Below are positions 1-64,000 of a DNA stretch of 64,000 nt, piece by piece. Source of the stretch: Frankia alni ACN14a (lineage in GTDB: Bacteria > Actinomycetota > Actinomycetes > Frankiales > Frankiaceae); NCBI RefSeq assembly GCF_000058485.1, contig NC_008278.1:6008962-6072961 (forward strand), read 5' to 3'. A program made the translations under genes and the position numbers. Within the stretch, counting starts at the first letter, position 1. Each line of letters begins with the position of its first letter. Under the pieces are notes generated by a model that was not told where the DNA came from, did not search any database, and was given only the letters and a program-made list of their open reading frames with translations.

Positions 1-145
1 CGGCCGGGTCGTCCACCTGGTAGGTGACGTTCTCCGAGACGTGCAGGAGGGTGGCCTTCGGCGCCGGCCCGAGATCGTAGGCGCCGAGCACCTCGTCGAC
101 GGTCACGTCCAGCCCGAGCAGCCCCTCCGCCGAGGTTGCGCTCAT
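1..145 (-). CDS. Phosphotransferase (APH/RdoA-like), N-terminal fragment
   Basis: The complement of bases 1-145 opens with ATG (base 145) and reads MSATSAEGLLGLDVTVDEVL, then a stretch with LLHVSENVTYQVDDP. The 'HVSENVTYQV' pattern resembles the first strand and nucleotide-binding turn of aminoglycoside phosphotransferase/homoserine-kinase-type proteins. Only about 48 residues lie in the window and the catalytic loop is missing, so the substrate cannot be named. It diverges from eutB, so the two share a roughly 200-bp promoter region. A link to ethanolamine or amino-alcohol metabolism is inference from position. Confidence 0.55.
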   Translation of the reverse strand, partial: MSATSAEGLLGLDVTVDEVLGAYDLGPAPKATLLHVSENVTYQVDDPA

Positions 146-267
146 CGCACGGCCCCGCGAGGCGACGGCACCGCCCCTGCCGCCCCCACCTTCCCGTCCT
201 TCGGCACGGGAGCACCGTAATACGGCTCCATCGTCCGTCCAGGCGAAGGTCCGTACCGTTACGCGAG

Positions 268-319
268 CGGAGTGCATCGTCGAGCGACATGCGTCCGCGG
301 ACGGAGTGCATCGGCGAGC
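268..319. promoter_or_regulatory. Direct repeats upstream of eutB, possible operator
   Basis: The 19-base strings CGGAGTGCATCGTCGAGCG (268-286) and CGGAGTGCATCGGCGAGCG (301-319) differ at one base and start 33 bp apart, about three helical turns. They lie between the divergent phosphotransferase and eutB starts. That placement suits a regulator site, but the spacing alone is weak evidence. No adenosylcobalamin riboswitch was recognised here. Confidence 0.3.
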
Positions 320-349
320 GGATCGCGTCTGGGACGGGAGGTGGCCGCG

Positions 350-1792
350 GTGGCCTACCGGATGACGGTGCGCGGCGAGCGGCACGTGTTCGCCGATCTG
401 GCGGAGCTGTTCGCGAAGGCGAACGAGGAGAAGTCCGGCGACCAGCTCGCCGGGATCGCCGCCGGGTCGGCGCGCCAGCGGGTGGCGGCCAAGCTCGCGC
501 TCGCCGACGTCACGCTCGGCGAGATCGTCGCCGCGCCGCTGATCGACGACGCGGTCACCGACCTGATCCTGCGCGGTCAGGACGCGGCGTTGTTCGCCCC
601 GCTGGCGTCGCTGACCGTGGGTGAGTTCCGCGAGCTCGTGCTGTCGCCGTCGTTCCCGGCGCGCTGGCGCGACGACGGCCTGGCCCGCGCGATCACTCCC
701 GAGATCGCCGCCGCCACCGCGAAGATCATGAGTGACAAGGACCTGATCTGCGCCGCGAAGCCGCTGCGGACGGTCACCCGCTGCCGCAACACGATCGGCG
801 AGGCGGGCGTTCTCGGCGTGCGGGTGCAGCCGAACCATCCCGCCGACGACCTGGAGGGCATCCTGCTGTCGGTGCTCGACGGCCTGCTGCACGGCTGCGG
901 CGACGCCGTGCTCGGCGTGAACCCGGCGCGCGAGTCGGTCGAGCAGGTCGGGACGATCCTGCGCGGCCTCGGCGCCCTGGTCGACGCGCTGGCTCTGCCG
1001 ACGCAGACGTGCGTGCTCGCGCACCTCACCACCCAGCTCGCCGCGCTGGCCGCCGGGGCGCCGGTGGACCTGCTGTTCCAGTCGGTCGCCGGCACGGAGG
1101 CGGCGAACACGAGCTTCGGGATCACCCTGGACCTGCTCGCCGAGGGCCGCGAGGCCGTGCTCGCCCACCATCGCCGGGACCGGTCGGGCGACTTCGTCGG
1201 CGAGCAGGTCATGTACTTCGAGACCGGGCAGGGCAGCGCGCTGTCCGCCGACGCGCACCACGGCGTCGACCAGCTCACCTGCGAGGCGCGGGCGCACGGG
1301 GTGGCGCGGGCGTTCGACCCGTTCCTCGTCAACTCGGTCGTCGGTTTCATCGGCCCGGAGTACCTCGCCGACGCCCGCCAGATCACCCGCGCCGGCCTGG
1401 AGGACCATTTCGTCGGCAAGCTGCTGGGCCTGCCGATGGGCTGCGACGTCTGTTACACCAACCATGTCGACGCCGACCAGAACACCAACGACGACCTGCT
1501 CGTCCTGCTCGTCGCCGCCGGCTGCACGTTCGTGATGGGCGTCCCGAGCGCCGACGACGTCATGCTCGGCTACCAGTCGACGAGCTACCACGACGCCGCC
1601 GGCATGCGCGAGCTGTTCAACCTGCACGCCGCGCCGGAGTTCACCGCCTGGCTGACCGACCGCGGCCTGCTCGTCGACGGCCACCTCGCCGACCCCACCG
1701 GCCCCGTCGCCGCCCTGCTCACCGCCGGCCTCGACGACGCCCTCGCCGCCCTCCCCACCCGACCCGCCCTCCCCTCGGGCCCGACCCGGTGA
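350..1792 (+). CDS. eutB: Ethanolamine ammonia-lyase large subunit EutB
   Basis: EutB is the large catalytic subunit of the adenosylcobalamin-dependent enzyme that splits ethanolamine into acetaldehyde and ammonia. The 480-residue product carries the family landmarks in order: AKANEEKSGDQLAG near the N-terminus, ANTSFG, YFETGQGSALSA, GFIGPEYL, AGLEDHFVGK, and CYTNHVDADQN near the C-terminus. The length is close to the family's usual 450-480. GTG at 350 is chosen because GGGAGG at 336-341 lies at proper distance; the open frame extends upstream without homology. The stop overlaps eutC by 4 bp, so translation is probably coupled. No microcompartment shell genes or eutA are in view, which suggests the cytosolic form of the pathway found in many actinomycetes. 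Confidence 0.95.
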   Translation: MAYRMTVRGERHVFADLAELFAKANEEKSGDQLAGIAAGSARQRVAAKLALADVTLGEIVAAPLIDDAVTDLILRGQDAALFAPLASLTVGEFRELVLSPSFPARWRDDGLARAITPEIAAATAKIMSDKDLICAAKPLRTVTRCRNTIGEAGVLGVRVQPNHPADDLEGILLSVLDGLLHGCGDAVLGVNPARESVEQVGTILRGLGALVDALALPTQTCVLAHLTTQLAALAAGAPVDLLFQSVAGTEAANTSFGITLDLLAEGREAVLAHHRRDRSGDFVGEQVMYFETGQGSALSADAHHGVDQLTCEARAHGVARAFDPFLVNSVVGFIGPEYLADARQITRAGLEDHFVGKLLGLPMGCDVCYTNHVDADQNTNDDLLVLLVAAGCTFVMGVPSADDVMLGYQSTSYHDAAGMRELFNLHAAPEFTAWLTDRGLLVDGHLADPTGPVAALLTAGLDDALAALPTRPALPSGPTR

Positions 1793-2613
1793 CCCCCGAT
1801 TCCGACCCCACCGCCGCATCCCCCGAACGGACCAGTCCGGATCGGGGGCCCGCGGCGGTGCCGGTGGATCTGGCGGCGCTGGCCGAGCGGGTCCGGGCGG
1901 TGACGCCGGCACGGGTGTTCGTCGGCCGGACCGGAACCTCCTACCGGACGGCGAACCTGCTGGCGCTGCGGGCCGACCACGCGGCGGCCCGCGACGCCGT
2001 CGACGCCGAACTGGACCTCGCCGGCCCCGCGCTGGCCGCGACGACCGAGCGGTTCGGCCTGTTCGTCGTGCAGTCGGCCGCCGCCGACCGGGCCGAGTAC
2101 CTGCGCCGGCCGGACCTGGGCCGGCGGCTGTCCGACGCCGGCCGCGCGCAGGTCGCCGCCCGCTGCCCGCCCGGCGCGGACCTGCAGATCGTGATCGGCG
2201 ACGGCCTGTCCGCGGCGGCGGTGGACGCCCAGGTCCCGGCGTTGCTGCCCGCGCTGCTCACCGCGGCGGCCGAGGCCGGCTGGTCGACCGGCCAACCGTT
2301 CGCGGTGCGCCAGTGCCGCGTCGGCGTCATGAACGACATCGGCGACCTGCTGCACCCCACGGTGATCGTGCTGCTGATCGGCGAACGCCCCGGCCTCGCC
2401 ACCGCCGAGAGCCTCTCCGCCTACCTGGCCCACCGCCCCCGCTCGGGCCACACCGACGCCGACCGCAACCTCCTGTCCAACATCCACCGCCGCGGCGTCA
2501 CCCCCACCCAGGCCGTCGACCGCATCACCGGCCTGGCCCAGACAGTGCGCGCCGCAGGCACCAGCGGCGTCTCCATCAAGGAACCTCCGACAGCGCCGCA
2601 AATCCACACATAG
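1789..2613 (+). CDS. eutC: Ethanolamine ammonia-lyase small subunit EutC
   Basis: EutC is the light subunit that completes the cobalamin-binding site of ethanolamine ammonia-lyase. The 274-residue product has ARVFVGRTGTSYRTANLLALRADHAAARDAV in its N-terminal third in the expected order (start ARVFVGRTGTSYRT), then LQIVIGDGLSA, DIGDLLHP, LLIGERPGL and a SNIHRRG segment at the end, all matching known EutC proteins. GTG at 1789 overlaps the eutB stop in a GTGA arrangement, so the two form one operon. The first 20 or so residues are proline/serine-rich and are probably a disordered leader. A 108-bp gap with no clear terminator separates it from the TIR gene. Confidence 0.94.
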   Translation: MTPDSDPTAASPERTSPDRGPAAVPVDLAALAERVRAVTPARVFVGRTGTSYRTANLLALRADHAAARDAVDAELDLAGPALAATTERFGLFVVQSAAADRAEYLRRPDLGRRLSDAGRAQVAARCPPGADLQIVIGDGLSAAAVDAQVPALLPALLTAAAEAGWSTGQPFAVRQCRVGVMNDIGDLLHPTVIVLLIGERPGLATAESLSAYLAHRPRSGHTDADRNLLSNIHRRGVTPTQAVDRITGLAQTVRAAGTSGVSIKEPPTAPQIHT

Positions 2614-2721
2614 CGGGAGCTTCGACCACGGAGCCGCCATCCGACCACCCCGGACGATCAGGACGTCCCACCGCGTTCTATCGTGAAGCCATCCGGAATA
2701 ACGTGAAGGAGGCGGGGTTCG

Positions 2722-3195
2722 ATGGAGCAGCCGGCCGAGGCGTCGATCTTTCTGAGCTGGTGTCATGGCGACCTCGCCGCCAAGGAGGCACTGCTCAGCC
2801 ATCTGCACCTGGGCACCCTGGCCGGGGTGCGGATCGCCTGGTGGGAGGACTCGCACCTGCTGCTGGGCGCGGACTGGCGGCGGCAGATCCTGGCCCGGCT
2901 GGCCGCGTGCGACTACGGGTTGTTGCTGCTGAGCCCCGGGTTCTTCGCCAGCCGTTTCATCCTGGACGAGGAGCTGCCCCGCCTGCTCGGCCCGGACGCC
3001 GACAAGGTGCTGCCGGTGATGCTGAAGCGGGTGCCACTCGACGGCTCACGGGACCTGCACGGCCTGGACACGCGGCAGATCTTCACCGGCTCCGGGGGGC
3101 GCTGCTTCACCGAGACCCGCGGAGCCGGCCGGGAGCGGTTCGCCCTGGATCTGACGACAGCGATCCGTCACCGCGTGCTGAGCGACGCGGCCTGA
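2722..3195 (+). CDS. Stand-alone TIR domain protein, probable effector
   Basis: The 157-residue protein is essentially one TIR domain: ASIFLSWCHGD at residues 7-17 (strand A and AA loop), VRIAWWED (BB region), a GADWRRQI helix, YGLLLLSPGFFASRF (strand D), and a DEELPRL acidic helix where NAD-cleaving TIR domains keep their glutamate. The family is known for NAD(P) cleavage or cyclic-ADP-ribose signalling in antiphage systems. It ends in TGATG, its stop sharing a base with the ATG of the NACHT/WD40 gene, so the two are translationally coupled. I infer that the NACHT protein is sensor and switch and this is the separable effector. RBS AAGGAGG lies about 9 bases before the start. Confidence 0.8.
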   Translation: MEQPAEASIFLSWCHGDLAAKEALLSHLHLGTLAGVRIAWWEDSHLLLGADWRRQILARLAACDYGLLLLSPGFFASRFILDEELPRLLGPDADKVLPVMLKRVPLDGSRDLHGLDTRQIFTGSGGRCFTETRGAGRERFALDLTTAIRHRVLSDAA

Positions 3196-6100
3196 TGCGG
3201 CGACTCCCCCGCCGGGCGGTGCTGCGGCACCTCGACCGGCTCACCGACGACCTCACCCCCCGGCAGATGTCCCGGCTGCGGGGGCTGGCCGACCTGATCG
3301 GCGACGACGACCGCATCCCGATGCCACAGGCGTTGGACGTGGCCACCCCCGGCGGGGGCGATGTGAAGGCGCAGGACACCTTCCGCAAGTTCCGCGCCGC
3401 CCTCGACGACGCGGCGAAATCGGCCAAGGTCGACCTGCGGCTGGTCAGCGACCGGCGCAAGGCCCCGCCCACCGACCGGTTCTGCTGGTTCGAAGGCGCC
3501 GACGTCACCGTTGAAGAGATTGCCGAGCGTTCCGAGCGAGAGGCGGACCGTCGGACCGTCGACGAGCTCGTGCCGGCATCGGTGGCCGAGGTACTCCAGC
3601 CGGTCGTCCACGTCGAGACGGCTCCGCAGGCCTCCGAGGCGATTCGCGGTCTGGAGCGTCAGTTCGTGGAGCTGCTGATCGAGCAGGCCGCCGCCAGCTA
3701 CCGGATCACCAGCCCGTTCGACCTTCGGCTTGGCGTCGACATCGTGGCCGAGCGGCAACGGTTGCGGGAGGCGGCCGAGGTGGTCGTGGAACTCGACAGC
3801 GCCGCCGCCCGCCTTCACGACCTCCCGGGCACGACCATCCGCCGTCCGCTCAGGTTCGCCCTGGAGGGCGTGCCGCCGATCGTGCCCGCCACCGAAGGCG
3901 CTCCGCTCCTCACCGACCGGCCGTTCAGTGAGTGCCAGGACCGCACCGCCAAGCTGCGTTTCGTCCGAGTGGTACTGGGGCTCGTCGATGATCGGCTCCG
4001 GACCGGCCAGATCGGGCCCGGCCCGGAGCTGCCGGCGCGGGCCCGCCCCGAGCCGGCGGCAGCGGACCGGGCCGACCCCCACGCGTGGGACGGCTCCGCT
4101 CAGGTGTCCCTCGCCTTGACGATGATGAGCCGGCGCCCGCTGGACGTGAAGCCGGTGCCTCCCATGGCCGGTGAGACCTCACTCGCCGAGCGAACCCCCG
4201 GGGCACCGGCGCCGCGGCAGCTCGGCGAACCGACGCCGGCGGTGGACCGGCTGTTGGCGTGGGCTCTCGACGAGTCGCCGTCCGCCCGCTACCTGTGCGC
4301 GCTACTCGGTGACGTCGGGATGGGCAAGACCACGACCGCCAAGCTGTTCACCGAGGCGCTCTTGGACCGCCGCAGGCAGGACGCCGCGGTGCCGCTGCCG
4401 ATCCTGTTCGACCTGCGGGACCTGCCGTTGACGGTGGCGCGGGCAGGTGAGGGCCTGCCGAAGATCGTGCAGGCGCTGCTGGACGCCGGCAGCCGCGGCG
4501 CGGGCCCGTCGGCCGAGCAGGTGCTGGACCTGGTGGCCGCGGGCGACTGCGTCCTGATCTTCGACGGGCTGGACGAGGTCCTGGTGCACCTGGAGCCGCA
4601 CCCCGGCCAGGTGTTCACCCGCACGCTGTGGCGTGCCGCCGAGGACACCTGGCAGTCCCGGACCGCCGGCCGGCGGGGAACCCGGCCGAGCCGACTGCTG
4701 TTGTCCTGCCGGACCCACTACTTCCGCACCATCAAGGACGAGACCAACCACTTCACCGGCCAGCACCGCGACGGTCCGGCCGGCGCCGACTACCTGGCCC
4801 TGCTCATGCTGCCGTTCAGCGAGGAGCAGATCCGCGCCTACCTCGCGGCGAACGTGCCCGGAGGCGACGCCGACCGGCTGCTGGAGCTGCTCGACAGCGT
4901 GCACAACCTGCGGGAGATCGCCGAGCGACCGCTGACCCTGCGGATGGTCGCCGAGCAGCTGGAGACGGTGGAGCAGGCGAAGCTCGAAGGCCGCACCGTG
5001 CGCGCGGTCGACCTGTACGCGTCGTTCGTCGAGCAGTGGCTGGACCGGGACGAGGGCAAGCACTCGCTACTGCCGGAGCACAAGCAGCTGCTGATGGAGG
5101 GCCTCGCCGCCCGGCTGTGGCGATCCGGCCGGGCGACGTGGCAGGTGAACGAGGTCGAGCAGTGGATGCTGACGTTCCTCGCCGGCCGCCCCGACCTGGA
5201 AATGCACTACGCGCAGAGAGCCCCCGCCTTGTGGAAGGAGGACCTGCGCACGGCGACGTTCCTGGTCCGCCGCAACGACGACACGTTCGGTTTCGCGCAC
5301 ACGTCGCTGCGCGAGTACTTTCTCGCCCGCCACCTCGCCCGGGCCCTGGAGCTTCCGGCGGAGCAGGCGCGGGCCGCCTGGCAGCTGCCGGTACCGAGCC
5401 CCGAGACGCTTGATTTCCTGGGCCAGTGGCTGGCGGGCCGCGAGGAGACGCAGCGCGCGGGATGCACGGCCGCGCTGGCGTCCCTGGCCACGCACGTCCC
5501 CGGCGGACGGGCCGACGCGGCGGCGGTGCTGGCCTTCGCATACTGCCTGGCGGCAGGCCGCGGCGGCCACCCGAGCCACCCCCCGGCCAGGTCCGTCCTG
5601 ACCGGGGCCGACCTGACCGGTTGGCGGATCGACGGGGGCGACCGGCGGCTCGACCTGCACGGGGTGTCGCTGGCGGAGGCCACCCTGACCAACGCCGTGG
5701 TGTCCGACGCGGACCTGACCCGGGCCGACCTGTCCGGTGCGGACCTGACCCGGGCCGAGATCCACGACAGTGCGCTCAACGGCGCCGATCTCCGCCGCGC
5801 CACCCTCGCGGGAACGGTGTTCCGCACCTGCGACCTGACCGGCGTCCACTGGGCCGGCGCCCGCGCCTACGCCACCCAGGCGCTGCTGTGCCACCCGGCC
5901 GACGACACCCGCGGCGAAGGCTGGCTCGTGGCGCCGACCGCGTCCACGCGCCCACCCGGCTTCCGGCTGTCGTCCTTCACCGGCCACTCCGCCGCGCTGA
6001 CCGGCGGCGCGTGGAGCCCCGACAACACCCGCATCCTCACCACCAGCGGGGACGGCACCGCCCGGATCTGGGACGCCACCACCGGACACCACCAGCTCAC

Positions 6101-7931
6101 CCTCACCGGCCACAGCGACTGGGTGACCGGCGGCGCGTGGAGCCCCGACAACACCCGCATCCTCACCACCAGCACCGACGGCACCGCCCGGATCTGGGAT
6201 TCCACCACCGGACACCACCAGCTCACCCTCACCGGCCACACCGACTGGGTGACCGGCGGCGCGTGGAGCCCCGACAACACCCGCATCCTCACCACCAGCG
6301 ACGACCGCACCGCGCGGATCTGGGACACCACCACCGGACACCACCAGCTCACCCTCACCGGCCACACCAGCTTGTTGACCGGCGGGGCGTGGAGCCCCGA
6401 CAACACCCGCATCCTCACCACCAGCGACGACCGCACCGCGCGGATCTGGGACACCACCACCGGACACCACCAGCTCACCCTCACCGGCCACACCAGCTTG
6501 TTGACCGGCGGGGCGTGGAGCCCCGACAACACCCGCATCCTCACCACCAGCGACGACCGCACCGCGCGGATCTGGGACACCACCACCGGACACCACCAGC
6601 TCACCCTCACCGGCCACACCAGCTTGTTGACCGGCGGCGCGTGGAGCCCCGACAACACCCGCATCCTCACCACCAGCACCGACGGCACCGCGCGGATCTG
6701 GGATTCCACCACCGGACACCACCAGCTCACCCTCACCGGCCACACCGACTGGGTGACCGGCGGCGCGTGGAGCCCCGACAACACCCGCATCCTCACCACC
6801 AGCACCGACGGCACCGCGCGGATCTGGGATTCCACCACCGGACACCACCAGCTCACCCTCACCGGCCACACCGACTGGGTGACCGGCGGCGCGTGGAGCC
6901 CCGACAACACCCGCATCCTCACCACCAGCACCGACGGCACCGCGCGGACCTGGGATTCCACCACCGGACACCACCAGCTCACCCTCACCGGCCACACCGA
7001 CGCGCTGACCGGCGGGGCGTGGAGCCCCGACAACACCCGCATCCTCACCACCAGCGACGACGGCACCGCGCGGATCTGGGACACCACCACCGGACACCAC
7101 CAGCACACCCTCCCCGGCCACACCGACACGGCGACCGGCGGGGCGTGGAGCCCCGACAACACCCGCATCCTCACCACCAGCACCGACGGCACCGCGCGGA
7201 TCTGGGACGCCACCACCGGACACCACCAGCACACCCTCACCGGCCACACCGACACGGCGACCGGCGGGGCGTGGAGCCCCGACAACACCCGCATCCTCAC
7301 CACCAGCACCGACGGCACCGCGCGGATCTGGGACGCCACCACCGGACACCACCAGCTCACCCTCACCGGCCACACCGACACGGCGACCGGCGGGGCGTGG
7401 AGCCCCGACAACACCCGCATCCTCACCACCAGCACCGACGGCACCGCGCGGATCTGGGACGCCACCACCGGACACCACCAGCACACCCTCACCGGCCACA
7501 CCGACACGGCGACCGGCGGGGCGTGGAGCCCCGACAACACCCGCATCCTCACCACCAGCCGGGACGGCACCGCTCGGACCTGGGACGCCACCACCGGACA
7601 CCACCTGCACACCCTCACCGGCCACAGCAACTGGGTGACCGGCGGCGCGTGGAGCCCCGACAACACCCGCATCCTCACCACCAGCCGGGACCACACTGTC
7701 CGGATCTGGGACGCCACCACCGGCCGGGCGGTCGGCTGGCGGCTCGAACAGCTCCCGGACGGCGAGCTGGCGCTCTGGTCGGCCGACGGGGATGAACTGC
7801 GTGGCGCCTCCGAGGGCTCATGGAGGTGGCTGGGTTGGCTGGTGCCGCGCGGCGACCAGCTGGTCCGGTTGCCCGCCGAGACCTGGGGCCCGCTTCCACC
7901 GCTGTATCGGTCAGCCGCTCCGATGCCCTGA
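3195..7931 (+). CDS. NACHT STAND ATPase with pentapeptide repeats and 14 WD40 repeats
   Basis: This 1578-residue protein is a STAND-type switch. Residues 1-75 form a helical head (PRRAVLRHLDRLTDDL) like an adaptor or effector-associated domain. A NACHT module follows, with Walker A GDVGMGKTT near residue 372 and Walker B LIFDGLDE near 453. Next come a helical winged region with HTSLREYFLARHLA, A(D/N)L-type pentapeptide repeats near 815-905, and 14 WD40 repeats of 42 residues (930-1517), then a 60-residue tail. Fourteen blades fit two seven-bladed propellers. In known STAND defence proteins the repeat part senses the trigger and the NTPase oligomerises. No enzymatic domain is obvious here; the TIR protein encoded just upstream probably supplies it. 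ATG at 3195 overlaps the TIR stop; the upstream extension of the frame has no homology. Confidence 0.88.
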   Translation: MRRLPRRAVLRHLDRLTDDLTPRQMSRLRGLADLIGDDDRIPMPQALDVATPGGGDVKAQDTFRKFRAALDDAAKSAKVDLRLVSDRRKAPPTDRFCWFEGADVTVEEIAERSEREADRRTVDELVPASVAEVLQPVVHVETAPQASEAIRGLERQFVELLIEQAAASYRITSPFDLRLGVDIVAERQRLREAAEVVVELDSAAARLHDLPGTTIRRPLRFALEGVPPIVPATEGAPLLTDRPFSECQDRTAKLRFVRVVLGLVDDRLRTGQIGPGPELPARARPEPAAADRADPHAWDGSAQVSLALTMMSRRPLDVKPVPPMAGETSLAERTPGAPAPRQLGEPTPAVDRLLAWALDESPSARYLCALLGDVGMGKTTTAKLFTEALLDRRRQDAAVPLPILFDLRDLPLTVARAGEGLPKIVQALLDAGSRGAGPSAEQVLDLVAAGDCVLIFDGLDEVLVHLEPHPGQVFTRTLWRAAEDTWQSRTAGRRGTRPSRLLLSCRTHYFRTIKDETNHFTGQHRDGPAGADYLALLMLPFSEEQIRAYLAANVPGGDADRLLELLDSVHNLREIAERPLTLRMVAEQLETVEQAKLEGRTVRAVDLYASFVEQWLDRDEGKHSLLPEHKQLLMEGLAARLWRSGRATWQVNEVEQWMLTFLAGRPDLEMHYAQRAPALWKEDLRTATFLVRRNDDTFGFAHTSLREYFLARHLARALELPAEQARAAWQLPVPSPETLDFLGQWLAGREETQRAGCTAALASLATHVPGGRADAAAVLAFAYCLAAGRGGHPSHPPARSVLTGADLTGWRIDGGDRRLDLHGVSLAEATLTNAVVSDADLTRADLSGADLTRAEIHDSALNGADLRRATLAGTVFRTCDLTGVHWAGARAYATQALLCHPADDTRGEGWLVAPTASTRPPGFRLSSFTGHSAALTGGAWSPDNTRILTTSGDGTARIWDATTGHHQLTLTGHSDWVTGGAWSPDNTRILTTSTDGTARIWDSTTGHHQLTLTGHTDWVTGGAWSPDNTRILTTSDDRTARIWDTTTGHHQLTLTGHTSLLTGGAWSPDNTRILTTSDDRTARIWDTTTGHHQLTLTGHTSLLTGGAWSPDNTRILTTSDDRTARIWDTTTGHHQLTLTGHTSLLTGGAWSPDNTRILTTSTDGTARIWDSTTGHHQLTLTGHTDWVTGGAWSPDNTRILTTSTDGTARIWDSTTGHHQLTLTGHTDWVTGGAWSPDNTRILTTSTDGTARTWDSTTGHHQLTLTGHTDALTGGAWSPDNTRILTTSDDGTARIWDTTTGHHQHTLPGHTDTATGGAWSPDNTRILTTSTDGTARIWDATTGHHQHTLTGHTDTATGGAWSPDNTRILTTSTDGTARIWDATTGHHQLTLTGHTDTATGGAWSPDNTRILTTSTDGTARIWDATTGHHQHTLTGHTDTATGGAWSPDNTRILTTSRDGTARTWDATTGHHLHTLTGHSNWVTGGAWSPDNTRILTTSRDHTVRIWDATTGRAVGWRLEQLPDGELALWSADGDELRGASEGSWRWLGWLVPRGDQLVRLPAETWGPLPPLYRSAAPMP
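5982..7745 (+). repeat. Tandem 126-bp repeat, 14 copies, encoding WD40 blades
   Basis: Fourteen head-to-tail 126-bp units encode GH(S/T)xxxTGGAWSPDNTR-type blades. Long stretches such as GGAGCCCCGACAACACCCG recur in every copy, silent codon positions included. Most differences fall at the loop residues after GH, at S(G/T/D/R)D(G/R/H)TAR, and at WD(A/S/T)TTG. Near-identity at silent positions implies recent amplification or gene conversion. The copy number could also be hard to assemble correctly. Confidence 0.97.
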
Positions 7932-7973
7932 CCCTCCGCCATCACGAAGGTCGGACCGGCAAGGATGAGATCC

Positions 7974-8546
7974 ATGGCGCAGACACGGCTTCTCCTGATC
8001 TCGGGCAGCACCCGCGGCGCGTCGACGAACACCGCCGCGCTGCGTACCGCCGCCGCGCTGGCGCCCGCCGGGGTAACGGCCGTCCTCTACGACGGGCTGG
8101 CGGAGCTGCCGGCGTTCACCCCGGACGCCGACGACTCCGCTCCGCCGCCTGCGGTCGCCGCGTTGCGGGCGCAGCTCGCGGCGGCCGACGCGGTGCTGTT
8201 CTGCACCCCGGAGTACGCGGGCGCGCTGCCCGGCAGCCTGAAGAACCTGCTCGACTGGACGGTCGGCACCGGCGATCTCTACGGCAAGCCCGCCGCCTGG
8301 ATCAACGTCGCCGCCCCGGGCCGCGGCCTCGGCGCCCTGGCGGAGCTCACCACCGTGCTGGGCTACGTCACCGCCGAGATGATCGAGCCGGCATGCGTGG
8401 CGATCCCCGTGGCCCGCGACGCCGTCGCCGCCGACGGAACGGTGTCCGACGAGGCCGTCCGGGCCGCGCTCGGCGCCACGGTGCAGGCAATCACCGACCA
8501 TCTTTCGGCACGGAACTCCGCTCCCCAGGACGCCACGCCAGGCTGA
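7974..8546 (+). CDS. NADPH-dependent FMN reductase family protein
   Basis: A 190-residue flavodoxin-fold protein. LLISGSTRGASTN at residues 6-18 is the FMN phosphate-binding loop, and FCTPEYAGALPGSLKNLLDW in the middle is the flavin-contacting signature (F/TPEYN-type, with A for N) of the NADPH-dependent FMN reductase/azoreductase family. The usual length is about 180-190. ATG at 7974 is preferred because AAGGA sits at 7961-7965; an in-frame ATG at 7965 is overlapped by that site. It follows the WD40 gene by 42 bp but shows no functional tie to it. The electron acceptor cannot be read from sequence. Confidence 0.85.
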   Translation: MAQTRLLLISGSTRGASTNTAALRTAAALAPAGVTAVLYDGLAELPAFTPDADDSAPPPAVAALRAQLAAADAVLFCTPEYAGALPGSLKNLLDWTVGTGDLYGKPAAWINVAAPGRGLGALAELTTVLGYVTAEMIEPACVAIPVARDAVAADGTVSDEAVRAALGATVQAITDHLSARNSAPQDATPG

Positions 8547-8714
8547 CCACTCAGCCCACCTCGCCTCGCCGAATCGTCACCTCGCGGTCGCGCTGCGTAC
8601 GATATCGTCCGCCGTGGGTGCATTCGCCAGAGCGACGGCCGGGAGGAAGCGATCAGTCCCTCGCGCCGCCACCGGTCGCCAGACCGGGCCGGACGCGGAC
8701 AGCGGGACTGATCG

Positions 8715-9584
8715 GTGGCCGAGTTCGACAACCCGCGCCCGGCCGACGAGCTCGGCGGGGGTGCCCGGGCGTCCCGACCCGACGCGGGTCAACCCGCCGC
8801 CGATACTCCCCCGCTCCAGTCCGACCGGCCCACTGCCACCCCGCGCGAGGGAGTCGAACGCAAGGCAGCGCTCCTCGACCGCCGCGCCACCGAGGCCCCC
8901 GCACACGACCGGCCCGCACCTGCCATCACCGCCGCCGAACGGAAGGCGGCGTTACTCGAAGCCCGCGCCGCCGGCGTGGACCGGCCCGCGCCCGACGAAT
9001 CCGCCAGGCCGTCCACCGACGCTCCCCGCGCCACCACCGACCCCGAACGCAAGGCCGCCCTCCTCGACAGCCGCGCCACCAGACGACTGCCAGACGGACC
9101 ACCTACCCGCCCCGCGGACGCACCCGCCCGGCCCGAGATCAGCGAGAAGGTGTTCCAGCACATCCTGCACGGCGAGTGGAACAGGCGCGGCCGCCCCGTC
9201 GGCTTCCACAGCGCCCCCGACGGCCATCCCCCACCCGACCGCCGCATCACCTCGGTGGAAGACCGGAAACCAGACGGCACCTACCATGCCGACGTCGAGT
9301 TTCGCCATCCGACCACCGGAGAGTGGAGGAGGAAGGACGTTCCGGAGCACACCATGTTCCCGAACCAGTGGCCGGAACAGAAGGTGCGCGATGCGGTGCA
9401 AACAACCTACGAGAAGATCTACGATGACGTCATCGAGCCGCGACTGAGAAACAACGAAGAAATTCCCAAGAAGGCACTGCGAGACAGGTACGACGGTGTG
9501 CTGATACAGCTCTATGTAAGCCCAAGTGGAGAACTCAGGACTGCATTCCCGATCCAGAAGTCCGACCCTGGGGAGCATCGATGA
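8715..9584 (+). CDS. EndoU-type nuclease toxin with ERKAALL repeats
   Basis: The 289-residue protein has two parts. Residues 1-140 are proline/alanine-rich and contain three copies of ERKAALL(D/E)xRA spaced about 30 residues apart. Residues 145-285 look like the bacterial EndoU RNase module of polymorphic toxins: EKVFQHILHGEW, then PVGFHSAPDG, which would give the two active-site histidines, then a conserved DVEFRHP and a C-terminal YDGVLIQLY strand. No signal peptide, WXG100, PAAR or other trafficking domain is visible. The stop overlaps the next gene by 4 bp, the usual toxin-immunity arrangement. It starts with GTG. The EndoU call is from motif pattern and could be challenged by a profile search. 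Confidence 0.68.
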   Translation: MAEFDNPRPADELGGGARASRPDAGQPAADTPPLQSDRPTATPREGVERKAALLDRRATEAPAHDRPAPAITAAERKAALLEARAAGVDRPAPDESARPSTDAPRATTDPERKAALLDSRATRRLPDGPPTRPADAPARPEISEKVFQHILHGEWNRRGRPVGFHSAPDGHPPPDRRITSVEDRKPDGTYHADVEFRHPTTGEWRRKDVPEHTMFPNQWPEQKVRDAVQTTYEKIYDDVIEPRLRNNEEIPKKALRDRYDGVLIQLYVSPSGELRTAFPIQKSDPGEHR

Positions 9585-9931
9585 GCAGATGGACGTTCCG
9601 GCGCGACGCAGACCAGAATTTGGAGATAGCCGAACCCCCGCTCGACCGAAATACCGAGGCTGCCGTCCTCGATTTCCTGGAAAGCGACGTCGGCCCATAC
9701 CCGACGGACATCGAAAGATACGTGCGACGATGGCGGAGAGTTCGCACGGGCGAATTGAACGCTGCCCTGGGGAACGGCACCGTGCAGGAGATTGAGGGGG
9801 ATCGGGTGCTGTTGGAGTCGTTGTACGAGCAGTGGGAGTCGGTGTATTTCACGATCGCGGAGTTCGAGGAGCTGCTGGACGACTATGCGGCGTTCCTCGA
9901 CTCCCGGAGCCGGCCCGGCGCCGACGGGTGA
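9581..9931 (+). CDS. Candidate immunity protein for the EndoU toxin
   Basis: A 116-residue acidic, helical protein (SLYEQWESVYFTIAEFEELLDDY near the C-terminus, core WESVYFTIAEFEELLDD). No family is recognised. Its ATG overlaps the toxin stop as ATGA, so the pair is co-translated, which is the main reason to call it an immunity protein. Size and acidic charge fit neutralisation of a basic nuclease. The segment is less GC-rich than its neighbours around 9520-9700, which hints at horizontal acquisition of the pair. Confidence 0.6.
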   Translation: MSRWTFRRDADQNLEIAEPPLDRNTEAAVLDFLESDVGPYPTDIERYVRRWRRVRTGELNAALGNGTVQEIEGDRVLLESLYEQWESVYFTIAEFEELLDDYAAFLDSRSRPGADG

Positions 9932-9932
9932 G

Positions 9933-9984
9933 CGGTTCCGCGGAACCGTCGTCGGGTAGGCCGTCGAGCGGTTCCGCGGAACCG
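9933..9984. repeat. Two copies of a 16-bp palindrome in a convergent gap
   Basis: CGGTTCCGCGGAACCG occurs at 9933-9948 and 9969-9984, between the immunity gene (+) and the TmrB-like gene (-), which converge. The perfect dyad could act as a two-way transcription stop. The same core recurs at 28522-28537 and, with a one-base change at each flank, at 57696-57711. Confidence 0.8.
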
Positions 9985-10039
9985 TCGGCGAGCGCCGGAC
10001 GACGAGCGAGGGGTTGGACCACCAGCACGGGCCGAACCG

Positions 10040-10702
10040 TCAGCGGGGTAGGCCGACAAGTTCGTCGAAGCGGATGTGGCGGAGTTGCACGCCGAGGCGG
10101 CGGGCCTGGCGGCGGACCGGGCCGGCGGGGTCGGGGGCGAACGCCAGGCCGGCGTCGGCGGCGATGTTCGCGGCTACGGCGCCGATCGGCATGCCGTCGG
10201 TGGACAGGTGGCGGGCGAATTCCGGAGCCCGGAGCGCGGCAAGGGAACGGTCGGCCTGGGTCGCGGCGAAGCTGCGGGCGGTCTCTCCGCGGGAGCGGAT
10301 GCGCCGTAGCAGGACGGCTCGGTCGGCGAGCAGCGTCACGTGCCGCACCTCGTGGCCGGCGCCGCGCAGCGGGTCGACAAACGCGGCCAGCAGGCCGGGG
10401 TCCAGCACCGTCATCGGCACGACGACCGGCCCGTCGCCGGCATCGAGCACAGTACCGAGCATCTCGACGACGCCGTCCCGCCACAGGGGCATCTCGCGAA
10501 AGTCGCCGCGCAGCGACGCGGGCAGCATCCGGCGCAGCGCGAAACCGAGGTGCTCCGGGTCGCAGACAAAGGAGCCGGCCAACCCACGGTGCAGTTCGTA
10601 GGCCACCTGCGTCTTACCGATGCCATTGGGTCCGTTGAGCCATATCAGCACCCGGAAGACGATATCAGCGCCAGGACCGACCTTCGAGTGCCATCCCCGC
10701 AT
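10040..10702 (-). CDS. TmrB-like P-loop ATP-binding protein (tunicamycin-resistance family)
   Basis: The 220-residue product opens, after a short leader, with VLIWLNGPNGIGKTQVAYEL, in which GPNGIGKT is the Walker A loop, followed by a CDPEHLGFALRRM segment. This order closely tracks Bacillus TmrB (IIWLNG, GKTQ, ELHRRL, DPEKMGFALR), as do VVVPMTVLDP, HVTLLAD and the C-terminal QLRHIRFDELV. TmrB confers tunicamycin tolerance, by a mechanism thought to involve binding the drug. ATG at 10702 is chosen for the GGGAGGG three bases farther upstream; the open frame continues 39 codons upstream without homology. The gene may instead be an uncharacterised small-molecule kinase of the same fold. Confidence 0.72.
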   Translation of the reverse strand: MRGWHSKVGPGADIVFRVLIWLNGPNGIGKTQVAYELHRGLAGSFVCDPEHLGFALRRMLPASLRGDFREMPLWRDGVVEMLGTVLDAGDGPVVVPMTVLDPGLLAAFVDPLRGAGHEVRHVTLLADRAVLLRRIRSRGETARSFAATQADRSLAALRAPEFARHLSTDGMPIGAVAANIAADAGLAFAPDPAGPVRRQARRLGVQLRHIRFDELVGLPR

Positions 10703-11047
10703 CGGCCCTCCCGCACCGGCGGATACGGGATACGCGAAGCGCCGGCAGCCGCTGCCAAAAGGGCCGATCCGGCGGCGGCCGGGCCGAAGACGGACCAACA
10801 CCGCGTCGCCGAACGCCACGCGTCAAGTGTCCGCTTCAGCGGCAGCGGCAGCGGCCGGCCCTACGCTTCGGGCCGGTGACCGGAAACCGTCATCGCCGCG
10901 GCCTCACAGGTCGGCGACGAACCGGGCGGTGGTTCACGGACCGCCGTTCGCGGAAAACGGGGTAATCCCGCCACCTCACCTCACGGCCTGACGCCGCCCG
11001 GCGATCGGCCCTGTTCTGCTCCGACTTTCGGCAAGGAGACTCCACGA
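10703..11047. other. Intergenic region without a gene
   Basis: This 345-bp gap separates the divergent TmrB-like and CocE/NonD genes. No coding frame here is convincing. It must hold both promoters. A short GGCAGC-type triplet run lies near 10841-10856. AAGGAG for the hydrolase gene is at about 11033-11038. Confidence 0.6.
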
Positions 11048-12733
11048 GTGGCCACCAGCCCCCAGCGAACGACCGTCTTCGATTTCGCCCCCCAGGACCG
11101 ATCCCTGCTCGACGCCCAGAACCGGGCGTTGGAGAACCTGGACCGCGGTGACTTCCGGGAGCTTCCGCCCGCGACCGCCGGCAAGTTCCAGCAACTCCAG
11201 GGCGCCGGAACGTTCGCGTCCGTCCGCATTCCCGGCGCGGACCCGGACGTCCAGCTCGACGCCGGCGTGTTCGTCCCGCTCGGTGCCGGTCAGCACCCGG
11301 TCGTCGTCCTACCCGCGCCGCTGGCCCCCACCGGGTGGCGCTCCTACCCCGGGCTGCTCGTGAACTTCGCGATCCGGGGCTATCTGGCCGTCGCGTACAG
11401 CGAGCGAGGACTGGCCGACTCCACCGGGAAGATCGACGTGGCCGGGCCGCGGGACCGGGCGGACGGTTCCGCCGTCATCGACTGGGTCCTGGAGAACCAC
11501 GCCGACCGGGTGAACCCGGATCAGATCGCGTTCGCCGGGTCGTCCTACGGCGCCGGCCAGAGCCTGATCATCGCCGCGCACGACGACCGGGTGAAGGCCG
11601 TCGCCGCGCAGAGCGCGTGGGCGGATCTCACCCGCTCGCTGTACGAGAACGAGACCCGGCACATCGCGGCCTTCGAGGCCCTCGCGGCGCTGTTCGGCGA
11701 GGATCGGCTCTCCGACGAGACGCGGCAGATCTTCGAGGATTTCCGCGCCAACAAGAACATCAAGAACCTGATCGACTTCGGCGCCATCCGCTCGCCGATC
11801 AGCTACGTCGAGCGGCTGAACTCCCGGCAGGTGCCGGTCTTCCTCGGGACCTACTGGCACGAGACGATCTTCTCCGTGCCGGCCGTCGTCGAGTTCTTCA
11901 ACGAGCTCAGGGGCCCGCGCCGGCTGCTGGTGCAGATCGGCGACCACGGCGGCGACGAGATCCTGGGCTTCCTCGGCGGCTGGAGCCGGCCGACCGCGAC
12001 GACCTTCCGCTGGCTGGACCATCACCTCCAGGGCAAGGACAACGGCGTCGGCCAGGACGGCAACGTCCACACCGAGTACATGCACAACCTGTTCGACCTG
12101 CGGAAGTCCAACGACTGGCAGTCGTACGTCCAGCCGACCCGGCGGTTCTACCTCGACCAGCCGCGGGGCGGCGCCACCGACGGCGTCCTGGCGTCCCGGC
12201 CGGCCACCGGGTGGACGACGACCATCCAAGCGGGTGTCGACACTCCCGCGCACGTCGCCGAAGCGCTCGTCCAGACCGGCGTCCTGGAGCGGCTCGGCGC
12301 CCCCGCGATCTACGACACGGCGTCGATCTCGCGGCGGGACGCGGCCGTCTGGGTCACCGAGCCGCTGGTCGCGCAGAGCCAGCTCACCGGGAACGTCCGG
12401 CTGCACCTGACGGTCCGCCCGTCCGCGGCGACGGCGACGATCGTGACCCACCTGTTCGACGTCGACCCGGGCCGCGCCAAGGGCAAGATCATCACCAGTG
12501 CGCCGTACACGCTGCTCAACGACCGCGAGGGCGAGGCCCGCGCGATCGACGTCCAACTTCAGCCCGCGGACTACCGCATCCCCGCCGGCCACCAGCTCGC
12601 CCTCGTGATCGACACGAAGGACCGGCTCTTCGCCGACGCCACCGTCGACGGCAGCCAGGTCGAGATCGCCTCCCCGGACGGCGCCGCCTCCTACCTGGAG
12701 CTCCCGCTCGCCGACCTCCCCGACGCGGACTAG
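11048..12733 (+). CDS. CocE/NonD-type alpha/beta hydrolase
   Basis: The 561-residue protein matches the Xaa-Pro dipeptidyl-peptidase S15/CocE architecture. The N-terminal half is an alpha/beta-hydrolase with nucleophile elbow GSSYGAG near residue 165 and a YSERGLADSTG segment before it. The C-terminal half (QLTGNVRLHLTV, HLFDVDPG, PADYRIPAGHQLALVID) is the jelly-roll X-Pro C-terminal domain. Asp and His of the triad probably lie around 290-310 (IGDHGGDE). The substrate, an ester or a peptide, cannot be deduced. There is no signal peptide, so it is probably cytoplasmic. GTG start; AAGGAG lies about 10 bases upstream. Confidence 0.85.
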   Translation: MATSPQRTTVFDFAPQDRSLLDAQNRALENLDRGDFRELPPATAGKFQQLQGAGTFASVRIPGADPDVQLDAGVFVPLGAGQHPVVVLPAPLAPTGWRSYPGLLVNFAIRGYLAVAYSERGLADSTGKIDVAGPRDRADGSAVIDWVLENHADRVNPDQIAFAGSSYGAGQSLIIAAHDDRVKAVAAQSAWADLTRSLYENETRHIAAFEALAALFGEDRLSDETRQIFEDFRANKNIKNLIDFGAIRSPISYVERLNSRQVPVFLGTYWHETIFSVPAVVEFFNELRGPRRLLVQIGDHGGDEILGFLGGWSRPTATTFRWLDHHLQGKDNGVGQDGNVHTEYMHNLFDLRKSNDWQSYVQPTRRFYLDQPRGGATDGVLASRPATGWTTTIQAGVDTPAHVAEALVQTGVLERLGAPAIYDTASISRRDAAVWVTEPLVAQSQLTGNVRLHLTVRPSAATATIVTHLFDVDPGRAKGKIITSAPYTLLNDREGEARAIDVQLQPADYRIPAGHQLALVIDTKDRLFADATVDGSQVEIASPDGAASYLELPLADLPDAD

Positions 12734-12784
12734 CCCTCCTGTTGCGCGGAACATGCGCCTGAGTCGGGGACGGGACGACGGCCG

Positions 12785-12812
12785 GGCCCGTGCGGTGGAC
12801 GCCGCACGGGCC
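12785..12812. terminator. GC-rich hairpin after the hydrolase gene
   Basis: GGCCCGTGCGG (12785-12795) and CCGCACGGGCC (12802-12812) form a perfect 11-bp stem with a 6-base loop, 50 bp past the hydrolase stop. No T-tract follows, as is common for stem-loop terminators in high-GC Actinobacteria. Confidence 0.6.
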
Positions 12813-12954
12813 TGATCCGTCCGCGACGATGGCGGCGACCGAACGGCGTTCGGCGGCCGGCCCCGCATCGCGGTACGGATCGGTGGGCCGCGGGCCCACC
12901 GGCGGCTAGGCTCGGCGCCTGCGCCCGCCGCCACCGGTTTGGAGACGTCCGTCG

Positions 12955-13884
12955 ATGAGCTCCGACGTTGTCCTCGACGCCCGGTTCACCCATGCGGTCT
13001 ACACGCGCGCCCAGGCGGCCCGCCACGTCGGCCTCGACCCGGACGACCTGCGTCGCACCGCGATGTGGACGGTCGCTCGGGCACGGGTCGGCAACCAGAT
13101 CGGCACGGCGCGCAACAACCCGCCACCGATCGTCACCTCACTTCGCCGCCCCTCCCCGCCGGAGCCGCGCATCCCGTTCATCGGCCTCGCCGAGGCCGTG
13201 GTGTACGCGGCCGTCCGGCAGGGGACAGCGCTGCCGCCGATCCTCGCCCACGGGGCACTGACCACCGTTCGGAAGAGCCTGGGCGGCGCGCACCCCCTGG
13301 CCACCAGGGCGTTCGTCACCGATGCGCTCGCCGTGCTGCGCACCTACGCCCAGCACGAGGACGCCGCCCCGGAGATCGTCCAGGCCGTGACCGCGCCCGC
13401 CCCATCGACCCCGCCGACTCCATCGAGCCCGCCAACCCCATCAATCCCGCCAACCCCGTCAACGCCGCCAACCGCGCCAAACCCGCCAACCGCGCCGGCA
13501 TCACCATCCGCGCGAGACCTGCCGGCGTCACCGGCCGCCCTACCCGCCGACGGGTCGGAGTTCGCGCTTCTCGTCGCCCGCGTGGCCGCCCACGTGGACT
13601 ATGGCGAGGACGGCTACATCCGCCGGATCCGACTACCCGGACACGCGACGGCGGACGTGATCGTCGACAGCGGAATCTCCGGCGGTCGGCCGTTCTTCGC
13701 CCGCGGCGGCCCGGCGGCGGACGTCGAGACGATCGTGCGGCAGTATCAGGGCGGGGTGCCGATCGGCGAGCTGGCCGACCGGCACGGCGTTCCCTCCGCC
13801 GAGATCGCCGAGCTGGCCGATCTCACCTGGCCGGACCCCGAAACACCCTCCATAGCCCCGCCCCCCGACGATCACCCTCGGTAG
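12955..13884 (+). CDS. DUF433 (antitoxin-like) protein with proline-rich linker
   Basis: The 309-residue protein has an N-terminal segment (residues 10-60, YTRAQAARHVGLDPDDLRR) that looks like a helix-turn-helix of MerR or excisionase type. A proline/serine/threonine linker follows (about 145-190, built from PPTPS units). The C-terminal domain (VIVDSGISGGRPFFARGG then GGVPIGELADRHGVP) is the DUF433 fold found in VapB45-like antitoxins. No toxin partner of the Mut7-C/VapC45 type is adjacent; the next gene is a helicase-associated protein on the same strand, 171 bp away. Possibly a DNA-binding regulator. Confidence 0.7.
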   Translation: MSSDVVLDARFTHAVYTRAQAARHVGLDPDDLRRTAMWTVARARVGNQIGTARNNPPPIVTSLRRPSPPEPRIPFIGLAEAVVYAAVRQGTALPPILAHGALTTVRKSLGGAHPLATRAFVTDALAVLRTYAQHEDAAPEIVQAVTAPAPSTPPTPSSPPTPSIPPTPSTPPTAPNPPTAPASPSARDLPASPAALPADGSEFALLVARVAAHVDYGEDGYIRRIRLPGHATADVIVDSGISGGRPFFARGGPAADVETIVRQYQGGVPIGELADRHGVPSAEIAELADLTWPDPETPSIAPPPDDHPR

Positions 13885-14055
13885 TAGGCATCGCGAGCGG
13901 CGACGGCGAGGAGCCGTCCGACGGTTCGTCCGCGTCACGACCTCGGCGATGTGGCGACCACTTCGCCGGGGTCGGCGTGCTCTCTCGGCGGGCGCCGTTG
14001 TCCCTGTGTGAACGCTTGCCGACTGACGGAGGGTGCGTCAGGCCCGGCGGTAACA

Positions 14056-16557
14056 ATGGTCTCGATGTCCTCCACGCCGTCCTTCGCCACGTATCTCGCC
14101 GGTCTCGACCCGGTGGAGCTGGGTGCCGTGCTGCGCGCCCGCCCCGACGTCCTGGTCGAGCCGCAGCCCCGCGGCTTCGACCAGCTCGCCCAGCGGCTGA
14201 CCGACGAACGCTCGTTGAGCCGGGCGCTCACCGAGCTCGACCGCGACAGCCTGGAGGTAGGTGTCGCGGTCGCCCTGCTGCCTGGCCCGGTGACGGCCGA
14301 CCGTCTCGCGGACCTGCTGGACGTGCCCCGCGAGGCCGTGCGCGCGGTGGTGGACGGTCTGTTCGCCCGCGGCCTGGCCTGGCCCGCCCCTGCGTCGGCG
14401 GCCGGCGTCGAAGGCGGCGAGGGCACTCCCGGCGAGCCGGTCATCCACCTCCTACCGCCGCTGCGCCTCCACTGGTCGGAACCGTTCACCGAGATCGAGA
14501 CCGCGACGCGGCTCGCCAGCGCCGCGCTCGTCGAGGACGTGCGGACGGCGGTGCGCGCGCTCGGCAGGGATCCGGCGGGGCTGCGCAAGCCCGAGCTCGC
14601 GGCGCTGTTCGCCCGCCTGCTGGCCGATCCCGCGCGGGTGGCGGGCCTCGTCGCCGGGCTCCCGGCGCCGGCGCGGGAGCTGCTGACGGACCTGTGGACG
14701 GCGCTCGACGAGGAACTCCCGTTCGTCGTCATGCTGGCCGAGCGGGAGCAGCGCGCCGGGCCGGCCGCCGTGCGGGCCCTGATCCGCGCTGGCCTCATGC
14801 TGCCGGTCCGAGGCCTGCCAGAGCTGCCCCGCGAGGTAGCCGTCGCCGCCTGGATCACCGAGCATCGCCGCACCCTGACCGGCCCGCCGGACATCCCCCG
14901 CCCGGCGGCGGATCCCGCCGGAGTGCGATCCAGTGCGCAGGCCGCGGCGCAGGACGCCGTCCGCACCGTCGCCGCGCTGCTCGACGAGGCGGCGGCCGTG
15001 CCGATCGCGGCGCTCAAGCGCGGCGGGATCGGCGGGCGGGAACGGCTGCGGCTGGCCAAACGGCTGTCGCTGCCGCCGGCGGACCTGCCGGTGTGGATCG
15101 ATCTGACGGCGACCGCGGGCCTGCTGATCCACGACGCGGCCGGCTACGTGCCGGGACCGGAGTTCGCCGCCTGGCGGGAGGCCCCGCCGAGCCGGCAGTG
15201 GGCCCCGCTCGCACTGGCCTGGTACGTCCAGGAGCACGCCCCGTCGGGCCGGGAGCTCGACGACGAGCGGGACATCGCCCCGCCGTTGCCGATCGAATCC
15301 GATGCCGGCCTGCTGCGCGGGAACCTGCTGCGCGCCGCCGACGGCGGCCGCTCGGTGCGGCTGACCGCCGAGAACATCGACTGGTTCTTCCCGCTGGACG
15401 GCTACCCGGACTCCCTGCGGACGGCCGTGATGACGGCGACCATCCGCGAGGCCGAGCTGCTCGGCGTCGTGGCCGTCGACGTCCTGTCCGAGCTGGGCGA
15501 GGCGCTGCTGACCAGCACCGCCGACCTGGCCGACCTCGCCGGCCCCGCCGGCGCCTTCCCGTCGTACCGCGCCCTCACCGCAGCGATCACCCTGGCCGCG
15601 TCGGCCCTCGGCGACCGCTGTGCCGAGCTGCTGCCCGAGTCCAGGCCCAGCCTGATCCTCCAGTCCGACCTCACCGCCGTCGTCTCCGGCCCGCCGACCG
15701 CGGCGATGGCCCAGGTGCTGCGCGCCACCGCCGACCCCGAATCCCGCGGCGCCGCCGGGACCTGGCGGTTCACCCCCGCGTCCGTCCGCGCGGCGTTCGA
15801 CGCCGGCTGGTCGGCCGACGAGCTGCTCGACGAGCTGCGCGCCATGGCCGACCACACGCTGCCCCAGGCCCTGGAATACCTCGTCGCCGACGTCGCCCGC
15901 CGCCACGGCCACGTCCGGGTCCGCGGCCTGCGCAGCGCCATCCTCGGCGACGAGCCGACGACCACCGAGCTGCTGCACACCCGCGTCCTCGCCAAGCTGC
16001 ACCTGGCCCGGCTCGCCCCCACCGTCCTGTCCAGCCCCGAGGACCCCGACACCGTCCTCGCCGAACTGCGCCGCGCCGGCTTCTACCCCGTCGCCGAGGA
16101 CGCCACCGGCACCGTCATCGTCCCGTCGTCCGGCCGCTCGCCGGCAGGGCCTCCGCCGCGCCGCCAGAAGGCCGCCGCCGGCCGACAACCCTCGACCGCG
16201 TCACCCGGCCGGACCCGGGCCGCCGACGACGCACCCCGCCGCGTGACGCCGGAGGAGCTCGTCGCCCGCCTGCGCACCGGCGCCGACGAGAGCGTGCCCC
16301 CGCCGAGCCCCCTGGTCCGCGAGCTCGCCGGCCTCAACGACCGCCTGAACGACAGCGAACTCGCCCTACTCGCCGAGGCCGTCGAGTCCCGCGGCGACGT
16401 GGTGATCACCTACCGCGACAAGAACGGCAAGCGCACGGTCCGCCGCATCACCATCAACGCCATGTTCGGCCGCTGGCTCGACGCCTGGTGCCACCTCCGC
16501 AACGACGACCGCGAATTCGCCGTCGCCAACATCCAGTCCATCTCCCCCGCCGGCTGA
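14056..16557 (+). CDS. Helicase-associated (XPB-like, Helicase_C_3) domain protein
   Basis: An 833-residue protein of a conserved actinobacterial family. The N-terminal part (FATYLAGLDPVELGAVL, LVEPQPRGFDQLAQRL) is a winged-helix-like region. The middle (SLILQSDLTAVVSGPP, FTPASVRAAFDAGW, DELLDELRAMADHTLPQALEYLV) is the XPB/Ssl2 N-terminal-like domain that Pfam calls Helicase_C_3. The C-terminus has VVITYRDKNGKRTVRRI, typical of a WYL-like or small beta-domain end. No Walker motifs are present, so it is not itself a helicase; in known genomes it sits near an XPB helicase. ATG at 14056 (MVSMSSTPSF) is preferred over the longer frame from 13951. ATG 14065 is also possible. Confidence 0.82.
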   Translation: MVSMSSTPSFATYLAGLDPVELGAVLRARPDVLVEPQPRGFDQLAQRLTDERSLSRALTELDRDSLEVGVAVALLPGPVTADRLADLLDVPREAVRAVVDGLFARGLAWPAPASAAGVEGGEGTPGEPVIHLLPPLRLHWSEPFTEIETATRLASAALVEDVRTAVRALGRDPAGLRKPELAALFARLLADPARVAGLVAGLPAPARELLTDLWTALDEELPFVVMLAEREQRAGPAAVRALIRAGLMLPVRGLPELPREVAVAAWITEHRRTLTGPPDIPRPAADPAGVRSSAQAAAQDAVRTVAALLDEAAAVPIAALKRGGIGGRERLRLAKRLSLPPADLPVWIDLTATAGLLIHDAAGYVPGPEFAAWREAPPSRQWAPLALAWYVQEHAPSGRELDDERDIAPPLPIESDAGLLRGNLLRAADGGRSVRLTAENIDWFFPLDGYPDSLRTAVMTATIREAELLGVVAVDVLSELGEALLTSTADLADLAGPAGAFPSYRALTAAITLAASALGDRCAELLPESRPSLILQSDLTAVVSGPPTAAMAQVLRATADPESRGAAGTWRFTPASVRAAFDAGWSADELLDELRAMADHTLPQALEYLVADVARRHGHVRVRGLRSAILGDEPTTTELLHTRVLAKLHLARLAPTVLSSPEDPDTVLAELRRAGFYPVAEDATGTVIVPSSGRSPAGPPPRRQKAAAGRQPSTASPGRTRAADDAPRRVTPEELVARLRTGADESVPPPSPLVRELAGLNDRLNDSELALLAEAVESRGDVVITYRDKNGKRTVRRITINAMFGRWLDAWCHLRNDDREFAVANIQSISPAG

Positions 16558-16802
16558 CCCGGCCGTCGCGGCGCGCTGAAGCGCATTGCGGTACGTCCCG
16601 CACGATCCGCAGGCTCAGACCGTGCACAACGCACCGCAATCCGCCCTGCCCCGGCAGCAAGGCGGTCAACTCGGCACACACGCCCAGCCGCCCGCACCGT
16701 CCGACCGGACACCGGCGAGCTCCGCCAGATTCTCGCCGAGTTACGACCTCCAGAGATGACCACCGACACGGCCAGGTCGCTTTCCGCCCCGCACAGGGCG
16801 AG

Positions 16803-16897
16803 ATTGCGATCCCTCCAGGAATGATCAGCGACGTTAGGAAGCCTGAAATCCTGCGCAGAGAGAATCAGTTGCGATCCCTCCAGGGATGATCAGCGAC
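16803..16897 (-). CRISPR. CRISPR array 1, remnant with two repeats
   Basis: Two copies of the 30-bp repeat, read on the minus strand, lie at 16868-16897 (exact) and 16803-16832 (two changes), with one 35-bp spacer at 16833-16867. Minus-strand transcription is inferred from the leader lying on the right. The repeat begins GTCGCTGATCATCCC and ends GGGATCGCAAC, the same as in the large array after cas2. Confidence 0.92.
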
Positions 16898-17000
16898 CCC
16901 ATAGTAAAGGTGCAGGTCAAGGGCGGTGCGGATCGGGTGTCAGACGGCGATCTTGCAGCGGTCCGGCGGTAATGCAACCGCGCAGGTCAGAGCCATGATC
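16898..17000 (-). promoter_or_regulatory. CRISPR leader copy 1
   Basis: About 100 bp abutting the last repeat of array 1 match the other three leaders in this window. Shared blocks include AAAGGTGCAGGT, GCGATCTTGCAGCGGTCCGG and GCGCAGGTCAGAGCCATG. Conservation beside every array indicates the leader/promoter that drives pre-crRNA synthesis and marks the integration site. Confidence 0.85.
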
Positions 17001-17002
17001 CG

Positions 17003-17430
17003 GAGCGGGAGTCCTGAAGCATTCGGGAAGTGCCCGGTTCGCTCGGATGCGTCATCACAGTGAATACCGGAGGTACTCGTCCAGGGCCTACCGCCGAAAG
17101 CCGACGATTTCACGGCCCGCCGCCGCGTTTCCTGACCGGCGAACTCGAGGGCTCCGGATGAGTGCCTGAGCGACGTCGAGCTGGCCCTCCTGGGCTGCGT
17201 CGTCGAAGCTCGCGACAACGGTCATGGCCTGGCGGAGCCGTCACATTGCTACCGTCTGGGACGTCAGCCCGCTCCCCCGCCGGCTGATCCACGGCAGAAC
17301 CTCACATCATCGCTCGCTGCGACGTCTGCGCGTCCGCCTGGGCGTTCGTCTGGACGTCTGACTGGGCGGCACTCGCGACGGCGGTAGCCGCGCGGAGGAA
17401 GGCGGCGACGGCCGGCGAGCGGGAGTCCTG
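17003..17430. repeat. 14-bp direct repeats flanking a 400-bp segment
   Basis: GAGCGGGAGTCCTG occurs at 17003-17016 and 17417-17430. The second copy runs straight into the damaged repeat of array 2. This looks like a recombination or duplication scar between the leader of array 1 and array 2. Confidence 0.6.
17141..17289 (+). pseudogene. Decayed 3' fragment of the helicase-associated gene
   Basis: Translation around 17164-17220 gives LSDVELALLGCVVEARDNG, which parallels LNDSELALLAEAVESRGDV near the C-terminus of the intact gene at 14056-16557. The end CTCCCCCGCCGGCTGA (17271 onward) matches the intact gene's last codons and stop. Between the two the copy is shortened and out of frame. I read it as a duplicated, decayed tail of that gene carried along when the array/leader unit was copied. 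The alignment was made by eye. Confidence 0.5.
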
Positions 17431-17527
17431 TGCGGTCCCTCCAGGGATGATCAGCGACGCCTTGTCCTGGTCGACCTCCGGCCAGGACAAGAGCCGCGTG
17501 TTGCGATCCCTCCAGGTGATCAGCGAC
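17429..17527 (-). CRISPR. CRISPR array 2, remnant with two damaged repeats
   Basis: On the minus strand, the leader-proximal repeat (17500-17527) has lost two bases in the middle, and the distal one (17429-17458) differs at its end. They enclose a 41-bp spacer (17459-17499) containing a 10-bp perfect inverted repeat. Neither repeat is intact, so crRNA processing from this array is doubtful. Confidence 0.82.
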
Positions 17528-17630
17528 CCATGGTAAAGGTGCAGGTCAAGGATGGTGCGCACTGGGCACAAACCGGCGATCTTGCAGCGGATCGACGGTA
17601 GTGCAAGTGCGCAGGTCAGAGCCATGACTT
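17528..17630 (-). promoter_or_regulatory. CRISPR leader copy 2
   Basis: This region carries AAAGGTGCAGGTCAAGG, GCGATCTTGCAGCGG and GCGCAGGTCAGAGCCATGA in the same order and spacing as the other leaders, with more substitutions in between. It adjoins array 2 directly. Confidence 0.82.
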
Positions 17631-17956
17631 GGAAGTACGGCCGGGACGTTTCGATGGGTCGGGATCCCCGGCGCGTCACCCTGGCGGGGGCGTGGAACCC
17701 GGCCTTCGCCACCGGCAGCGGGAAGCGTGGCAGGACAGCCCATTCGTGCCCGGCTCGCTTGTCCTCGGTCACGGTCTGGCTGGCGCGAACTCTCGGACGA
17801 TCGGGCCGATCGACGCCTTCGCGGTCCGCTCACCTGCTGTGAAGCTCCATCTCGGGGTTTCATCGTCCGAGAAAGGGGCGCTGCGCCACCTGTCTGGCCA
17901 GGCTGGGTGGCCTGCGCCACGACGCGGCACGGCATTTCAGCAAAGATGATGGGCGG
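17631..17956. other. No gene recognised between leader 2 and the HTH gene
   Basis: Short frames occur here on both strands (for example 17552-17842 and 17629-17949), but none has a family signature, a good ribosome-binding site or a plausible composition. The stretch may be decayed sequence. Confidence 0.5.
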
Positions 17957-18196
17957 ATGGACCCAGACCCCCTGATGACCGTCCTCCAGGTGGCTGATCA
18001 CCTCAGGATCACTCCGTCATCCTGGCGGGCCAATGTGGCGAGCGGCGACGCCCCAGCCGCCGACGACCCCGACACCGATCGACCGGCGAATCGTCGCAGG
18101 CCGCGCTGGCGACGCTCGACGATCGAGGAGTGGAACCGGACTCGACGTCGAGGGGGGCGCCCGCACCCGGACACCCCGCCGGTCGATCCCGCCTGA
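17957..18196 (+). CDS. Small excisionase/AlpA-like helix-turn-helix protein
   Basis: The 79-residue product has LMTVLQVADHLRITPSSWRA at residues 6-25, a winged helix-turn-helix start of the kind found in phage excisionases and AlpA regulators. WRRSTIEEWNRTRR near residues 50-63 is the usual wing and final helix. The C-terminus is basic and proline-rich. It lies between CRISPR remnants 2 and 3 with no integrase beside it. It may be a relic of an integrated element that moved the arrays. The start has only a weak GGGCGG upstream. Confidence 0.5.
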   Translation: MDPDPLMTVLQVADHLRITPSSWRANVASGDAPAADDPDTDRPANRRRPRWRRSTIEEWNRTRRRGGRPHPDTPPVDPA

Positions 18197-18475
18197 CGAC
18201 CTTGCCCGAGGCCGGTCTGATGCGGTCCGATGCCGGCTCGGCACCGCTTCGACACGTGTCCGGGGAACACGCTCGAGTGGCAGGTCTCCTCGTCCAGCCA
18301 GGGACGCAGCACCCGGCATGACTGCGTGGTCGGCGGGGCCAGGTAGCCGGTGATGCAAAGAAAGTATGGTGCTCGGGAGTGGTCAGCCCGACCTCCTGGT
18401 GCAGGCCGAGTTGCAGCGCACGGCCGTGGGCCCAGCCGGTCCGCACGTCCGGCTCGCCGATGCCCAGGCGGCTGG
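18197..18475. other. No gene recognised before array 3
   Basis: This roughly 280-bp stretch has only short overlapping frames without family signatures. Nothing repeat-like from the CRISPR unit is visible until 18476. Confidence 0.5.
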
Positions 18476-18638
18476 CGTGCGATCTCTCCAGGGATGATCA
18501 GCGACGCGACGGCTTCGACCGCTACCTGATCCAGGGTCACGCGTTGCGATCCCTCCAGGGATGATCAGCGACCACCACACCCACCGGCCAGATCGGCCGC
18601 CAGCTCCTGTTGCGATCCCTCCAGGGATGATCAGCGAC
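18476..18638 (-). CRISPR. CRISPR array 3, three repeats
   Basis: On the minus strand, repeats lie at 18609-18638 and 18543-18572 (both exact) and 18476-18505 (leader-distal, changed in its end). Spacers are 36 bp (18573-18608) and 37 bp (18506-18542). Two intact repeats and an intact leader make this the least decayed of the left arrays. Confidence 0.92.
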
Positions 18639-18740
18639 CCCATAGTAAAGGTGCAGGTTAGGGACGGCGTATGGCGGGAGTGAAAGAGTGATCTTGCAGT
18701 GGTCCGGCGGTGATGCAACTGTGCAGGTCAGGGGCATGAT
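18639..18740 (-). promoter_or_regulatory. CRISPR leader copy 3
   Basis: It abuts array 3 and shares AAAGGTGCAGGT, GTGATCTTGCAG, GGTCCGGCGGTGATGCAACTG and GTGCAGGTCAGGGGCATGA (block ends) with the other leaders; the GGTCCGGCGGTGATG block is closest to the leader after cas2. Confidence 0.85.
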
Positions 18741-19213
18741 CCCGGATCAAGTTACTGGGGAGACTCTCGGGGCTGAATTGGGAGTTCCGCTGCCTCGGGC
18801 TGATCCGTTGGGCGTCGAGCACCCCACGGCGAGCGCGAGTCTGCATCGAGAAGTACAGCAGCCCGGACTCGCTCTGGCGTCCAAGGGCTCGCCAGCGCTC
18901 TGCTGGTAGAGCAGCCGGCGCACACCTCGGAGCCGTGCGCGGTCCATGGGACGCGGTCGAGCCGAGGGCGGGAAGCCGGCCTGTCAATCTCTTCTCTCCA
19001 GCAAAGAGATCGAGATACGCGCTGGTCAGGCTAGACGTCAGACTGCGTTTCGGAGTGACAACCGGATCGTTGGCGGGTAGCCCGGGTGGTGAATCCCGGC
19101 ACCTTGCATCGCCGCGGTGACCCCCACAGACAGAGGGTAGCTGCGGCTGTGCGAGACTACCCGGCTGTGCGGATGACAGCGCAGCCGCTGCAATCGGACT
19201 GAACGGTCCGTGC
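18741..19213. other. Non-coding stretch upstream of cas6
   Basis: This roughly 470-bp stretch shows no recognised gene. It contains an A/T-richer patch near 18990-19020 (CTCTTCTCTCCAGCAAAGAGA, an imperfect dyad of TCTCTT/AAGAGA type), and it probably holds the cas operon promoter. Confidence 0.45.
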
Positions 19214-19918
19214 ATGAACGGGGGAGGCGTGAGATTTAGGGTCGATCTCGCAGCCGACAGGTCGTCGTTGCAATGGGGTGACGTTTTCACACCCGCACGG
19301 GCCTTGGCGTACGACCTGATCCGCGGTCAGGATCCGGAGCTGGCCGAGGAGCTGCACGAGCGCGGCTATGCAGGCTCGCCGTTGCGTCCGCTCGGCATCT
19401 CGGCGCCACAGTTCCGTGGAGCGCCCAAGAGTCGCGGCGTCTACGCCACCTCAGCGGACGGTTCACTCTGGCTTGGTTCGCCGGTGCCCCGCGTCGCCTC
19501 AGCGCTGCTGGCCGGAATAGCCGGCCGGCAGACGCTCCGTTGGGCGTCGCTGCGGCTCACCCTCCGCGGGGTTCAGCTTGAGCCGACCCCTGACCATCAG
19601 GCGGGCGAGGCGGTGTTCTCGACGCGCACGCCGGTTCTCCTCAAGTGGGAGGACCGTTACATTCATCCAGACCATCCGCATTTCGCCGAACGGCTCAGCC
19701 ATAATCTGCGGCACAAGGCCGACCTGCTTGGCCTCCCCGCCGACAACGACGTCGACGTTCTTTCCGCCGGCCCGCCCCGTAAATTCCTCGTGCAACGCGC
19801 GCCGCGGCACGGCAGCACGGCCGAGGTCCACATCCGAGCGAATCCCGCCCTCCTCGATGCGGTCTACGACTGGGGCCTCGGGCTCGGCACCAATCAGGGC
19901 TTCGGATGGATCCGGTAG
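19214..19918 (+). CDS. cas6: CRISPR endoribonuclease Cas6
   Basis: Cas6 cuts the repeat of the pre-crRNA. The 234-residue product begins VRFRVDLAADRSSL after a short leader and ends with GLGLGTNQGFGWI, the glycine-rich loop that defines the family's C-terminus. A candidate catalytic histidine lies in the N-terminal ferredoxin-like half or near residues 45-50 (EELHERG). The repeat has a 5-bp stem (ATCCC/GGGAT, loop TGGA), so cutting after the stem would leave an 8-base ATCGCAAC tag. It heads the cas operon, with its stop two bases before the cas8 start. GTG at 19229 is an alternative start. Confidence 0.88.
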   Translation: MNGGGVRFRVDLAADRSSLQWGDVFTPARALAYDLIRGQDPELAEELHERGYAGSPLRPLGISAPQFRGAPKSRGVYATSADGSLWLGSPVPRVASALLAGIAGRQTLRWASLRLTLRGVQLEPTPDHQAGEAVFSTRTPVLLKWEDRYIHPDHPHFAERLSHNLRHKADLLGLPADNDVDVLSAGPPRKFLVQRAPRHGSTAEVHIRANPALLDAVYDWGLGLGTNQGFGWIR

Positions 19919-19919
19919 T

Positions 19920-21377
19920 GTGGCCGCCGCCAGAGTCTCCGCCAGCCGGGTCAATGAGCACCTGTTCCTGACGGAACATCCGCTGCAACGATCCGGGGCG
20001 CGTTCCATCACCCTTCTCGCTGAGCGGGAGGACGTCGACCAGGTCACCTCGGCGGATTTGGATCGTGTCGCCAAGCACGTCGTCTCGGACGTCGTCGACG
20101 CGGCTGTCGCAGACAAGACGGGCGCGGCGTACGACTGGTGGAAGATTCTCTTCGCGATGTACCCGAACGCGAAACCCACTCATGCGAAACGCAGGCGCGA
20201 CCGGGATGAGCTCACCGCGGAGGTGGCCCGTTATTTCGCCCCGGATGTCGCTGCCTCGGAAACGGCCGGCTCGGAGGCGGCTGGCGGCGAAGTCCGGCCG
20301 TGTGCGTTCTGCGGCGGGGCGACGACCGTGCTGTGGGCGAAGTCGACGCTGCCGATGTTCGACACGACGAAGGCGCTGAACACGCTGCCGCCGCGGCTCG
20401 CCGGCTGGCCAGTGTGCCGGCCGTGCCGGCTGGCCCTGTGGGCGATGCCCTACGGCGCCTCGGTCACGCTCGGCTCCGCGACCGTGCTGACCTGCGAGAA
20501 CGCCGAGATCGAGCGACGGTTCACCGAGGCGAACCTGGCACGGTCCGCCCGCATCCGGCAGACCGGCTTCAGCTCGCTGGCGGCCAACGCGTCGCCGGAA
20601 AGCGTGGTTCTGCTCGCCCTGGAACAGTATGCGGTCGTCAGGCCCGTCGCCGCCACCCTGTGGAGTTTCAAGAACGATAATCAGGAGCCCTGGCTGCGGG
20701 TCAGCGAGACCCGCATCGCGGTCGTGACCTTCCTGCGGGCACTGGGCGGCGACGGCGAGGCCAAAAAGGGATGGTGGGTCCTACGGCGCCGCCTCACTCG
20801 CCGCGGACCGGACGGAAAAATTAGCCAGCACGGTCGCGACCTACTCGCCCGCGCATTGTTCGCCTCGACGAACAGCCGTTCCGACCGCATCCTGAGCCAT
20901 CTGTCCGAGCAGGCCGGTGACCTCTCGAAGATTTCCGGATCGACGATTCGCGCCTGGCGGGCCCTGCACGCGCTCTATCTGAAGGAGATGCACGGCGTGG
21001 ACACAGCCGATCTCAGACCGGTCACCACCCTGCTGACCGACTGGATCATGCAGGAGAAGAACCCGCGAGGCCGTTTCAACGAGTACTGCCGCGCGGCCAA
21101 CCGGAGTTATGTGTTGCAACGCCTACTGATGGAGGCGACCGCCCGGCTGTGGCTCGACGGCCGCAGACCCGCCGACATCACGAAAACCGCCCAGCCCCTG
21201 CTACACGGCCCGCAAGGATACCAGTGGCGCGGGCAGCTTTTCTTCGAGGTGTCGGCTGAGCTGGACCGCCGTGGCGCCGCGATCGGCAAGAAGAGCGACG
21301 ACGAGGCAGACGCAATCGAACCCGACGGTCCCCTGTTCGGGACGGACCCGGCGGACCCGGACGACGAAGGGGCGTAG
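19920..21377 (+). CDS. cas8b1: Cascade large subunit Cas8b1 (Cst1-like)
   Basis: The 485-residue product is the large subunit of the type I-B effector. It carries a zinc-ribbon-like pair of motifs, CAFCGG near residue 127 and CRPCRL near 167, as in Cas8b1/Cst1. Its position between cas6 and cas7 is the standard Tneap-type I-B order. The family recognises the PAM and recruits Cas3. GTG at 19920 follows the cas6 stop at once; the open frame extends upstream within cas6 in another frame and is not real there. The C-terminus is acidic. Large Cascade subunits diverge strongly, so the exact subtype name rests partly on neighbours. Confidence 0.8.
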   Translation: MAAARVSASRVNEHLFLTEHPLQRSGARSITLLAEREDVDQVTSADLDRVAKHVVSDVVDAAVADKTGAAYDWWKILFAMYPNAKPTHAKRRRDRDELTAEVARYFAPDVAASETAGSEAAGGEVRPCAFCGGATTVLWAKSTLPMFDTTKALNTLPPRLAGWPVCRPCRLALWAMPYGASVTLGSATVLTCENAEIERRFTEANLARSARIRQTGFSSLAANASPESVVLLALEQYAVVRPVAATLWSFKNDNQEPWLRVSETRIAVVTFLRALGGDGEAKKGWWVLRRRLTRRGPDGKISQHGRDLLARALFASTNSRSDRILSHLSEQAGDLSKISGSTIRAWRALHALYLKEMHGVDTADLRPVTTLLTDWIMQEKNPRGRFNEYCRAANRSYVLQRLLMEATARLWLDGRRPADITKTAQPLLHGPQGYQWRGQLFFEVSAELDRRGAAIGKKSDDEADAIEPDGPLFGTDPADPDDEGA

Positions 21378-21385
21378 GAAAAACA

Positions 21386-22447
21386 ATGACCTACCTGGCA
21401 GGAAAGCTCGTGCTCGCGATCGAGGCCGGCGCCCCGAACAACGGCCGCAGCGACGCCACGACCGCGCGGGTGAAGAAGGCAAGAATCCACGGCCGGGACT
21501 ATCCCTACGTCTCCGCCCAGGCATTCCGCCGCTGGCTGCGGGACACGATGACGGCCGCCGGTTCGGTGCCGTCGCCGACCCAGCGAGTCGGCAAGGCCCA
21601 GCAGAAGGCGCAGAAGGCGACCACCGCCGCCAATCCCATCGAGTTCGCCGACGACGACCTGTTCGGCTATCTGAAGGCGACGTCGAAGTCGGACGACGAG
21701 TCCACCACGGTGCGCGACACCGCTTTCATGGTCGGCACGTTCCTGTCGGTGGAGCCGGTCCGCCTCACCGAGGACTTCGGCGTGATGTCGCGGAACATTC
21801 CCGAACCGGTCCTGCACGCGCACGAATTCTACACCGCCGACCTGGCCGCCCCCTTTCTGCTCGACATTCCACGGGTCGGCACGTTCACCCTGCCGGACCG
21901 CACCGGCGCCGGCCGGCCGAACTACCTGACCGAAAAGGAGGCGCTGAGCCTCGCCGCCGCCGCGCAGGCCGGGGCGACGAGCACCCGGTTCCGCGGTCAC
22001 GGCGCGGTCCGGCTCCCGCTGGCGGAGCGTCGCAGGCGGGTCGCGCTGCTGCTGGAGGCACTCGCCGAGCTCGCCGGCGGGGCAAAGAAGGCGCTGCACT
22101 ACGGCGACCGGCTGCCGGCGCTGTTCGCCCTGGTCCCGATGGCCGGCGGGGTGAACCCGCTCGGGTTCGTCATCGACGGCAGCGAGGACGGCACGGGCCT
22201 GCAGGTCCGCGGCGACGTGCTGCGCCGCGAGCTGGCGGCCTGGGACGGCGAGTGGGAGGCGCCGGTGCGCGTCGGCTGGCGGCCGGGTTTCCGTGACACG
22301 CTGCGCAAGCAGTTCGAGGACGATCTCGCCGACGAGATCGACGCCGGGAAGGTCGTCGTCGGCCATCCCCGCACGGTGCTGCTCGACCTGGCCGGACGCA
22401 TCCGCGGCGGCGAGCACGACACCTGGTTTGACGACCGGACCCGATGA
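21386..22447 (+). CDS. cas7: Cascade backbone protein Cas7 (Cst2/DevR family)
   Basis: The 353-residue product follows the Cas7/DevR pattern: LAGKLVLAIEAGAPNNG at the start (first RRM strand), YVSAQAFRRWLRDTM, a lysine-rich insertion, VGTFLSVEPVRLTEDFG, and RFRGHGAVRLPL. These proteins form the helical filament along the crRNA. AGGA lies six bases before ATG. The stop precedes the Cas5-Cas3 start by 10 bp. A 40-residue basic segment (THR/KAQQKAQKA type) around residues 60-80 could be the thumb loop. Confidence 0.88.
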   Translation: MTYLAGKLVLAIEAGAPNNGRSDATTARVKKARIHGRDYPYVSAQAFRRWLRDTMTAAGSVPSPTQRVGKAQQKAQKATTAANPIEFADDDLFGYLKATSKSDDESTTVRDTAFMVGTFLSVEPVRLTEDFGVMSRNIPEPVLHAHEFYTADLAAPFLLDIPRVGTFTLPDRTGAGRPNYLTEKEALSLAAAAQAGATSTRFRGHGAVRLPLAERRRRVALLLEALAELAGGAKKALHYGDRLPALFALVPMAGGVNPLGFVIDGSEDGTGLQVRGDVLRRELAAWDGEWEAPVRVGWRPGFRDTLRKQFEDDLADEIDAGKVVVGHPRTVLLDLAGRIRGGEHDTWFDDRTR

Positions 22448-22457
22448 GACCCCGCGG

Positions 22458-25400
22458 ATGCAGGCCCTCCGTGCACGGTCGGCCCAGCAGGTGGACGGCG
22501 TGCCGGTGAGCGCCGCGGCCGGCTGGCGGCAGCCGTCAGAGGCCGTCGAAGCGCTGCGAGTGGAACTCGCCGTGCCGATCGCGTCGTTTCGCGACCCGAT
22601 GTTTCCCGGGGTGTCCCGCTGCCTGCCGGTTCCGCCGCCGTCCACCGTGCGCGGCATGCTCGCCGCGGCGACCGGACGGCCGAGTGAGACCGTCCCGCTC
22701 GGCCTCGCGGCGAGCGCCACGGCCAACGGCGTCGACCTGGAGACGTACCACCCGATCGCCGCCGACGGCTCCAACCCGGCCAGCGGCGGCCGGGTCGCCC
22801 CCGGCAAGGGCGGGATGACCATTCGTGAACGGCCGTTCCTCGCCGGCGTCCGGGTCACGCTGTGGATCCCCGGCGCGGCCGGCCGTCGAATCGAGGCGGC
22901 GCTGCGCCGGCCGGTGTGGGGGCTGCGACTCGGCCGCTCCCAGGACCTCGTGCACCTGGTCGGCGCGCCCCGCTGGACGGTGCTGCATCCGGCGGAGCGG
23001 GCCATGGTCGGCCACGCCGTCGCGCCCCCCGACGGGCATGCGGCGCCGCAGGCGGTGTCACTGCGGCTGGCCGTCGCCGTCAGCGCCGACCGGCTGAGCA
23101 CCGACTACCGCTCGTTCCTCTGGTGCGCCGACGCCGCCGGAACGCACGCCGTGCACGGCGCCTACCTCGACGGTCTCGACGGCCAGGCGGTCTGGCTGCT
23201 TGACGGTGACGCCGATGGTGACGCCGACGGTGACGCGGCCGCCGGCTCGGCCGCCGACGCAAGCGAACTCGACACGATCCTGGCCAAGTCGGCGGACCGG
23301 TCGGTCGACGACGAACCCGAACGGCTCACCGCGCACGCGCAGGCGGTGCGGGACGCGGCCCGTTCGATCGCCGCACGGATCGGACCGGCCGGTCCGATCG
23401 CCGACGAGCCGCGCTTTTGGGCATGGGTCGAGCAGGCCGCACTGCTCCATGACGCGGGCAAGGTCGCGGAGGGCTTCCAGCGGCAGATCCATCCCGGCGG
23501 CAGGCCGTGGAGCGAGCGGCACGAGGTGCTGTCCCTCGCCTATGTCGACCTGTTCCATCCGGAACCGCCAGCCGAGGCCGAGACGGCGACCGACGCCGGG
23601 GCGGCGACCGACCGGCTGATGACCGCGACCGGCGTCCTGTTCCATCATCGATCGCTGACGACAAGCGGCCTCGGCGGGAAAGAGCCGCTGGTGAGCCGGT
23701 ACTTCGAGGACGCGGACTGGGCCCGGTACTTCTGGCGCGGCACCCCCGACGACATCAGGGACGGCAAGCCGCGCCTGCAGATCCCGCGGCGACGCCACGC
23801 CGAGCTGCTCGCCTGGTTCGCCGACCGGCTCGACCTCGCCCCGGACCCGGCGGAGGGCCGCAGGCTGTGGGAGCGTGCCCGCGCGCTGTTCCTCGCCACC
23901 CGCGACCACTGGATCGACCCGGTTACCGACCGGGAGGGGCTGCTGGCCGTGCTCCTCCAGGGCGCGGTGACGCTCGCCGACCATGCCGGTTCGGCGCACG
24001 TCCCGCTCCAGACGCACATGCCGCTGCCCCGCCGCTATCTCGACCGGATTCCGGCACCGTACGACCATCAGCGGGCCGCGGCGGCCGTCGAGGGGCACCT
24101 GATCCTGCTGGCCCCGACGGGCAGCGGCAAGACCGAGGCCGGCCTGGCCTGGGCGTCCGCCCGGCTCGACGGGATGCCAGACCAGCCGCGGCTGGTCTGG
24201 ATGCTGCCCTACCGAGCCTCGATCGACGCCGCCGCCGACCGCTTTCGCGACGACCTCGTCCCGCCGCCCAACCACAACCTGCCACCCGTGCACGGCGAGC
24301 CACCGCCCGGCCCGGGTGAGCCGGATAGGCCGGACACGCCGGACAGGCCGGATATCGGCATTCTGCATGCGACGGCTGCGCGGACGCTGCTGGAGCGGGC
24401 GGTCGCCGAGGACTGCGCACCCCCGGCGGAGGCGGCGCTCAAAGCGCGGGCGCGAGTCGGGGCGATGCGCCTGTTCGCCCAGCGGGTGCGGGTCGCGACG
24501 CCGCACCAGCTCCTGCGGGCCGCGATCGCCGGGCCCCGCTACTCGTCCGTCCTGCTCGAACAGGCCAACTGCCTGATGGTCCTCGACGAGCTGCACGCCT
24601 ACGACCCGGTGACCTTCGGGCGGATCTGCGCGGCGATGCGGCTGTGGTCGCAGCTCGGCAGCCAGGTCGCGGTGCTGTCCGCGACCCTTTCCATGCCCAT
24701 GATCGAACTCGTTCAGGACAGCCTGGGCGGGACGGTCGAGGTGGTGCACGCCGCGCCGGGCACTGCTCCGGACCGGCATCGGCTTGTCCTCGCCGACGCG
24801 CCGATCACCGCCCCGGCCAGCCTCGACGCCGTCCGCCGCTGGCTGGCCGAGGGGCGTTCCGTCCTCGTCGTCGCCAACACCGTCCGCACCGCGCAGCAGC
24901 TCTACGCCGACCTCGCGCCCGCCGCCCGCGCCGCCGCGCCCGACGTCGACGGCCGGGATGCGGATGCGGATGCGGCGATCCTGCTGCACTCACGGTTCAG
25001 GGCACGGGACCGAGCGGCGATCGAACGGCGCATCCTCGCCCGTCACCCCGAACGGCAGCCAGGCGATCCGGCCCGACGGTCCGGCGGGCTCGTCGTCTCC
25101 ACGCAGGCGTTGGAGGTCTCGCTGTGCCTCGACTTCGACCGGGGGGCCAGCGAGCTGGCGCCGATCGAGGCTGTCGCGCAGCGGGCCGGCCGGGTGAACC
25201 GGCGCGGCCGGCATCCCGACGGCCCGGTCGAGTTCCGCGTCCACCCGGTCGAGAAGCACCTGCCTTACGAGGAGGAGGCGCTGGCCGCGGCCTGGTCGGC
25301 GCTGCGCTCCACCGCCGACACCGATCCGACGATCTCCGAGCAGACGGTCACGGCCTGGCTGGACCACGTCTACGCGACCGACTGGGGTCGGCGTTGGGCG

Positions 25401-25799
25401 GCGACCGCCCGCCAGCACCGCGACGCGTTCTCCACGAGCTTCCTGACCTTCCAACGCCCGTTCGACGACCGTTCGGAGTTCGCCCGGGGCCTCGCCGAGC
25501 AGTTCGACACCGTCCACGTCCTGCATCGCGACGACCTCCCCGAATACCGCGAGCTGGCCGACCGTGACCGCGGTGGCCCGCTGCTCGCCGAGGGGCTGCT
25601 CATCCCGATCGGCTTTCACCAGTACCTGCGGTTGGCGAAGGCGGGCCGCGCCGAGGTCCATCGCGGTCTCCGGCTGGCCACGGTCGACGCGCCGTATTCC
25701 GCGGAGACCGGCCTCGATCTGTCCGTTCTCGACGACGAGAACGCCCGGTTCGATGACCGTTCGGGGCATCGACCGGCCGACCTGGACACGATCCTGTGA
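22458..25799 (+). CDS. Cas5-Cas3 fusion protein
   Basis: This single open frame encodes 1113 residues. Residues about 30-245 are Cas5 (VELAVPIASFRDP, PPPSTVRGMLAAATG, VWGLRLGRSQDLV), the cap that holds the crRNA 5' tag. An acidic linker of GDAD units (about 248-262) follows. Then comes Cas3: ELDTILAKSAD at the usual Cas3 N-terminus, HD-nuclease motif LLHDAGK near 331, GVLFHHRS, Walker A APTGSGKT near 553, DELHAY near 711, SATLS, and QRAGRVNRRGRH of motif VI. Cas3 unwinds and degrades target DNA. No in-frame ATG or GTG precedes the Cas3 part at a sensible place, so it cannot easily be made alone. Start ATG 22458; the next in-frame candidates are GTG codons within 100 bp. Confidence 0.9.
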   Translation: MQALRARSAQQVDGVPVSAAAGWRQPSEAVEALRVELAVPIASFRDPMFPGVSRCLPVPPPSTVRGMLAAATGRPSETVPLGLAASATANGVDLETYHPIAADGSNPASGGRVAPGKGGMTIRERPFLAGVRVTLWIPGAAGRRIEAALRRPVWGLRLGRSQDLVHLVGAPRWTVLHPAERAMVGHAVAPPDGHAAPQAVSLRLAVAVSADRLSTDYRSFLWCADAAGTHAVHGAYLDGLDGQAVWLLDGDADGDADGDAAAGSAADASELDTILAKSADRSVDDEPERLTAHAQAVRDAARSIAARIGPAGPIADEPRFWAWVEQAALLHDAGKVAEGFQRQIHPGGRPWSERHEVLSLAYVDLFHPEPPAEAETATDAGAATDRLMTATGVLFHHRSLTTSGLGGKEPLVSRYFEDADWARYFWRGTPDDIRDGKPRLQIPRRRHAELLAWFADRLDLAPDPAEGRRLWERARALFLATRDHWIDPVTDREGLLAVLLQGAVTLADHAGSAHVPLQTHMPLPRRYLDRIPAPYDHQRAAAAVEGHLILLAPTGSGKTEAGLAWASARLDGMPDQPRLVWMLPYRASIDAAADRFRDDLVPPPNHNLPPVHGEPPPGPGEPDRPDTPDRPDIGILHATAARTLLERAVAEDCAPPAEAALKARARVGAMRLFAQRVRVATPHQLLRAAIAGPRYSSVLLEQANCLMVLDELHAYDPVTFGRICAAMRLWSQLGSQVAVLSATLSMPMIELVQDSLGGTVEVVHAAPGTAPDRHRLVLADAPITAPASLDAVRRWLAEGRSVLVVANTVRTAQQLYADLAPAARAAAPDVDGRDADADAAILLHSRFRARDRAAIERRILARHPERQPGDPARRSGGLVVSTQALEVSLCLDFDRGASELAPIEAVAQRAGRVNRRGRHPDGPVEFRVHPVEKHLPYEEEALAAAWSALRSTADTDPTISEQTVTAWLDHVYATDWGRRWAATARQHRDAFSTSFLTFQRPFDDRSEFARGLAEQFDTVHVLHRDDLPEYRELADRDRGGPLLAEGLLIPIGFHQYLRLAKAGRAEVHRGLRLATVDAPYSAETGLDLSVLDDENARFDDRSGHRPADLDTIL
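23199..23239 (+). repeat. 12-bp repeats coding the Cas5-Cas3 linker
   Basis: GGTGACGCCGAT-type units occur about three times in a row and encode the GDADGDAD linker. Because the unit is a multiple of three, copy changes alter linker length but not the frame. Confidence 0.75.
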
Positions 25800-26311
25800 G
25801 CACCCCGTATGACCCGACTGACGCCGGCTCGCCTGTCGGCGGCGTACACATCAAGTATCTGCTGCACTGCCCGCGGCAGCTCTGGCTGTACATGCGGGGC
25901 TATCGGCCGGAGGGTTCCAGCGATCTCGTCTCGTTCGGCGAGATCGTCGACGAGACGACGTTCACCCGTCGCCGCGACGTCGACCTCGGCGAAGCGAAGA
26001 TCGACTGGGTGACGACGGGTGCGGTCGTCCACGAGACGAAGTCGTCGCGGGCTCCGAGCCCGGCGCACGAGGCCCAGGTCCGGCACTACTGCCTGCTGCT
26101 GGAACGGCGCGGGATCAATGTGCGCAGCGGAGTCGTCCACTATCCGCTGATCCGCCGCACCGTCACCGTCGCCTGGGACGACGACGCGCGCCGCAGCGCC
26201 CTCGAAACCGAGACGCAGGCCCGCGCAGTGATATCCGCGCCGGCTGTTCCGCCCCGGCTGGAGCGCCGCCGCTGCCGGGGCTGTTCGTATACCGACTACT
26301 GCTGGGGATGA
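25796..26311 (+). CDS. cas4: CRISPR adaptation exonuclease Cas4
   Basis: The 171-residue product has the RecB-type nuclease and Fe-S layout of Cas4: VHIKYLLHCPRQLWLY with the first cluster cysteine, DLVSFGEIVDE, the HETKSS motif holding catalytic Glu and Lys, the QVRHYCLLLE helix, and CRGCSYTDYC at the C-terminus with the other three cysteines. Cas4 trims prespacers and helps choose the PAM and orientation. GTG overlaps the Cas5-Cas3 stop as GTGA. It ends two bases before cas1. Confidence 0.93.
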   Translation: MSTPYDPTDAGSPVGGVHIKYLLHCPRQLWLYMRGYRPEGSSDLVSFGEIVDETTFTRRRDVDLGEAKIDWVTTGAVVHETKSSRAPSPAHEAQVRHYCLLLERRGINVRSGVVHYPLIRRTVTVAWDDDARRSALETETQARAVISAPAVPPRLERRRCRGCSYTDYCWG

Positions 26312-26312
26312 G

Positions 26313-27293
26313 ATGCCCGCCGCCGGGAGAACCTACTGGCTGACTGAACCATGCCGCATTCGGCGGGAGGACAACAGCCTGCGGATCGAACGGGCTGACA
26401 GCACGCCCGTCCGCCTGCCCATCACCGATATCCGCGACCTGGTGACCTTCGACCACGTCGACATCAACACCGCCGCCGTGTCGCTGCTCGGCCGGCACGG
26501 CGTCGTCGTTCACATCCTCGATCACTACGGCAACTACGCCGGGGCCCTCATGCCGGCGGAGGACATGTCGTCCGCGCAGGTGGTGCGGGCGCAGGTCGAC
26601 CTGACCGCCGACCCCGTGCGACGGGCCGCCATCGCCCGCTCCCTGATCGCGGCGACCGCGGCGAACGTCCGCTGGGCGCTGGAGACCGACCTGCTCGACG
26701 GGCCGCTGGACGCGCTCGGCACGCGCCTCGCCGCCGCGGAGAGCAGCGAGGAACTGATGGGCGCCGAAGGCACTTTCCGGCGCTCCGCGTGGGGAGTGTT
26801 CGACACGATCCTGCCAGCCTGGCTCCGCCTGGACGGTCGTACTCGGCGACCGCCGACGAACGCGGGCAACGCCTTCATCAGCTACGCGAACAGCGTCGTC
26901 TACGGCCGGGTCCTCACCGCCCTGCGGGCCACTCCCCTGCATCCCGCGGTCGGTTTCCTCCACGCGGACACCGACCGCCGCCGCAACACCCTCGCCCTCG
27001 ACCTCGCCGAACCGTTCAAACCCCTGTTCGCCGAACGCCTGCTCCGCCGCGCCGCCGCTCAGAAGACGCTCCGCCCGTCCGACTTCGAGGCCGACGTGGG
27101 CGCGGCGTCGCTAAGCCGCGAGGGCCGGAAGAAGGTCTCGATGATGATGCGCGAAGAGCTCGCCGCCACCGTGTTCCACCGCACGCTGAAGCGAAAGGTG
27201 TCCTACGAGGAACTGATCCATCTGGAGGCGCTCAAGCTGGTGCGGCTCTGCCTGGAGGACACTCCGTACACGCCGTTTCGGCCCTGGTGGTAG
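26313..27293 (+). CDS. cas1: CRISPR integrase Cas1
   Basis: The 326-residue product is a full-length type I-B Cas1. The N-terminal beta domain (YWLTEPCRIRREDNSLRIER, ITDIRDLVTF) is followed by the helical catalytic domain with the metal ligands Glu near 152 (GAEGTFRR), His near 217 (GFLHADT) and Asp near 230 (ALDLAEPFK). The C-terminus is VRLCLEDTPYTPFRPWW-like. Cas1 with Cas2 inserts spacers at the leader end. All three ligands are present, so it should be active. Confidence 0.96.
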   Translation: MPAAGRTYWLTEPCRIRREDNSLRIERADSTPVRLPITDIRDLVTFDHVDINTAAVSLLGRHGVVVHILDHYGNYAGALMPAEDMSSAQVVRAQVDLTADPVRRAAIARSLIAATAANVRWALETDLLDGPLDALGTRLAAAESSEELMGAEGTFRRSAWGVFDTILPAWLRLDGRTRRPPTNAGNAFISYANSVVYGRVLTALRATPLHPAVGFLHADTDRRRNTLALDLAEPFKPLFAERLLRRAAAQKTLRPSDFEADVGAASLSREGRKKVSMMMREELAATVFHRTLKRKVSYEELIHLEALKLVRLCLEDTPYTPFRPWW

Positions 27294-27297
27294 CGGG

Positions 27298-27561
27298 ATG
27301 TTCGTCGTCCTCGTCTACGACACCGCAGCCGAGCGCAATCCGAACGCCCTGCGCACCTGCCGCAAGTACCTGCACTGGGTCCAACGCAGCGTCTTCGAGG
27401 GAGAGCTGTCCGCCGCCCAGTACCGCGCCCTGATGACCACGCTGCGCGACCAGCTCGACCTCACCTACGACAGCATCCGCGTCTACCGCACCCGCTCCCC
27501 CGCCCTCGTCGAAACCGAATGGCTAGGCGTCCCCCTGGGCAACCAGGACTCCGTCCTCTAG
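27298..27561 (+). CDS. cas2: CRISPR adaptation protein Cas2
   Basis: The 87-residue product is a complete Cas2: FVVLVYDTAAERN (first strand with the conserved Asp), the YLHWVQRSVFEGEL helix, and DSIRVYRTRSP. It bridges two Cas1 dimers. ATG lies four bases after the cas1 stop. The leader of the large array starts immediately after the stop. Confidence 0.96.
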   Translation: MFVVLVYDTAAERNPNALRTCRKYLHWVQRSVFEGELSAAQYRALMTTLRDQLDLTYDSIRVYRTRSPALVETEWLGVPLGNQDSVL

Positions 27562-27671
27562 CCAAGACGATCAAGGCTCTGACCAGCACAGTTACATCAC
27601 CGCCGGACCGCTGCAAGATCACCCCCTCACCCCCACCCCACCGCACCCCTGACCTGCACCTTTACCATGGG
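27562..27671 (+). promoter_or_regulatory. CRISPR leader copy 4, active-array leader
   Basis: This 110-bp region between cas2 and the first repeat is, in reverse complement, homologous to the leaders of arrays 1-3 (ACCTGCACCTTTACC beside the repeat, CCGGACCGCTGCAAGATCAC in the middle). Its orientation shows that array 4 is read rightward and grows next to cas2. Confidence 0.88.
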
Positions 27672-28289
27672 GTCGCTGATCATCCCTGGAGGGATCGCAA
27701 CGAATTTCCGCCTCCGTCTCGGAGGCGAAGTAGGCAGTCGCGGATCCTCCCTGGAGGGATCGCAACGCCGCGGCGCCACCCAGGGCGAGGCAGCCCGCGT
27801 GTCGCTGATCATCCCTGGAGGGATTGCAACGTGACCGTGTCGACGAACAGCGCGGTGCTGATCACGTCGCTGATCATCCCTGGAGGGATCGCAACTGACC
27901 GGCCGCCGGCAGGACCTCGCCGCCAGCTCCATGTCGCTGATCATCCCTGGAGGGATCGCAACATCGTCACGGGCGGCCGGTGGGGGGGCCGTCTGCCGTC
28001 GCTGATCATCCCTGGAGGGATCGCAACGGCAGCTCGCACTCGAACCAGTCGTACGCGTCGAGTAGCTGATCATCCCTGGAGGGATCGCAACGCGAGCAGG
28101 TCCTGGCGCGTGTTCTGCGGCAGATCGGCCAGTCGCTGATCCTCCCTGGAGGGATCGCAACAGAGCATCACGCGGGCGCCCTGCGCGAGCATGAGGTCGC
28201 TGATCATCCCTGGAGGGATCGCAACGCGTCTGGGCCGACCCCGGCCGGGACCCCCGCGGGTCGCTGATCATCCCTGGAGGGATCGCAAC
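27672..28289 (+). CRISPR. CRISPR array 4, ten repeats and nine spacers
   Basis: Repeats of 30 bp start at 27672, 27737, 27801, 27866, 27933, 27998, 28062, 28132, 28196 and 28260. Spacers are 35, 34, 35, 37, 35, 34, 40, 34 and 34 bp. The repeat begins GTCGCTGATCATCCC and ends GGGATCGCAAC. Copies 2, 3, 7 and 8 have one to three changes (for example GTCGCGGATCCTCC in copy 2 and GGATTGCAAC in copy 3). The last copy is intact, so the usual decay at the far end is not seen. Confidence 0.97.
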
Positions 28290-28518
28290 GCGGCCGCCGG
28301 ACGGCCATCGGAGGCCAAGCTCCGACCACCATCTCGACGACCTTGGTGTTCGGCAGCGCCGACCGCGGCCGATTTCGGTGCATCTGTGCGGTCTGGGCCC
28401 GCAGACTGTGCATTGCGTACCGCAGTGCGACCCCACCCCGGCGATCATGGTGTTCGGCGGAGCTGCACGCCACGGACTGCCTCCAAAGCCAAGTGCCTTC
28501 ACCCAAGGTCCAGCGATC
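28290..28518. other. No gene between array 4 and the palindrome
   Basis: No frame with homology is seen. The phrase TGGTGTTCGGC occurs twice, near 28342 and 28448. The stretch is probably decayed flanking DNA. Confidence 0.45.
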
Positions 28519-28540
28519 CCGCGGTTCCGCGGAACCGCGG
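28519..28540. repeat. 22-bp perfect palindrome, third copy of the dispersed dyad
   Basis: CCGCGGTTCCG is followed at once by its reverse complement CGGAACCGCGG, extending the 16-bp core found at 9933 and 9969 by three bases each side. It lies about 60 bp beyond the stop of the IclR gene on the opposite strand and could end transcription. Confidence 0.75.
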
Positions 28541-28600
28541 CCCGTTTCGACGGTGACCCGGCCGTCGACGAACACTCATGGATCGAGTCGAACGACAGGG

Positions 28601-29353
28601 TCAGGGCGATCGTCGGGACCCGCTGAAGCGCGGCTCGGTGATCAAATCGGGTGGGGTGAGGTGGGCGGTGAGGGCGGCGGCTGTTGCGGCGAGGATGGGG
28701 GCGGCGCGGCGCGCGGCCGGGGCGGACGGTGCTGTCACGGAGAGCGCCGCGGCCGGGCCGGCCTCGCCCATCGGACCCACCGGGGCGGCGATCTCGCACT
28801 CCCCCAGGCGTCGCTCCTCCTGAGTGGTCGCGAGCGAACCGCGGCGGATGTCGGCGAGCTGGCGCAGGAGTAGCCCCGGCGCGGTGACGGTGTACGGGGT
28901 GATCCGCACCAGGTTGCCGAGGATCTGCCGGCGCAGGTCGTCCGGGCCGTGGGCCAGCAGGAGTTTGCCCGCCGCCGTCGCGTGAAGCGGCAGGTGCGAG
29001 CCCGCGGCCCCCGTCTCACCCAGCTCGTCCACGACGAGCAGCCGGTCGCCGTCGAGGCAGGTGAGGGTGACGGCCCGACCGGTCGCCGTCCGCAGGCCGC
29101 GCAGGTAGGGCTGGCCGGCTTCGGCGAGCCGACGCTGGCAGGGGACCTGACCGCCCAGCACCCACAGTCGGGTCCCGAGCCGATACGACCCGTCCGCCTG
29201 GCGTTCCAGCCCTCCCCACGCCACGAGTTCCCGCACGAGCCGCAGCGCCGTCGGCAACGGCAGGCCAGTCCGCGCCGCGATCGTCGTCAGCCGCAGGCAG
29301 GTCGCCCCGTCGAACACGTCCAGGACAGCCAGCGCCCTTCCTACCGCCGACAT
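28601..29353 (-). CDS. IclR-family transcriptional regulator
   Basis: A 250-residue product with the IclR layout. The N-terminal winged helix is SAVGRALAVLDVFDGATCLRL then IAARTGLPLPTALRLVREL, and the effector-binding domain contains HLPLHATAAGKLLLAHG, the family signature, and RRGSLATTQEERRLGECEIAAPV. The family binds small aromatic or short-chain metabolites and represses nearby catabolic genes. ATG at 29353 is chosen as the family usually starts just before 'RAL'; a GTG 31 codons upstream would add a glycine-rich tail. It diverges from the nitroreductase remnant. The C-terminal end is alanine-rich and may be altered. Confidence 0.82.
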   Translation of the reverse strand: MSAVGRALAVLDVFDGATCLRLTTIAARTGLPLPTALRLVRELVAWGGLERQADGSYRLGTRLWVLGGQVPCQRRLAEAGQPYLRGLRTATGRAVTLTCLDGDRLLVVDELGETGAAGSHLPLHATAAGKLLLAHGPDDLRRQILGNLVRITPYTVTAPGLLLRQLADIRRGSLATTQEERRLGECEIAAPVGPMGEAGPAAALSVTAPSAPAARRAAPILAATAAALTAHLTPPDLITEPRFSGSRRSP

Positions 29354-29557
29354 GCCACCGCTACCGCCATCACCGCCACCGCCTTCCGGACGCCGCGCCG
29401 TCCCCAGGCGTCGCGCGATCGCGTCACGGCCGGGCACTCCGAGCACTCACCACCGCGCCGCTTTCACCTGATGAAACCGGACGCTACCGCCCTGGCGCCG
29501 CCACCGGGCAACCTGTGGATTCCCCGATCCGCACCGACGCCCCTGGGAGGCCCGCGC

Positions 29558-30213
29558 ATGCTGCTGGATCTGTCGTCCGACGAGTTGTTGTCCACCACCC
29601 GGGCGGTCCGCCACCGCCTGGACCTAGCCCGGCCGGTGCCGTGGGAGCTCATCCAGGAGTGCGTCGAGCTCGCCGTGCAGGCACCGACGGGCCGCAACCG
29701 GCAGCGCTGGCACTTCGTCGTCGTCACTGACTCCGAGCGGCGCCGGGCGCTCGCGGACGTCTTCCGGCGGGCGGTCGCCGCGGCCGACCCGCACGCCAGC
29801 CCGCTGACGCGGCGCGACGTCGAGCGGATGAACGCCCACCCAGAGTCACTGGCCAGGATTGGCAGCGGTTTCCGGCACCTCTACGACAACATCCACCGGG
29901 TGCCCGCGCTCATCGTCCCCTGTGTGGAGGGACGGACCGACGGCGCGTCCGTCCTCGCCCAGGCGATGACCTGGGGCTCGATCCTGCCGGCCGTGTGGAG
30001 CTTCATGCTCGCCGCCCGCGCGCGGGGGGGTTGGGCACGGTGTGGACGACCGCGCAGGCGCCCCTCGAACGCGAGATGGCCGCGCTGCTGGGCGTCCCGT
30101 ACGACCGGGTGATGCTGGCCGCGTTCATCCCCCTCGCCTACACCCTAGGCACCGACTTCCGACCGGCTCCCCGCGTCCCCCTCGACCAGGTGCTGCACCG
30201 CAACCACTGGTAA
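29558..30213 (+). pseudogene. Nitroreductase-family gene with a frameshift
   Basis: The first frame (ATG 29558, GGGAGG seven bases before it) gives STTRAVRHRLDLARPV, QAPTGRNRQRWHFVVV, the FMN-binding start of a nitroreductase, and continues to SFMLAARARG. At the seven-G run 30024-30030 the frame is lost, and the correct continuation GTVWTTAQAPLEREMAALLG up to VLHRNHW lies in another frame ending at 30213. Five G's would restore the product at about 217 residues. It is a real frameshift or a homopolymer sequencing error; the sequence cannot say which. Confidence 0.78.
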
Positions 30214-30253
30214 CGGCGAAGGCGGCGGCAGGCTCTGGGGAAGCCGGGCGGGA

Positions 30254-30763
30254 CTACGGCTTGCGGGCTATGCCGCCGTAGCCGCTGACCTGGGCGTCGG
30301 TGAGCTCGGGTGGGACGTCGGCGTCGGGGCGCCAGCGGTGCAGGGGCTGGACGCCCGGCTCGACCGGCTCCAGGCCGACGAACAGGGACTCCACCTCGGC
30401 GCGGCTGCGAGCCGCGGCGGGGATGCCCCGGTCCAGGTAGGTCTGGACGAGCCGCGCCACCCCCGGGTCGTAGTCGGCCGTCGAGTGGGTGATGACGACG
30501 TGGCTGCCGGACGGCAGGCCGTCGACGAGGCGGCGCACGATGCCGTGCGGGTCGTGGTCGTCGGGGAAGAAGTGGAAGATCGCGATGAGGGAGAGCGCGA
30601 CCGGCCTGGTCAGGTCGAACGTCGAGCGCAGCTCCGCGGAGTCGAGGATGCTCGCCGGGTCGTGCAGGTCGGCGTGGAGGTAGGCGGTGCGCCCCTGGGC
30701 CGTGCTGGTCAGCAACGCGCGGGCGTGGGTGAGCACGATGGGTACCAGCCCCGGGATACACAT
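30254..30763 (-). pseudogene. C-terminal half of a split DUF574 SAM-dependent methyltransferase
   Basis: The frame from ATG 30763 gives [18 protein letters not shown] and then the second half of a DUF574 (S-adenosyl methyltransferase) protein: [38 protein letters not shown] and a C-terminal GYGGIARKP. The SAM-binding first half is missing; it is found at 32638-33027 on the same strand. The junction falls at PIVLTHA, where the other half ends DNDPIV. The remaining ORF is too short to be a working enzyme. Confidence 0.85.
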
Positions 30764-30797
30764 GCCCCTGCCCTACGCGTCCACCGACCCTCGGATG

Positions 30798-30814
30798 TTG
30801 TACGTTTGTTGTAC
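30798..30814. promoter_or_regulatory. TTGTAC repeats before the antitoxin gene, candidate operator
   Basis: TTGTAC occurs at 30798-30803 and 30809-30814, 11 bp apart, 10 bp before the antitoxin ATG. GTAC itself is a dyad. Such sites usually bind the antitoxin or toxin-antitoxin complex and give autorepression. The role is inferred from position. Confidence 0.5.
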
Positions 30815-30823
30815 AGTGGAGTC

Positions 30824-31093
30824 ATGAGTGTCGGATTCCGCCCCACCGAAGAGGACCTCCGGATCGTTGAGGCCAACCGCCGCCAGGACGAGAAGACCAG
30901 TGACGTCATCCGGCGCGCTCTGCGACTGCTGGACCGGGAGGCGTGGGAGGTGCGTGCCCGCGAGGACATGCACCGGCTGCGGAATGAGGACCTGTCCGCC
31001 GAGCCCGATGCGTGGGAGTACGACACCAACGGCAACATCGTGATCACAGGTACGAACCTCGCGGTACCAGCCAGGTCCCAGGACCACCCGTGA
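30824..31093 (+). CDS. MazE-type antitoxin (ribbon-helix-helix-like)
   Basis: The 89-residue product has [20 protein letters not shown] then [16 protein letters not shown], the strand-helix-helix pattern of ribbon-helix-helix antitoxins. An acidic, probably flexible tail follows that would wrap the toxin ([19 protein letters not shown]). The stop overlaps the start of the MazF-like gene. A close TTGTAC repeat upstream suggests autoregulation. The exact antitoxin family is uncertain. Confidence 0.75.
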
Positions 31094-31413
31094 TCCGCGG
31101 CGCCGTGTACCCGGTGGACCTCGGCGACGCCAAGCGCGGGCATGAACAGCGGGGACGTCGACTCGGCCTCGCCCTGAGCATGGAGCAGAACGCGTGGTCC
31201 ACGGTCACGATCGTGCCCACGTCGACCAGCGCACAGGCGTCCGCCTTCAGACCAGAGGTGATCATTACGGGACGGTCGACCAGGATCCTGATCGACCAGA
31301 TCCGTACCATCGACAGCTCCTATGTCACGGGTGAACTCGTGGACTACCTCTCCCGCGACGACATGGCCCAGGTCGAGCACATCCTCTCGCGCTACCTCGG
31401 CCTGCTGCACTGA
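31090..31413 (+). CDS. MazF/PemK-type endoribonuclease toxin
   Basis: The 107-residue product begins [20 protein letters not shown] and shows [40 protein letters not shown] and [13 protein letters not shown], the strand order and conserved 'DQIRTID' core of MazF-like mRNA interferases. GTG at 31090 overlaps the antitoxin stop (GTGA). The usual length is 105-120. The pair sits inside the segment that split the methyltransferase gene. Confidence 0.85.
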
Positions 31414-32032
31414 GCGCATCGCCTGGCTCCCGTACATCGACCTCCCCGCGCGACCGGGTGAAGACGGAGGTCCGACACAGCTGACAGACCTGTCGAGCTG
31501 TGCTTACCGCCCCCCGGCCGAGCCGCGCGGAATGTGCAACCCGGGTACGGACCCGGATACGACCCGATCACCAAAAGATGCAGGGCAGAACCCTGAGAAC
31601 GGTACAAGGGCGGTCGGTACCACCCCTTGGTTGCATATGGAAGGCCGTGATCATCTTCCGCCTCGGTCTGCCGGCCGAGCGTCTCCGTTGGGCAAGCCGA
31701 CCCGTACCGCAGGCGCGACAGCGCCGAGGAACGGGAGCGGCGCGTCAGCACTTCACGCGCTATCACCCGATTACAAGATTGGCCCGGCACGTCCGGACGC
31801 CCACGATCGTCCTTCGTTCGCGGTCACAGCCCTGACCGCGTCCACTGAAGTTCGCTCTGGTCGGCTGACGTCCTCGGGCTTAGCTGTACGGATGGCTGTA
31901 CCGCACCGCGATGCTTGGCACCGCCCGACCGCACGACCTTGCTCTCGCGGGATAACTCCCGCCCCACACGGGACCGGCTTTAAGAGAGGCTCGAGGAAGA
32001 CGGCTCCACACCTCGCCGGTCCCGGAGGATGC
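31414..32032. other. About 620 bp without a recognised gene
   Basis: Frames here (for example 31322-32275) are shadows without family motifs. GC content is lower than in the flanks. Part of the segment (31531-31610) resembles 32567-32640, see the repeat entry. It may be a decayed gene or a structured non-coding region of the inserted element. Confidence 0.45.
31531..31610 (+). repeat. Diverged repeat A, second copy at 32567-32640
   Basis: The two copies share the pattern ATGT-CAAC-CGGGTA-GG, then CGCCCGAT or GACCCGAT, and CCAAAAGATGC followed five bases later by AGAA-CCTGA. Copy B ends 5 bp before the right-hand GCACGAT, at the edge of the insertion. Identity is roughly 70 percent by eye. 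It could be an internal or terminal part of the element. Confidence 0.5.
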
Positions 32033-32461
32033 TCAGTCAAGACAAAACTCGTTTCCCTCGATGTCCTGCATCACGATGCAGGAATCGTGGCCGTCATACA
32101 GCAGTCGCACACGCGCCGCGCCGAGCACGGCCAGTCGTGCGCATTCGGCTTCGAGCGTGACGAGGCGCTCTTCACCCACGAGCCCGGAGCCGACCCTCAC
32201 GTCAAGATGCAGCCGATTCTTGACGACCTTTCCCTCGGGAACGCGCTGAAAGAACAGTCGCGGGCCCACACCTGAGGGATCAATGCAGGCAAACCATGAA
32301 CCCTGATCCTCAGGAAACCGGGAGCCGTTGAAGTCGTCCCAGGTGGCGAACCCTTTCGGGGGAGGCGACACGACGTACCCCAGCACCTCACACCAAAAGC
32401 GAGCGACGCGCTCAGGTTCAGCGCAGTCAAAGGTGACTTGGAACTGCTTGATCGATGACAT
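32033..32461 (-). CDS. VOC-family (glyoxalase-like) protein
   Basis: The 142-residue product starts MSSIKQFQVTFDCAEPERVA, then FWCEVLGYVV, and ends IEGNEFCLD. This is the typical glyoxalase/dioxygenase-fold module with two beta-alpha-beta-beta-beta halves (the second begins NRLHLDVRVGSG). The metal ligands are partly visible (His in RLHLDV, Glu in EGNEF). The family covers resistance proteins and isomerases, so no substrate is given. ATG 32461 fits the family; the frame runs 39 codons further upstream. Confidence 0.82.
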   Translation of the reverse strand: MSSIKQFQVTFDCAEPERVARFWCEVLGYVVSPPPKGFATWDDFNGSRFPEDQGSWFACIDPSGVGPRLFFQRVPEGKVVKNRLHLDVRVGSGLVGEERLVTLEAECARLAVLGAARVRLLYDGHDSCIVMQDIEGNEFCLD

Positions 32462-32637
32462 AGGCGCACCATAGCATGGGAGACCTTTGCTCATCTCCCG
32501 CATTTTGGCGGGAGGATGGCCCCTGGGAGCCGCTGCTGCGTGTCGTGCGGTCACAGGGGCCGAGCCGTGCATGTACAACGCGGGTATGGAATCGTTGTTC
32601 GCCCGATTGCCAAAAGATGCTGACGAGAAGCCTGAAC

Positions 32638-33027
32638 CTACACCGGCACGATCGGGTCGTTGTCCGCGTAGACGACCCGGGCGTCGGGGGCGACGTCCTG
32701 CACGACCTCGTGCAGGTTCGGCGAGGTCGGGATGCCGGTTCCGACGTCGAGGAACTGCCGGATGCCCACCTCGGCGGCGAGGTAGCGGGCGGCCCTGACC
32801 AGGAACGCGCGGTTCTGGCGGGCGGCGAGCGGCGCGTTCGGGAACGCGGCGATGGCCTGCTCGGCGGCCTCGCGGTCGGCCGGGAAGTTGTCCTTCCCGC
32901 CGAGGTAGTAGTCGTACATCCGGGCCGAATGCGGCTGGTCGACGCGCAGATCCACCGGGCCGCTGCGGTGCCCGGCGTCGACGGAGGATCCCTGAGGCTC
33001 CGCAGCCCCCAGTCCAGTGTTACTCAC
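32638..33027 (-). pseudogene. N-terminal half of a split DUF574 SAM-dependent methyltransferase
   Basis: The product reads VDLRVDQPHSARMYDYYLGG, KDNFPADREAAEQAI, RAARYLAAEVGIRQFLDVGTG and VVYADNDPIV, which is the SAM-binding half of DUF574 (PF04672) proteins, and then stops after two foreign codons. The missing half is at 30254-30763. GTG 33027 (preceded by a G-rich site) is a likely start. The join of the two halves, DNDPIV plus LTHARALL, is exactly what intact homologues read. Confidence 0.85.
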
Positions 33028-33136
33028 CGCATCAACCCCCACCGGTGCGTCCAACTCGAAGAACCGAGCCAGAAAACCCTATCCCGCAGTGGATTCAGGA
33101 GTTGATGACGGCACGACGCACGAGGATGACGACGAT

Positions 33137-34168
33137 CTAGTAATCATCCTCAGTAATTGACTCGCGGATGACGTCGCGGACCTGGGCGCGCAGCCAGCGG
33201 TGGGGGGCGTCGGCGTCGTAGCGGGGATGCCAGGCCAGGCACAGGGACAGGGACGGCAGGTCCAGGCCGAGATCGAGGGGCACGAGGCCGAGCGCGGCGA
33301 GCCTGTCCCGACCAAGCCGCCGCGGCGCCACGCCCACGAGATCGCTGTGCGCGACGAGCGACAGCGCGACGGTGTGTGACGAGACGGAGGCGACGACCGT
33401 GCGGCGCAGCCCGAGCGCCGCCAATGCCTCGTCGATCGGGCCAGACAGCCGGCCGCGGCGCGAGGCGACGACGTGCCGGGCGGCCGCGAGGCGCTGGGGG
33501 GTCAGCGGGCCCTCGGTGAGCGGGTGTCCGGCGCGGACCACGGCGATCGCCGAGTCCGCGCCGAGGGTCTCGACGCGGATCTCCGGCGCGGTGGAGTCGA
33601 TCTGGCCGATCTCCAGGTCGGCGGTGCCGTCGCGCAGGGGGTCGGCCGACGGTGTCGGCTCCGGCAGGAGGCGCAGGCGCACGCGGGGAGCCTGGCGGGC
33701 CAGCCGGTCGAGCAGGCCGACGCCGATCGTCGCGACGAGCATGTCGCTGCTCAGGATGGTGAACGTTCGATCCAGGGTGGCGAGGTCCGGCGCCCCTACC
33801 GGCGCGAACACGGCGTGGGCACGTTGGACGAGGTCGTGTACCTCGGCGTGGATCTCCAGGGCGCGCGGGGTCGGGACCATCGTGTTGCCGGCGCGCACGA
33901 GGATCGGGTTGCCGGTGGCCCTGCGGATGCGTCCCAACGCCCGGCTCACCGCCGGCTCGGTGAGGTGCAGCCGCCGGGCCGCACCGCTGACGCTCCGCTC
34001 GGCCAGCAGCGCGTCCAGGGTGACCAGCAGGTTGAGGTCGATGCCGGCGAGCGGTCGAGCCTCGGCGAATGCGCTGGACCCGCCGGAGGCGGCGGCAGGA
34101 AGGGCGACGGGACGAGCCGGGTCCGCGTCATCTCCGGAGGCGGCGGGCAGGTCGGCGGCGGAATGCAT
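33137..34168 (-). CDS. LysR-family transcriptional regulator
   Basis: The 343-residue product carries an N-terminal winged helix (LAGIDLNLLVTLDALLAERS then AARRLHLTEPAVSRALGRIR) and a periplasmic-binding-type effector domain (FTILSSDMLVATIGVGLLD, LEIGQIDSTAP, PHRWLRAQVRDVI). It belongs to the NodD/PcpR-like branch by the 'LNLL..LDALL' start. The gene diverges from the siderophore-interacting protein gene across 109 bp, so it probably controls that gene. ATG 34168 has GTGAGG upstream; ATG 34177 and GTG 34183 are alternatives. A roughly 40-residue extension precedes the DNA-binding part. Confidence 0.88.
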   Translation of the reverse strand: MHSAADLPAASGDDADPARPVALPAAASGGSSAFAEARPLAGIDLNLLVTLDALLAERSVSGAARRLHLTEPAVSRALGRIRRATGNPILVRAGNTMVPTPRALEIHAEVHDLVQRAHAVFAPVGAPDLATLDRTFTILSSDMLVATIGVGLLDRLARQAPRVRLRLLPEPTPSADPLRDGTADLEIGQIDSTAPEIRVETLGADSAIAVVRAGHPLTEGPLTPQRLAAARHVVASRRGRLSGPIDEALAALGLRRTVVASVSSHTVALSLVAHSDLVGVAPRRLGRDRLAALGLVPLDLGLDLPSLSLCLAWHPRYDADAPHRWLRAQVRDVIRESITEDDY

Positions 34169-34277
34169 GACATGCATCCTCACATTGCCGTACTTGCATT
34201 TGAAGGCAGATCGTCGCCGTCCTACGCTCAGCCCTAACGACCTATCGCGATGTTACGCAAACCGTCGAGGAGCTGCC

Positions 34278-35150
34278 GTGGCCGCCGACTCCCCCACAGC
34301 CCCGCCCGCCGAGTCATCCGATCCGGCGGGGCCGTCCGACCAAGCAGAGCCGTCCGACCAAGCAGAGCCGTCTGCTCCGGCCAGACCGCCGGCTGCCGCG
34401 GTTCGGCCGAAACCCGGGCGCCGGCGCCTGCTGGACCGGGTGTTGCTGCGGGTGCACGTGGCCGCGGTCGAACCGCTCGCCCGGCGCACCCGGCGCATCG
34501 TCCTCGCGGGCGAGCCGCTGACCGGGCTCGCCTGGACGCCGGGGCAGAACGTCACCGTCTTCCTCGCCGACCCGACCTCCCTCGCCTCCTGGCGCCACGG
34601 GCCCCGCGACCTCAAACGCAGCTACTCCGTCTGGAACTACGACCCGGCCGGGCGGCTGGAGCTCGCCGTCTACGACCACGGCGGCGAGTCGCCGGGAGCG
34701 AGCTGGTCGCGGACGGTCCAGGCCGGCGACGGCGTGATCGTCACGAAGCCGGACGGGCGTCTCGTCGCCCGCCCCGGCGCGTCCCTGCACCTGTTCGCCG
34801 GGGACGACACCGCCGCGGTCCCGCTCGGCGCGATCCTGCGCAGCCTTCCCGAGACCGCGCGGTGCTTCGCCGTCTTCGAGTGCAACGAGCCGGCCGACGA
34901 GATCCCGCTGCCCGGGGCGTCGACGCCGACGTGGGTGCACCGCCACGGCGCGTCGGCCGCGAGCTCGGCGTTGCTGCCGGCCGCCGTCGCCGGGCTTGAC
35001 CTGCCCGCCGAACCGGGCGTCGCGTACGTCGCCGGTGAGGCCCGCACCGTCCAGGCCGTGCGCGACCACCTGGTCAACGACCGCGGCTGGCCCCGCCGGG
35101 ACGTCCTCACCCAGCCGTTCTGGACCCCGGGCAAGCGCGGCCTGGACTGA
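34278..35150 (+). CDS. Siderophore-interacting FAD-binding protein
   Basis: The 290-residue product is of the SIP family, flavin reductases that release iron from ferric siderophores using NAD(P)H. Residues 55-165 form the FAD-binding barrel with the LKRSYSVWNYD motif. The C-terminal half (LHLFAGDDTAAVPLGAILR, VAYVAGEARTVQAVRDHLV, RRDVLTQPFWTPGKRG) is the SIP-specific NAD-binding domain. The N-terminal 50 residues are low complexity and include DQAEP repeats. GAGGAG lies five bases before GTG. The divergent LysR gene is the likely regulator. The next gene, an O-methyltransferase, is 84 bp downstream. Confidence 0.87.
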   Translation: MAADSPTAPPAESSDPAGPSDQAEPSDQAEPSAPARPPAAAVRPKPGRRRLLDRVLLRVHVAAVEPLARRTRRIVLAGEPLTGLAWTPGQNVTVFLADPTSLASWRHGPRDLKRSYSVWNYDPAGRLELAVYDHGGESPGASWSRTVQAGDGVIVTKPDGRLVARPGASLHLFAGDDTAAVPLGAILRSLPETARCFAVFECNEPADEIPLPGASTPTWVHRHGASAASSALLPAAVAGLDLPAEPGVAYVAGEARTVQAVRDHLVNDRGWPRRDVLTQPFWTPGKRGLD

Positions 35151-35233
35151 CCCCGAGACCTCACGGACCCCTCGCACCCGACGAGGGCGGCAGGACCCAG
35201 ATCATCGAACACTCCGAAGGGGATCGATTCCGC

Positions 35234-35902
35234 ATGCCCACAGCTCTGCAGGACGCCGCCGTCAGCGCCGTCCTCGACCGATCGTTCGCCGCGGCCGAGA
35301 AGGACGCCATCACCCTGGAGGCCTTCCGGTCGGCGGTGGGGCCCGACCGGACCATCGGGGACTACACCCCGGCCGAGCTGGCCGACCTCGCCGCCGACGT
35401 CTACATGCCCGTGTCCCGGGAGGTCGGCACGCTGCTCTACCTGCTCGCCCGCGCGAACCGGCCGGCGCTGACCGTCGAGTTCGGCACGTCCTACGGCATC
35501 TCCGCGATCCATCTCGCGGCGGCCGTGCGGGACAACGGTGCCGGCCGCGTCATCACCACCGAGCTGTCGGCCACGAAGGCGAAGGCGGCGGCCGGGAACC
35601 TCGCCGAGGCCGGCCTGGCCGCGTTCGTCGAGATCCGGGCGGGCGACGCGTTCGAGACCCTGCGCGAGCTGCCCGGACCCATCGACCTGCTGCTCCTCGA
35701 CGGCTGGAACCAGCTCTACCTGCCGCTGCTGCGCCTGCTCGAGCCCCAGTTGGCCTCGGACGCCCTCATCGTCGCCGACGACATCACCCTTTTCCCCGCG
35801 GAGACCCGCGACTACCTCGACTACGTCCGCACCCCCGGCAATGGCTACACAGGCGTCGAGATCCCTCTCGACGACGGCCTCGACCTCACTATCCGTCACT
35901 GA
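35234..35902 (+). CDS. O-methyltransferase family protein
   Basis: A 222-residue class I SAM-dependent methyltransferase. VEFGTSYGISAIHLA at about residues 75-90 is the SAM-binding glycine loop, ITTELS is motif II, and IDLLLLDGWNQLYLPLLRLL is the COMT/YrrM-type motif with the acidic metal-binding residue; DALIVADDI follows. An N-terminal helical extension (DRSFAAAEKDAITLE) fits the family. It is on the same strand as the SIP gene and may be cotranscribed. The substrate is unknown. Confidence 0.87.
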   Translation: MPTALQDAAVSAVLDRSFAAAEKDAITLEAFRSAVGPDRTIGDYTPAELADLAADVYMPVSREVGTLLYLLARANRPALTVEFGTSYGISAIHLAAAVRDNGAGRVITTELSATKAKAAAGNLAEAGLAAFVEIRAGDAFETLRELPGPIDLLLLDGWNQLYLPLLRLLEPQLASDALIVADDITLFPAETRDYLDYVRTPGNGYTGVEIPLDDGLDLTIRH

Positions 35903-35909
35903 CCACCCG

Positions 35910-36611
35910 TCACCAGGCGGCCGGGCCGGTGCGGTCGAAGTAGCCGCCGGTCGGGCCGTCGGCGCCGATCGTGGCCAGGCGAACGATGACCTCCGCGCCC
36001 TCCTCGACGGTCTGGGTGCCCTGGTGGCCGTTGAGGTCGGTGGCGGTGTAGCCGGGGTCGACGGTGTTGAACCGGATGGCGGGGAACGCCTTGGCGTACT
36101 GCGCGGTGATCATGACCAGCGCGGTCTTGGAGGAGTGGTAGTCCAGCCCCGTCACCTGGGACTCGATCCGGTTGGGGTCGTTGGTCGCCGCCAGCGAGCC
36201 GAGACCGCTGCCGACGTTGACGACGACCGGGGCGTCGCTGTCCGCCAACAGCGGCAGGAAGGCGCGCGTGACCCGCACAACGCCGAAGACATTCGTGTCG
36301 TAGGTGGCCAGCATGTCGGCCGCGGTGACCTCGCCGAGCCGGCCGAGCTTGCGCGCGCCGACGATCCCGGCGTTGTTGACCAGGACGTCGAGGCCGCCGG
36401 CCTCCGCGCGGACGGCCTTGGCGGCGGCCTCGACGGACTCCTCCTCGGTGACGTCGAGCTGAACGAAGTGGGCGCCGAGCCGCTCGGCCGCCTCCGCGCC
36501 GCGCTGTGCATCGCGCGCCCCGACGTAGACGGTGTGCCCGGCCTCGGTCAGGCGGCGGGCGGTCTCGAACCCGAGACCCTTGTTCGCTCCGGTGATCAGG
36601 GTGGTCGTCAT
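35910..36611 (-). CDS. Short-chain dehydrogenase/reductase
   Basis: A 233-residue SDR. TTLITGANKGLGFETARRL is the NADP-binding TGxxxGxG motif, VLVNNAGIVG the NNAG motif, and YHSSKTALVMIT the catalytic YxxxK with the preceding serine region (NVGSGLGSL). The C-terminus (VDPGYTATDLNG) is family-typical. The usual length is 230-260. It diverges from the XRE regulator across 138 bp, so that regulator may control it. The natural substrate cannot be named. Confidence 0.93.
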   Translation of the reverse strand: MTTTLITGANKGLGFETARRLTEAGHTVYVGARDAQRGAEAAERLGAHFVQLDVTEEESVEAAAKAVRAEAGGLDVLVNNAGIVGARKLGRLGEVTAADMLATYDTNVFGVVRVTRAFLPLLADSDAPVVVNVGSGLGSLAATNDPNRIESQVTGLDYHSSKTALVMITAQYAKAFPAIRFNTVDPGYTATDLNGHQGTQTVEEGAEVIVRLATIGADGPTGGYFDRTGPAAW

Positions 36612-36749
36612 TTCTTGGTCATCTCCGATGATCGGCGGACTGGTCTCGCCTCCACCGTCGCCGTACCCCGGGTCTGCAGCCAGTGCCCACCGTTGCCAGT
36701 GGACTGCCAGTACCAGGCTGTCCGGCGCCGCCGCCGGGATACTCAAACC

Positions 36750-37607
36750 GTGAGTGGATCCGGGGAACTGGGCCGGGCGCTGCGTGGCTGGCGCGACCGC
36801 ACCGCCCCGGCCACGGTGGGGCTGCCCGTCGGCGGAGTGCGTCGGGCCGCCGGGCTGCGCCGCGAGGAACTGGCGCAGCTCGCCGGCCTGTCGGTGGACT
36901 ACCTCGTCCGCCTGGAGCAGGGCCGGGCGACCTCCCCGTCCGCGCAGGTGCTGTCCGCGCTCGCCCGCGCCCTGCGCCTGTCGGCGGCGGAACGCGAGCA
37001 CCTGTACCTGCTCGCGGGCCAGTGGGCGCCGGGTCCCGGGCAGGTGTCGGCGCACATCCCGCCGGGGGTCCGGCGGCTGCTCGACCAGCTCGACGGCGCG
37101 CCGCTGAGCGTGTGGGACGCGGCCTGGAACCTGATCCTGTGGAACCCGTTGTGGGCCGCCCTGATCGGGGACCCGTCCGCGCGGCCCGGACGGGAGCGCA
37201 ACATCGTCTGGCTGCATTTCATCGACCCGCCGTGCCGGATCAGTAACACCCCCGAGCAGGAGGTCCGCTTCAGGGCGGCCATGGTCGGCGATCTGCGAGC
37301 GGCGGCCGCACGCTACCCTGCCGACGCCGGCCTGCGCGCCCTGATCAAGGACCTGAGGGACGCCAGCACCGCCTTCGCGGACCTGTGGGACGCCGGAGTC
37401 GTCGGCGTCCACGAGGCGGTCACCAAGACCGTCCACCACCCCACCGTCGGCGTGCTCACCCTCGACTGCGACGTGCTCACCGCTCCCGGCGCAGACCTGC
37501 GCATCGTCGCCTACACCGCCGCCCCCGGGAGCGACGCCGCCGACCGGCTCCGGCTCCTCACCGTCATCGGCACCGAGGCGATGACCGAAGACGGCACCCC
37601 GCGATAG
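36750..37607 (+). CDS. XRE-family regulator with MmyB-like ligand domain
   Basis: The 285-residue product has an N-terminal helix-turn-helix (RRAAGLRREELAQLAGLSVDYLVRLEQGR) and a C-terminal MmyB-type ligand-binding domain (DAAWNLILWNPLWAALIGDP, RNIVWLHFIDP, VTKTVHHPTVGVLTLDCDVL). This architecture is common in actinomycetes beside SDR or oxidoreductase genes. GTG 36750 is used; GGGA is 11 bases upstream. It faces the SDR gene head to head. Confidence 0.88.
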   Translation: MSGSGELGRALRGWRDRTAPATVGLPVGGVRRAAGLRREELAQLAGLSVDYLVRLEQGRATSPSAQVLSALARALRLSAAEREHLYLLAGQWAPGPGQVSAHIPPGVRRLLDQLDGAPLSVWDAAWNLILWNPLWAALIGDPSARPGRERNIVWLHFIDPPCRISNTPEQEVRFRAAMVGDLRAAAARYPADAGLRALIKDLRDASTAFADLWDAGVVGVHEAVTKTVHHPTVGVLTLDCDVLTAPGADLRIVAYTAAPGSDAADRLRLLTVIGTEAMTEDGTPR

Positions 37608-37639
37608 CTCGCCGGACCGGTGAGCAGTCAGGCGCGAGG

Positions 37640-38530
37640 TCAGGCGTGGGGGACGGTGCCGCAGGAGGCCAGGGTGGCGCCGCGGTAGCCGGTGAGGAAC
37701 GAGTCCTTGCGCTGCTGGGCGGAGCCGTGGGTCCAGGTCTCCGGGTTGACCTGGCCTGCCTGGGCCTGGATGCGGTCGTCGCCGACGGCCTGGGCGGCAC
37801 CGAGGGCCTCGTCGAGGTCGGCCTCACCGATGGTGACGTTGCCCGCGTTGTTCGCCAGCGTGCTCCACACCCCGGCGTAGCAGTCGGCCTGCAGTTCGAG
37901 CTGGACGCTGAGCGGGTTCTCCCGGGACGGGTCGGCCTGCTGGGCCTGGCGGACGCGCGCCTCGGTGCCGGTGAGCGTCTGGAGATGGTGGCCGACCTCG
38001 TGGGCGACGATGTACGCCTGCGCGTAGCGGCCCTGGGCGCCGTAGTTGCGCTGGAGCTGATCCAGGAAGCCGAGGTCGATGTACACCTTGCGGTCCGGCG
38101 GGCAGTAGAACGGCCCGACCTGCGACGACGCCGTGCCGCAGCCGGTGCGCACCGCCTGGGAGAAGTAGACCAGCCGCGGCTTGGTGTAGGTCTGGCCGCT
38201 GCGGGCGAACTGGGCGCCCCACACCTCGTTGATCTCGTTGAACGCCTTGAGGACGAAGCAGTCGTCGTACTGGTCGATCGCCCCGGCGGTGTTGCAGCGC
38301 CGGGCGACGTCGCTGGACGTGCCGCTGCCCGAGGTGCCGCTGCCGGGCTGCGACAGCGGCGACCCGGCCGAGTCCGACCCGCCGCCCCCGAGGACCGCGA
38401 CGAGCAGGTAGATGACGACGCCGAGGATGCCGGCCCCGCCGCCGCCGACCGCGAGCCCCCGGCCGAGCCCCCCGCCCCCGCGCTGGTCCTCCAGCTCCGA
38501 GGCATCCACCGACTCGTCGTCGAACTGCAT
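37640..38530 (-). CDS. Membrane-anchored neutral zinc metallopeptidase (YpfJ-like)
   Basis: The 296-residue product has one transmembrane helix near residues 30-48 (GILGVVIYLLVAVLG), a glycine/serine stretch, and a peptidase domain with HEVGHHLQTL, the HExxH zinc site, followed by ELQADCYAGVW with the third ligand, and WTHGSAQQRKDSF. It belongs to the neutral zinc metallopeptidase/YpfJ family (PF04228), with the active domain outside the membrane. Substrates are unknown. It converges on the XRE gene. Confidence 0.92.
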   Translation of the reverse strand: MQFDDESVDASELEDQRGGGGLGRGLAVGGGGAGILGVVIYLLVAVLGGGGSDSAGSPLSQPGSGTSGSGTSSDVARRCNTAGAIDQYDDCFVLKAFNEINEVWGAQFARSGQTYTKPRLVYFSQAVRTGCGTASSQVGPFYCPPDRKVYIDLGFLDQLQRNYGAQGRYAQAYIVAHEVGHHLQTLTGTEARVRQAQQADPSRENPLSVQLELQADCYAGVWSTLANNAGNVTIGEADLDEALGAAQAVGDDRIQAQAGQVNPETWTHGSAQQRKDSFLTGYRGATLASCGTVPHA

Positions 38531-38654
38531 GTCCCGCCCTCCACCGCGCCCCGGGACCGTCCGATCCGCCCGAGTTCCGCACGCAGTATGTCCGGATCGA
38601 TCAGGATCCGAACATCGACCCGCCGAACCGGCGGCGGGCGGCGCGCCGGGGGCG

Positions 38655-39086
38655 TCAGCGGGAGGGCTCGTCGGCCGCGTCGAGCTGGCGGGCGAGCAGG
38701 GTCTGGTCGAAGTAGAGGCGGTTCTCGGTGATCAGGCCGTGCTGGACGCGGTAGACCTCGACGACCCGCAGGGTGACGCGCCGCCCGGTCGGAGGGTGCT
38801 CGGTGCCGTCGGCGTCGCGCAGGACCCCGGTGTGCGTGGCCGTGAGGGTGTACTCCTCGACGACGAGCTCGCCCTGCTCGGCGAGGATGTGGGTGTCGAC
38901 GTCCGCGTCGCCGAACGCGGCGAGGAAGGCGGCGCTGTAGCCGGCGGCGGCGTCGCGCCCGGCGATGCGCACCCCGCCGGGGGCCTCGACGACGAGGTCG
39001 TCGTCGAGCAGCGCGTGGACCGCGGCCTCGTCACCGGCGTCGAAGGCGTCCAGCGCCCGCTTGACCGTGTCCAGCGCCTCCCCCAT
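38655..39086 (-). CDS. SnoaL/NTF2-like protein
   Basis: The 143-residue product has the NTF2-like cone fold pattern: LDTVKRALDAFDAGDEAAVH, LLDDDLVVEAPGG, GRDAAAGYSAAFLAAF, ELVVEEYTLTATHTGVL and VEVYRVQHGLITENRLYFD. SnoaL-type proteins act as polyketide cyclases or are simply small ligand-binding proteins; no polyketide genes are near. It has a GGAGG-like GGGAGGG just before ATG. Confidence 0.85.
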   Translation of the reverse strand: MGEALDTVKRALDAFDAGDEAAVHALLDDDLVVEAPGGVRIAGRDAAAGYSAAFLAAFGDADVDTHILAEQGELVVEEYTLTATHTGVLRDADGTEHPPTGRRVTLRVVEVYRVQHGLITENRLYFDQTLLARQLDAADEPSR

Positions 39087-39245
39087 CGGGCCCTCCCGCT
39101 GCGTCGCCGCGACCTCACTCAGCGGAAATCATCCCATCGGACGCGGCCGTGCGACGACGAATTCACCGGATCCCACCGCCGCCGGGCCGACGGGCGGCAC
39201 CACCGGGCAGGGCCGAGGGGCGAGGGGCGGGGCGGCGGATGGCGG

Positions 39246-39869
39246 TCAGACGCCGGTGGTCGAGCCGGGGCGGAGGATCATCAGGACGGTGACGGTGGCC
39301 CAGAGCAGGTTGAAGATGCCGGCGGTCATCGCGAGCCGCTTGGTGCGGGCGAGCGCGATGCCGTTGCTGGTCGCCGCGCCGCTGTCCAGGGCCGCCGCGA
39401 CGCGGGAGGGGGGCAGGCTGTGCGTCGGCATGTCGGCGGTCGGCAGGTCCATGACCGACAGACCCCGGGCGGCGGACCCACCCTCGGGCGAGGCGTCGCC
39501 GGCGCCGGCGTCGCGCGCGGCCCCGGCGGCGGTGATCTCGTCCATGAGGTTGCGCTGCGCGGGCAGGATCGCGAACGCGAGCACGAGTGCGGCGAGGCCG
39601 GTCAGCGCAATCGCGACCATGAGCCAGGTCTGGCCGAGAACGTCGAGGCTCTGCGCGGTGAAGAATCCGAACACGACCACGAGCAGGCCGAGCGCCGAGT
39701 AGATCCCGCAGATCCGGTACAGCACCCGCGCGATCCCGGCGGAGTGCTCGTCACCCGGGCGGGCCAGCGCCGCGCGGGCGGCCGGCGGGAACATGCTCGC
39801 CGCCACCGTGACCGGCCCGATCGCGACGATCGCGGCAAGGACGTGCACGCTGAGCAGGAACTTGGTCAC
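39246..39869 (-). CDS. DUF2269-like integral membrane protein
   Basis: A 207-residue protein with four hydrophobic helices: VTKFLLSVHVLAAIVAIGPV at the start, VLYRICGIYSALGLLVVVFG, TWLMVAIALTGLAALVLAFAI (core LMVAIALTGLAALVLAF), and LAMTAGIFNLLWATVTVLMI at the end. An alanine/glycine-rich loop separates the last two. The pattern suits DUF2269 proteins. GTG 39869 gives a start at the first helix; the open frame runs further upstream without homology. Function unknown. Confidence 0.7.
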   Translation of the reverse strand: MTKFLLSVHVLAAIVAIGPVTVAASMFPPAARAALARPGDEHSAGIARVLYRICGIYSALGLLVVVFGFFTAQSLDVLGQTWLMVAIALTGLAALVLAFAILPAQRNLMDEITAAGAARDAGAGDASPEGGSAARGLSVMDLPTADMPTHSLPPSRVAAALDSGAATSNGIALARTKRLAMTAGIFNLLWATVTVLMILRPGSTTGV

Positions 39870-40466
39870 GGTTTCGCCCCGCGGGACGCCTCGGGCGCCG
39901 ACCGCGGCGGCCGAGAACACAGCAACCGGGAGCACAGCAAGCAGTTCACGCAACACACCTCGCCGGGACGGGCATCGCCCGGCCGCGAAGCCGCGGGGAT
40001 CACCAAGCCGCGGGGATCGCCGAGCCGCGGACATCACGGAGCCGGGAGAAGGGTCGGACGGTTCGACGTCGACGCTACGACCGCCGGGACGCCGGCACGC
40101 TGACAGGATTGCCAGGTATCGCCGTCTTCTCGCCAACCCCCGCCGTGACCGCGGTCCCCGGCCTCCGCCCGTCCGCGCCCCTCAGGCCTCAGACCAGCGC
40201 AAATAGCTCAAATGCTCTCAAAACTCCCCGGGCGACGACGGAAAGGAACCGTTCGCCACCATCGGGCTCGCCCGGACCCCCGACCTCGCGCGCTTCCCTG
40301 CGACCAGACCGGGACGACCAGACCGGGACGACCAGACCGAGAGGTCGCACCGGGACGACCGGACGGGGGGCGGACCCGTCGAGTCGCCGCGGGCTCCGCC
40401 AGCGGGCCGGAGGCGGGCGAACGGAAGCGGGCGAACAGGTGCCGCGGGCCGGTTAGGTTGGCCGGT
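39870..40466. other. Intergenic stretch with short tandem repeats
   Basis: No convincing gene lies in these 600 bp. CGACCAGACCGGGA is repeated three times at 40301-40342 (last copy with changes), and an AAGCCGCGGGGATC-type unit recurs near 39985-40030. The promoters of the divergent DUF2269 and GlxA-type genes should lie here. Confidence 0.6.
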
Positions 40467-41471
40467 ATGCACGTGGTGGCCGTCCTCGCGATGGACGACG
40501 TCGTCCCGTCCGACCTCGCGACACCGCTGGACATCTTCGGTCGCACCCGCCTGGCGGACGGCCGCCCGGCCTACGAGGTGCGGCTCTGCGCCGCGGACGC
40601 GGAGGTGACGGCGGGCGCGTTCGCCCTGCGCGCCCCCTGGCGCCTCGACGCGCTGACCTCGGCGGACACCGTCATCGTGCCGGGTTGCGACAATCCCGCG
40701 ACCGAGCCGGACGCCCGGGTGCTGGACGCGCTGCGGACCGCCGCGGCGGGTGGGGCGCGCCTCGCCTCGATCTGTGCCGGCGCCTTCGTCCTCGCCGCGG
40801 CGGGCCTGCTCGACGGGCTGCGCGCCACCACCCACTGGATCGCCGCGGCGGAGCTCGCGCGGCGCCATCCCGCCGTCGACGTCGACCCGAACGTCCTGTT
40901 CATCGACAACGGCCAGATCCTGACCTCGGCCGGCGCCGCCGCGGGGCTGGACCTGTGCCTGCACATGGTGCGCCGCGACCACGGCACGGCCGTCGCCGCC
41001 GAGACCGCCCGGATGTCCGTCATGCCGCTGCAGCGCGACGGCGGGCAGGCGCAGTTCATCGCCCGTGAGCAGCCGCCGCCCGACGGCACCGAGCTGGAAC
41101 CGCTGCTGGGATGGCTGACGGCGAACATCCACCGCGAGCTCACCCTCGCCGACATCGCGGCGCACGCGATGGTCAGCACCCGCACGCTCAACCGCCGCTT
41201 CCGCGAACAGACCGGGTTGACGCCGGTGGCCTGGTTGCAGCGCTCGCGGCTGCGCCGGGCCCAGTACCTGCTGGAGACCACCTGCCATCCGGTGGAGGCC
41301 ATCGCCGCGCAGGTCGGCTTCGGCTCGCCGGCCGCGTTCCGGGAGCAGTTCCGCCGCCTGGTGGGGACGAGCCCGCGGGCCTACCGGCGGACCTTCGGCG
41401 GCGGCGGCGTCCTCGCGGCCGCGCCCACACCGATGGGCCACCGGAGCCGGACACCTCACCGTCCGAGGTGA
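40467..41471 (+). CDS. GlxA-type AraC-family transcriptional regulator
   Basis: The 334-residue product combines a DJ-1/PfpI-like amidase domain (HVVAVLAMDDVVPSDLATPLDIF, VIVPGCDN, ARLASICAGAFVLAAAGLLDG, ATTHW) with a C-terminal AraC DNA-binding domain (LADIAAHAMVSTRTLNRRFREQTG then HPVEAIAAQVGFGSPAAFREQFRR). The SICAGAF cysteine is in the position of the PfpI nucleophile, but regulators of this kind are not known as enzymes. An effector cannot be deduced. Confidence 0.92.
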   Translation: MHVVAVLAMDDVVPSDLATPLDIFGRTRLADGRPAYEVRLCAADAEVTAGAFALRAPWRLDALTSADTVIVPGCDNPATEPDARVLDALRTAAAGGARLASICAGAFVLAAAGLLDGLRATTHWIAAAELARRHPAVDVDPNVLFIDNGQILTSAGAAAGLDLCLHMVRRDHGTAVAAETARMSVMPLQRDGGQAQFIAREQPPPDGTELEPLLGWLTANIHRELTLADIAAHAMVSTRTLNRRFREQTGLTPVAWLQRSRLRRAQYLLETTCHPVEAIAAQVGFGSPAAFREQFRRLVGTSPRAYRRTFGGGGVLAAAPTPMGHRSRTPHRPR

Positions 41472-41570
41472 CGCAGCCGAACCACCGGGGCGGGTCCGCG
41501 GGCCGTCTGGGGGATGATGCCGTCAGCGAGTGACCCACCTTGTGCCGTGCGTCTTCGGAGGGGAGTCGGT

Positions 41571-42473
41571 ATGCCCGTGCAGGCCGCCGTTCGGCTCGAT
41601 GTCCGGCTGTTGCTGCGGATCGACGACCGGGTGCTGCTGGCGCGACCACCGGACGACGTCTGGCACGTGCTGCCCGGCGGCCCCGTGGCCGGCGGCGAGA
41701 GCACCGACGACGCACTCGAACGGCAGGTGGGGCGGCTCGCCGGGCCTCGGGTCGTCTCCCGGCAGTTCGTCGGCGCGGTCGAGCACGACGGCTCCATCAC
41801 CGGCCGGTCCCCGGAATCCGCGACGGACCACGTGCTCAGCGTGCTTTTCGCCGGCGTCTGGCCGACCGGCATCCCGACCCCGTCCCGCTGGGGGGAGCAC
41901 ACCCTCGTCCCGGTGAACATCGACGTCCTGCTCGCGACGCGGCTGCGCCCGCTGTCCATGGCCGAGGTCGTGCGCCGCTGGCTGGCCGAGGGCTGGCCGC
42001 TGTGGCGTGGGCTGGACCCCGCCGGGGCCAACCGGCGGCTGCCGTCGCTGGCCTCACTGCGGGCGCAGCTGTTCGCCCGCCGCGAGGAGCTGCGGACGCT
42101 GGCCTTCCGCGACGCGGCGGTGGCGATGTGCGCGCTGGTCACCGCCGCCGACGGGCACATCGACCCGACCGAGCGGGAGGGGCTGCGCGGCTTCGCCGCC
42201 ACCGACCCGGTGCTGTCCCAGTTTCCCGAGCAGGACACGGTGCGGCTGTTCGAGGCGCATCTCGACCGGCTGACCACGGACTTCACGGCCGGCCGCCAGG
42301 CGGCGTTAGCCGAGATCACCAAGGTGCGCGGCCGGGTGGCGCAGGCCGCCGCCGTCGTGCGGATCGGGCAGGTCATCGGCCTGGTCGACGGGGAGTTCGT
42401 CGCCAGCGAGCGGGCGGTCGTGCGGGAGGCGGCGCTCGCCCTCGGCCTGGAGCCGGCCGAGTTCGCCCTCTGA
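41571..42473 (+). CDS. Nudix-like domain fused to a TerB-like domain
   Basis: The 300-residue product has a Nudix-type N-terminal fold (residues 1-130: VRLLLRIDDRVLLARPP, LPGGPVAGGESTDDALERQV). The Nudix box lacks the canonical REUXEE core: it reads ERQVGRLAG where REVxEExG is expected, so hydrolase activity is doubtful. The C-terminal part (residues 180-300: DAAVAMCALVTAADGHIDPTER then GLVDGEFVASERAVVREAALAL) is TerB-like, with the two acidic metal-binding repeats of tellurite-resistance TerB. GGAGGGGAG precedes ATG at good spacing. The combination suggests a signalling or stress role. Confidence 0.78.
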   Translation: MPVQAAVRLDVRLLLRIDDRVLLARPPDDVWHVLPGGPVAGGESTDDALERQVGRLAGPRVVSRQFVGAVEHDGSITGRSPESATDHVLSVLFAGVWPTGIPTPSRWGEHTLVPVNIDVLLATRLRPLSMAEVVRRWLAEGWPLWRGLDPAGANRRLPSLASLRAQLFARREELRTLAFRDAAVAMCALVTAADGHIDPTEREGLRGFAATDPVLSQFPEQDTVRLFEAHLDRLTTDFTAGRQAALAEITKVRGRVAQAAAVVRIGQVIGLVDGEFVASERAVVREAALALGLEPAEFAL

Positions 42474-42545
42474 CCCGGCGGCCCGGCCGCAGCCACCGGG
42501 CGGAGCGCCCCGAGGTCACCGCCCCGACGGCCTTGGCGCCGACGG

Positions 42546-42761
42546 TCAGGCGTCGTCCTCCGAGCCCGCCTCGACGACGCGGACCGTGCCCACCGCGCGC
42601 CAGTTCACCGCCAGGACGTCGCCGTCCGCGAGGGCGATCCGGTCGAGCCCGACGTTGCCGGCCCGGCCGCTCATCACCTCTTCGGCGCGGCGGCGGAGCG
42701 CGGCCGCGTCGGTCCCCGCCGGCAGGTCATACGCCCGGCCGTCGAGCACCAGCCGCGCCAT
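42546..42761 (-). CDS. Small hypothetical protein
   Basis: A 71-residue protein, MARLVLDGRAYDLPAGTDAA at the start and VGLDRIALADGDVLAVNWRAVGTVRVVE in the second half. No family is recognised; it looks like a small beta-rich protein. ATG 42761 is chosen over upstream GTG starts. Just upstream CGCACCACCCGAC is repeated three times (42771-42809), where the promoter or RBS should be. Confidence 0.55.
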   Translation of the reverse strand: MARLVLDGRAYDLPAGTDAAALRRRAEEVMSGRAGNVGLDRIALADGDVLAVNWRAVGTVRVVEAGSEDDA

Positions 42762-42770
42762 CCACCCTCC

Positions 42771-42809
42771 CGCACCACCCGACCGCACCACCCGACCGCA
42801 CCACCCGAC
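42771..42809. repeat. Three exact 13-bp tandem repeats
   Basis: CGCACCACCCGAC occurs three times in a row immediately upstream of the small gene on the minus strand. Copy-number change could affect its expression. Confidence 0.85.
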
Positions 42810-42945
42810 CGCGCGACACGACCGAAACGTGGACCGGAACCACCGACCGGACCGTCGACCGACAGTAATATGTTCCGTACACGGAGTGCGCCGTCGTGAG
42901 TCGGGCGGCGCCGGGCGCGTGCTCGTTCCGCCGTCCTGCGCTCGT

Positions 42946-43416
42946 TCAGTCGTCCTGCTTGATCCCGAACCACCCCATGACCTTGCCGCCGAACTTCAGG
43001 TCGCCGTCAATCTTGATCTTCCTGGTGAGGAACAACTTGGCGCCGCTGACCTGGCCGACAAGGACCCGCACGAACCGGACCCGGTCCGTGGTGATGGTCA
43101 GCGCACGGTCCGCCGGCGCCGTGCCGGAGCCGGCGGACGGCTCGGTCGCCAGCGTGCAGGCGCCGTCGACGACGTGCAGTTCGTAGGTGCGGGTGCTGCC
43201 CTCCGGCCCTCCGGTGAGCGCGAAGCGGACCAGCGCGTTCTCGCCCTGCGCCTGCTCGGGCCGGAACGTGTCGCGCATCTGCCGGAAGATCTCGTCAAGG
43301 ACGCGCTCCCCGGCCGGGCCACCCAGCAGATCGGAGATCTCCCGCTCCGACAGGGTGGACAGACCACTGACGATCTTGGCCGGGTCGGCCGTGGGGTCGA
43401 CGGCGAGGTCGGACAT
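42946..43416 (-). CDS. SCP2 sterol-binding-domain protein
   Basis: The 156-residue product has an N-terminal helical segment (SGLSTLSEREISDLLGGPAG) and then an SCP2-like fold: FALTGGPEGSTRTYELHV, DRALTITTDRVRFVRVLVGQ and KIKIDGDLKFGGKVMGWF, the usual end. SCP2 proteins bind hydrophobic ligands such as lipids. ATG 43416 fits. The long reading frame upstream to 44535 is a shadow of the opposite-strand gene. Confidence 0.88.
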   Translation of the reverse strand: MSDLAVDPTADPAKIVSGLSTLSEREISDLLGGPAGERVLDEIFRQMRDTFRPEQAQGENALVRFALTGGPEGSTRTYELHVVDGACTLATEPSAGSGTAPADRALTITTDRVRFVRVLVGQVSGAKLFLTRKIKIDGDLKFGGKVMGWFGIKQDD

Positions 43417-43533
43417 GGCCACTCCATTCGTTGACGGGCGGCCCGCCAGGCGACGGGCGCGGCACGAGCACGCTAGCGAACCCCTCGGCGGCATTCGTCG
43501 CCCGGGGCGCCCGATCGGGCCCCCCGCGCCGGG

Positions 43534-44325
43534 GTGGCTATCGTGATCGGAGTGGCCGGCCCGGCGTTGCTGCGCATCGAGATCGACGGCTGTCCCGTGT
43601 CCCTCGACGATCCGACCCCACTGGCCCTGCTTCCCCACGGTCATTTCACGGTCATGCAGGTCCGTGACGGCCGGACCCGCGGTCTCGACCTGCACCTGCG
43701 ACGTCTCGATGCGGCGAACCGCGAGCTCTACGCCGAGCCGCTCGACGGCGAGCTGGTGCGCGCCCGGATCCGGGCGGCCCTGGCCGCCTCGACCCGCGAC
43801 GCCACCGTGCGGGTCGTCGTCACCGGCGCCCCGGACCCCGGCCCGACGCGGCTCATCGTCGCGGTGGGGGCACCCGCCGAGCCGCCCGCGCCCCCGCAGC
43901 GACTCATGTCGGTGCCGTACACGCGGCCGTTCCCGCACCTCAAACACCTGGGCACGTTCGGTCAGCTCCAGTACGGCCGGCTCGCGCGCCGGCACGGCTT
44001 CGACGATGCGCTGCTCACCGGGCCGGGCGGCGTCATCACCGAGGGCGCGACGACCAACATCGGCTTCCTCGCCGGGGACACGGTCGTCTGGCCGGACGCG
44101 CCGGCCCTGCACGGCGTGACGATGGCCCTGCTGGAGCGCTCCCCGGACAACGCGCGGGCGCCGGTGCGGCTGGTCGACCTCGACCGCTTCGAGGCGGCGT
44201 TCGTCACGAACTCCCGCGGGATCGCCGCCGTGGCCGCCGTCGACGACCACCACTTCGCCGGCTCGACACCGCGCATCGCCGAACTCGCCCGCCGGTACGA
44301 GGCCGTTCCCGCCGACCTCGTCTGA
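43534..44325 (+). CDS. Class IV aminotransferase family protein
   Basis: A 263-residue PLP enzyme of fold type IV (branched-chain/D-amino-acid aminotransferase and aminodeoxychorismate lyase group). HLKHLGTFGQLQYGRLAR near residues 137-155 contains the PLP lysine, and DDALLTGPGGVITEGATTNIGF is the class IV signature. The family's other active-site residues (HGHFTVMQVRDGR, LDLHLRRLD) are present. It might be pabC-like, but no pab genes are nearby. The start is uncertain: GTG 43534 is used, with GTG 43552 also possible. Confidence 0.87.
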   Translation: MAIVIGVAGPALLRIEIDGCPVSLDDPTPLALLPHGHFTVMQVRDGRTRGLDLHLRRLDAANRELYAEPLDGELVRARIRAALAASTRDATVRVVVTGAPDPGPTRLIVAVGAPAEPPAPPQRLMSVPYTRPFPHLKHLGTFGQLQYGRLARRHGFDDALLTGPGGVITEGATTNIGFLAGDTVVWPDAPALHGVTMALLERSPDNARAPVRLVDLDRFEAAFVTNSRGIAAVAAVDDHHFAGSTPRIAELARRYEAVPADLV

Positions 44326-44648
44326 GAGGTCGGCGCCCGCGACTCGGCACCCGCGGAGCCGGGGTGTCGCGCGCCGATCGCGCGCGCCGGCCCGCAGCCT
44401 CCGGTGGCCACGGAAAGGTCGAAGCCAAATCATCTTTCTATCTGGACGTGCTTGTTTCATCGCTGCATCGACGACCATTTCCGCGAGATACATTCGATGC
44501 CACAACCGGGCCGTCACGGAACCACCACGAGCCATTTCCCGGCGGCGGAATGCTAGGTACTGTCATGGCTCCGCCGAGATTTTCCGGCGGGTCCGAACAG
44601 TCCGAACCGGATACGGTTCCGTGTCGTCCGTGAAGGAACACCGCGCCG
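44326..44648. other. Intergenic region before the low-complexity gene
   Basis: About 320 bp without a gene. A patch of lower GC near 44421-44500 (AAATCATCTTTCTATCTGG) is a likely promoter region. AAGGAA sits 11 bases before ATG 44649. Confidence 0.5.
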
Positions 44649-47162
44649 ATGCCGCTTTCCTCAGCAAGGCTCCTCATAGCGCTCCTGCTGCACGAGCAAC
44701 ATCGCGTCGAACCCGCCGGGGTGCCCGTGCGGTATCCCTTCCCGCCGCCGACAGAGCGCCACCTCCTGCGCGCCGCGACCGCCGTTGCCGCCGGCCGCTC
44801 CAAGGGCGCCCTGCGTGAGCTGCGCCAGAGCGAGCACGACCCCGCCGACCCCGACCACGTGGCGGTGCACGAGGCGCTCTACCTCGCGGCGCTCGCCCTC
44901 GACCGGAACTGGTCCCCGGACGACGCGGGCCTCCTACGGCCCTCGCCGGCCACGACCGGCCGGTCCGCAGCCCCACCCCGCGTGCGCGACCCGGCACCCG
45001 CCGGCTCCCGCGCCGACGGCCCGCTGACGGCCTGGACGGCGCAGGCGATCATCCGGCAGCGCCACGACCTGCTCGCCCCGACGACCGCGGTCATCTGCGT
45101 GCTCGCCGCCGAAGTGATCCCCGCGATCCGGATGGCCCGCGCCCGCCTGCTCGCCGCGTCGTTCCCGTCCGCGTCGTTCCCACCAGCGTCGGTCCCACCA
45201 GCATCGTTCCCACCAGCATCGTTCCCACCAGCGTCGGTCCCACCAGCGTCGATCGCCGGCACCGAGGCAGCCGCCGAGACCCGACCCCCCCTCCCGGCCG
45301 GCTCCCCGGCCGCGCCCGGCGACGTCCACCCGGGCGGGCCCGCGGTCGTCCCCGTTCCCGGCATGACCCGACCGACCCCCGGCACGCCCACCGCCCGCAG
45401 GCTCGGCTCCAGCCACGCGCCCCACGCCAACCACTCCCCCCACGCCAACCACGCGCCCACCACCGGGGCGAGGCAACGGTCCGCGGCCGCCGGGGAGGGG
45501 CGCGCACACGCGGTCGCCACAAGACACGGTGCCGCCGGTACCCCCTCCACCGGCGGCACCGGCGGGGACACCGCCCCCTGGCTCAACACCCTGCCCATGG
45601 TCCTCGGCTGGACGGGTGCGGCGGGGCTCGTGCGGCACACCGCCTCCACCCATGGTCTGCACCGGACGGGGCCCCGAGCTCGCTCCCGTGCCGGCGGCTT
45701 CCTTCCCGCCATGTTGGGCTGGGGCTCCACGATCGGCCGATCGGTCGCGGGACACCCGCCGTCCCCACGCGGGAACGCAGCGCGCGCTGCGCGCGACGAC
45801 GACGACACCCGAACGCGCCTCGGGGCCCCCGGCGAGTCCACGGCCACCCGTGCCACGAGGATCACCTCACCCGCGGAGGCACCCCGGGGCACAGCGGAGG
45901 CTCCCCACGAGCCGCTCGCGCCCGACCACCCGCTGCCACCCGACCGGCCGCCGGACGGCCCGATCTCGCCGGCCGCCGCGGCCGGTCGCAACGCCGCCGT
46001 CGCCCAGGACTTGGAGATCCCCAGAAGCACGAACCCCGTGGCCATCGCGGTCGGGCCGGACTCCCCGCTCACCACGAACACCGCGGCACTCCCAGCCACG
46101 GGCCGAGCCCCGGCGCGAAGCAACCCGACCGATCCGATCATCCCCACCGGCACCATCACCCCCACCGTCATCGCCACCCCCGCCGCTATCGCCACCCACG
46201 CCGACACGGCCACCCACGCCGACACCGCCAGCCACGCCGACACCGCCAGCCAACCCGGCACGGACACCACACCCGGCACGGACACCGCACTCGACCCGAC
46301 CGGCTCTGCTGCCACCGCCCTCGCCGCGACCAGTTCCCCTACGCCGACGACTCGGCCCTCCCCGACGCCAGCGCCCTCCCCGACCTCCACGACGTCCACG
46401 CCCGCCGCTGTGGTCGCGCTGGCACGCCCGGCGACGACCGTGGCGGCGGCACCCGACGCATGCGTCGAAAGCGCGGCGCTGGCGGCGGTGGACGCGCTCA
46501 CGATGGCCGACGCGTTCGTCGCCCGGCTGGCCGAGCTACCCGTGCAGCAGGCCAGCGCGTACGCCCGGATCCTGCGCGCGGACCTGCTGTTCCGGTTGGG
46601 CCGGGCGGCCGAGGCCGGCGTCGCGCTGGACGCGGTGGAGACGGCGGGCGGGGTCGACGACGCGACGCTCGCGCACGCGGCCCTGGTGCGAGGCGACTGG
46701 GCCGGATTCCCGGACGGCGGGGCGCAGACCCTCGGCCGCGGACCGGACGGCGCGCCGATCCCCTCGACCCGCCCGGCCTACCTGGGCCGGGCCGAGGAGC
46801 TGTGGCGCCGGTCGCTGGCCGCCTACGGCCGCATCAACTCCGACGCCGGGCGGGCCGCCGGGTTGCTCCGGCTCGCCGAGGCGCCGACTGCGACGGGCCG
46901 CCCCATCCTGCGTCGCGCCCGCATCGACGAGGCCGCGCGCCGGGCGCGGGCCGCCGGCAACGATGCCCTCACCTGGGCCGCGCGGGTGCACAGCCTGATC
47001 GAGCGGGCCCGGACCGGCGAGGCGTCCGCGACGGAGCTACGGATCATGATGACGGCGCTGGCGGAATGGAGCCGTTTCGACGGGAGCACCAGCTATGGCC
47101 GTGGGCTGAGCAAGCTCCTCGCGGTGGCGACCGGCGGCACGGTGACCGTGAGCACCGCATGA
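44649..47162 (+). CDS. Large hypothetical protein with repetitive low-complexity centre
   Basis: An 837-residue protein with ordered ends and a disordered middle. Residues 1-90 (SARLLIALLLHEQHRVEPAG, AVHEALYLAALALDRN) and 600-837 (ALTMADAFVARLAELPVQQA, ADLLFRLGRAAEAGVALDAV, AYLGRAEELWRRSLAAYGRI, EAARRARAAGNDALTWAARV) look helical, the latter TPR-like. The middle has PPASFPPASV repeats (15-bp DNA units at 45160-45252) and HADTATHADTAS repeats. No family is recognised and there is no signal or membrane segment. It converges on the EAD1-cyclase gene with 55 bp between them. The TPR-like tail suggests a scaffold, but this is a guess. Confidence 0.75.
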   Translation: MPLSSARLLIALLLHEQHRVEPAGVPVRYPFPPPTERHLLRAATAVAAGRSKGALRELRQSEHDPADPDHVAVHEALYLAALALDRNWSPDDAGLLRPSPATTGRSAAPPRVRDPAPAGSRADGPLTAWTAQAIIRQRHDLLAPTTAVICVLAAEVIPAIRMARARLLAASFPSASFPPASVPPASFPPASFPPASVPPASIAGTEAAAETRPPLPAGSPAAPGDVHPGGPAVVPVPGMTRPTPGTPTARRLGSSHAPHANHSPHANHAPTTGARQRSAAAGEGRAHAVATRHGAAGTPSTGGTGGDTAPWLNTLPMVLGWTGAAGLVRHTASTHGLHRTGPRARSRAGGFLPAMLGWGSTIGRSVAGHPPSPRGNAARAARDDDDTRTRLGAPGESTATRATRITSPAEAPRGTAEAPHEPLAPDHPLPPDRPPDGPISPAAAAGRNAAVAQDLEIPRSTNPVAIAVGPDSPLTTNTAALPATGRAPARSNPTDPIIPTGTITPTVIATPAAIATHADTATHADTASHADTASQPGTDTTPGTDTALDPTGSAATALAATSSPTPTTRPSPTPAPSPTSTTSTPAAVVALARPATTVAAAPDACVESAALAAVDALTMADAFVARLAELPVQQASAYARILRADLLFRLGRAAEAGVALDAVETAGGVDDATLAHAALVRGDWAGFPDGGAQTLGRGPDGAPIPSTRPAYLGRAEELWRRSLAAYGRINSDAGRAAGLLRLAEAPTATGRPILRRARIDEAARRARAAGNDALTWAARVHSLIERARTGEASATELRIMMTALAEWSRFDGSTSYGRGLSKLLAVATGGTVTVSTA
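45160..45252 (+). repeat. 15-bp tandem repeats inside the low-complexity gene
   Basis: Units of the form GTCCCACCAGCGTCG are repeated about six times with single-base changes, encoding (F/V)PPAS. The unit is in frame. Confidence 0.85.
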
Positions 47163-47217
47163 CCAGGCCGCCGCGGCGCGATCCGGGTGGTGGGCGGGCC
47201 GGCCGGTCGGCCCGGGG

Positions 47218-48564
47218 TCAGCTGCGCCGGCCGGGAAACGGCGGCGGCGAGCCCGAACGCTTCCGGCGTCCTCGGAGCACACCGATCCGGCCGCGCGCCG
47301 TGTCCTCACCCGGCAGGCCCGGTGCCCCGGCGGCCGGCGATGCCGCAGCCGCGGTGGTCCCGACCCCCTCGGCCGCAACAGGCGAGGTTTCGCCCTCCGA
47401 GATGCCACGCGGCTCGGCCGGGCGTGGCATGTCGGCACGCGGCTCGGCCGGGCGTGGGAGGTCGCCACGGGGATCGCTCGCGGGCAGGGTGACGGCGCCC
47501 GGCAGGCTCGCACCCGCGCCGACGGGTACGTCCGGGGACCGTGCGGCGACGGGGTCGTCGCCGAGGGGCGGATTCGCGGGATGACCGGGCAGGGTCACCC
47601 AGGCGGTGCCGGTGTACTTGTCACCGACGGACACGTCGATCTCGCGGAACTTCGTCGGGTCGAGATCGCGCAGCGACTCGGCGGCGGTCTCGCGGTAGTA
47701 CTCCGGGGTCAGCGCGAGGACCAGGTCGGCGTCCGGGTAGCGCTCCAGCAGGGCGCGTACCTGGGGGGCGTCGATCAGCCGGGCGGCAACCACGACGGCG
47801 TCGCCCGGGGCACCGGTTCCATCGATGATCACATCGCCGTGGTGCAGCGACATCCGCAGCCGCAGCCGACTGTCGGGTTCCCGGCCGTTGTTGTAGGCGC
47901 GCTGGGCGATCTGCAGCTCGCGGACGAAGTCGCTGGCGAGGCTCACCTTGGCGACGGAACCGTGCACGGCGCCGAGGTAGCCGTCGCCGCGGTCCTGCAG
48001 CAGCCGGATCGACTCCGTGGGCAGCCGCAGCCCCGCGACGGCCGTCGCCACGATCTCCCGCAGCGCCGCCCGCCACTCGACCTGGCCGAGCATGCCGCGC
48101 CCGCTGTACCGGCGGGCATCGAGGAGGAACACGCTGACGGGCTCCGGCAGGCGCGACGCCGATCGTCCCTGCCCCCGCGTCACCGGAAGGATGTCCGGTG
48201 ACGCAGTGGCGCCGAGCAGAGAAGGCGCCCCACCCTGACCGGCCGCGAAAACCGGGCTGGCCGGGAACTCCTGCGCCGCGGCGGCCAGCAGGCGTGCCCG
48301 GCCGTCGACGAGCAGACCGTTCTCGAGCAACCCCGAGATCTCCGACCAGTAGTCGTACGGCGAGCCGGACAGCTCCGGCACCCGGGCACGGGACAGACCG
48401 GCCCGCTCCAGGAGCAGTCTCGCCTTGTAGTGCGTGCCAAACCCACTGGCCAGCGCCCTGATCTCGCCCTCGCTCAGCCGCTGCGTCACGAGTCCCCCGA
48501 ACCGGTTCCACGATGTGGCGGGCGCCGACGGGCCTCGGCCGGCCGGCGCGATATCCGCGATCAT
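47218..48564 (-). CDS. EAD1 plus class III nucleotide-cyclase-like protein
   Basis: The 448-residue product has an N-terminal effector-associated domain 1 (residues 27-105: RLSEGEIRALASGFG, YKARLLLERAGLSRARVP, YDYWSEISGLLENGLLVDGR, AAAAQEFPASPVF). The central region is cyclase-like (143-330): VFLLDARRYSGRG with a possible first metal Asp, LLQDRGDGYLGAVHG with the second, and LRLRMSLHHGDVIIDGTGAPGDAVVVAARLID, typical of the guanylate/adenylate cyclase core (key part GDAVVVAARL). The tail is proline-rich. EAD1 is known from conflict systems in which it links effectors to NACHT or other sensors. Start ATG 48564; GTG 48489 with a GGGGGA site is equally plausible. Confidence 0.75.
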   Translation of the reverse strand: MIADIAPAGRGPSAPATSWNRFGGLVTQRLSEGEIRALASGFGTHYKARLLLERAGLSRARVPELSGSPYDYWSEISGLLENGLLVDGRARLLAAAAQEFPASPVFAAGQGGAPSLLGATASPDILPVTRGQGRSASRLPEPVSVFLLDARRYSGRGMLGQVEWRAALREIVATAVAGLRLPTESIRLLQDRGDGYLGAVHGSVAKVSLASDFVRELQIAQRAYNNGREPDSRLRLRMSLHHGDVIIDGTGAPGDAVVVAARLIDAPQVRALLERYPDADLVLALTPEYYRETAAESLRDLDPTKFREIDVSVGDKYTGTAWVTLPGHPANPPLGDDPVAARSPDVPVGAGASLPGAVTLPASDPRGDLPRPAEPRADMPRPAEPRGISEGETSPVAAEGVGTTAAAASPAAGAPGLPGEDTARGRIGVLRGRRKRSGSPPPFPGRRS

Positions 48565-48714
48565 TGTAGTCCCGGGACCGCCGACCTCGGCCGGATGCGT
48601 CTCATCCGTGACAGGTCCGGCGCGAATCCTCGTCGGCGGCGCGCGGACGGTGCAGTGCCGTCCGCGCGCGCCGCGGTTGGTGCGCTGTGTCTGAAGGGGC
48701 TTCGCCGGGAGGGC

Positions 48715-49815
<1,101 letters not shown>

Positions 49816-49995
49816 CTAGTCCGACCGCCTGCAACACGGGCAGCTTGGCGAGGCGGAGCCGCTCACACCCCCCGGGCAGGCGTCGGCCCGGACGGCGGGC
49901 GCGCCGGCACCAGGCCCCGGACGTGCGCGGACGGCCCGCGAGGGGTGGGTGCGCCGAGGCTCGTGCCGCCGACGACTCCCCGGCGGTGCCGGCCC

Positions 49996-51312
49996 CTACT
50001 GGCCGATCTCCTCGCCGCAGCGGGGCGCCGGCGGCACGAGCTCGAAATGCTGCGCGTCCGCGGCGACCTGGAGAAAGGTATAGCAGCGGTTGATCTGCCC
50101 GAAATGCGAGGAAAAATCGATCGGCGCGGGCAGCAGACCGTCGGCGTCGTAGCCCTTCAGCCCGCGCAGCCCCCGGATGAACGACTCCCGGCTCGGGCAC
50201 GGCCCGGCCGCGGCGAGGCCCCGCAGGAACATGTCGGCCGAGATCCAGCCGGACAGGGCGGCCTGCTGGGCCGGCGGTGACACCTGCGGGGCGTACGTGA
50301 CCATCCCGGCGAGGAAGCGCTGGTGCGCGGGCGTGCCCGCCTCGAACGGCTGGTAGTCGACGAACGTGTAGAGGCCGGCGAGCACCGGGCCGAAGACCTT
50401 CAACAGCCGCTGGTCGTAGCTGACGGGCGACAGGATCACGCGCAGGTTCGCGCGGGCGGCGCGGGCGCCGACGACCACCTGGCCGAAGGCGGCGCCGGTG
50501 ACCGCGCCGACCAGGACGTCCGCGCCGCTGGCCCGGACCTTCTCCCCGATGCCGGGGATGTCGATCGGGCCGGTCGCGTCGACGCGGCCGACCACCCGGA
50601 CGCCTGCCGCCCGCAGGCTCACCGCCAGCTTGTCCGCCATCGTCATCGACGTCGCCGAGAACGCCGACTGCGCGATGACCGCGGTGCGCCCGCCGCGCTC
50701 GGCCACGAACGCGCCCCAGGTGGTGACGGACGGCCCGTCAGAGATCATGTTGGAGTAGCTGAACATGTTGTCGTTCTGCGTCCAGGCCGCCTCCAGTGAG
50801 GTGCCCGTCACCGGCACCCGGGCGCCGTGCAGGTAGGCCGCGGAGCCGCTGGCCACCGAGGTCGACTCGATGATGCCGAAGACCCGGTCGGTCTGGACCA
50901 GCGCGCGGGCACCGGCCTCGTTGCCCGCGGGGTTCGAGGCGTCGTCGCGCCAGGTGTAGTGGACCTGGCGACCGCCGACGCCGCCGGCCGCGTCGGCGAC
51001 CCCGAGGCGCGCGTCGACGCCGGCGCGGAACGGAGCGAACAGCGACGCCGCGTTGCCGGTGTCGGGGTAGAGCAGCCCGAGGCGAACCGCGTCCGGGGTG
51101 ACGCCCGGCTCCGCGCAGCCCGGGGCCGTCGGCTTCTCGTCGCTGGACACCCGGCAACCGACCGCGACCAGCGCGACCACGACACCCAGCAGGCCGGCGA
51201 GGATGCGGCGCTGCGTCCGCGCTCGACGCCGCGACCCACCCCGCGGTCGGCGCCGGCCCGCGGCCGGGACCGTGACGCTGCTCACTCCACCAACCTTGGC
51301 CCAGGACGCCAT
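49996..51312 (-). CDS. ABC-type branched-chain amino-acid-like solute-binding lipoprotein
   Basis: The 438-residue product starts with basic residues (RRRPRGGSRRRARTQRR), then a hydrophobic stretch LAGLLGVVVALVAVGC ending in a lipobox cysteine. The rest is a Leu/Ile/Val-binding-type fold (Peripla_BP_6: VRLGLLYPDTGNAASLF, VFGIIESTSVASGSAAYLHG, RTAVIAQSAFSATSMTMADK, TFVDYQPFEAGTPAHQRF). It should be anchored outside the membrane. No permease or ATPase gene is adjacent, so it may be an orphan receptor. GTG 51285 with AAGG upstream is an alternative start. Confidence 0.85.
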   Translation of the reverse strand: MASWAKVGGVSSVTVPAAGRRRPRGGSRRRARTQRRILAGLLGVVVALVAVGCRVSSDEKPTAPGCAEPGVTPDAVRLGLLYPDTGNAASLFAPFRAGVDARLGVADAAGGVGGRQVHYTWRDDASNPAGNEAGARALVQTDRVFGIIESTSVASGSAAYLHGARVPVTGTSLEAAWTQNDNMFSYSNMISDGPSVTTWGAFVAERGGRTAVIAQSAFSATSMTMADKLAVSLRAAGVRVVGRVDATGPIDIPGIGEKVRASGADVLVGAVTGAAFGQVVVGARAARANLRVILSPVSYDQRLLKVFGPVLAGLYTFVDYQPFEAGTPAHQRFLAGMVTYAPQVSPPAQQAALSGWISADMFLRGLAAAGPCPSRESFIRGLRGLKGYDADGLLPAPIDFSSHFGQINRCYTFLQVAADAQHFELVPPAPRCGEEIGQ

Positions 51313-51446
51313 GTTCCGGTGCCATTCCGTTGATTTTGTGAGATTCGCCGGAGCGGGATGGGGCGGGTTTGGGCTCCCGTCGGCGCCACCGGCCCGCTGG
51401 CCCACGCCGCGCCGGGCGGGAAGGATGAGGCGGGGAGGATGGGGCG

Positions 51447-51746
51447 ATGGCCGCGGCGAAACCAACCTTGAAGATCGAGTACTGCACCCGCTGCCGGTGG
51501 CTGCCGCGGGCGGCCTGGCTCGCCCAGGAGCTGCTGACCACCTTCGAGGGGGACCTGGCCGAGGTCTGCCTGGTGCCGGGGACGGGCGGGGTGTTCGTCG
51601 TCCGGCTGGGCGACCGGGTGCTCTGGGACCGGCGGGAGCAGGGCTTTCCCGAGCCCTCCGCCGTCAAGCGGCTCGTGCGGGACGAGGTTGCGCCCGGGCG
51701 GCCACTCGGCCATGTGGAGGCCTCGGCACTCGATCCGGACGCCTGA
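51447..51746 (+). CDS. SelT/SelW/SelH (Rdx) family thioredoxin-like protein
   Basis: A 99-residue protein with KIEYCTRCRWLPRAAWLAQE near the N-terminus; the CTRC motif is the CxxC position where Rdx-family members carry Cys or Sec. GVFVVRLGDRVLWDRREQGFPE matches the family's G(x)F.V...g..l.dr...g.FP region. It probably acts as a small redox protein. It diverges from the solute-binding gene across 134 bp. No selenocysteine codon is used. Confidence 0.87.
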   Translation: MAAAKPTLKIEYCTRCRWLPRAAWLAQELLTTFEGDLAEVCLVPGTGGVFVVRLGDRVLWDRREQGFPEPSAVKRLVRDEVAPGRPLGHVEASALDPDA

Positions 51747-51753
51747 CCGCGGG

Positions 51754-51890
51754 GAGACCAGAACGCGCGAGAGCAGAACGCGCGAGAGCAGAACGCGCGA
51801 GAACAGGACCGCGGGAGAGCAGAACGCGGGCGGGCAGGACGCGGGCGGGCAGGACGCGGGAGATCGGGACGCGGGAGATCAGAACGCGGC
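51754..51890. repeat. 15-bp tandem repeats at the gap of convergent genes
   Basis: GAGAGCAGAACGCGC-like units recur about nine times with changes, from the end of the SelT/W gene into the last codons of the HbpS/GlcG gene on the minus strand. Confidence 0.8.
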
Positions 51891-52304
51891 GGCGGCGGCT
51901 CGGGCGATGGCCTCGTCCAGCGGTGCGGGGCCGCCGCTGACCCCGACGGCGCCGACGATCATCCCGTCCCGCCGCAGGGGCAGCGCGCCGGTCAGGCCCG
52001 AGCCGGGCTCGACCGGCGGGCGTTCCCACCCGCCGTACTCCTCGTCCCCCGCCCCGGCCCCGGCGGCGGCGCCCTCGCCCCCGGTGTGGTTCACCAGGCG
52101 GGCCGGTGCGGCCGACGCCCGCGCCGCGCACGCCCGGTCGACCGAGATGTCCGCGGTCTGCAGGCGGGCGTTGTCCATCCGGACATGGGCCACCAGAATG
52201 CCGGCGTAGTCGACGACGGCGATGTTAACCGGTTGACCGAGGTGAATCGCATATCTTTCCCCGGCGGCGATGATCCGGCGGGCATCCTCGAGCGATACGG
52301 TCAT
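51879..52304 (-). CDS. GlcG/HbpS-family (DUF336) protein
   Basis: A 141-residue protein, SLEDARRIIAAGERYAIHLG then VNIAVVDYAGILVAHVRMDNA, and GALPLRRDGMIVGAVGVSGG before the end. This is the HbpS/GlcG fold; HbpS of Streptomyces binds haem and tunes a redox-sensing system. GGGGAG lies 9 bases upstream of ATG. A glycine-rich loop (GAGAGDEEYGG) interrupts the middle. No partner kinase is next to it. Its C-terminus overlaps the tandem repeats. Confidence 0.83.
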   Translation of the reverse strand: MTVSLEDARRIIAAGERYAIHLGQPVNIAVVDYAGILVAHVRMDNARLQTADISVDRACAARASAAPARLVNHTGGEGAAAGAGAGDEEYGGWERPPVEPGSGLTGALPLRRDGMIVGAVGVSGGPAPLDEAIARAAAAAF

Positions 52305-52951
52305 CCGCGACTCTCCCCATAAAGCGGCGTTCCGGTGCGCCTGACCATAGGCCCAGATCGGCCGTCGGGTGGTGGAAGGCGCGCCGCAGAACAACCGTCG
52401 CTCACGGCGGTTCCCCACGCGAGCGGCGGAACACAGAAGGACACAGGTTGCCCGCGGCCGGCGCGGTGGTGCCGCGGCCGGGGCGCGGAACACGGGGAAA
52501 CAGTGAGGTAGCGCCGGGCGGGTCACCCGGCGGCGCCGTCCGCGCGGCCCCCGGCGGGACGCGGGGGCCCGGGCTCCCCGTCGGCCCCGGCCCGCCGCCG
52601 GGGTCGCCCGCCCGGGCCAGACGGGTGGCCCGGGTGGACCACCACCGCCGCGCGCAGGCCCGCCCGTCCGGGTCCGGCGCGCAGCCGTCCCGGCCGGCGC
52701 GCCGCCGCCGCGTCGTCTGGACCGCGGTGGGTGGCGTCGCCGGCCGGGACAAGGAGCGTCGCCGCGCCCAGGTGGGCGACGCCGCCTGCACCGAGGTGGG
52801 CGACGTCGCCTGCGCCGAGGTGGGTGGAGAAGCCGCGCCCGGGTGGGTAGCGCGGGCGGCGGCGGTCCACGTCGCCGCCGCCCGCGCGGGACACCACGAC
52901 CGACCGCGCCGTTGCGGAGCGGCCGTGGTGAGTCCGGTGGCGGCGGCCCGG
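52305..52951. other. Very GC-rich gap without a supported gene
   Basis: About 650 bp where both strands are open because of extreme GC content, but no frame shows a family signature. A 27-bp-like unit CGAGGTGGGCGACGTCGCC recurs near 52768-52830 (two to three times). This may be a minisatellite within a lost gene. Confidence 0.45.
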
Positions 52952-53923
52952 TCAGGCCGCCGCGGCCAGCGGGAGCACGACCCGGGGGAACCGGTGGATC
53001 AGCCGGGTCGTGAGCTGACCGCCGTCGAGCATGTCGAGCAGCGCGCCCGCCCGGCGATGGTCCAGCCGGCCCGACCGGTGCAGGCCCCGCAGCCGCAGCA
53101 GACCCGGCAGGTGCGCCTCGATGGCCCGCTGGTCCGGTCGGGGGGCACCGTCGAGCCAGGCGTCGAACTGCCCGCCGGTCATGATCTCCCACACGATCGT
53201 GTCGGCCACCGCGCCGGTGCCGTCGGTGATCGTCACCAGGTGGGGCACCCGGACCAGGTCGCTGAAGCCCGCCAGGTCCGGTCGCAGCCCGGCGGTCACC
53301 ACGTTGTTGCCGAGCCGGGGATCGAGCCCGGGCGCCGGGCGGCGCAGCACGTTGCGCAGATGGGAGGCGAAGGCGAGGGCCAGCGCGCTGCGCCCGGGCG
53401 GGCTGGCGTGGGCGTGCAGCACGATCGCGTCGACGCCGGGCGAACGCACCTGCTCGGCGGCGGCCCGGACCAACCACGCCGGCTCGACCAGAACGAATCC
53501 CACCTGAGCCCGCCGGCGCTCGGCGATGGCGTCGCCACCGTCCTCCACAGAGCCGGGCACTCCGAGGGTCTCGTGGGTCCACTGGCAGGTGATGAGCCCA
53601 TCGGCACCCGGCAGTGAGAGCAGGGGAAGGTCTCCCGAGCTGAAGATCCGTTCCGTGGCGGGCGGGGGCATGCTGTCTCCGGTCCGGTTGGCCGGAAGCG
53701 CCGCGAAGGCGATCGCCGGCCGCAGGGGCGGGTCGATGCGGATAGGGACAGAACGGGCCTCGTTGCGCCGCATGTCCGTCCGATCCAGCAGGTTGGGGGC
53801 CGAGACGACGTCGCGTTGGGACGTCTGGGCCAGCCACGCGTGCTGCGGGCTGCGGGCTAGTGGAGCCCGCACGGCCGTGGCGCACGCCTGCCGGGAAGGG
53901 ACGACCGGAGTCAGCAGGACCAT
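52952..53923 (-). CDS. Hypothetical protein in an operon with DUF397
   Basis: A 323-residue protein without a recognised family. The middle (LITCQWTHETLGVPG, AQVGFVLVEPAWLVRAAAEQ, GVDAIVLHAHASPPG, LVRVPHLVTITDGTGAVADTIVWEIMTGG) looks like a mixed alpha/beta domain; the C-terminus (GLLRLRGLHRSGRLDHRRAGALLDML) is helical. It begins 12 bp after the DUF397 stop, so the two are probably cotranscribed. The first 60 residues may not be translated; M51 or a later start is possible. Confidence 0.6.
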   Translation of the reverse strand: MVLLTPVVPSRQACATAVRAPLARSPQHAWLAQTSQRDVVSAPNLLDRTDMRRNEARSVPIRIDPPLRPAIAFAALPANRTGDSMPPPATERIFSSGDLPLLSLPGADGLITCQWTHETLGVPGSVEDGGDAIAERRRAQVGFVLVEPAWLVRAAAEQVRSPGVDAIVLHAHASPPGRSALALAFASHLRNVLRRPAPGLDPRLGNNVVTAGLRPDLAGFSDLVRVPHLVTITDGTGAVADTIVWEIMTGGQFDAWLDGAPRPDQRAIEAHLPGLLRLRGLHRSGRLDHRRAGALLDMLDGGQLTTRLIHRFPRVVLPLAAAA

Positions 53924-53935
53924 GATCGCGGACGC

Positions 53936-54172
53936 CTACTGCAGCAGGTTGTCGAAATCGCCGTCCTTGGCGCCCAGTATCAGCGCCTCTATCTCGGCTC
54001 GGGTGTAGACGAGGGCGGGGCCGTTCGGATGCCGGGAGTTGCGGACGGCCACCTCGTCGCCCGGCAGCTTCGCCATCTCGACGCAGTTGCCCTGCGAGTT
54101 GCTCCGCCGGCTCTTCTGCCAGGTCACGCGCTCCAGCGCCGCCGCAGACATGCCACTGTAGATCTTGGTCAC
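53936..54172 (-). CDS. DUF397 domain protein
   Basis: The 78-residue product carries ALERVTWQKSRRSNSQGNCVEMA, the conserved DUF397 opening (W.KS..S...G.CVE.A), and VAVRNSRHPNGPALVYTRAE. DUF397 proteins normally sit next to an XRE/DUF5753 regulator and act with it; here that gene is 1.3 kb away at 55474 on the other strand. GTG 54172 has GGGAG eight bases before it. Confidence 0.93.
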   Translation of the reverse strand: MTKIYSGMSAAALERVTWQKSRRSNSQGNCVEMAKLPGDEVAVRNSRHPNGPALVYTRAEIEALILGAKDGDFDNLLQ

Positions 54173-55473
54173 GCGATCTCCCGAAGCCCCGAGTAGCCGT
54201 GCCACGACGGCCCTCACCCACGCAGCTCGCCTGTCGCACCGCCGCACTGCGATGGACCCCTCGCCGACCACGCCGGACGGGAGCAGCCCCGCAACCCCCG
54301 CCGATGTGCCCGCGTGTGCGCCTGCACGAACTTCGGCTCACGATACAGCACGGTCAGGTGCACGTGCATCAAGCGGGTCGCATGTGCGCGCCACGGCCTC
54401 ACGTGCGACCGGTCATGCGGCCGCCGCGGTCGCGGCTGCCCGGCGGGGGCGCTCGCGGGCGGCCGCATCCCCCGGTGGCGCTAGCACTCCTGGTCGGGAG
54501 TTCACCGAGATGACCCGAAGGAGGTAGCGAATCGTCCGAATAAACCCGCAAAGTGGTGAATCACGCAGCCGACCAGCGGCTCCGGTAACGGCCCGCCAAG
54601 GGACCTGGCCGCAGAAGGGAGCGTGACTTGCGGAAATGGCGTGCAAGCGCGGCGGGTCCGCCGGACTCCGGCGCCAAGGGAGGCCGATCGGGGGCACGCT
54701 CGCTGGTGTAAAAGTTCATAGCCCCGACACGTCGGGCATCAGGCCCCGTCCGACGACAACCAGACCCGGAGGCCTCCGAACTCACGAGAGACAACGCAAT
54801 GGGAACCCATCGCCGGACCACCAGGGAGGTGGTCGCACCACACGGCGTCTTGCCGGCCACATCCCGGATCCACCGTCCCGGTGTCAGAACATCTCCGGCC
54901 GCCGCGGCGGCGCACGGCGCGGCGACCGCCACCGGTGGGCGGCACGGGGAGCACGACCGGGCCGTCGACCCGGTCGCATGCGCCCGAGTGGGGAGTCGGG
55001 CGCCCTGCCCGGTCCCGCGGTCGGGTGGAATCAGACGACGAGCAACCGCGGACATCCCCGCCCCACGGCCGGGGCGGCGACCGACGGTCCGCAACTCCCG
55101 GGCGGGAGGCTGGACCAGCGCACCGGACGGACGTGGGGACCATGGGACAAGCAGTCGGACGGGGGCACGAGAGAGTGGGAGCAGGCGAGTGCGAGCGGGA
55201 GGAAGTGGGAGCGACCTCATGGGGCAGCGTCGGAACGGATCGGAAGGCCCACCTCACGGGGAGCTACCACCGATCTCTGGCCACACCTTCGGGGGCACCT
55301 GCACCGGCACGCCAGCGGACACCGACCACCGGCACTCTCTGTGAGCGTGTATACAAATAACCCTCACTGCGCTAAACAAGCAGCTGTCGCCCGACAAGAG
55401 AACCAGCCGCATAACCGGATCCAGAAGATCAGATGTCATACTCTTGCGTTGACCGATGGCGAGGGGGCCGACC
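54173..55473. other. 1.3-kb stretch between DUF397 and XRE genes, no supported gene
   Basis: Frames on both strands (54799-55344, 54636-55697 and others) are open only by composition and have no motifs. GTGAG at 55341-55345 and CTCAC at 55363-55367 flank TATACAAAT, resembling a promoter with a dyad that the XRE protein might bind. An AT-richer part follows up to 55450. A gene usually found here, such as an anti-sigma-type ATPase, seems to have been lost. Confidence 0.45.
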
Positions 55474-56340
55474 GTGACGACAGCTCAGCCGGGAAGTGGG
55501 CCGACCGTGCGTCGGATCCTGCTCGGCTCACAGCTCCGTCGACTTCGCGAGGAGAAGGGCATCAGTCGGGAGACCGCTGGATACCACATCCGCGCCTCCG
55601 AGTCGAAGATCAGCCGGATGGAGCTGGGCCGAGTCAGCTTCAAAGAACGAGATGTCGCCGACCTGCTGACCTTCTATCAGGTCACGGACGAAGCTGAGCG
55701 TGCTCCTTTGCTGGCGCTCGTGCGCGAGGCGAACACCGCCGGCTGGTGGCAGAACTTCAACGACGTTCTCCCCACCTGGTTCCAGCCGTACGTGGGCCTT
55801 GAGGAGTCCGCCCAACTGATCCGCACCTACGAGCTGCAGTTCATTCCGGGGCTGCTCCAGACCGAAGACTATGCGCGAGCCATCATCACTCAAGGTAGTG
55901 GCGGAGCGCCGGTCGAGGTGATCGAGCGGCGGGTGAGCGTCCGGATCAACCGGCAGAAGTTGCTTTACCGCAAGAGCCCCCCGCGACTGTGGGTGGTCAT
56001 TGACGAGGCAGCGCTGCGCCGGCCCATCGGCGGCCCCAAGGTGATGCGGGCGCAGATCGAGCACCTGATCAACATCGCGCCGTTGCAGAACCTCACCCTG
56101 CAGGTGATGCCCTTCGCCTTCGGCGGCCACGCGGCCGAGGGCGGCGCGTTCACGATCCTGCGCTTCCCGGAGATGGACCTGCCCGACGTCGTCTACCTGG
56201 AGCAGCTCACCGGCTCCACCTATCTGGACAAGCGCGAGGACGTCGACCGGTACATGGAGGTCTACAACCGGCTCAGCGTCGACAGCACGACCCCGGCGTC
56301 CACCCCGGACGTCCTGCGGCGCATCGTCAACGAGTACTGA
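55474..56340 (+). CDS. XRE/DUF5753 family regulator
   Basis: The 288-residue product is the common actinomycete type. The N-terminal helix-turn-helix (LGSQLRRLREEKGISRETAGY then SESKISRMELGRVS) is followed by a DUF5753 domain (WFQPYVGLEESAQLIRTYEL, IPGLLQTEDYARAII, RQKLLYRKSPPRLWVVIDEAALRR, LTLQVMPFAFGGHAAEGGAF). These proteins pair with DUF397 proteins in developmental control (BldB/WhiJ-like). GTG 55474 with GAGGGGG six bases upstream is better placed than ATG 55456. Confidence 0.93.
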   Translation: MTTAQPGSGPTVRRILLGSQLRRLREEKGISRETAGYHIRASESKISRMELGRVSFKERDVADLLTFYQVTDEAERAPLLALVREANTAGWWQNFNDVLPTWFQPYVGLEESAQLIRTYELQFIPGLLQTEDYARAIITQGSGGAPVEVIERRVSVRINRQKLLYRKSPPRLWVVIDEAALRRPIGGPKVMRAQIEHLINIAPLQNLTLQVMPFAFGGHAAEGGAFTILRFPEMDLPDVVYLEQLTGSTYLDKREDVDRYMEVYNRLSVDSTTPASTPDVLRRIVNEY

Positions 56341-56416
56341 GTCGGCGCCGGGCCCGGCCCCGCGCCACCTGGCCCACCTGCCCCACCTGCCCGGTGCCGG
56401 CCGCCCGCGCCGCCGC

Positions 56417-59167
56417 TCAGCGGCCCTGGGGCCCGACGACGGTGCCGGTGCCGCCGTCGAGACCGGTGCCGCTGTCGGCGTCGGCGCACGCGGACGGCGG
56501 CCAGGTGAGCTCCAGGCTCAGCCACTGATCGTCCAGATCGACGCCGATGCCCACCGTCGGAGCACCCGGCGCCGGCCCGGCGGCATCGTCACCGGCACCG
56601 TTCGGCCAGGGCCAAGGTGGCGGCGGCACCCGATCCGACCAGGGCAGGGCGACGAAGACACTGCCCCCGGCGGGCGACCACAGCACCGTGACGATCGCCC
56701 GCCCACCCGCGGCCGCGGCGAGCAGCGCACCGACCCGGTCGGCCAGCGCCGCGCGCACCGGCGCCGGGGCCGAGCGCAGATCGCCGGAGAGCTGGATCTC
56801 GACGCTGATCCCCGCGTTCTCGGCGTCGGCGAGCACCGGGTCCAGATCCGCCAGCGCGGATGACGGCCCGCCGCCGGTCAGCATCCGCCGGATCGCCGCG
56901 GCCCGCACCGCGCAGCGGCTGCGCACGGCCGCAGCCCGCGGGTCGAGCCGGCCGTCGGCGATCCCGGCCAGCAGCGGCAGCGCGTCCGCCTCCACGGAAG
57001 CCAGCCACTGGGCGCGCTCGCGGCGGATCATCAGCGACGCGTCGATGCGCGCGGCGACCTCGGCCTCGGCCGCCAGGGTGTGCGCCGTGGCGTCGGCGGT
57101 GGCACGCAGCAGCGGGCCGAGCATGGCGGTGACGATCTGTACGCCGCACACCCCGTAGACGTTCGAGCTCAACCGGGCGAGCACCAGCGGGTTGTCCGGA
57201 TCCCGCAGGAGAACCAGACCGACCAGCAGCAGGATCGCCGCCACCAGCGCGACGATCCACTCCCGACGAGGCCGGGAGGCGGTGATGAACGCCAGCAGCA
57301 GCGGCAGGACCAACAGGGGCCAGTTGGCGATCCGCACGATGTCCGGCCCACGGGTGTTCGCCGCCCCGACGACCGCGGCCGCCAGGGTCATCGTCAGCAG
57401 CACGAGTGATTCGGCGCGGCCCAGCGGCCGGTCCCGAACCCGCCGCGCGGTCTCGGCGATCACCAGCGCGAGGACCACCCACAGCAGCGCGGCGACCGGG
57501 CGCTGCCGTACCCAGCCGAGCGTCGCGGCCAACGGCGCCAGCATGACGACGAGCCAGAGCCCGGCGACCTGGCCGACGGCGCGCCGCTGCCCGGCGGCGT
57601 AGGCGTCGCCGAGGTCGGTGGCGATCGCGGTGACCCCCCGCCGGTCGGCGGCGACCCCGCCGCCACGACCCCGCGCCGGCCTCGCGGCCGCCTGGGGTTC
57701 CGCGGAACCCGCAGGACCGTCGGGGCCGGCGGCGCCACCGGTGGCGAGGTCAGGCGTCGTGCTCGGCGTGCGCCACTGGAGCCGCACGGTGGTGCCGCGA
57801 CCCGGCGCCGAGACGATGTCGACCGTCCCGGCGACGTCGTCGAGCCGACCGACGATCGAGCGACGCAGGCCGAGCCGGGCCGGGTCGACGCGGGCCGGGT
57901 CGAAACCGCGGCCGGCGTCGGACACCTGCACGGTGACGACACCCGCGCCCCCGTCGAGGCGGACCCGCGCCCGCCGGGTGCCCGCATGGCGCTCCACGTT
58001 CGCCAACGCCTCACCGACCGCGCCCGCGAACGCGGCACCGACGACGGCGGGCGGCTCGATGCCCGTCGCCCCACGGGCGGCACCGCGCAGGTGGCTCGCG
58101 CCGGGCAGGCGGTGGCCGCCGGGCAGGCGGTTGTCGCCGGGCAGGCGGTTGTCGAAGGTGACCCGCAGCCGCGGACCGTTGGCGTTGCGGACGACCTCGG
58201 CCAGGCGTTCGCCGATGGCCGGCTCGTCGCCCTCGTCCGGGTCGAGCAGGCCCTGCACGGCTGCGAGACTCTGCGCGCAGCGCCGACGGGCCAGCGCCAC
58301 GTCTCGCCCGCCGCCCCAGGCGATCCCGGTCAGCGTGTTGAGGACCGTGTCATGAATGATCCGCTCGCGCTCCCGGCGATCCCGGGCGACCGCGTGGACT
58401 GCGGTCTCGCCGCGGTGGCGGGCCACGACGTTCGCCCAGCGCCGGTCGGCGGTGCGGGCGATCTGACGCAGCCGGCCGATCGCGAGACCCAGCAGCCCTG
58501 GCACCAGCACCAGGATCGTCGACTCGACGATGACCTGCGGATTGTGCCCCCAGCCCCCCGCCAGAGTGCCCGCGCCGAGCAGGAAGACACTCGGCGCGGC
58601 CAACGTGGGCGGGAAGGCCCAGACCGCGACGACCGCCGCGTTGATCGCGGTCAGGAACACGAAGTTGCCGCTGTCCCCCACGGACTGCGGCGGCAGCCAG
58701 TGCCCGGCCGTCAGCGCCAGCGCCAGCGCGACCGCGACGCTCGTGCCGGCGAGCGGGCGCCCCACCCCGCGGCGCAGACCCACCACGCAGAACACGACGC
58801 CCCAGGCGACGCTGAGCAGCACGACCGCCATCGCCGCCGGCTGGCCGGCGTACCAGTGCCAGACGAGCAGGTAGGCCAGGGTCAGCAGGACGGCGACGGC
58901 GCGCAGCGCGACGAGCACCGCGGCCATGACCCGCTCCAGCGCCCGGTAGGCACTGCCCGTCTCGACCGACGCGCGGCCCAGCTCCAGCGCGGCGGCGCCG
59001 AAGGCGGTGTCGGCAATCCCGTCCCCGGCCGCCGGCCCGCCGGGCGCCACCGCACCCCTGCCGGGGCGACCGGTACCCTCGGGTTCGCGTTCCTCCACCG
59101 TCCCGACGGTGGAGCCGGTGCCACGCAGCACCACTGTGGCTCCGTCATCGTCTGGCGGTTCCGTCAT
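56417..59167 (-). CDS. Doubled membrane sensor histidine kinase
   Basis: A 916-residue protein built from two kinase-like halves. Half 1: membrane helices at about 75-235, a HisKA_3-like segment RERIIHDTVLNTLTGIAWGG near 268-288 with candidate phospho-His, and a HATPase domain (VGEALANVERHAG near 392, VSDAGRGFDP near 420, VSAPGRGTTVRL). Half 2: membrane helices at about 536-680, a coiled region (HTLAAEAEVAARIDASLMIR) and an ATPase-like end lacking clear N and G boxes, so probably inactive. No response regulator gene is adjacent. ATG 59167 is used. Confidence 0.8.
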   Translation of the reverse strand: MTEPPDDDGATVVLRGTGSTVGTVEEREPEGTGRPGRGAVAPGGPAAGDGIADTAFGAAALELGRASVETGSAYRALERVMAAVLVALRAVAVLLTLAYLLVWHWYAGQPAAMAVVLLSVAWGVVFCVVGLRRGVGRPLAGTSVAVALALALTAGHWLPPQSVGDSGNFVFLTAINAAVVAVWAFPPTLAAPSVFLLGAGTLAGGWGHNPQVIVESTILVLVPGLLGLAIGRLRQIARTADRRWANVVARHRGETAVHAVARDRRERERIIHDTVLNTLTGIAWGGGRDVALARRRCAQSLAAVQGLLDPDEGDEPAIGERLAEVVRNANGPRLRVTFDNRLPGDNRLPGGHRLPGASHLRGAARGATGIEPPAVVGAAFAGAVGEALANVERHAGTRRARVRLDGGAGVVTVQVSDAGRGFDPARVDPARLGLRRSIVGRLDDVAGTVDIVSAPGRGTTVRLQWRTPSTTPDLATGGAAGPDGPAGSAEPQAAARPARGRGGGVAADRRGVTAIATDLGDAYAAGQRRAVGQVAGLWLVVMLAPLAATLGWVRQRPVAALLWVVLALVIAETARRVRDRPLGRAESLVLLTMTLAAAVVGAANTRGPDIVRIANWPLLVLPLLLAFITASRPRREWIVALVAAILLLVGLVLLRDPDNPLVLARLSSNVYGVCGVQIVTAMLGPLLRATADATAHTLAAEAEVAARIDASLMIRRERAQWLASVEADALPLLAGIADGRLDPRAAAVRSRCAVRAAAIRRMLTGGGPSSALADLDPVLADAENAGISVEIQLSGDLRSAPAPVRAALADRVGALLAAAAGGRAIVTVLWSPAGGSVFVALPWSDRVPPPPWPWPNGAGDDAAGPAPGAPTVGIGVDLDDQWLSLELTWPPSACADADSGTGLDGGTGTVVGPQGR
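57696..57711. repeat. Fourth copy of the dispersed palindrome, inside the kinase gene
   Basis: GGGTTCCGCGGAACCC is a perfect dyad with the same GGTTCCGCGGAACC core as the copies at 9933, 9969 and 28522. Here it lies in the low-complexity linker between the two kinase halves and codes GSAEP. Confidence 0.8.
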
Positions 59168-59403
59168 GGTTTGGCATCACTTCCGACCCGAAGCCCGTTC
59201 CGCCCGGGCGAGCTCGTCGCAGGCTACAGGCCGGGTGCCCCCTTCCGCCGGCAAAGGACGCCTCCCGCTGCCGGCTTCGTGAAGGGGACGTCCGAGCAGG
59301 TCGGGGGCACGAGATCGGGGAGCCGGTCGCCGGCGGTCGCTCGTGGGCCGGCGGCTGCGTGCCCGCGGTGCCCTAGGCTTGACCGCGTGTGGAAGGACCG
59401 CCA

Positions 59404-62400
59404 GTGAATCCTCCGCCGTCCGCGGACCCCACCCGCGTGGACCGGGAGCCGGCCGACCAGGACGGGACGCCGCGGGTCGGTGAGCTCTCCGCCCGGCTGG
59501 CGGAGCTGGGACCCGGCGACGCCCACCGGCTCGGTCGGCGTCTCGCCGACACCCGGCGCACCCGTGAGCCCGCCGCCCGCCAGCGCGCTCTGCGCGCCAT
59601 CGCCGCAGACACCGATCGGGCGGCCGCGCGGGTCGCCCGCCGGCGGGCGAACGTGCCTGCGCTCAGCTACCCCGAGATCCTGCCGGTGACGCAGCGCAAG
59701 GACGAGATTCTCGCCGCGATCCGCGACCATCAGGTCGTGATCATCGCCGGGGAGACCGGCTCCGGCAAGACCACCCAGCTACCGAAGATCTGCCTGGAAC
59801 TCGGTCGTGGGGTCCGCGGGATGATCGGCCACACCCAGCCGCGGCGGATCGCCGCGCGCACCGTCGCCGACCGCATCGCCGAGGAGTTGGGCACCCCCTC
59901 GCCGCAGGCCGGCGGGGTCGTCGGCTACCAGACCCGGTTCACCGACCAGGTGCACGACGACACCCTCGTCAAACTCATGACCGACGGCATCCTGCTGGCC
60001 GAGATCTCCTCGGACCGGTCGCTGCGCCGCTACGACACGCTGATCATCGACGAGGCCCACGAGCGCAGCCTCAACATCGACTTCATCCTCGGCTACCTGC
60101 GCTCACTGCTCCCCCGCCGGCCCGATCTCAAGGTGGTCATCACCTCCGCGACGATCGAGACGGCCCGGTTCTCCGCGCACTTCGGCGACGCGCCCGTCAT
60201 CGAGGTCTCCGGACGCACCTACCCGGTCGAGGTGCGCTACCGCCCGCTGGTGCCAGGCGCCCGCGACACCGACCCGAACGGCCCGAACGACCCGAACGCG
60301 GCCGAACCGGATGCGCGGCCTGCCGAGGAGCCGGCCGGCGGCCGCGGGACCGGCCGGGGCCGCGCCAGCAGCGGCGGCAGCGGCAGCGGCGGCAGCGGCA
60401 GCGGCGGCAGCGGCCCGGGCGGGCGCCGCGGGCAGCCGGCCGAGCCCGAACGGGATCAGACCCAGGCGATCAGCGACGCGGTCGACGAGCTGTGCGCCGA
60501 GGGCCCCGGCGACATCCTGGTGTTCCTCAGCGGGGAACGCGAGATTCGGGACACCGCCGAGGCGCTTGCCCGCGAGCAGCGGCCGAACACGGAGATCGTG
60601 CCGCTCTACGCCCGGCTGTCCGCCGGCGAGCAACATCGGGTCTTCCAGCCGCACACCGGACGGCGGGTGGTGCTGGCGACCAACGTCGCGGAGACCTCGC
60701 TGACGGTCCCCGGCATCCGGTACGTCATCGATCCCGGCACCGCGCGCATCTCCCGTTACAGCCATCGGACGAAGGTGCAGCGCCTGCCGATCGAGCCGGT
60801 CTCGCAGGCGTCGGCGAACCAGCGCAAGGGCCGGTGCGGGCGGACCGCGGACGGCATCTGCATCCGGCTCTACAGCGAGGAGGACTTCGCCGGCCGGCCC
60901 GAGTTCACCGACCCGGAGATCCTGCGGACGAACCTGGCCTCGGTGATCCTGCGGATGGCCGATCTCGGGCTGGGCGACATGGCCACCTTCGGCTTCCTCG
61001 ACCCGCCCGACCCGCGCCAGATCAGCGACGGAGAGCTGCTGCTCACCGAGCTGGGAGCGTTCGACGCGGGCGGCACCGGACCAGGCAGGCCCGTCGCGGA
61101 CGCGCCCGCCCCGGACGGGACCGGAGCGAGCGGGACGGACGCGGGCGCGCCTGTCCAGGGCGGTACCGGAACGAGCGGGGCCGGCGCGAGCGCTGCCAGG
61201 GCGGGCGGTACCGGTACGGGCCGGCGGATCACCCCAATCGGGCGGCGCCTCGCGCAGATCCCCGTGGATCCCCGGCTGGCCCGCATGGTTCTCGCCGGCG
61301 ACGAGCAGGGCTGCCTGCGGGAGGTGCTGGTCATCGCGGCGGCGCTGGCCATCCAGGATCCGCGGGACCGTCCGGTCGAACACCAGCAGGCCGCCGACGA
61401 GCGGCACGCCCGGTTCGCGGACCCGACCTCGGACTTCCTCGCCTACCTGAACCTGTGGAACTACCTGCGTGACGCCCGCGGCGAGCTGTCCGCCAACCAG
61501 TTCCGGCGGATGTGCCGGACCGAGTTCCTCAACTACCTGCGCATCCGCGAGTGGCAGGACGTCCACGGCCAGCTCGCCGCCGTGGCCCGTGGCCTGGGCC
61601 TGAACGCCGACGCCCGCGCCGGCGACCGCGCCTTCCGTGACAACCGTGACGGCAGGGACGGCAGGGACGGCACAGCCGGCAGCCGCGGTGCCGGCGGCAG
61701 GAACGGCAAGGGCGGCGGAGCTGGCAGGGACGGAGCAGGTGGCGGAGCTGGCGCAGGTGGCGGAGCTGGCGGAGCTGGCGCAGGTGGCGGAGCTGGCGCA
61801 GGTGGCGGAGCTGGCGCAGGTGGCGGAGCTGGCGCAGGTGGCGGAGCTGGCGCAGGTGGCGGAGCTGGCGCGGGAGGCGCGGACGGCGCAGGTGGCGCGG
61901 CGGATCCGCGGGCGGTGCACCGGGCACTGCTCACGGGCCTGTTGTCGCACATCGGCCGGTACGACCCGGAACGCCGCGAGTACGCCGGGGCCCGCGGCAG
62001 CCGGTTCATGCTGTGGCCGGGCTCGGCCATGGCCCGCGGCCGGGGCCGGGCCGACCGCGCCGCCGCAGCGGACGCCGCCATCGACGCAACCGGCCCGGAC
62101 GCGCCGCGGCAGCGCCCGTCCGGGCCGCCGGCCTGGGTGATGGCCGCCGAGCTCGTCGAGACGTCGCGGCTGTGGGGCCGCACCGCGGCGCGGATCGACC
62201 CGGACTGGATCGAGCCGCTGGCCGGACATCTCGTGCACCGCAGCTACAGCGAGCCGCGCTGGTCCCGCCGGCAGGGGGCGGTGCTCGCCGACGAGCGGGT
62301 GACGCTGTACGGGGTGCCGATCGTCGCCGGTCGCCCGGTGCAGTACAGCCGGATCGACCCGGCGCTGTGCCGGGAGCTGTTCATCCGCCACGCCCTGGTC

Positions 62401-64000
62401 GAGGGCGACTGGCAGACCCGGCACGAGTTCTTCCAGCACAACCAGCGGCTGCTCGCCGACGCCGAGGAGCTGGAGCACCGGGCGCGCCGGCGCGACATCG
62501 TCGTCGACGACGAGGTGCTGTTCGGCTTCTACGCCGAGCGGATCCCGGCCGACGTCGTCTCCGTCCGGCACTTCGACGCCTGGTGGCGCAAGGCCCGGCG
62601 CGGCTCCCCCGACCTGCTCGACTTTCCCCGTTCGCTGCTCGTCTCGGCGGGCGCGGGCGACGTACGCGAGACCGACTACCCCGACGTCTGGCGGCTGGGC
62701 GAGCTGGCCCTGCCGCTGAGCTACCAGTTCGAGCCGGGGGCGGCGGCCGACGGGGTCACCGTGCACATTCCGTTGCCCGTGCTCAACCAGGTGAGCGCCG
62801 AGGGCTTCGAGTGGCAGGTCCCGGGCCTGCGCGAGGAGCTGGTGACCGCGCTGATCCGCGGGCTGCCGAAGGTGGTCAGGCGCAGCTTCGTGCCGGCGCC
62901 GAACTACGCGCGCGCGGTGCTCACACACCTCACCCCGGGGCAGGCCCCGCTGCTGGTCGCGGTCGAGCACGAGCTGCGCCGGATGGGCGGTCCGGAGATC
63001 CCGCGGGATTCCTGGTCGCTGGCCGCCGTCCCGGACCATCTGCGGATCACCTTCCGGGTCGAGGATGCTCGCGGGGCGGTGCTCGCCGAGGGCAAGGACC
63101 TCGACGCGATCAAGCAGCGGCTGCGGCCGCGGACCCGGGAGGCCGTCGCCGCCGCCGCGGACGGCGTCGAACGGACCGGGCTGCGGTCCTGGGACGGCGT
63201 CGGCAGCCTGCCCAGGGTCGTCGAGCTGCGCCGCGGCGGCCACGTCGTCAAGGCCTTCCCGGCGCTGGTCGACGAGGGCAGCACCGTCGCAGTCCGGGCC
63301 ACCGACACCGAGACCGAGCAGCGCCAGGCGATGTGGGCCGGCACCCGCCGGCTCGTGCTGCTCGGCGTCGCCTCCCCGATCCGCGGCCTCAACGGGCGGC
63401 TGTCCAACGCGGCGAAGCTGGCCCTGAGCCACAACCCGCACCGCGACGCCGCCGACCTGCTCGACGACTGCGTGCGGGCCGCCGCCGACCGCCTCATCAC
63501 CGCCGCGGGCGGCCCGGCCTGGGACGAGGCGGGCTTCACCGCGCTGCTCGCCGCGGTGCGCGCCGGCCTGCCCGAGGCGTCGTTCGCGGTCGTCCGCGAA
63601 GTCCAGCAGGTCCTCGCGCTCAGCCACACGGTCGACCTGGCGCTGCGGGACCTGCGCGCCCCGGCGTTGGCCGCCTCGGTCGCCGACGCCCGCGGGCAGC
63701 TCGACGCGTTGATCTACCGCGGTTTCGTCACCGACACCGGCGCGGACCGGCTCGCCGACCTCGCCCGCTACCTCACCGCGCTGGAACGGCGGCTGGAACG
63801 GCTGCCCCGCGACCCCGGCCGGGACCGGATCAACACGGCGACGGTCGGACGGGCGCGGGAGGCCTACCGGGAGCTGCTGGCGACGGTGCCGGCGGGTCGC
63901 GAGCCGGGCGAGGAGATCCGCCGCATCCGCTGGATGCTCGAGGAGCTGCGGGTGAGCCTGTTCGCCCAGAACCTGCGCACCCCGTACCCCGTCTCCGAGG
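59404..64000 (+). CDS. hrpA: ATP-dependent RNA helicase HrpA, 3' end outside the window
   Basis: A DEAH-box helicase of the HrpA type. From GTG 59404 (GGAAGG seven bases before it) it reads to the window end, over 1530 residues. Motifs in order: Walker A GETGSGKTTQ near 117, TQPRRIAARTVA, DEAH near 216, SATIE, LATNVAETSLTVPG, and QRKGRCGR near 476. Afterwards come the helicase-associated and HrpA-specific (DUF3418) regions (DVVSVRHFDAWWRKARRGSPDLLDF, core FDAWWRKARR). Glycine/serine linkers (60365-60420) and a large glycine/alanine insertion (61738-61880) are unusual. The family works on RNA and ribosomes. Confidence 0.93.
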   Translation, partial: MNPPPSADPTRVDREPADQDGTPRVGELSARLAELGPGDAHRLGRRLADTRRTREPAARQRALRAIAADTDRAAARVARRRANVPALSYPEILPVTQRKDEILAAIRDHQVVIIAGETGSGKTTQLPKICLELGRGVRGMIGHTQPRRIAARTVADRIAEELGTPSPQAGGVVGYQTRFTDQVHDDTLVKLMTDGILLAEISSDRSLRRYDTLIIDEAHERSLNIDFILGYLRSLLPRRPDLKVVITSATIETARFSAHFGDAPVIEVSGRTYPVEVRYRPLVPGARDTDPNGPNDPNAAEPDARPAEEPAGGRGTGRGRASSGGSGSGGSGSGGSGPGGRRGQPAEPERDQTQAISDAVDELCAEGPGDILVFLSGEREIRDTAEALAREQRPNTEIVPLYARLSAGEQHRVFQPHTGRRVVLATNVAETSLTVPGIRYVIDPGTARISRYSHRTKVQRLPIEPVSQASANQRKGRCGRTADGICIRLYSEEDFAGRPEFTDPEILRTNLASVILRMADLGLGDMATFGFLDPPDPRQISDGELLLTELGAFDAGGTGPGRPVADAPAPDGTGASGTDAGAPVQGGTGTSGAGASAARAGGTGTGRRITPIGRRLAQIPVDPRLARMVLAGDEQGCLREVLVIAAALAIQDPRDRPVEHQQAADERHARFADPTSDFLAYLNLWNYLRDARGELSANQFRRMCRTEFLNYLRIREWQDVHGQLAAVARGLGLNADARAGDRAFRDNRDGRDGRDGTAGSRGAGGRNGKGGGAGRDGAGGGAGAGGGAGGAGAGGGAGAGGGAGAGGGAGAGGGAGAGGGAGAGGADGAGGAADPRAVHRALLTGLLSHIGRYDPERREYAGARGSRFMLWPGSAMARGRGRADRAAAADAAIDATGPDAPRQRPSGPPAWVMAAELVETSRLWGRTAARIDPDWIEPLAGHLVHRSYSEPRWSRRQGAVLADERVTLYGVPIVAGRPVQYSRIDPALCRELFIRHALVEGDWQTRHEFFQHNQRLLADAEELEHRARRRDIVVDDEVLFGFYAERIPADVVSVRHFDAWWRKARRGSPDLLDFPRSLLVSAGAGDVRETDYPDVWRLGELALPLSYQFEPGAAADGVTVHIPLPVLNQVSAEGFEWQVPGLREELVTALIRGLPKVVRRSFVPAPNYARAVLTHLTPGQAPLLVAVEHELRRMGGPEIPRDSWSLAAVPDHLRITFRVEDARGAVLAEGKDLDAIKQRLRPRTREAVAAAADGVERTGLRSWDGVGSLPRVVELRRGGHVVKAFPALVDEGSTVAVRATDTETEQRQAMWAGTRRLVLLGVASPIRGLNGRLSNAAKLALSHNPHRDAADLLDDCVRAAADRLITAAGGPAWDEAGFTALLAAVRAGLPEASFAVVREVQQVLALSHTVDLALRDLRAPALAASVADARGQLDALIYRGFVTDTGADRLADLARYLTALERRLERLPRDPGRDRINTATVGRAREAYRELLATVPAGREPGEEIRRIRWMLEELRVSLFAQNLRTPYPVSE
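61738..61880 (+). repeat. 18-bp tandem repeats inserted in hrpA
   Basis: GGTGGCGGAGCTGGCGCA and a 15-bp variant recur about seven times, in frame, encoding a run of Gly and Ala between the domains before DPRAVHRALLTGLLSHIG. Copies are nearly identical. Confidence 0.9.

What the first reader, a model, noticed from the sequence alone, without database searches (positions are those of the whole stretch)
5982..7745. Fourteen nearly identical WD40 repeats, variation focused on loop positions
The 126-bp units are nearly identical including silent positions, while differences cluster at the residues after GH, at the SxDxT turn and near WDxTTG. This suggests rapid repeat exchange that remodels the recognition surface, as proposed for highly variable WD40 repeats in bacterial conflict systems. 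Fourteen copies equal two seven-bladed propellers.
Basis: seen in the sequence. Interest (0 to 1): 0.75.

Follow-up and report, generated by a model that had tools for sequence, protein, structure and literature searches.

The report
Immune-like sensor with fourteen recombining blades
A Frankia gene pair looks like a bacterial immune alarm whose sensing end is built from fourteen almost identical blades that differ mainly at the few residues expected to touch a target; this is a clear new example of a design already known from cyanobacteria and fungi.

Summary
Window 5976-7739 holds 14 WD40 units of exactly 126 bp/42 aa (91% nt identity) in a 1578-aa gene (3195-7931): NNH6 helical domain, NACHT NTPase, pentapeptide repeats, 14 WD40 units. 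A TIR-domain gene (2722-3195) overlaps its start. The genome is one 7,497,934-bp contig; its length equals Frankia alni ACN14a (recalled).

Amino-acid variation is strongest at unit columns 5-8, 25, 27 and 34; all but 8 and 34 lie in the predicted top-face loops, including three of the four positions reported under positive selection in fungal HET-D/E. Orthologues, all with the TIR gene, were found in 12 other genomes. Assembly stops or gaps inside the array in 11 of the 12. The one other complete array also has 14 units, yet no unit-to-unit orthology: units resemble their own gene's units (53 of 58). The orthologous first unit also varies most at 25, 7 and 6. No reverse-transcriptase match was found, so retroelement-driven diversification is unlikely.

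Best reading: an NLR-like TIR/NACHT sensor, probably antiphage, with a double seven-bladed head shaped by intragenic recombination plus selection. Precedents: cyanobacterial WRAP and fungal HNWD. Change within a species, the ligand, the fold and the function are untested or unproven.

The parts
2722..3195 (+). TIR-domain gene, 157 aa, putative NAD-cleaving effector; its stop codon shares one base with the ATG of the next gene
   Evidence: Pfam TIR_2 34.9 bits, cut-off 28; weak PDB match to TIR protein 3h16, E 0.041, with Glu84 opposite the Glu of a KEL stretch; Glu84 invariant in the 9 sequences aligned, this one and 8 orthologues
3195..7931 (+). NACHT-WD40 sensor gene, 1578 aa, ATG at 3195
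   Evidence: orthologues
3207..3545 (+). NNH6, NACHT N-terminal helical domain 6 (aa 5-117)
   Evidence: Pfam PF22737, E 2.1e-34
4293..4844 (+). NACHT NTPase domain (aa 367-550), P-loop GDVGMGKTT
   Evidence: Pfam PF05729 29.5 bits, cut-off 26.7
5652..5846 (+). pentapeptide-repeat stretch before the WD40 array
   Evidence: Pfam PF00805 60.3 bits
5976..7739 (+). array of 14 WD40 units, 126 bp / 42 aa each
   Evidence: Pfam WD40 with 14 stretches
5976..6101 (+). unit 1, edge unit, keeps its place across species and was used for between-species comparison
7614..7739 (+). unit 14, divergent edge unit
7740..7928 (+). C-terminal tail, largely conserved in AiPs1
   Evidence: alignment A1

Best explanation
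The two genes form an NLR-like sensor and effector pair. The C-terminal WD40 array folds as two seven-bladed propellers whose top-face loops (columns 5-7 and 25/27) read out a protein partner, most likely a phage component or an infection-altered host protein. Binding would release the NACHT NTPase to oligomerise and activate the co-encoded TIR protein, which would deplete NAD and stop the infected cell. The array is kept homogeneous by unequal crossing-over or gene conversion through the invariant 39-bp core between the two variable loops, which shuffles loop combinations, while selection keeps differences at the contact positions and holds the number at 14. Shown by sequence: domain order, gene overlap, 14 units, homogenisation by gene, position of variation, conservation of the pair. 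Inferred: fold of the array, NADase activity, activation, phage as trigger, recombination as a present-day process, constraint on the number.
For: Domain set TIR / NNH6-NACHT-WD40. The TIR gene lies upstream in all 12 other genomes with an orthologue: 8 loci, G226 (45% identity), G007, G020 and G025. Of the 9 loci whose junction I looked at (window plus 8), 7 have the stop/start overlap; AgB32 and AgKG84 do not. 14 units here and in AiPs1, whose contig also carries parts of the flanking genes. Units group by gene: 53 of 58 have their nearest unit in their own gene only; 3 AiPs1 and 1 gtarii unit in another gene, 1 gtarii tie. No positional match between the two complete arrays (diagonal 0.1654, off-diagonal 0.1670, p 0.30). 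Mosaic units: 10 combinations (with column 34) from 7 and 6 loop types. In this array pN at the HET positions is 0.378 and at columns 5-7, 9, 25, 27 it is 0.344, against pS 0.074 over columns 1-37; 300 of 300 bootstraps pN(top) > pS. Top five columns more variable than random columns in 5 of 6 arrays. In the first unit of 13 genomes the most variable columns are 25, 7 and 6; alni and gtarii differ in columns 1-33 of that unit at 5 residues, all at 6, 7, 8, 25, 27. Precedents seen in passages: WRAP (PMC9218822) and HNWD (PMC1805685, PMC2873952, PMC12222747).
Against: No functional data. PADLOC gives no system-level hit for the sensor (only TRIP13, E 0.037). The TIR model is poor (pLDDT 44.5) and the array model mediocre (62.6), so two propellers are not proven. 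Column 9, one of the four HET positions, is invariant here. At top columns pN does not exceed pS in AiPs1 (0.312, 0.361) or G025 (0.211, 0.212) and only modestly in G020 (0.398, 0.261). In unit 1 of alni against gtarii pS (0.176) is above pN (0.090) over columns 1-33; in their bodies pS is 0.113 and pN 0.042. G025 shows no enrichment at the five top columns (p 0.25). The loop columns were chosen after seeing the data; reduce but do not remove this. No within-species comparison. There is no seven-unit rhythm in the array.
Confidence: 0.68

Rival explanations
1. Fresh amplification without diversifying function: each lineage's propeller was re-amplified from one blade, and the loop differences are neutral decay of a young repeat at tolerant sites.
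For: Independent amplification in close homologues is reported for WRAP (PMC9218822 passages). Silent divergence among units is low. Similarity falls off with distance along the array without deeper structure. In AiPs1 and G025 coding change at top columns does not exceed silent change.
Against: Differences are not scattered: top-face columns are enriched in 5 of 6 arrays and in the first unit across 13 genomes, and pN is about five times pS at those columns in this array. Bottom loops, also exposed, vary little (mean entropy 0.00 and 0.32 against 1.24 and 0.78 for the top loops).
Confidence: 0.17
2. Allorecognition or kin recognition: as in fungal HET-D/E, the array recognises a variable self protein of other Frankia filaments, not a phage.
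For: Frankia is filamentous (recalled). Architecture and variable positions resemble fungal HNWD genes, whose antagonist is a host protein (PMC1805685 and PMC2873952 passages).
Against: No partner gene known; hyphal fusion is not established for Frankia (recalled). Bacterial STAND/NACHT proteins tested so far protect against phages (stated in PMC10907252 passages).
Confidence: 0.08
3. Housekeeping or developmental signalling protein with a stable multivalent scaffold; repeat identity only reflects stability of consensus blades.
For: Highly repetitive WD40 proteins are reported to be of higher stability (PMC5587647 passages).
Against: The gene is patchy (8 of 13 Frankia genomes and 12 of 393 in the class sample, the window's own included) and loop residues differ between species with 92% identical bodies.
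Confidence: 0.05
4. Diversification by a diversity-generating retroelement, as in other NACHT sensors.
For: Such systems exist (PMC10907252 passages).
Against: 0 matches to RVT_1 in the whole genome, while the control search rings in 3 of 14 genomes; the variable codons are not limited to adenine positions.
Confidence: 0.02

Closest known systems
WRAP, Npun_R6612 of Nostoc punctiforme (PMC9218822 passages; that PDB 2ymu is this protein is recalled)
   Same: 14 near-identical WD40 blades at the C-terminus of a STAND NTPase, a TIR gene coupled to it, homologues amplified independently; 2ymu is the best PDB match (E 1.2e-114; Foldseek rank 1)
   Different: WRAP has 10 point mutations across 14 blades and no silent change, and its TIR sits on a second STAND protein; here the TIR is a small separate gene, the N-terminus is NNH6, and variation is focused on contact loops
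Fungal HNWD genes het-d / het-e / het-r (PMC1805685 passages and section 9, PMC2873952 and PMC12222747 passages)
   Same: NACHT with highly conserved tandem WD40 repeats, homogenisation within the gene, variation at unit codons 7, 25, 27 (and 9 in several relatives here), two seven-bladed propellers proposed for HET-E
   Different: the TIR-related HET effector is fused, not a separate gene; fungal units exchange between loci, whereas the unit core here occurs nowhere else in the genome at up to 3 mismatches (14 hits, all in this gene)
Highly-Repetitive prokaryotic WD40 proteins (PMC5587647 passages)
   Same: internal identity 0.857 by that paper's rule, above its 0.7 limit; most sites conserved, hotspot sites diverse
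   Different: a descriptive class without one function
Propellers of Frankia sp. EAN1pec (PMC4735018 passages)
   Same: a Frankia genome with many propellers of varied internal identity, compared with 2YMU
   Different: 11 propellers of five to seven motifs with 30-62% internal identity in another strain; used to argue for origin from single motifs, not for recognition
DGR-diversified NACHT sensors (PMC10907252 passages)
   Same: NACHT sensor with a hypervariable C-terminal recognition domain
   Different: no reverse transcriptase found here; recombination between repeats instead
Antiphage STAND NTPases, Avs and bacterial NACHT (mentioned in PMC10907252; details recalled)
   Same: STAND NTPase with C-terminal sensor
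   Different: no curated system model matched; weak hit to EruA only, 17.8 bits against a cut-off of 1000

Membership tests
Highly-Repetitive WD40 proteins (Hu 2017) | at least six of eight contiguous repeats pairwise at 0.7 identity or more | tested here: met
   0.857
WRAP-type STAND propellers | C-terminal 14 near-identical WD40 blades | tested here: met
WRAP-type STAND propellers | two separate seven-bladed propellers | tested here: inconclusive
   2ymu is the top structural match, but the model has pLDDT 62.6 and the alignment has rmsd 20.2 and TM 0.33/0.37
WRAP-type STAND propellers | coupled gene bearing TIR on a second STAND NTPase | tested here: not met
   the TIR gene here is 157 aa and only TIR_2 matches
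Fungal HNWD (HET-D/E) | fused HET effector domain | tested here: not met
   NNH6 at the N-terminus, no HET match in aa 1-800, separate TIR gene
Fungal HNWD (HET-D/E) | variation concentrated at unit codons 7, 9, 25, 27 | tested here: met
   permutation p 0.0001-0.024 in 6 of 6 arrays; but column 9 is invariant in F. alni and AgKG84 and column 27 in G025 and G020
Fungal HNWD (HET-D/E) | exchange of units between paralogous loci | tested here: not met
   unit core found only in this gene
NACHT STAND NTPases | NACHT domain with P-loop | tested here: met
   29.5 bits, cut-off 26.7
TIR NADase effectors | TIR domain with catalytic glutamate | tested here: inconclusive
   TIR_2 over cut-off; Glu84 invariant in 9 of 9 aligned; alignment to 3h16 weak, model poor
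TIR NADase effectors | NAD cleavage | not testable with these tools
   needs an assay
Antiphage STAND systems (Avs, bacterial NACHT) | match to a known system model | tested here: not met
   sensor: only TRIP13 at E 0.037; effector: ThsB-type TIR models, best E 8.5e-9
Antiphage STAND systems (Avs, bacterial NACHT) | protection against phage | not testable with these tools
   needs an assay
DGR-diversified sensors | reverse transcriptase in the genome | tested here: not met
   0 matches to RVT_1

The most novel reading that the evidence does not exclude
Frankia carries a bacterial counterpart of the fungal HET-D/E receptors: a TIR/NACHT receptor whose fourteen blades are reshuffled by recombination through an invariant core on a time scale short enough to give different recognition specificities among strains of one species, with the blade number pinned at two full propellers, and without any retroelement.
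Probability: 0.3. Interest if true: 0.75.

Novelty: new member of a known kind. Interest (0 to 1): 0.47.

Why it matters
If the reading holds, fungi and bacteria share, by descent or convergence, the same trick: a NACHT receptor with a double propeller, nearly identical blades, and change concentrated at the same unit positions. The body of the Frankia gene and its TIR partner are conserved across several species while the array turns over, so it offers a tractable case for asking whether repeat recombination gives bacterial immune sensors new specificities. It also warns that draft assemblies tend to lose precisely this part: 11 of 12 orthologous arrays are cut or gapped.

Tried and rejected
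Retroelement-driven diversification: no RVT_1 match in the genome. Duplication of a whole seven-blade block: identity at a shift of 7 units (0.820 aa) is not above its neighbours (0.848 at 6, 0.817 at 8). Exchange with paralogues in the same genome: the unit core occurs only here at up to 3 mismatches; other WD40 genes show only weaker DNA similarity. Positional orthology of units between F. alni and AiPs1: none. AlphaFold of the TIR protein was too poor to use (pLDDT 44.5). The array model (pLDDT 62.6) was used only for strand limits within a unit and a fold search. A second structural aligner was not available. A conserved chromosomal site: only partly so; FMN reductase was found in 5 of 11 loci tested and eutC in 3 of 11, and eutC was not found in the 6-7.5 kb upstream of the gene in QA3, PseudoMAG, AgB32, AgKG84 and CiP1. 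Transfer of the repeat domain between lineages: AgKG84 shares more silent codons with each of five other arrays than their bodies predict (p 0.0035 to 0.037, pairs not independent), while the other ten pairs do not (p 0.099 or more); left unexplained.

Rows dropped: QA3 unit 6 (frame change inside) from the unit statistics, except the internal-identity figure for QA3; AiPs1 units 2 and 6 (insertions) masked in part and dropped; the last unit of alni, AiPs1 and QA3 left out of the entropy tests; edge unit 1 left out of the consensus comparisons; the seventh unit of the TIR-WD40 paralogue is short and was left out of its pN/pS. AgB32, CpI1, CiP1 and G007 gave one or no full unit and G226 was not extracted, so none of these was in the nearest-neighbour count. 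The paralogue comparison used a motif rule that found four or more units in only 5 of 13 regions (mean identities 0.34 to 0.51 in four, 0.91 in one).

Full report
What is there. Window 5976-7739 contains 14 head-to-tail WD40 units of exactly 126 bp. They are the end of a 1578-aa protein (3195-7931) with an NNH6 domain, a NACHT NTPase and pentapeptide repeats in front. A 157-aa TIR gene lies directly upstream, its stop sharing one base with the start of the large gene (sequence). The window lies in a single-contig genome of 7,497,934 bp; the length equals that of Frankia alni ACN14a, from recall, and 7 of the 8 named relatives are titled Frankia.

The repeat. Mean pairwise identity is 91.0% (nt) and 85.2% (aa). 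All units share 39 bp without a change, codons 12-24. Over all pairs pS is 0.076 and pN 0.095. With columns fixed from the fungal literature (7, 9, 25, 27) pN is 0.378; over columns 5-7, 9, 25, 27 it is 0.344, against pS 0.066 there and 0.074 over columns 1-37. The register of the fungal codons was matched by the statement that codons 8 and 26 are conserved consensus positions (PMC1805685 section 9) and by recall of the fungal unit; column 26 is the invariant Asp here, while column 8 is L, V or A. In the model the strands of a unit cover about columns 8-13, 19-24, 29-33 and 39-42 plus 1, which puts columns 5-7 and 25-28 in the d-a and b-c loops; that these face the top is established knowledge of WD40 propellers. 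Bottom loops vary little: mean entropy 0.00 and 0.32, against 1.24 and 0.78 for the two top loops (units 1-13).

Mosaic structure. Seven d-a loop types and six b-c types occur in ten combinations, counting column 34 too; 58 of 153 pairs of informative sites show all four combinations of their two main alleles. Units 3-5 carry b-c loop DDR and units 4-6 carry d-a loop SLL, so the block 'DDR, then SLL of the next unit' occurs three times and the duplicated stretch runs from the middle of one unit to the middle of the next. Breaks thus fall in or near the invariant core (my inference). Neighbouring units share up to 251 identical bases.

Relatives. The body of the protein (aa 1-800) has orthologues in 7 of the 12 other genomes of the genus searched, 3 further ones in the family, one in another family at 46% identity (12 of 393 genomes in the class sample, the window's own included) and one Pseudonocardiales metagenome bin: 12 other genomes in all. 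The TIR gene was found in all 12. FMN reductase was found in 5 and eutC in 3 of 11 loci tested; QA3, PseudoMAG, AgB32, AgKG84 and CiP1 have 6-7.5 kb upstream of the gene without eutC, so the setting is shared only in part. Only AiPs1 has a complete array; nine loci end at a contig edge inside the array (gtarii, CpI1, PseudoMAG, AgKG84, CiP1, G007, G020, G025, G226) and two (QA3, AgB32) have an N gap in it. QA3 also shows a one-base frame change in the array, which may be real or an assembly error.

Number. AiPs1 has 14 units too, although unit 2 carries one extra residue and unit 6 three. Its contig includes part of eutC before and part of the FMN reductase after the array. The same genome as the window holds a second near-identical array: a TIR domain (TIR_2, 121 bits) in one frame with 7 WD40 units of 46 aa (138-bp period, 6.9 copies, 95% matches), with variation at columns 6, 7, 9 and 25. 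So 7 and 14 recur. The HET-E double propeller of 11 conserved and 3 cryptic blades also makes 14 (PMC12222747 passages). With two complete arrays, a constraint on the number remains an inference.

Turnover. Of 58 units from 8 genes, 53 have their nearest unit in their own gene only; the exceptions are 3 of 14 in AiPs1 and both of gtarii. Between F. alni and AiPs1, unit i is no closer to unit i than to others (0.1654 against 0.1670, p 0.30; inner units p 0.43). This fits repeated homogenisation or re-amplification in each lineage, as described for WRAP homologues (PMC9218822 passages). The two cannot be told apart with these data.

Same positions in other species. Entropy at columns 5, 6, 7, 25, 27 exceeds random columns in 5 of 6 arrays (p 0.0001 to 0.0053); G025 does not (p 0.25). 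The four HET positions are enriched in 6 of 6 (p 0.0001 to 0.024). The first unit, which keeps its place, was compared over columns 1-33 in 13 genomes, the window's own included: the most variable columns are 25, 7 and 6, and the five top columns are enriched with p 0.00016. F. alni and F. gtarii differ there at five residues, all in columns 6, 7, 8, 25 and 27, plus three silent codons. Results against: over those 33 columns pS (0.176) is above pN (0.090), as in the bodies (0.113 and 0.042), so this pair shows where change falls, not an excess of coding change. In AiPs1 (pN 0.312, pS 0.361), G025 (0.211, 0.212) and, less so, G020 (0.398, 0.261) amino-acid change at top columns does not stand clear of silent change there. 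The excess is clear in F. alni (0.344, 0.066) and the TIR-WD40 paralogue (0.302, 0.017), and moderate in QA3 (0.308, 0.145) and AgKG84 (0.309, 0.103).

Mechanism. The architecture is that of an NLR-like receptor: sensor head, NACHT switch, separate TIR effector. The TIR protein matches TIR_2 over its cut-off, ThsB-type models (best E 8.5e-9) and, weakly, the TIR structure 3h16 (E 0.041); Glu84 is invariant in the 9 sequences aligned. NAD cleavage, oligomerisation and phage as trigger are inferred from better-known relatives. The fold search ranks 2ymu first, though with rmsd 20.2 and TM 0.33/0.37, and the sequence search gives the same entry with E 1.2e-114; that this is the WRAP propeller is from recall. 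Four WRAP variants (7bie, 7big, 7bid, 7bif) are also near the top of that list.

Novelty. The parts and the behaviour are each known: highly repetitive WD40 with variable hotspots (PMC5587647 passages), 14-blade STAND/TIR loci (PMC9218822), and loop diversification with concerted evolution (PMC1805685). Propellers of another Frankia strain, EAN1pec, were used to study propeller origin (PMC4735018 passages). The searches listed no paper on this gene, but several lists were cut (15 of 19 shown, 20 of 459, 15 of 616), only open-licence papers are held, and I saw passages and one section, no whole text. I call it a new member of a known kind, with the focus of variation on HET-like positions in a bacterial TIR/NACHT pair as its most interesting trait.

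Noticed in passing
L069 6672-8651 (minus strand), genome C1 about 1883671-1885650: TIR domain fused to seven near-identical WD40 units of 46 aa in the same genome; variation at columns 6, 7, 9, 25
   Followed up: partly
L030 array (AgKG84); also L029 and L083 (AgB32): The AgKG84 array shares silent codons with the other arrays more than its diverged body predicts (26 of 29 against 19.7 expected with F. alni); possible transfer of the repeat domain between lineages
   Followed up: partly
window 22293-28290: CRISPR-Cas locus: one open frame with both Cas5 and Cas3 domains, then Cas4, Cas1 and a repeat array of about 65-67 bp period
   Followed up: no
window 8715-9584: open frame with a bacterial EndoU nuclease domain at its C-terminus, a possible toxin, a little downstream of the FMN reductase gene
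   Followed up: no
L026 about 11480-12036: QA3 array has a one-base frame change and an N gap; real defect or assembly error
   Followed up: partly
window 5067-8032, minus strand: two long open frames of 875 and 721 codons run antisense through the repeat array; probably a by-product of high G+C and a period divisible by three
   Followed up: no
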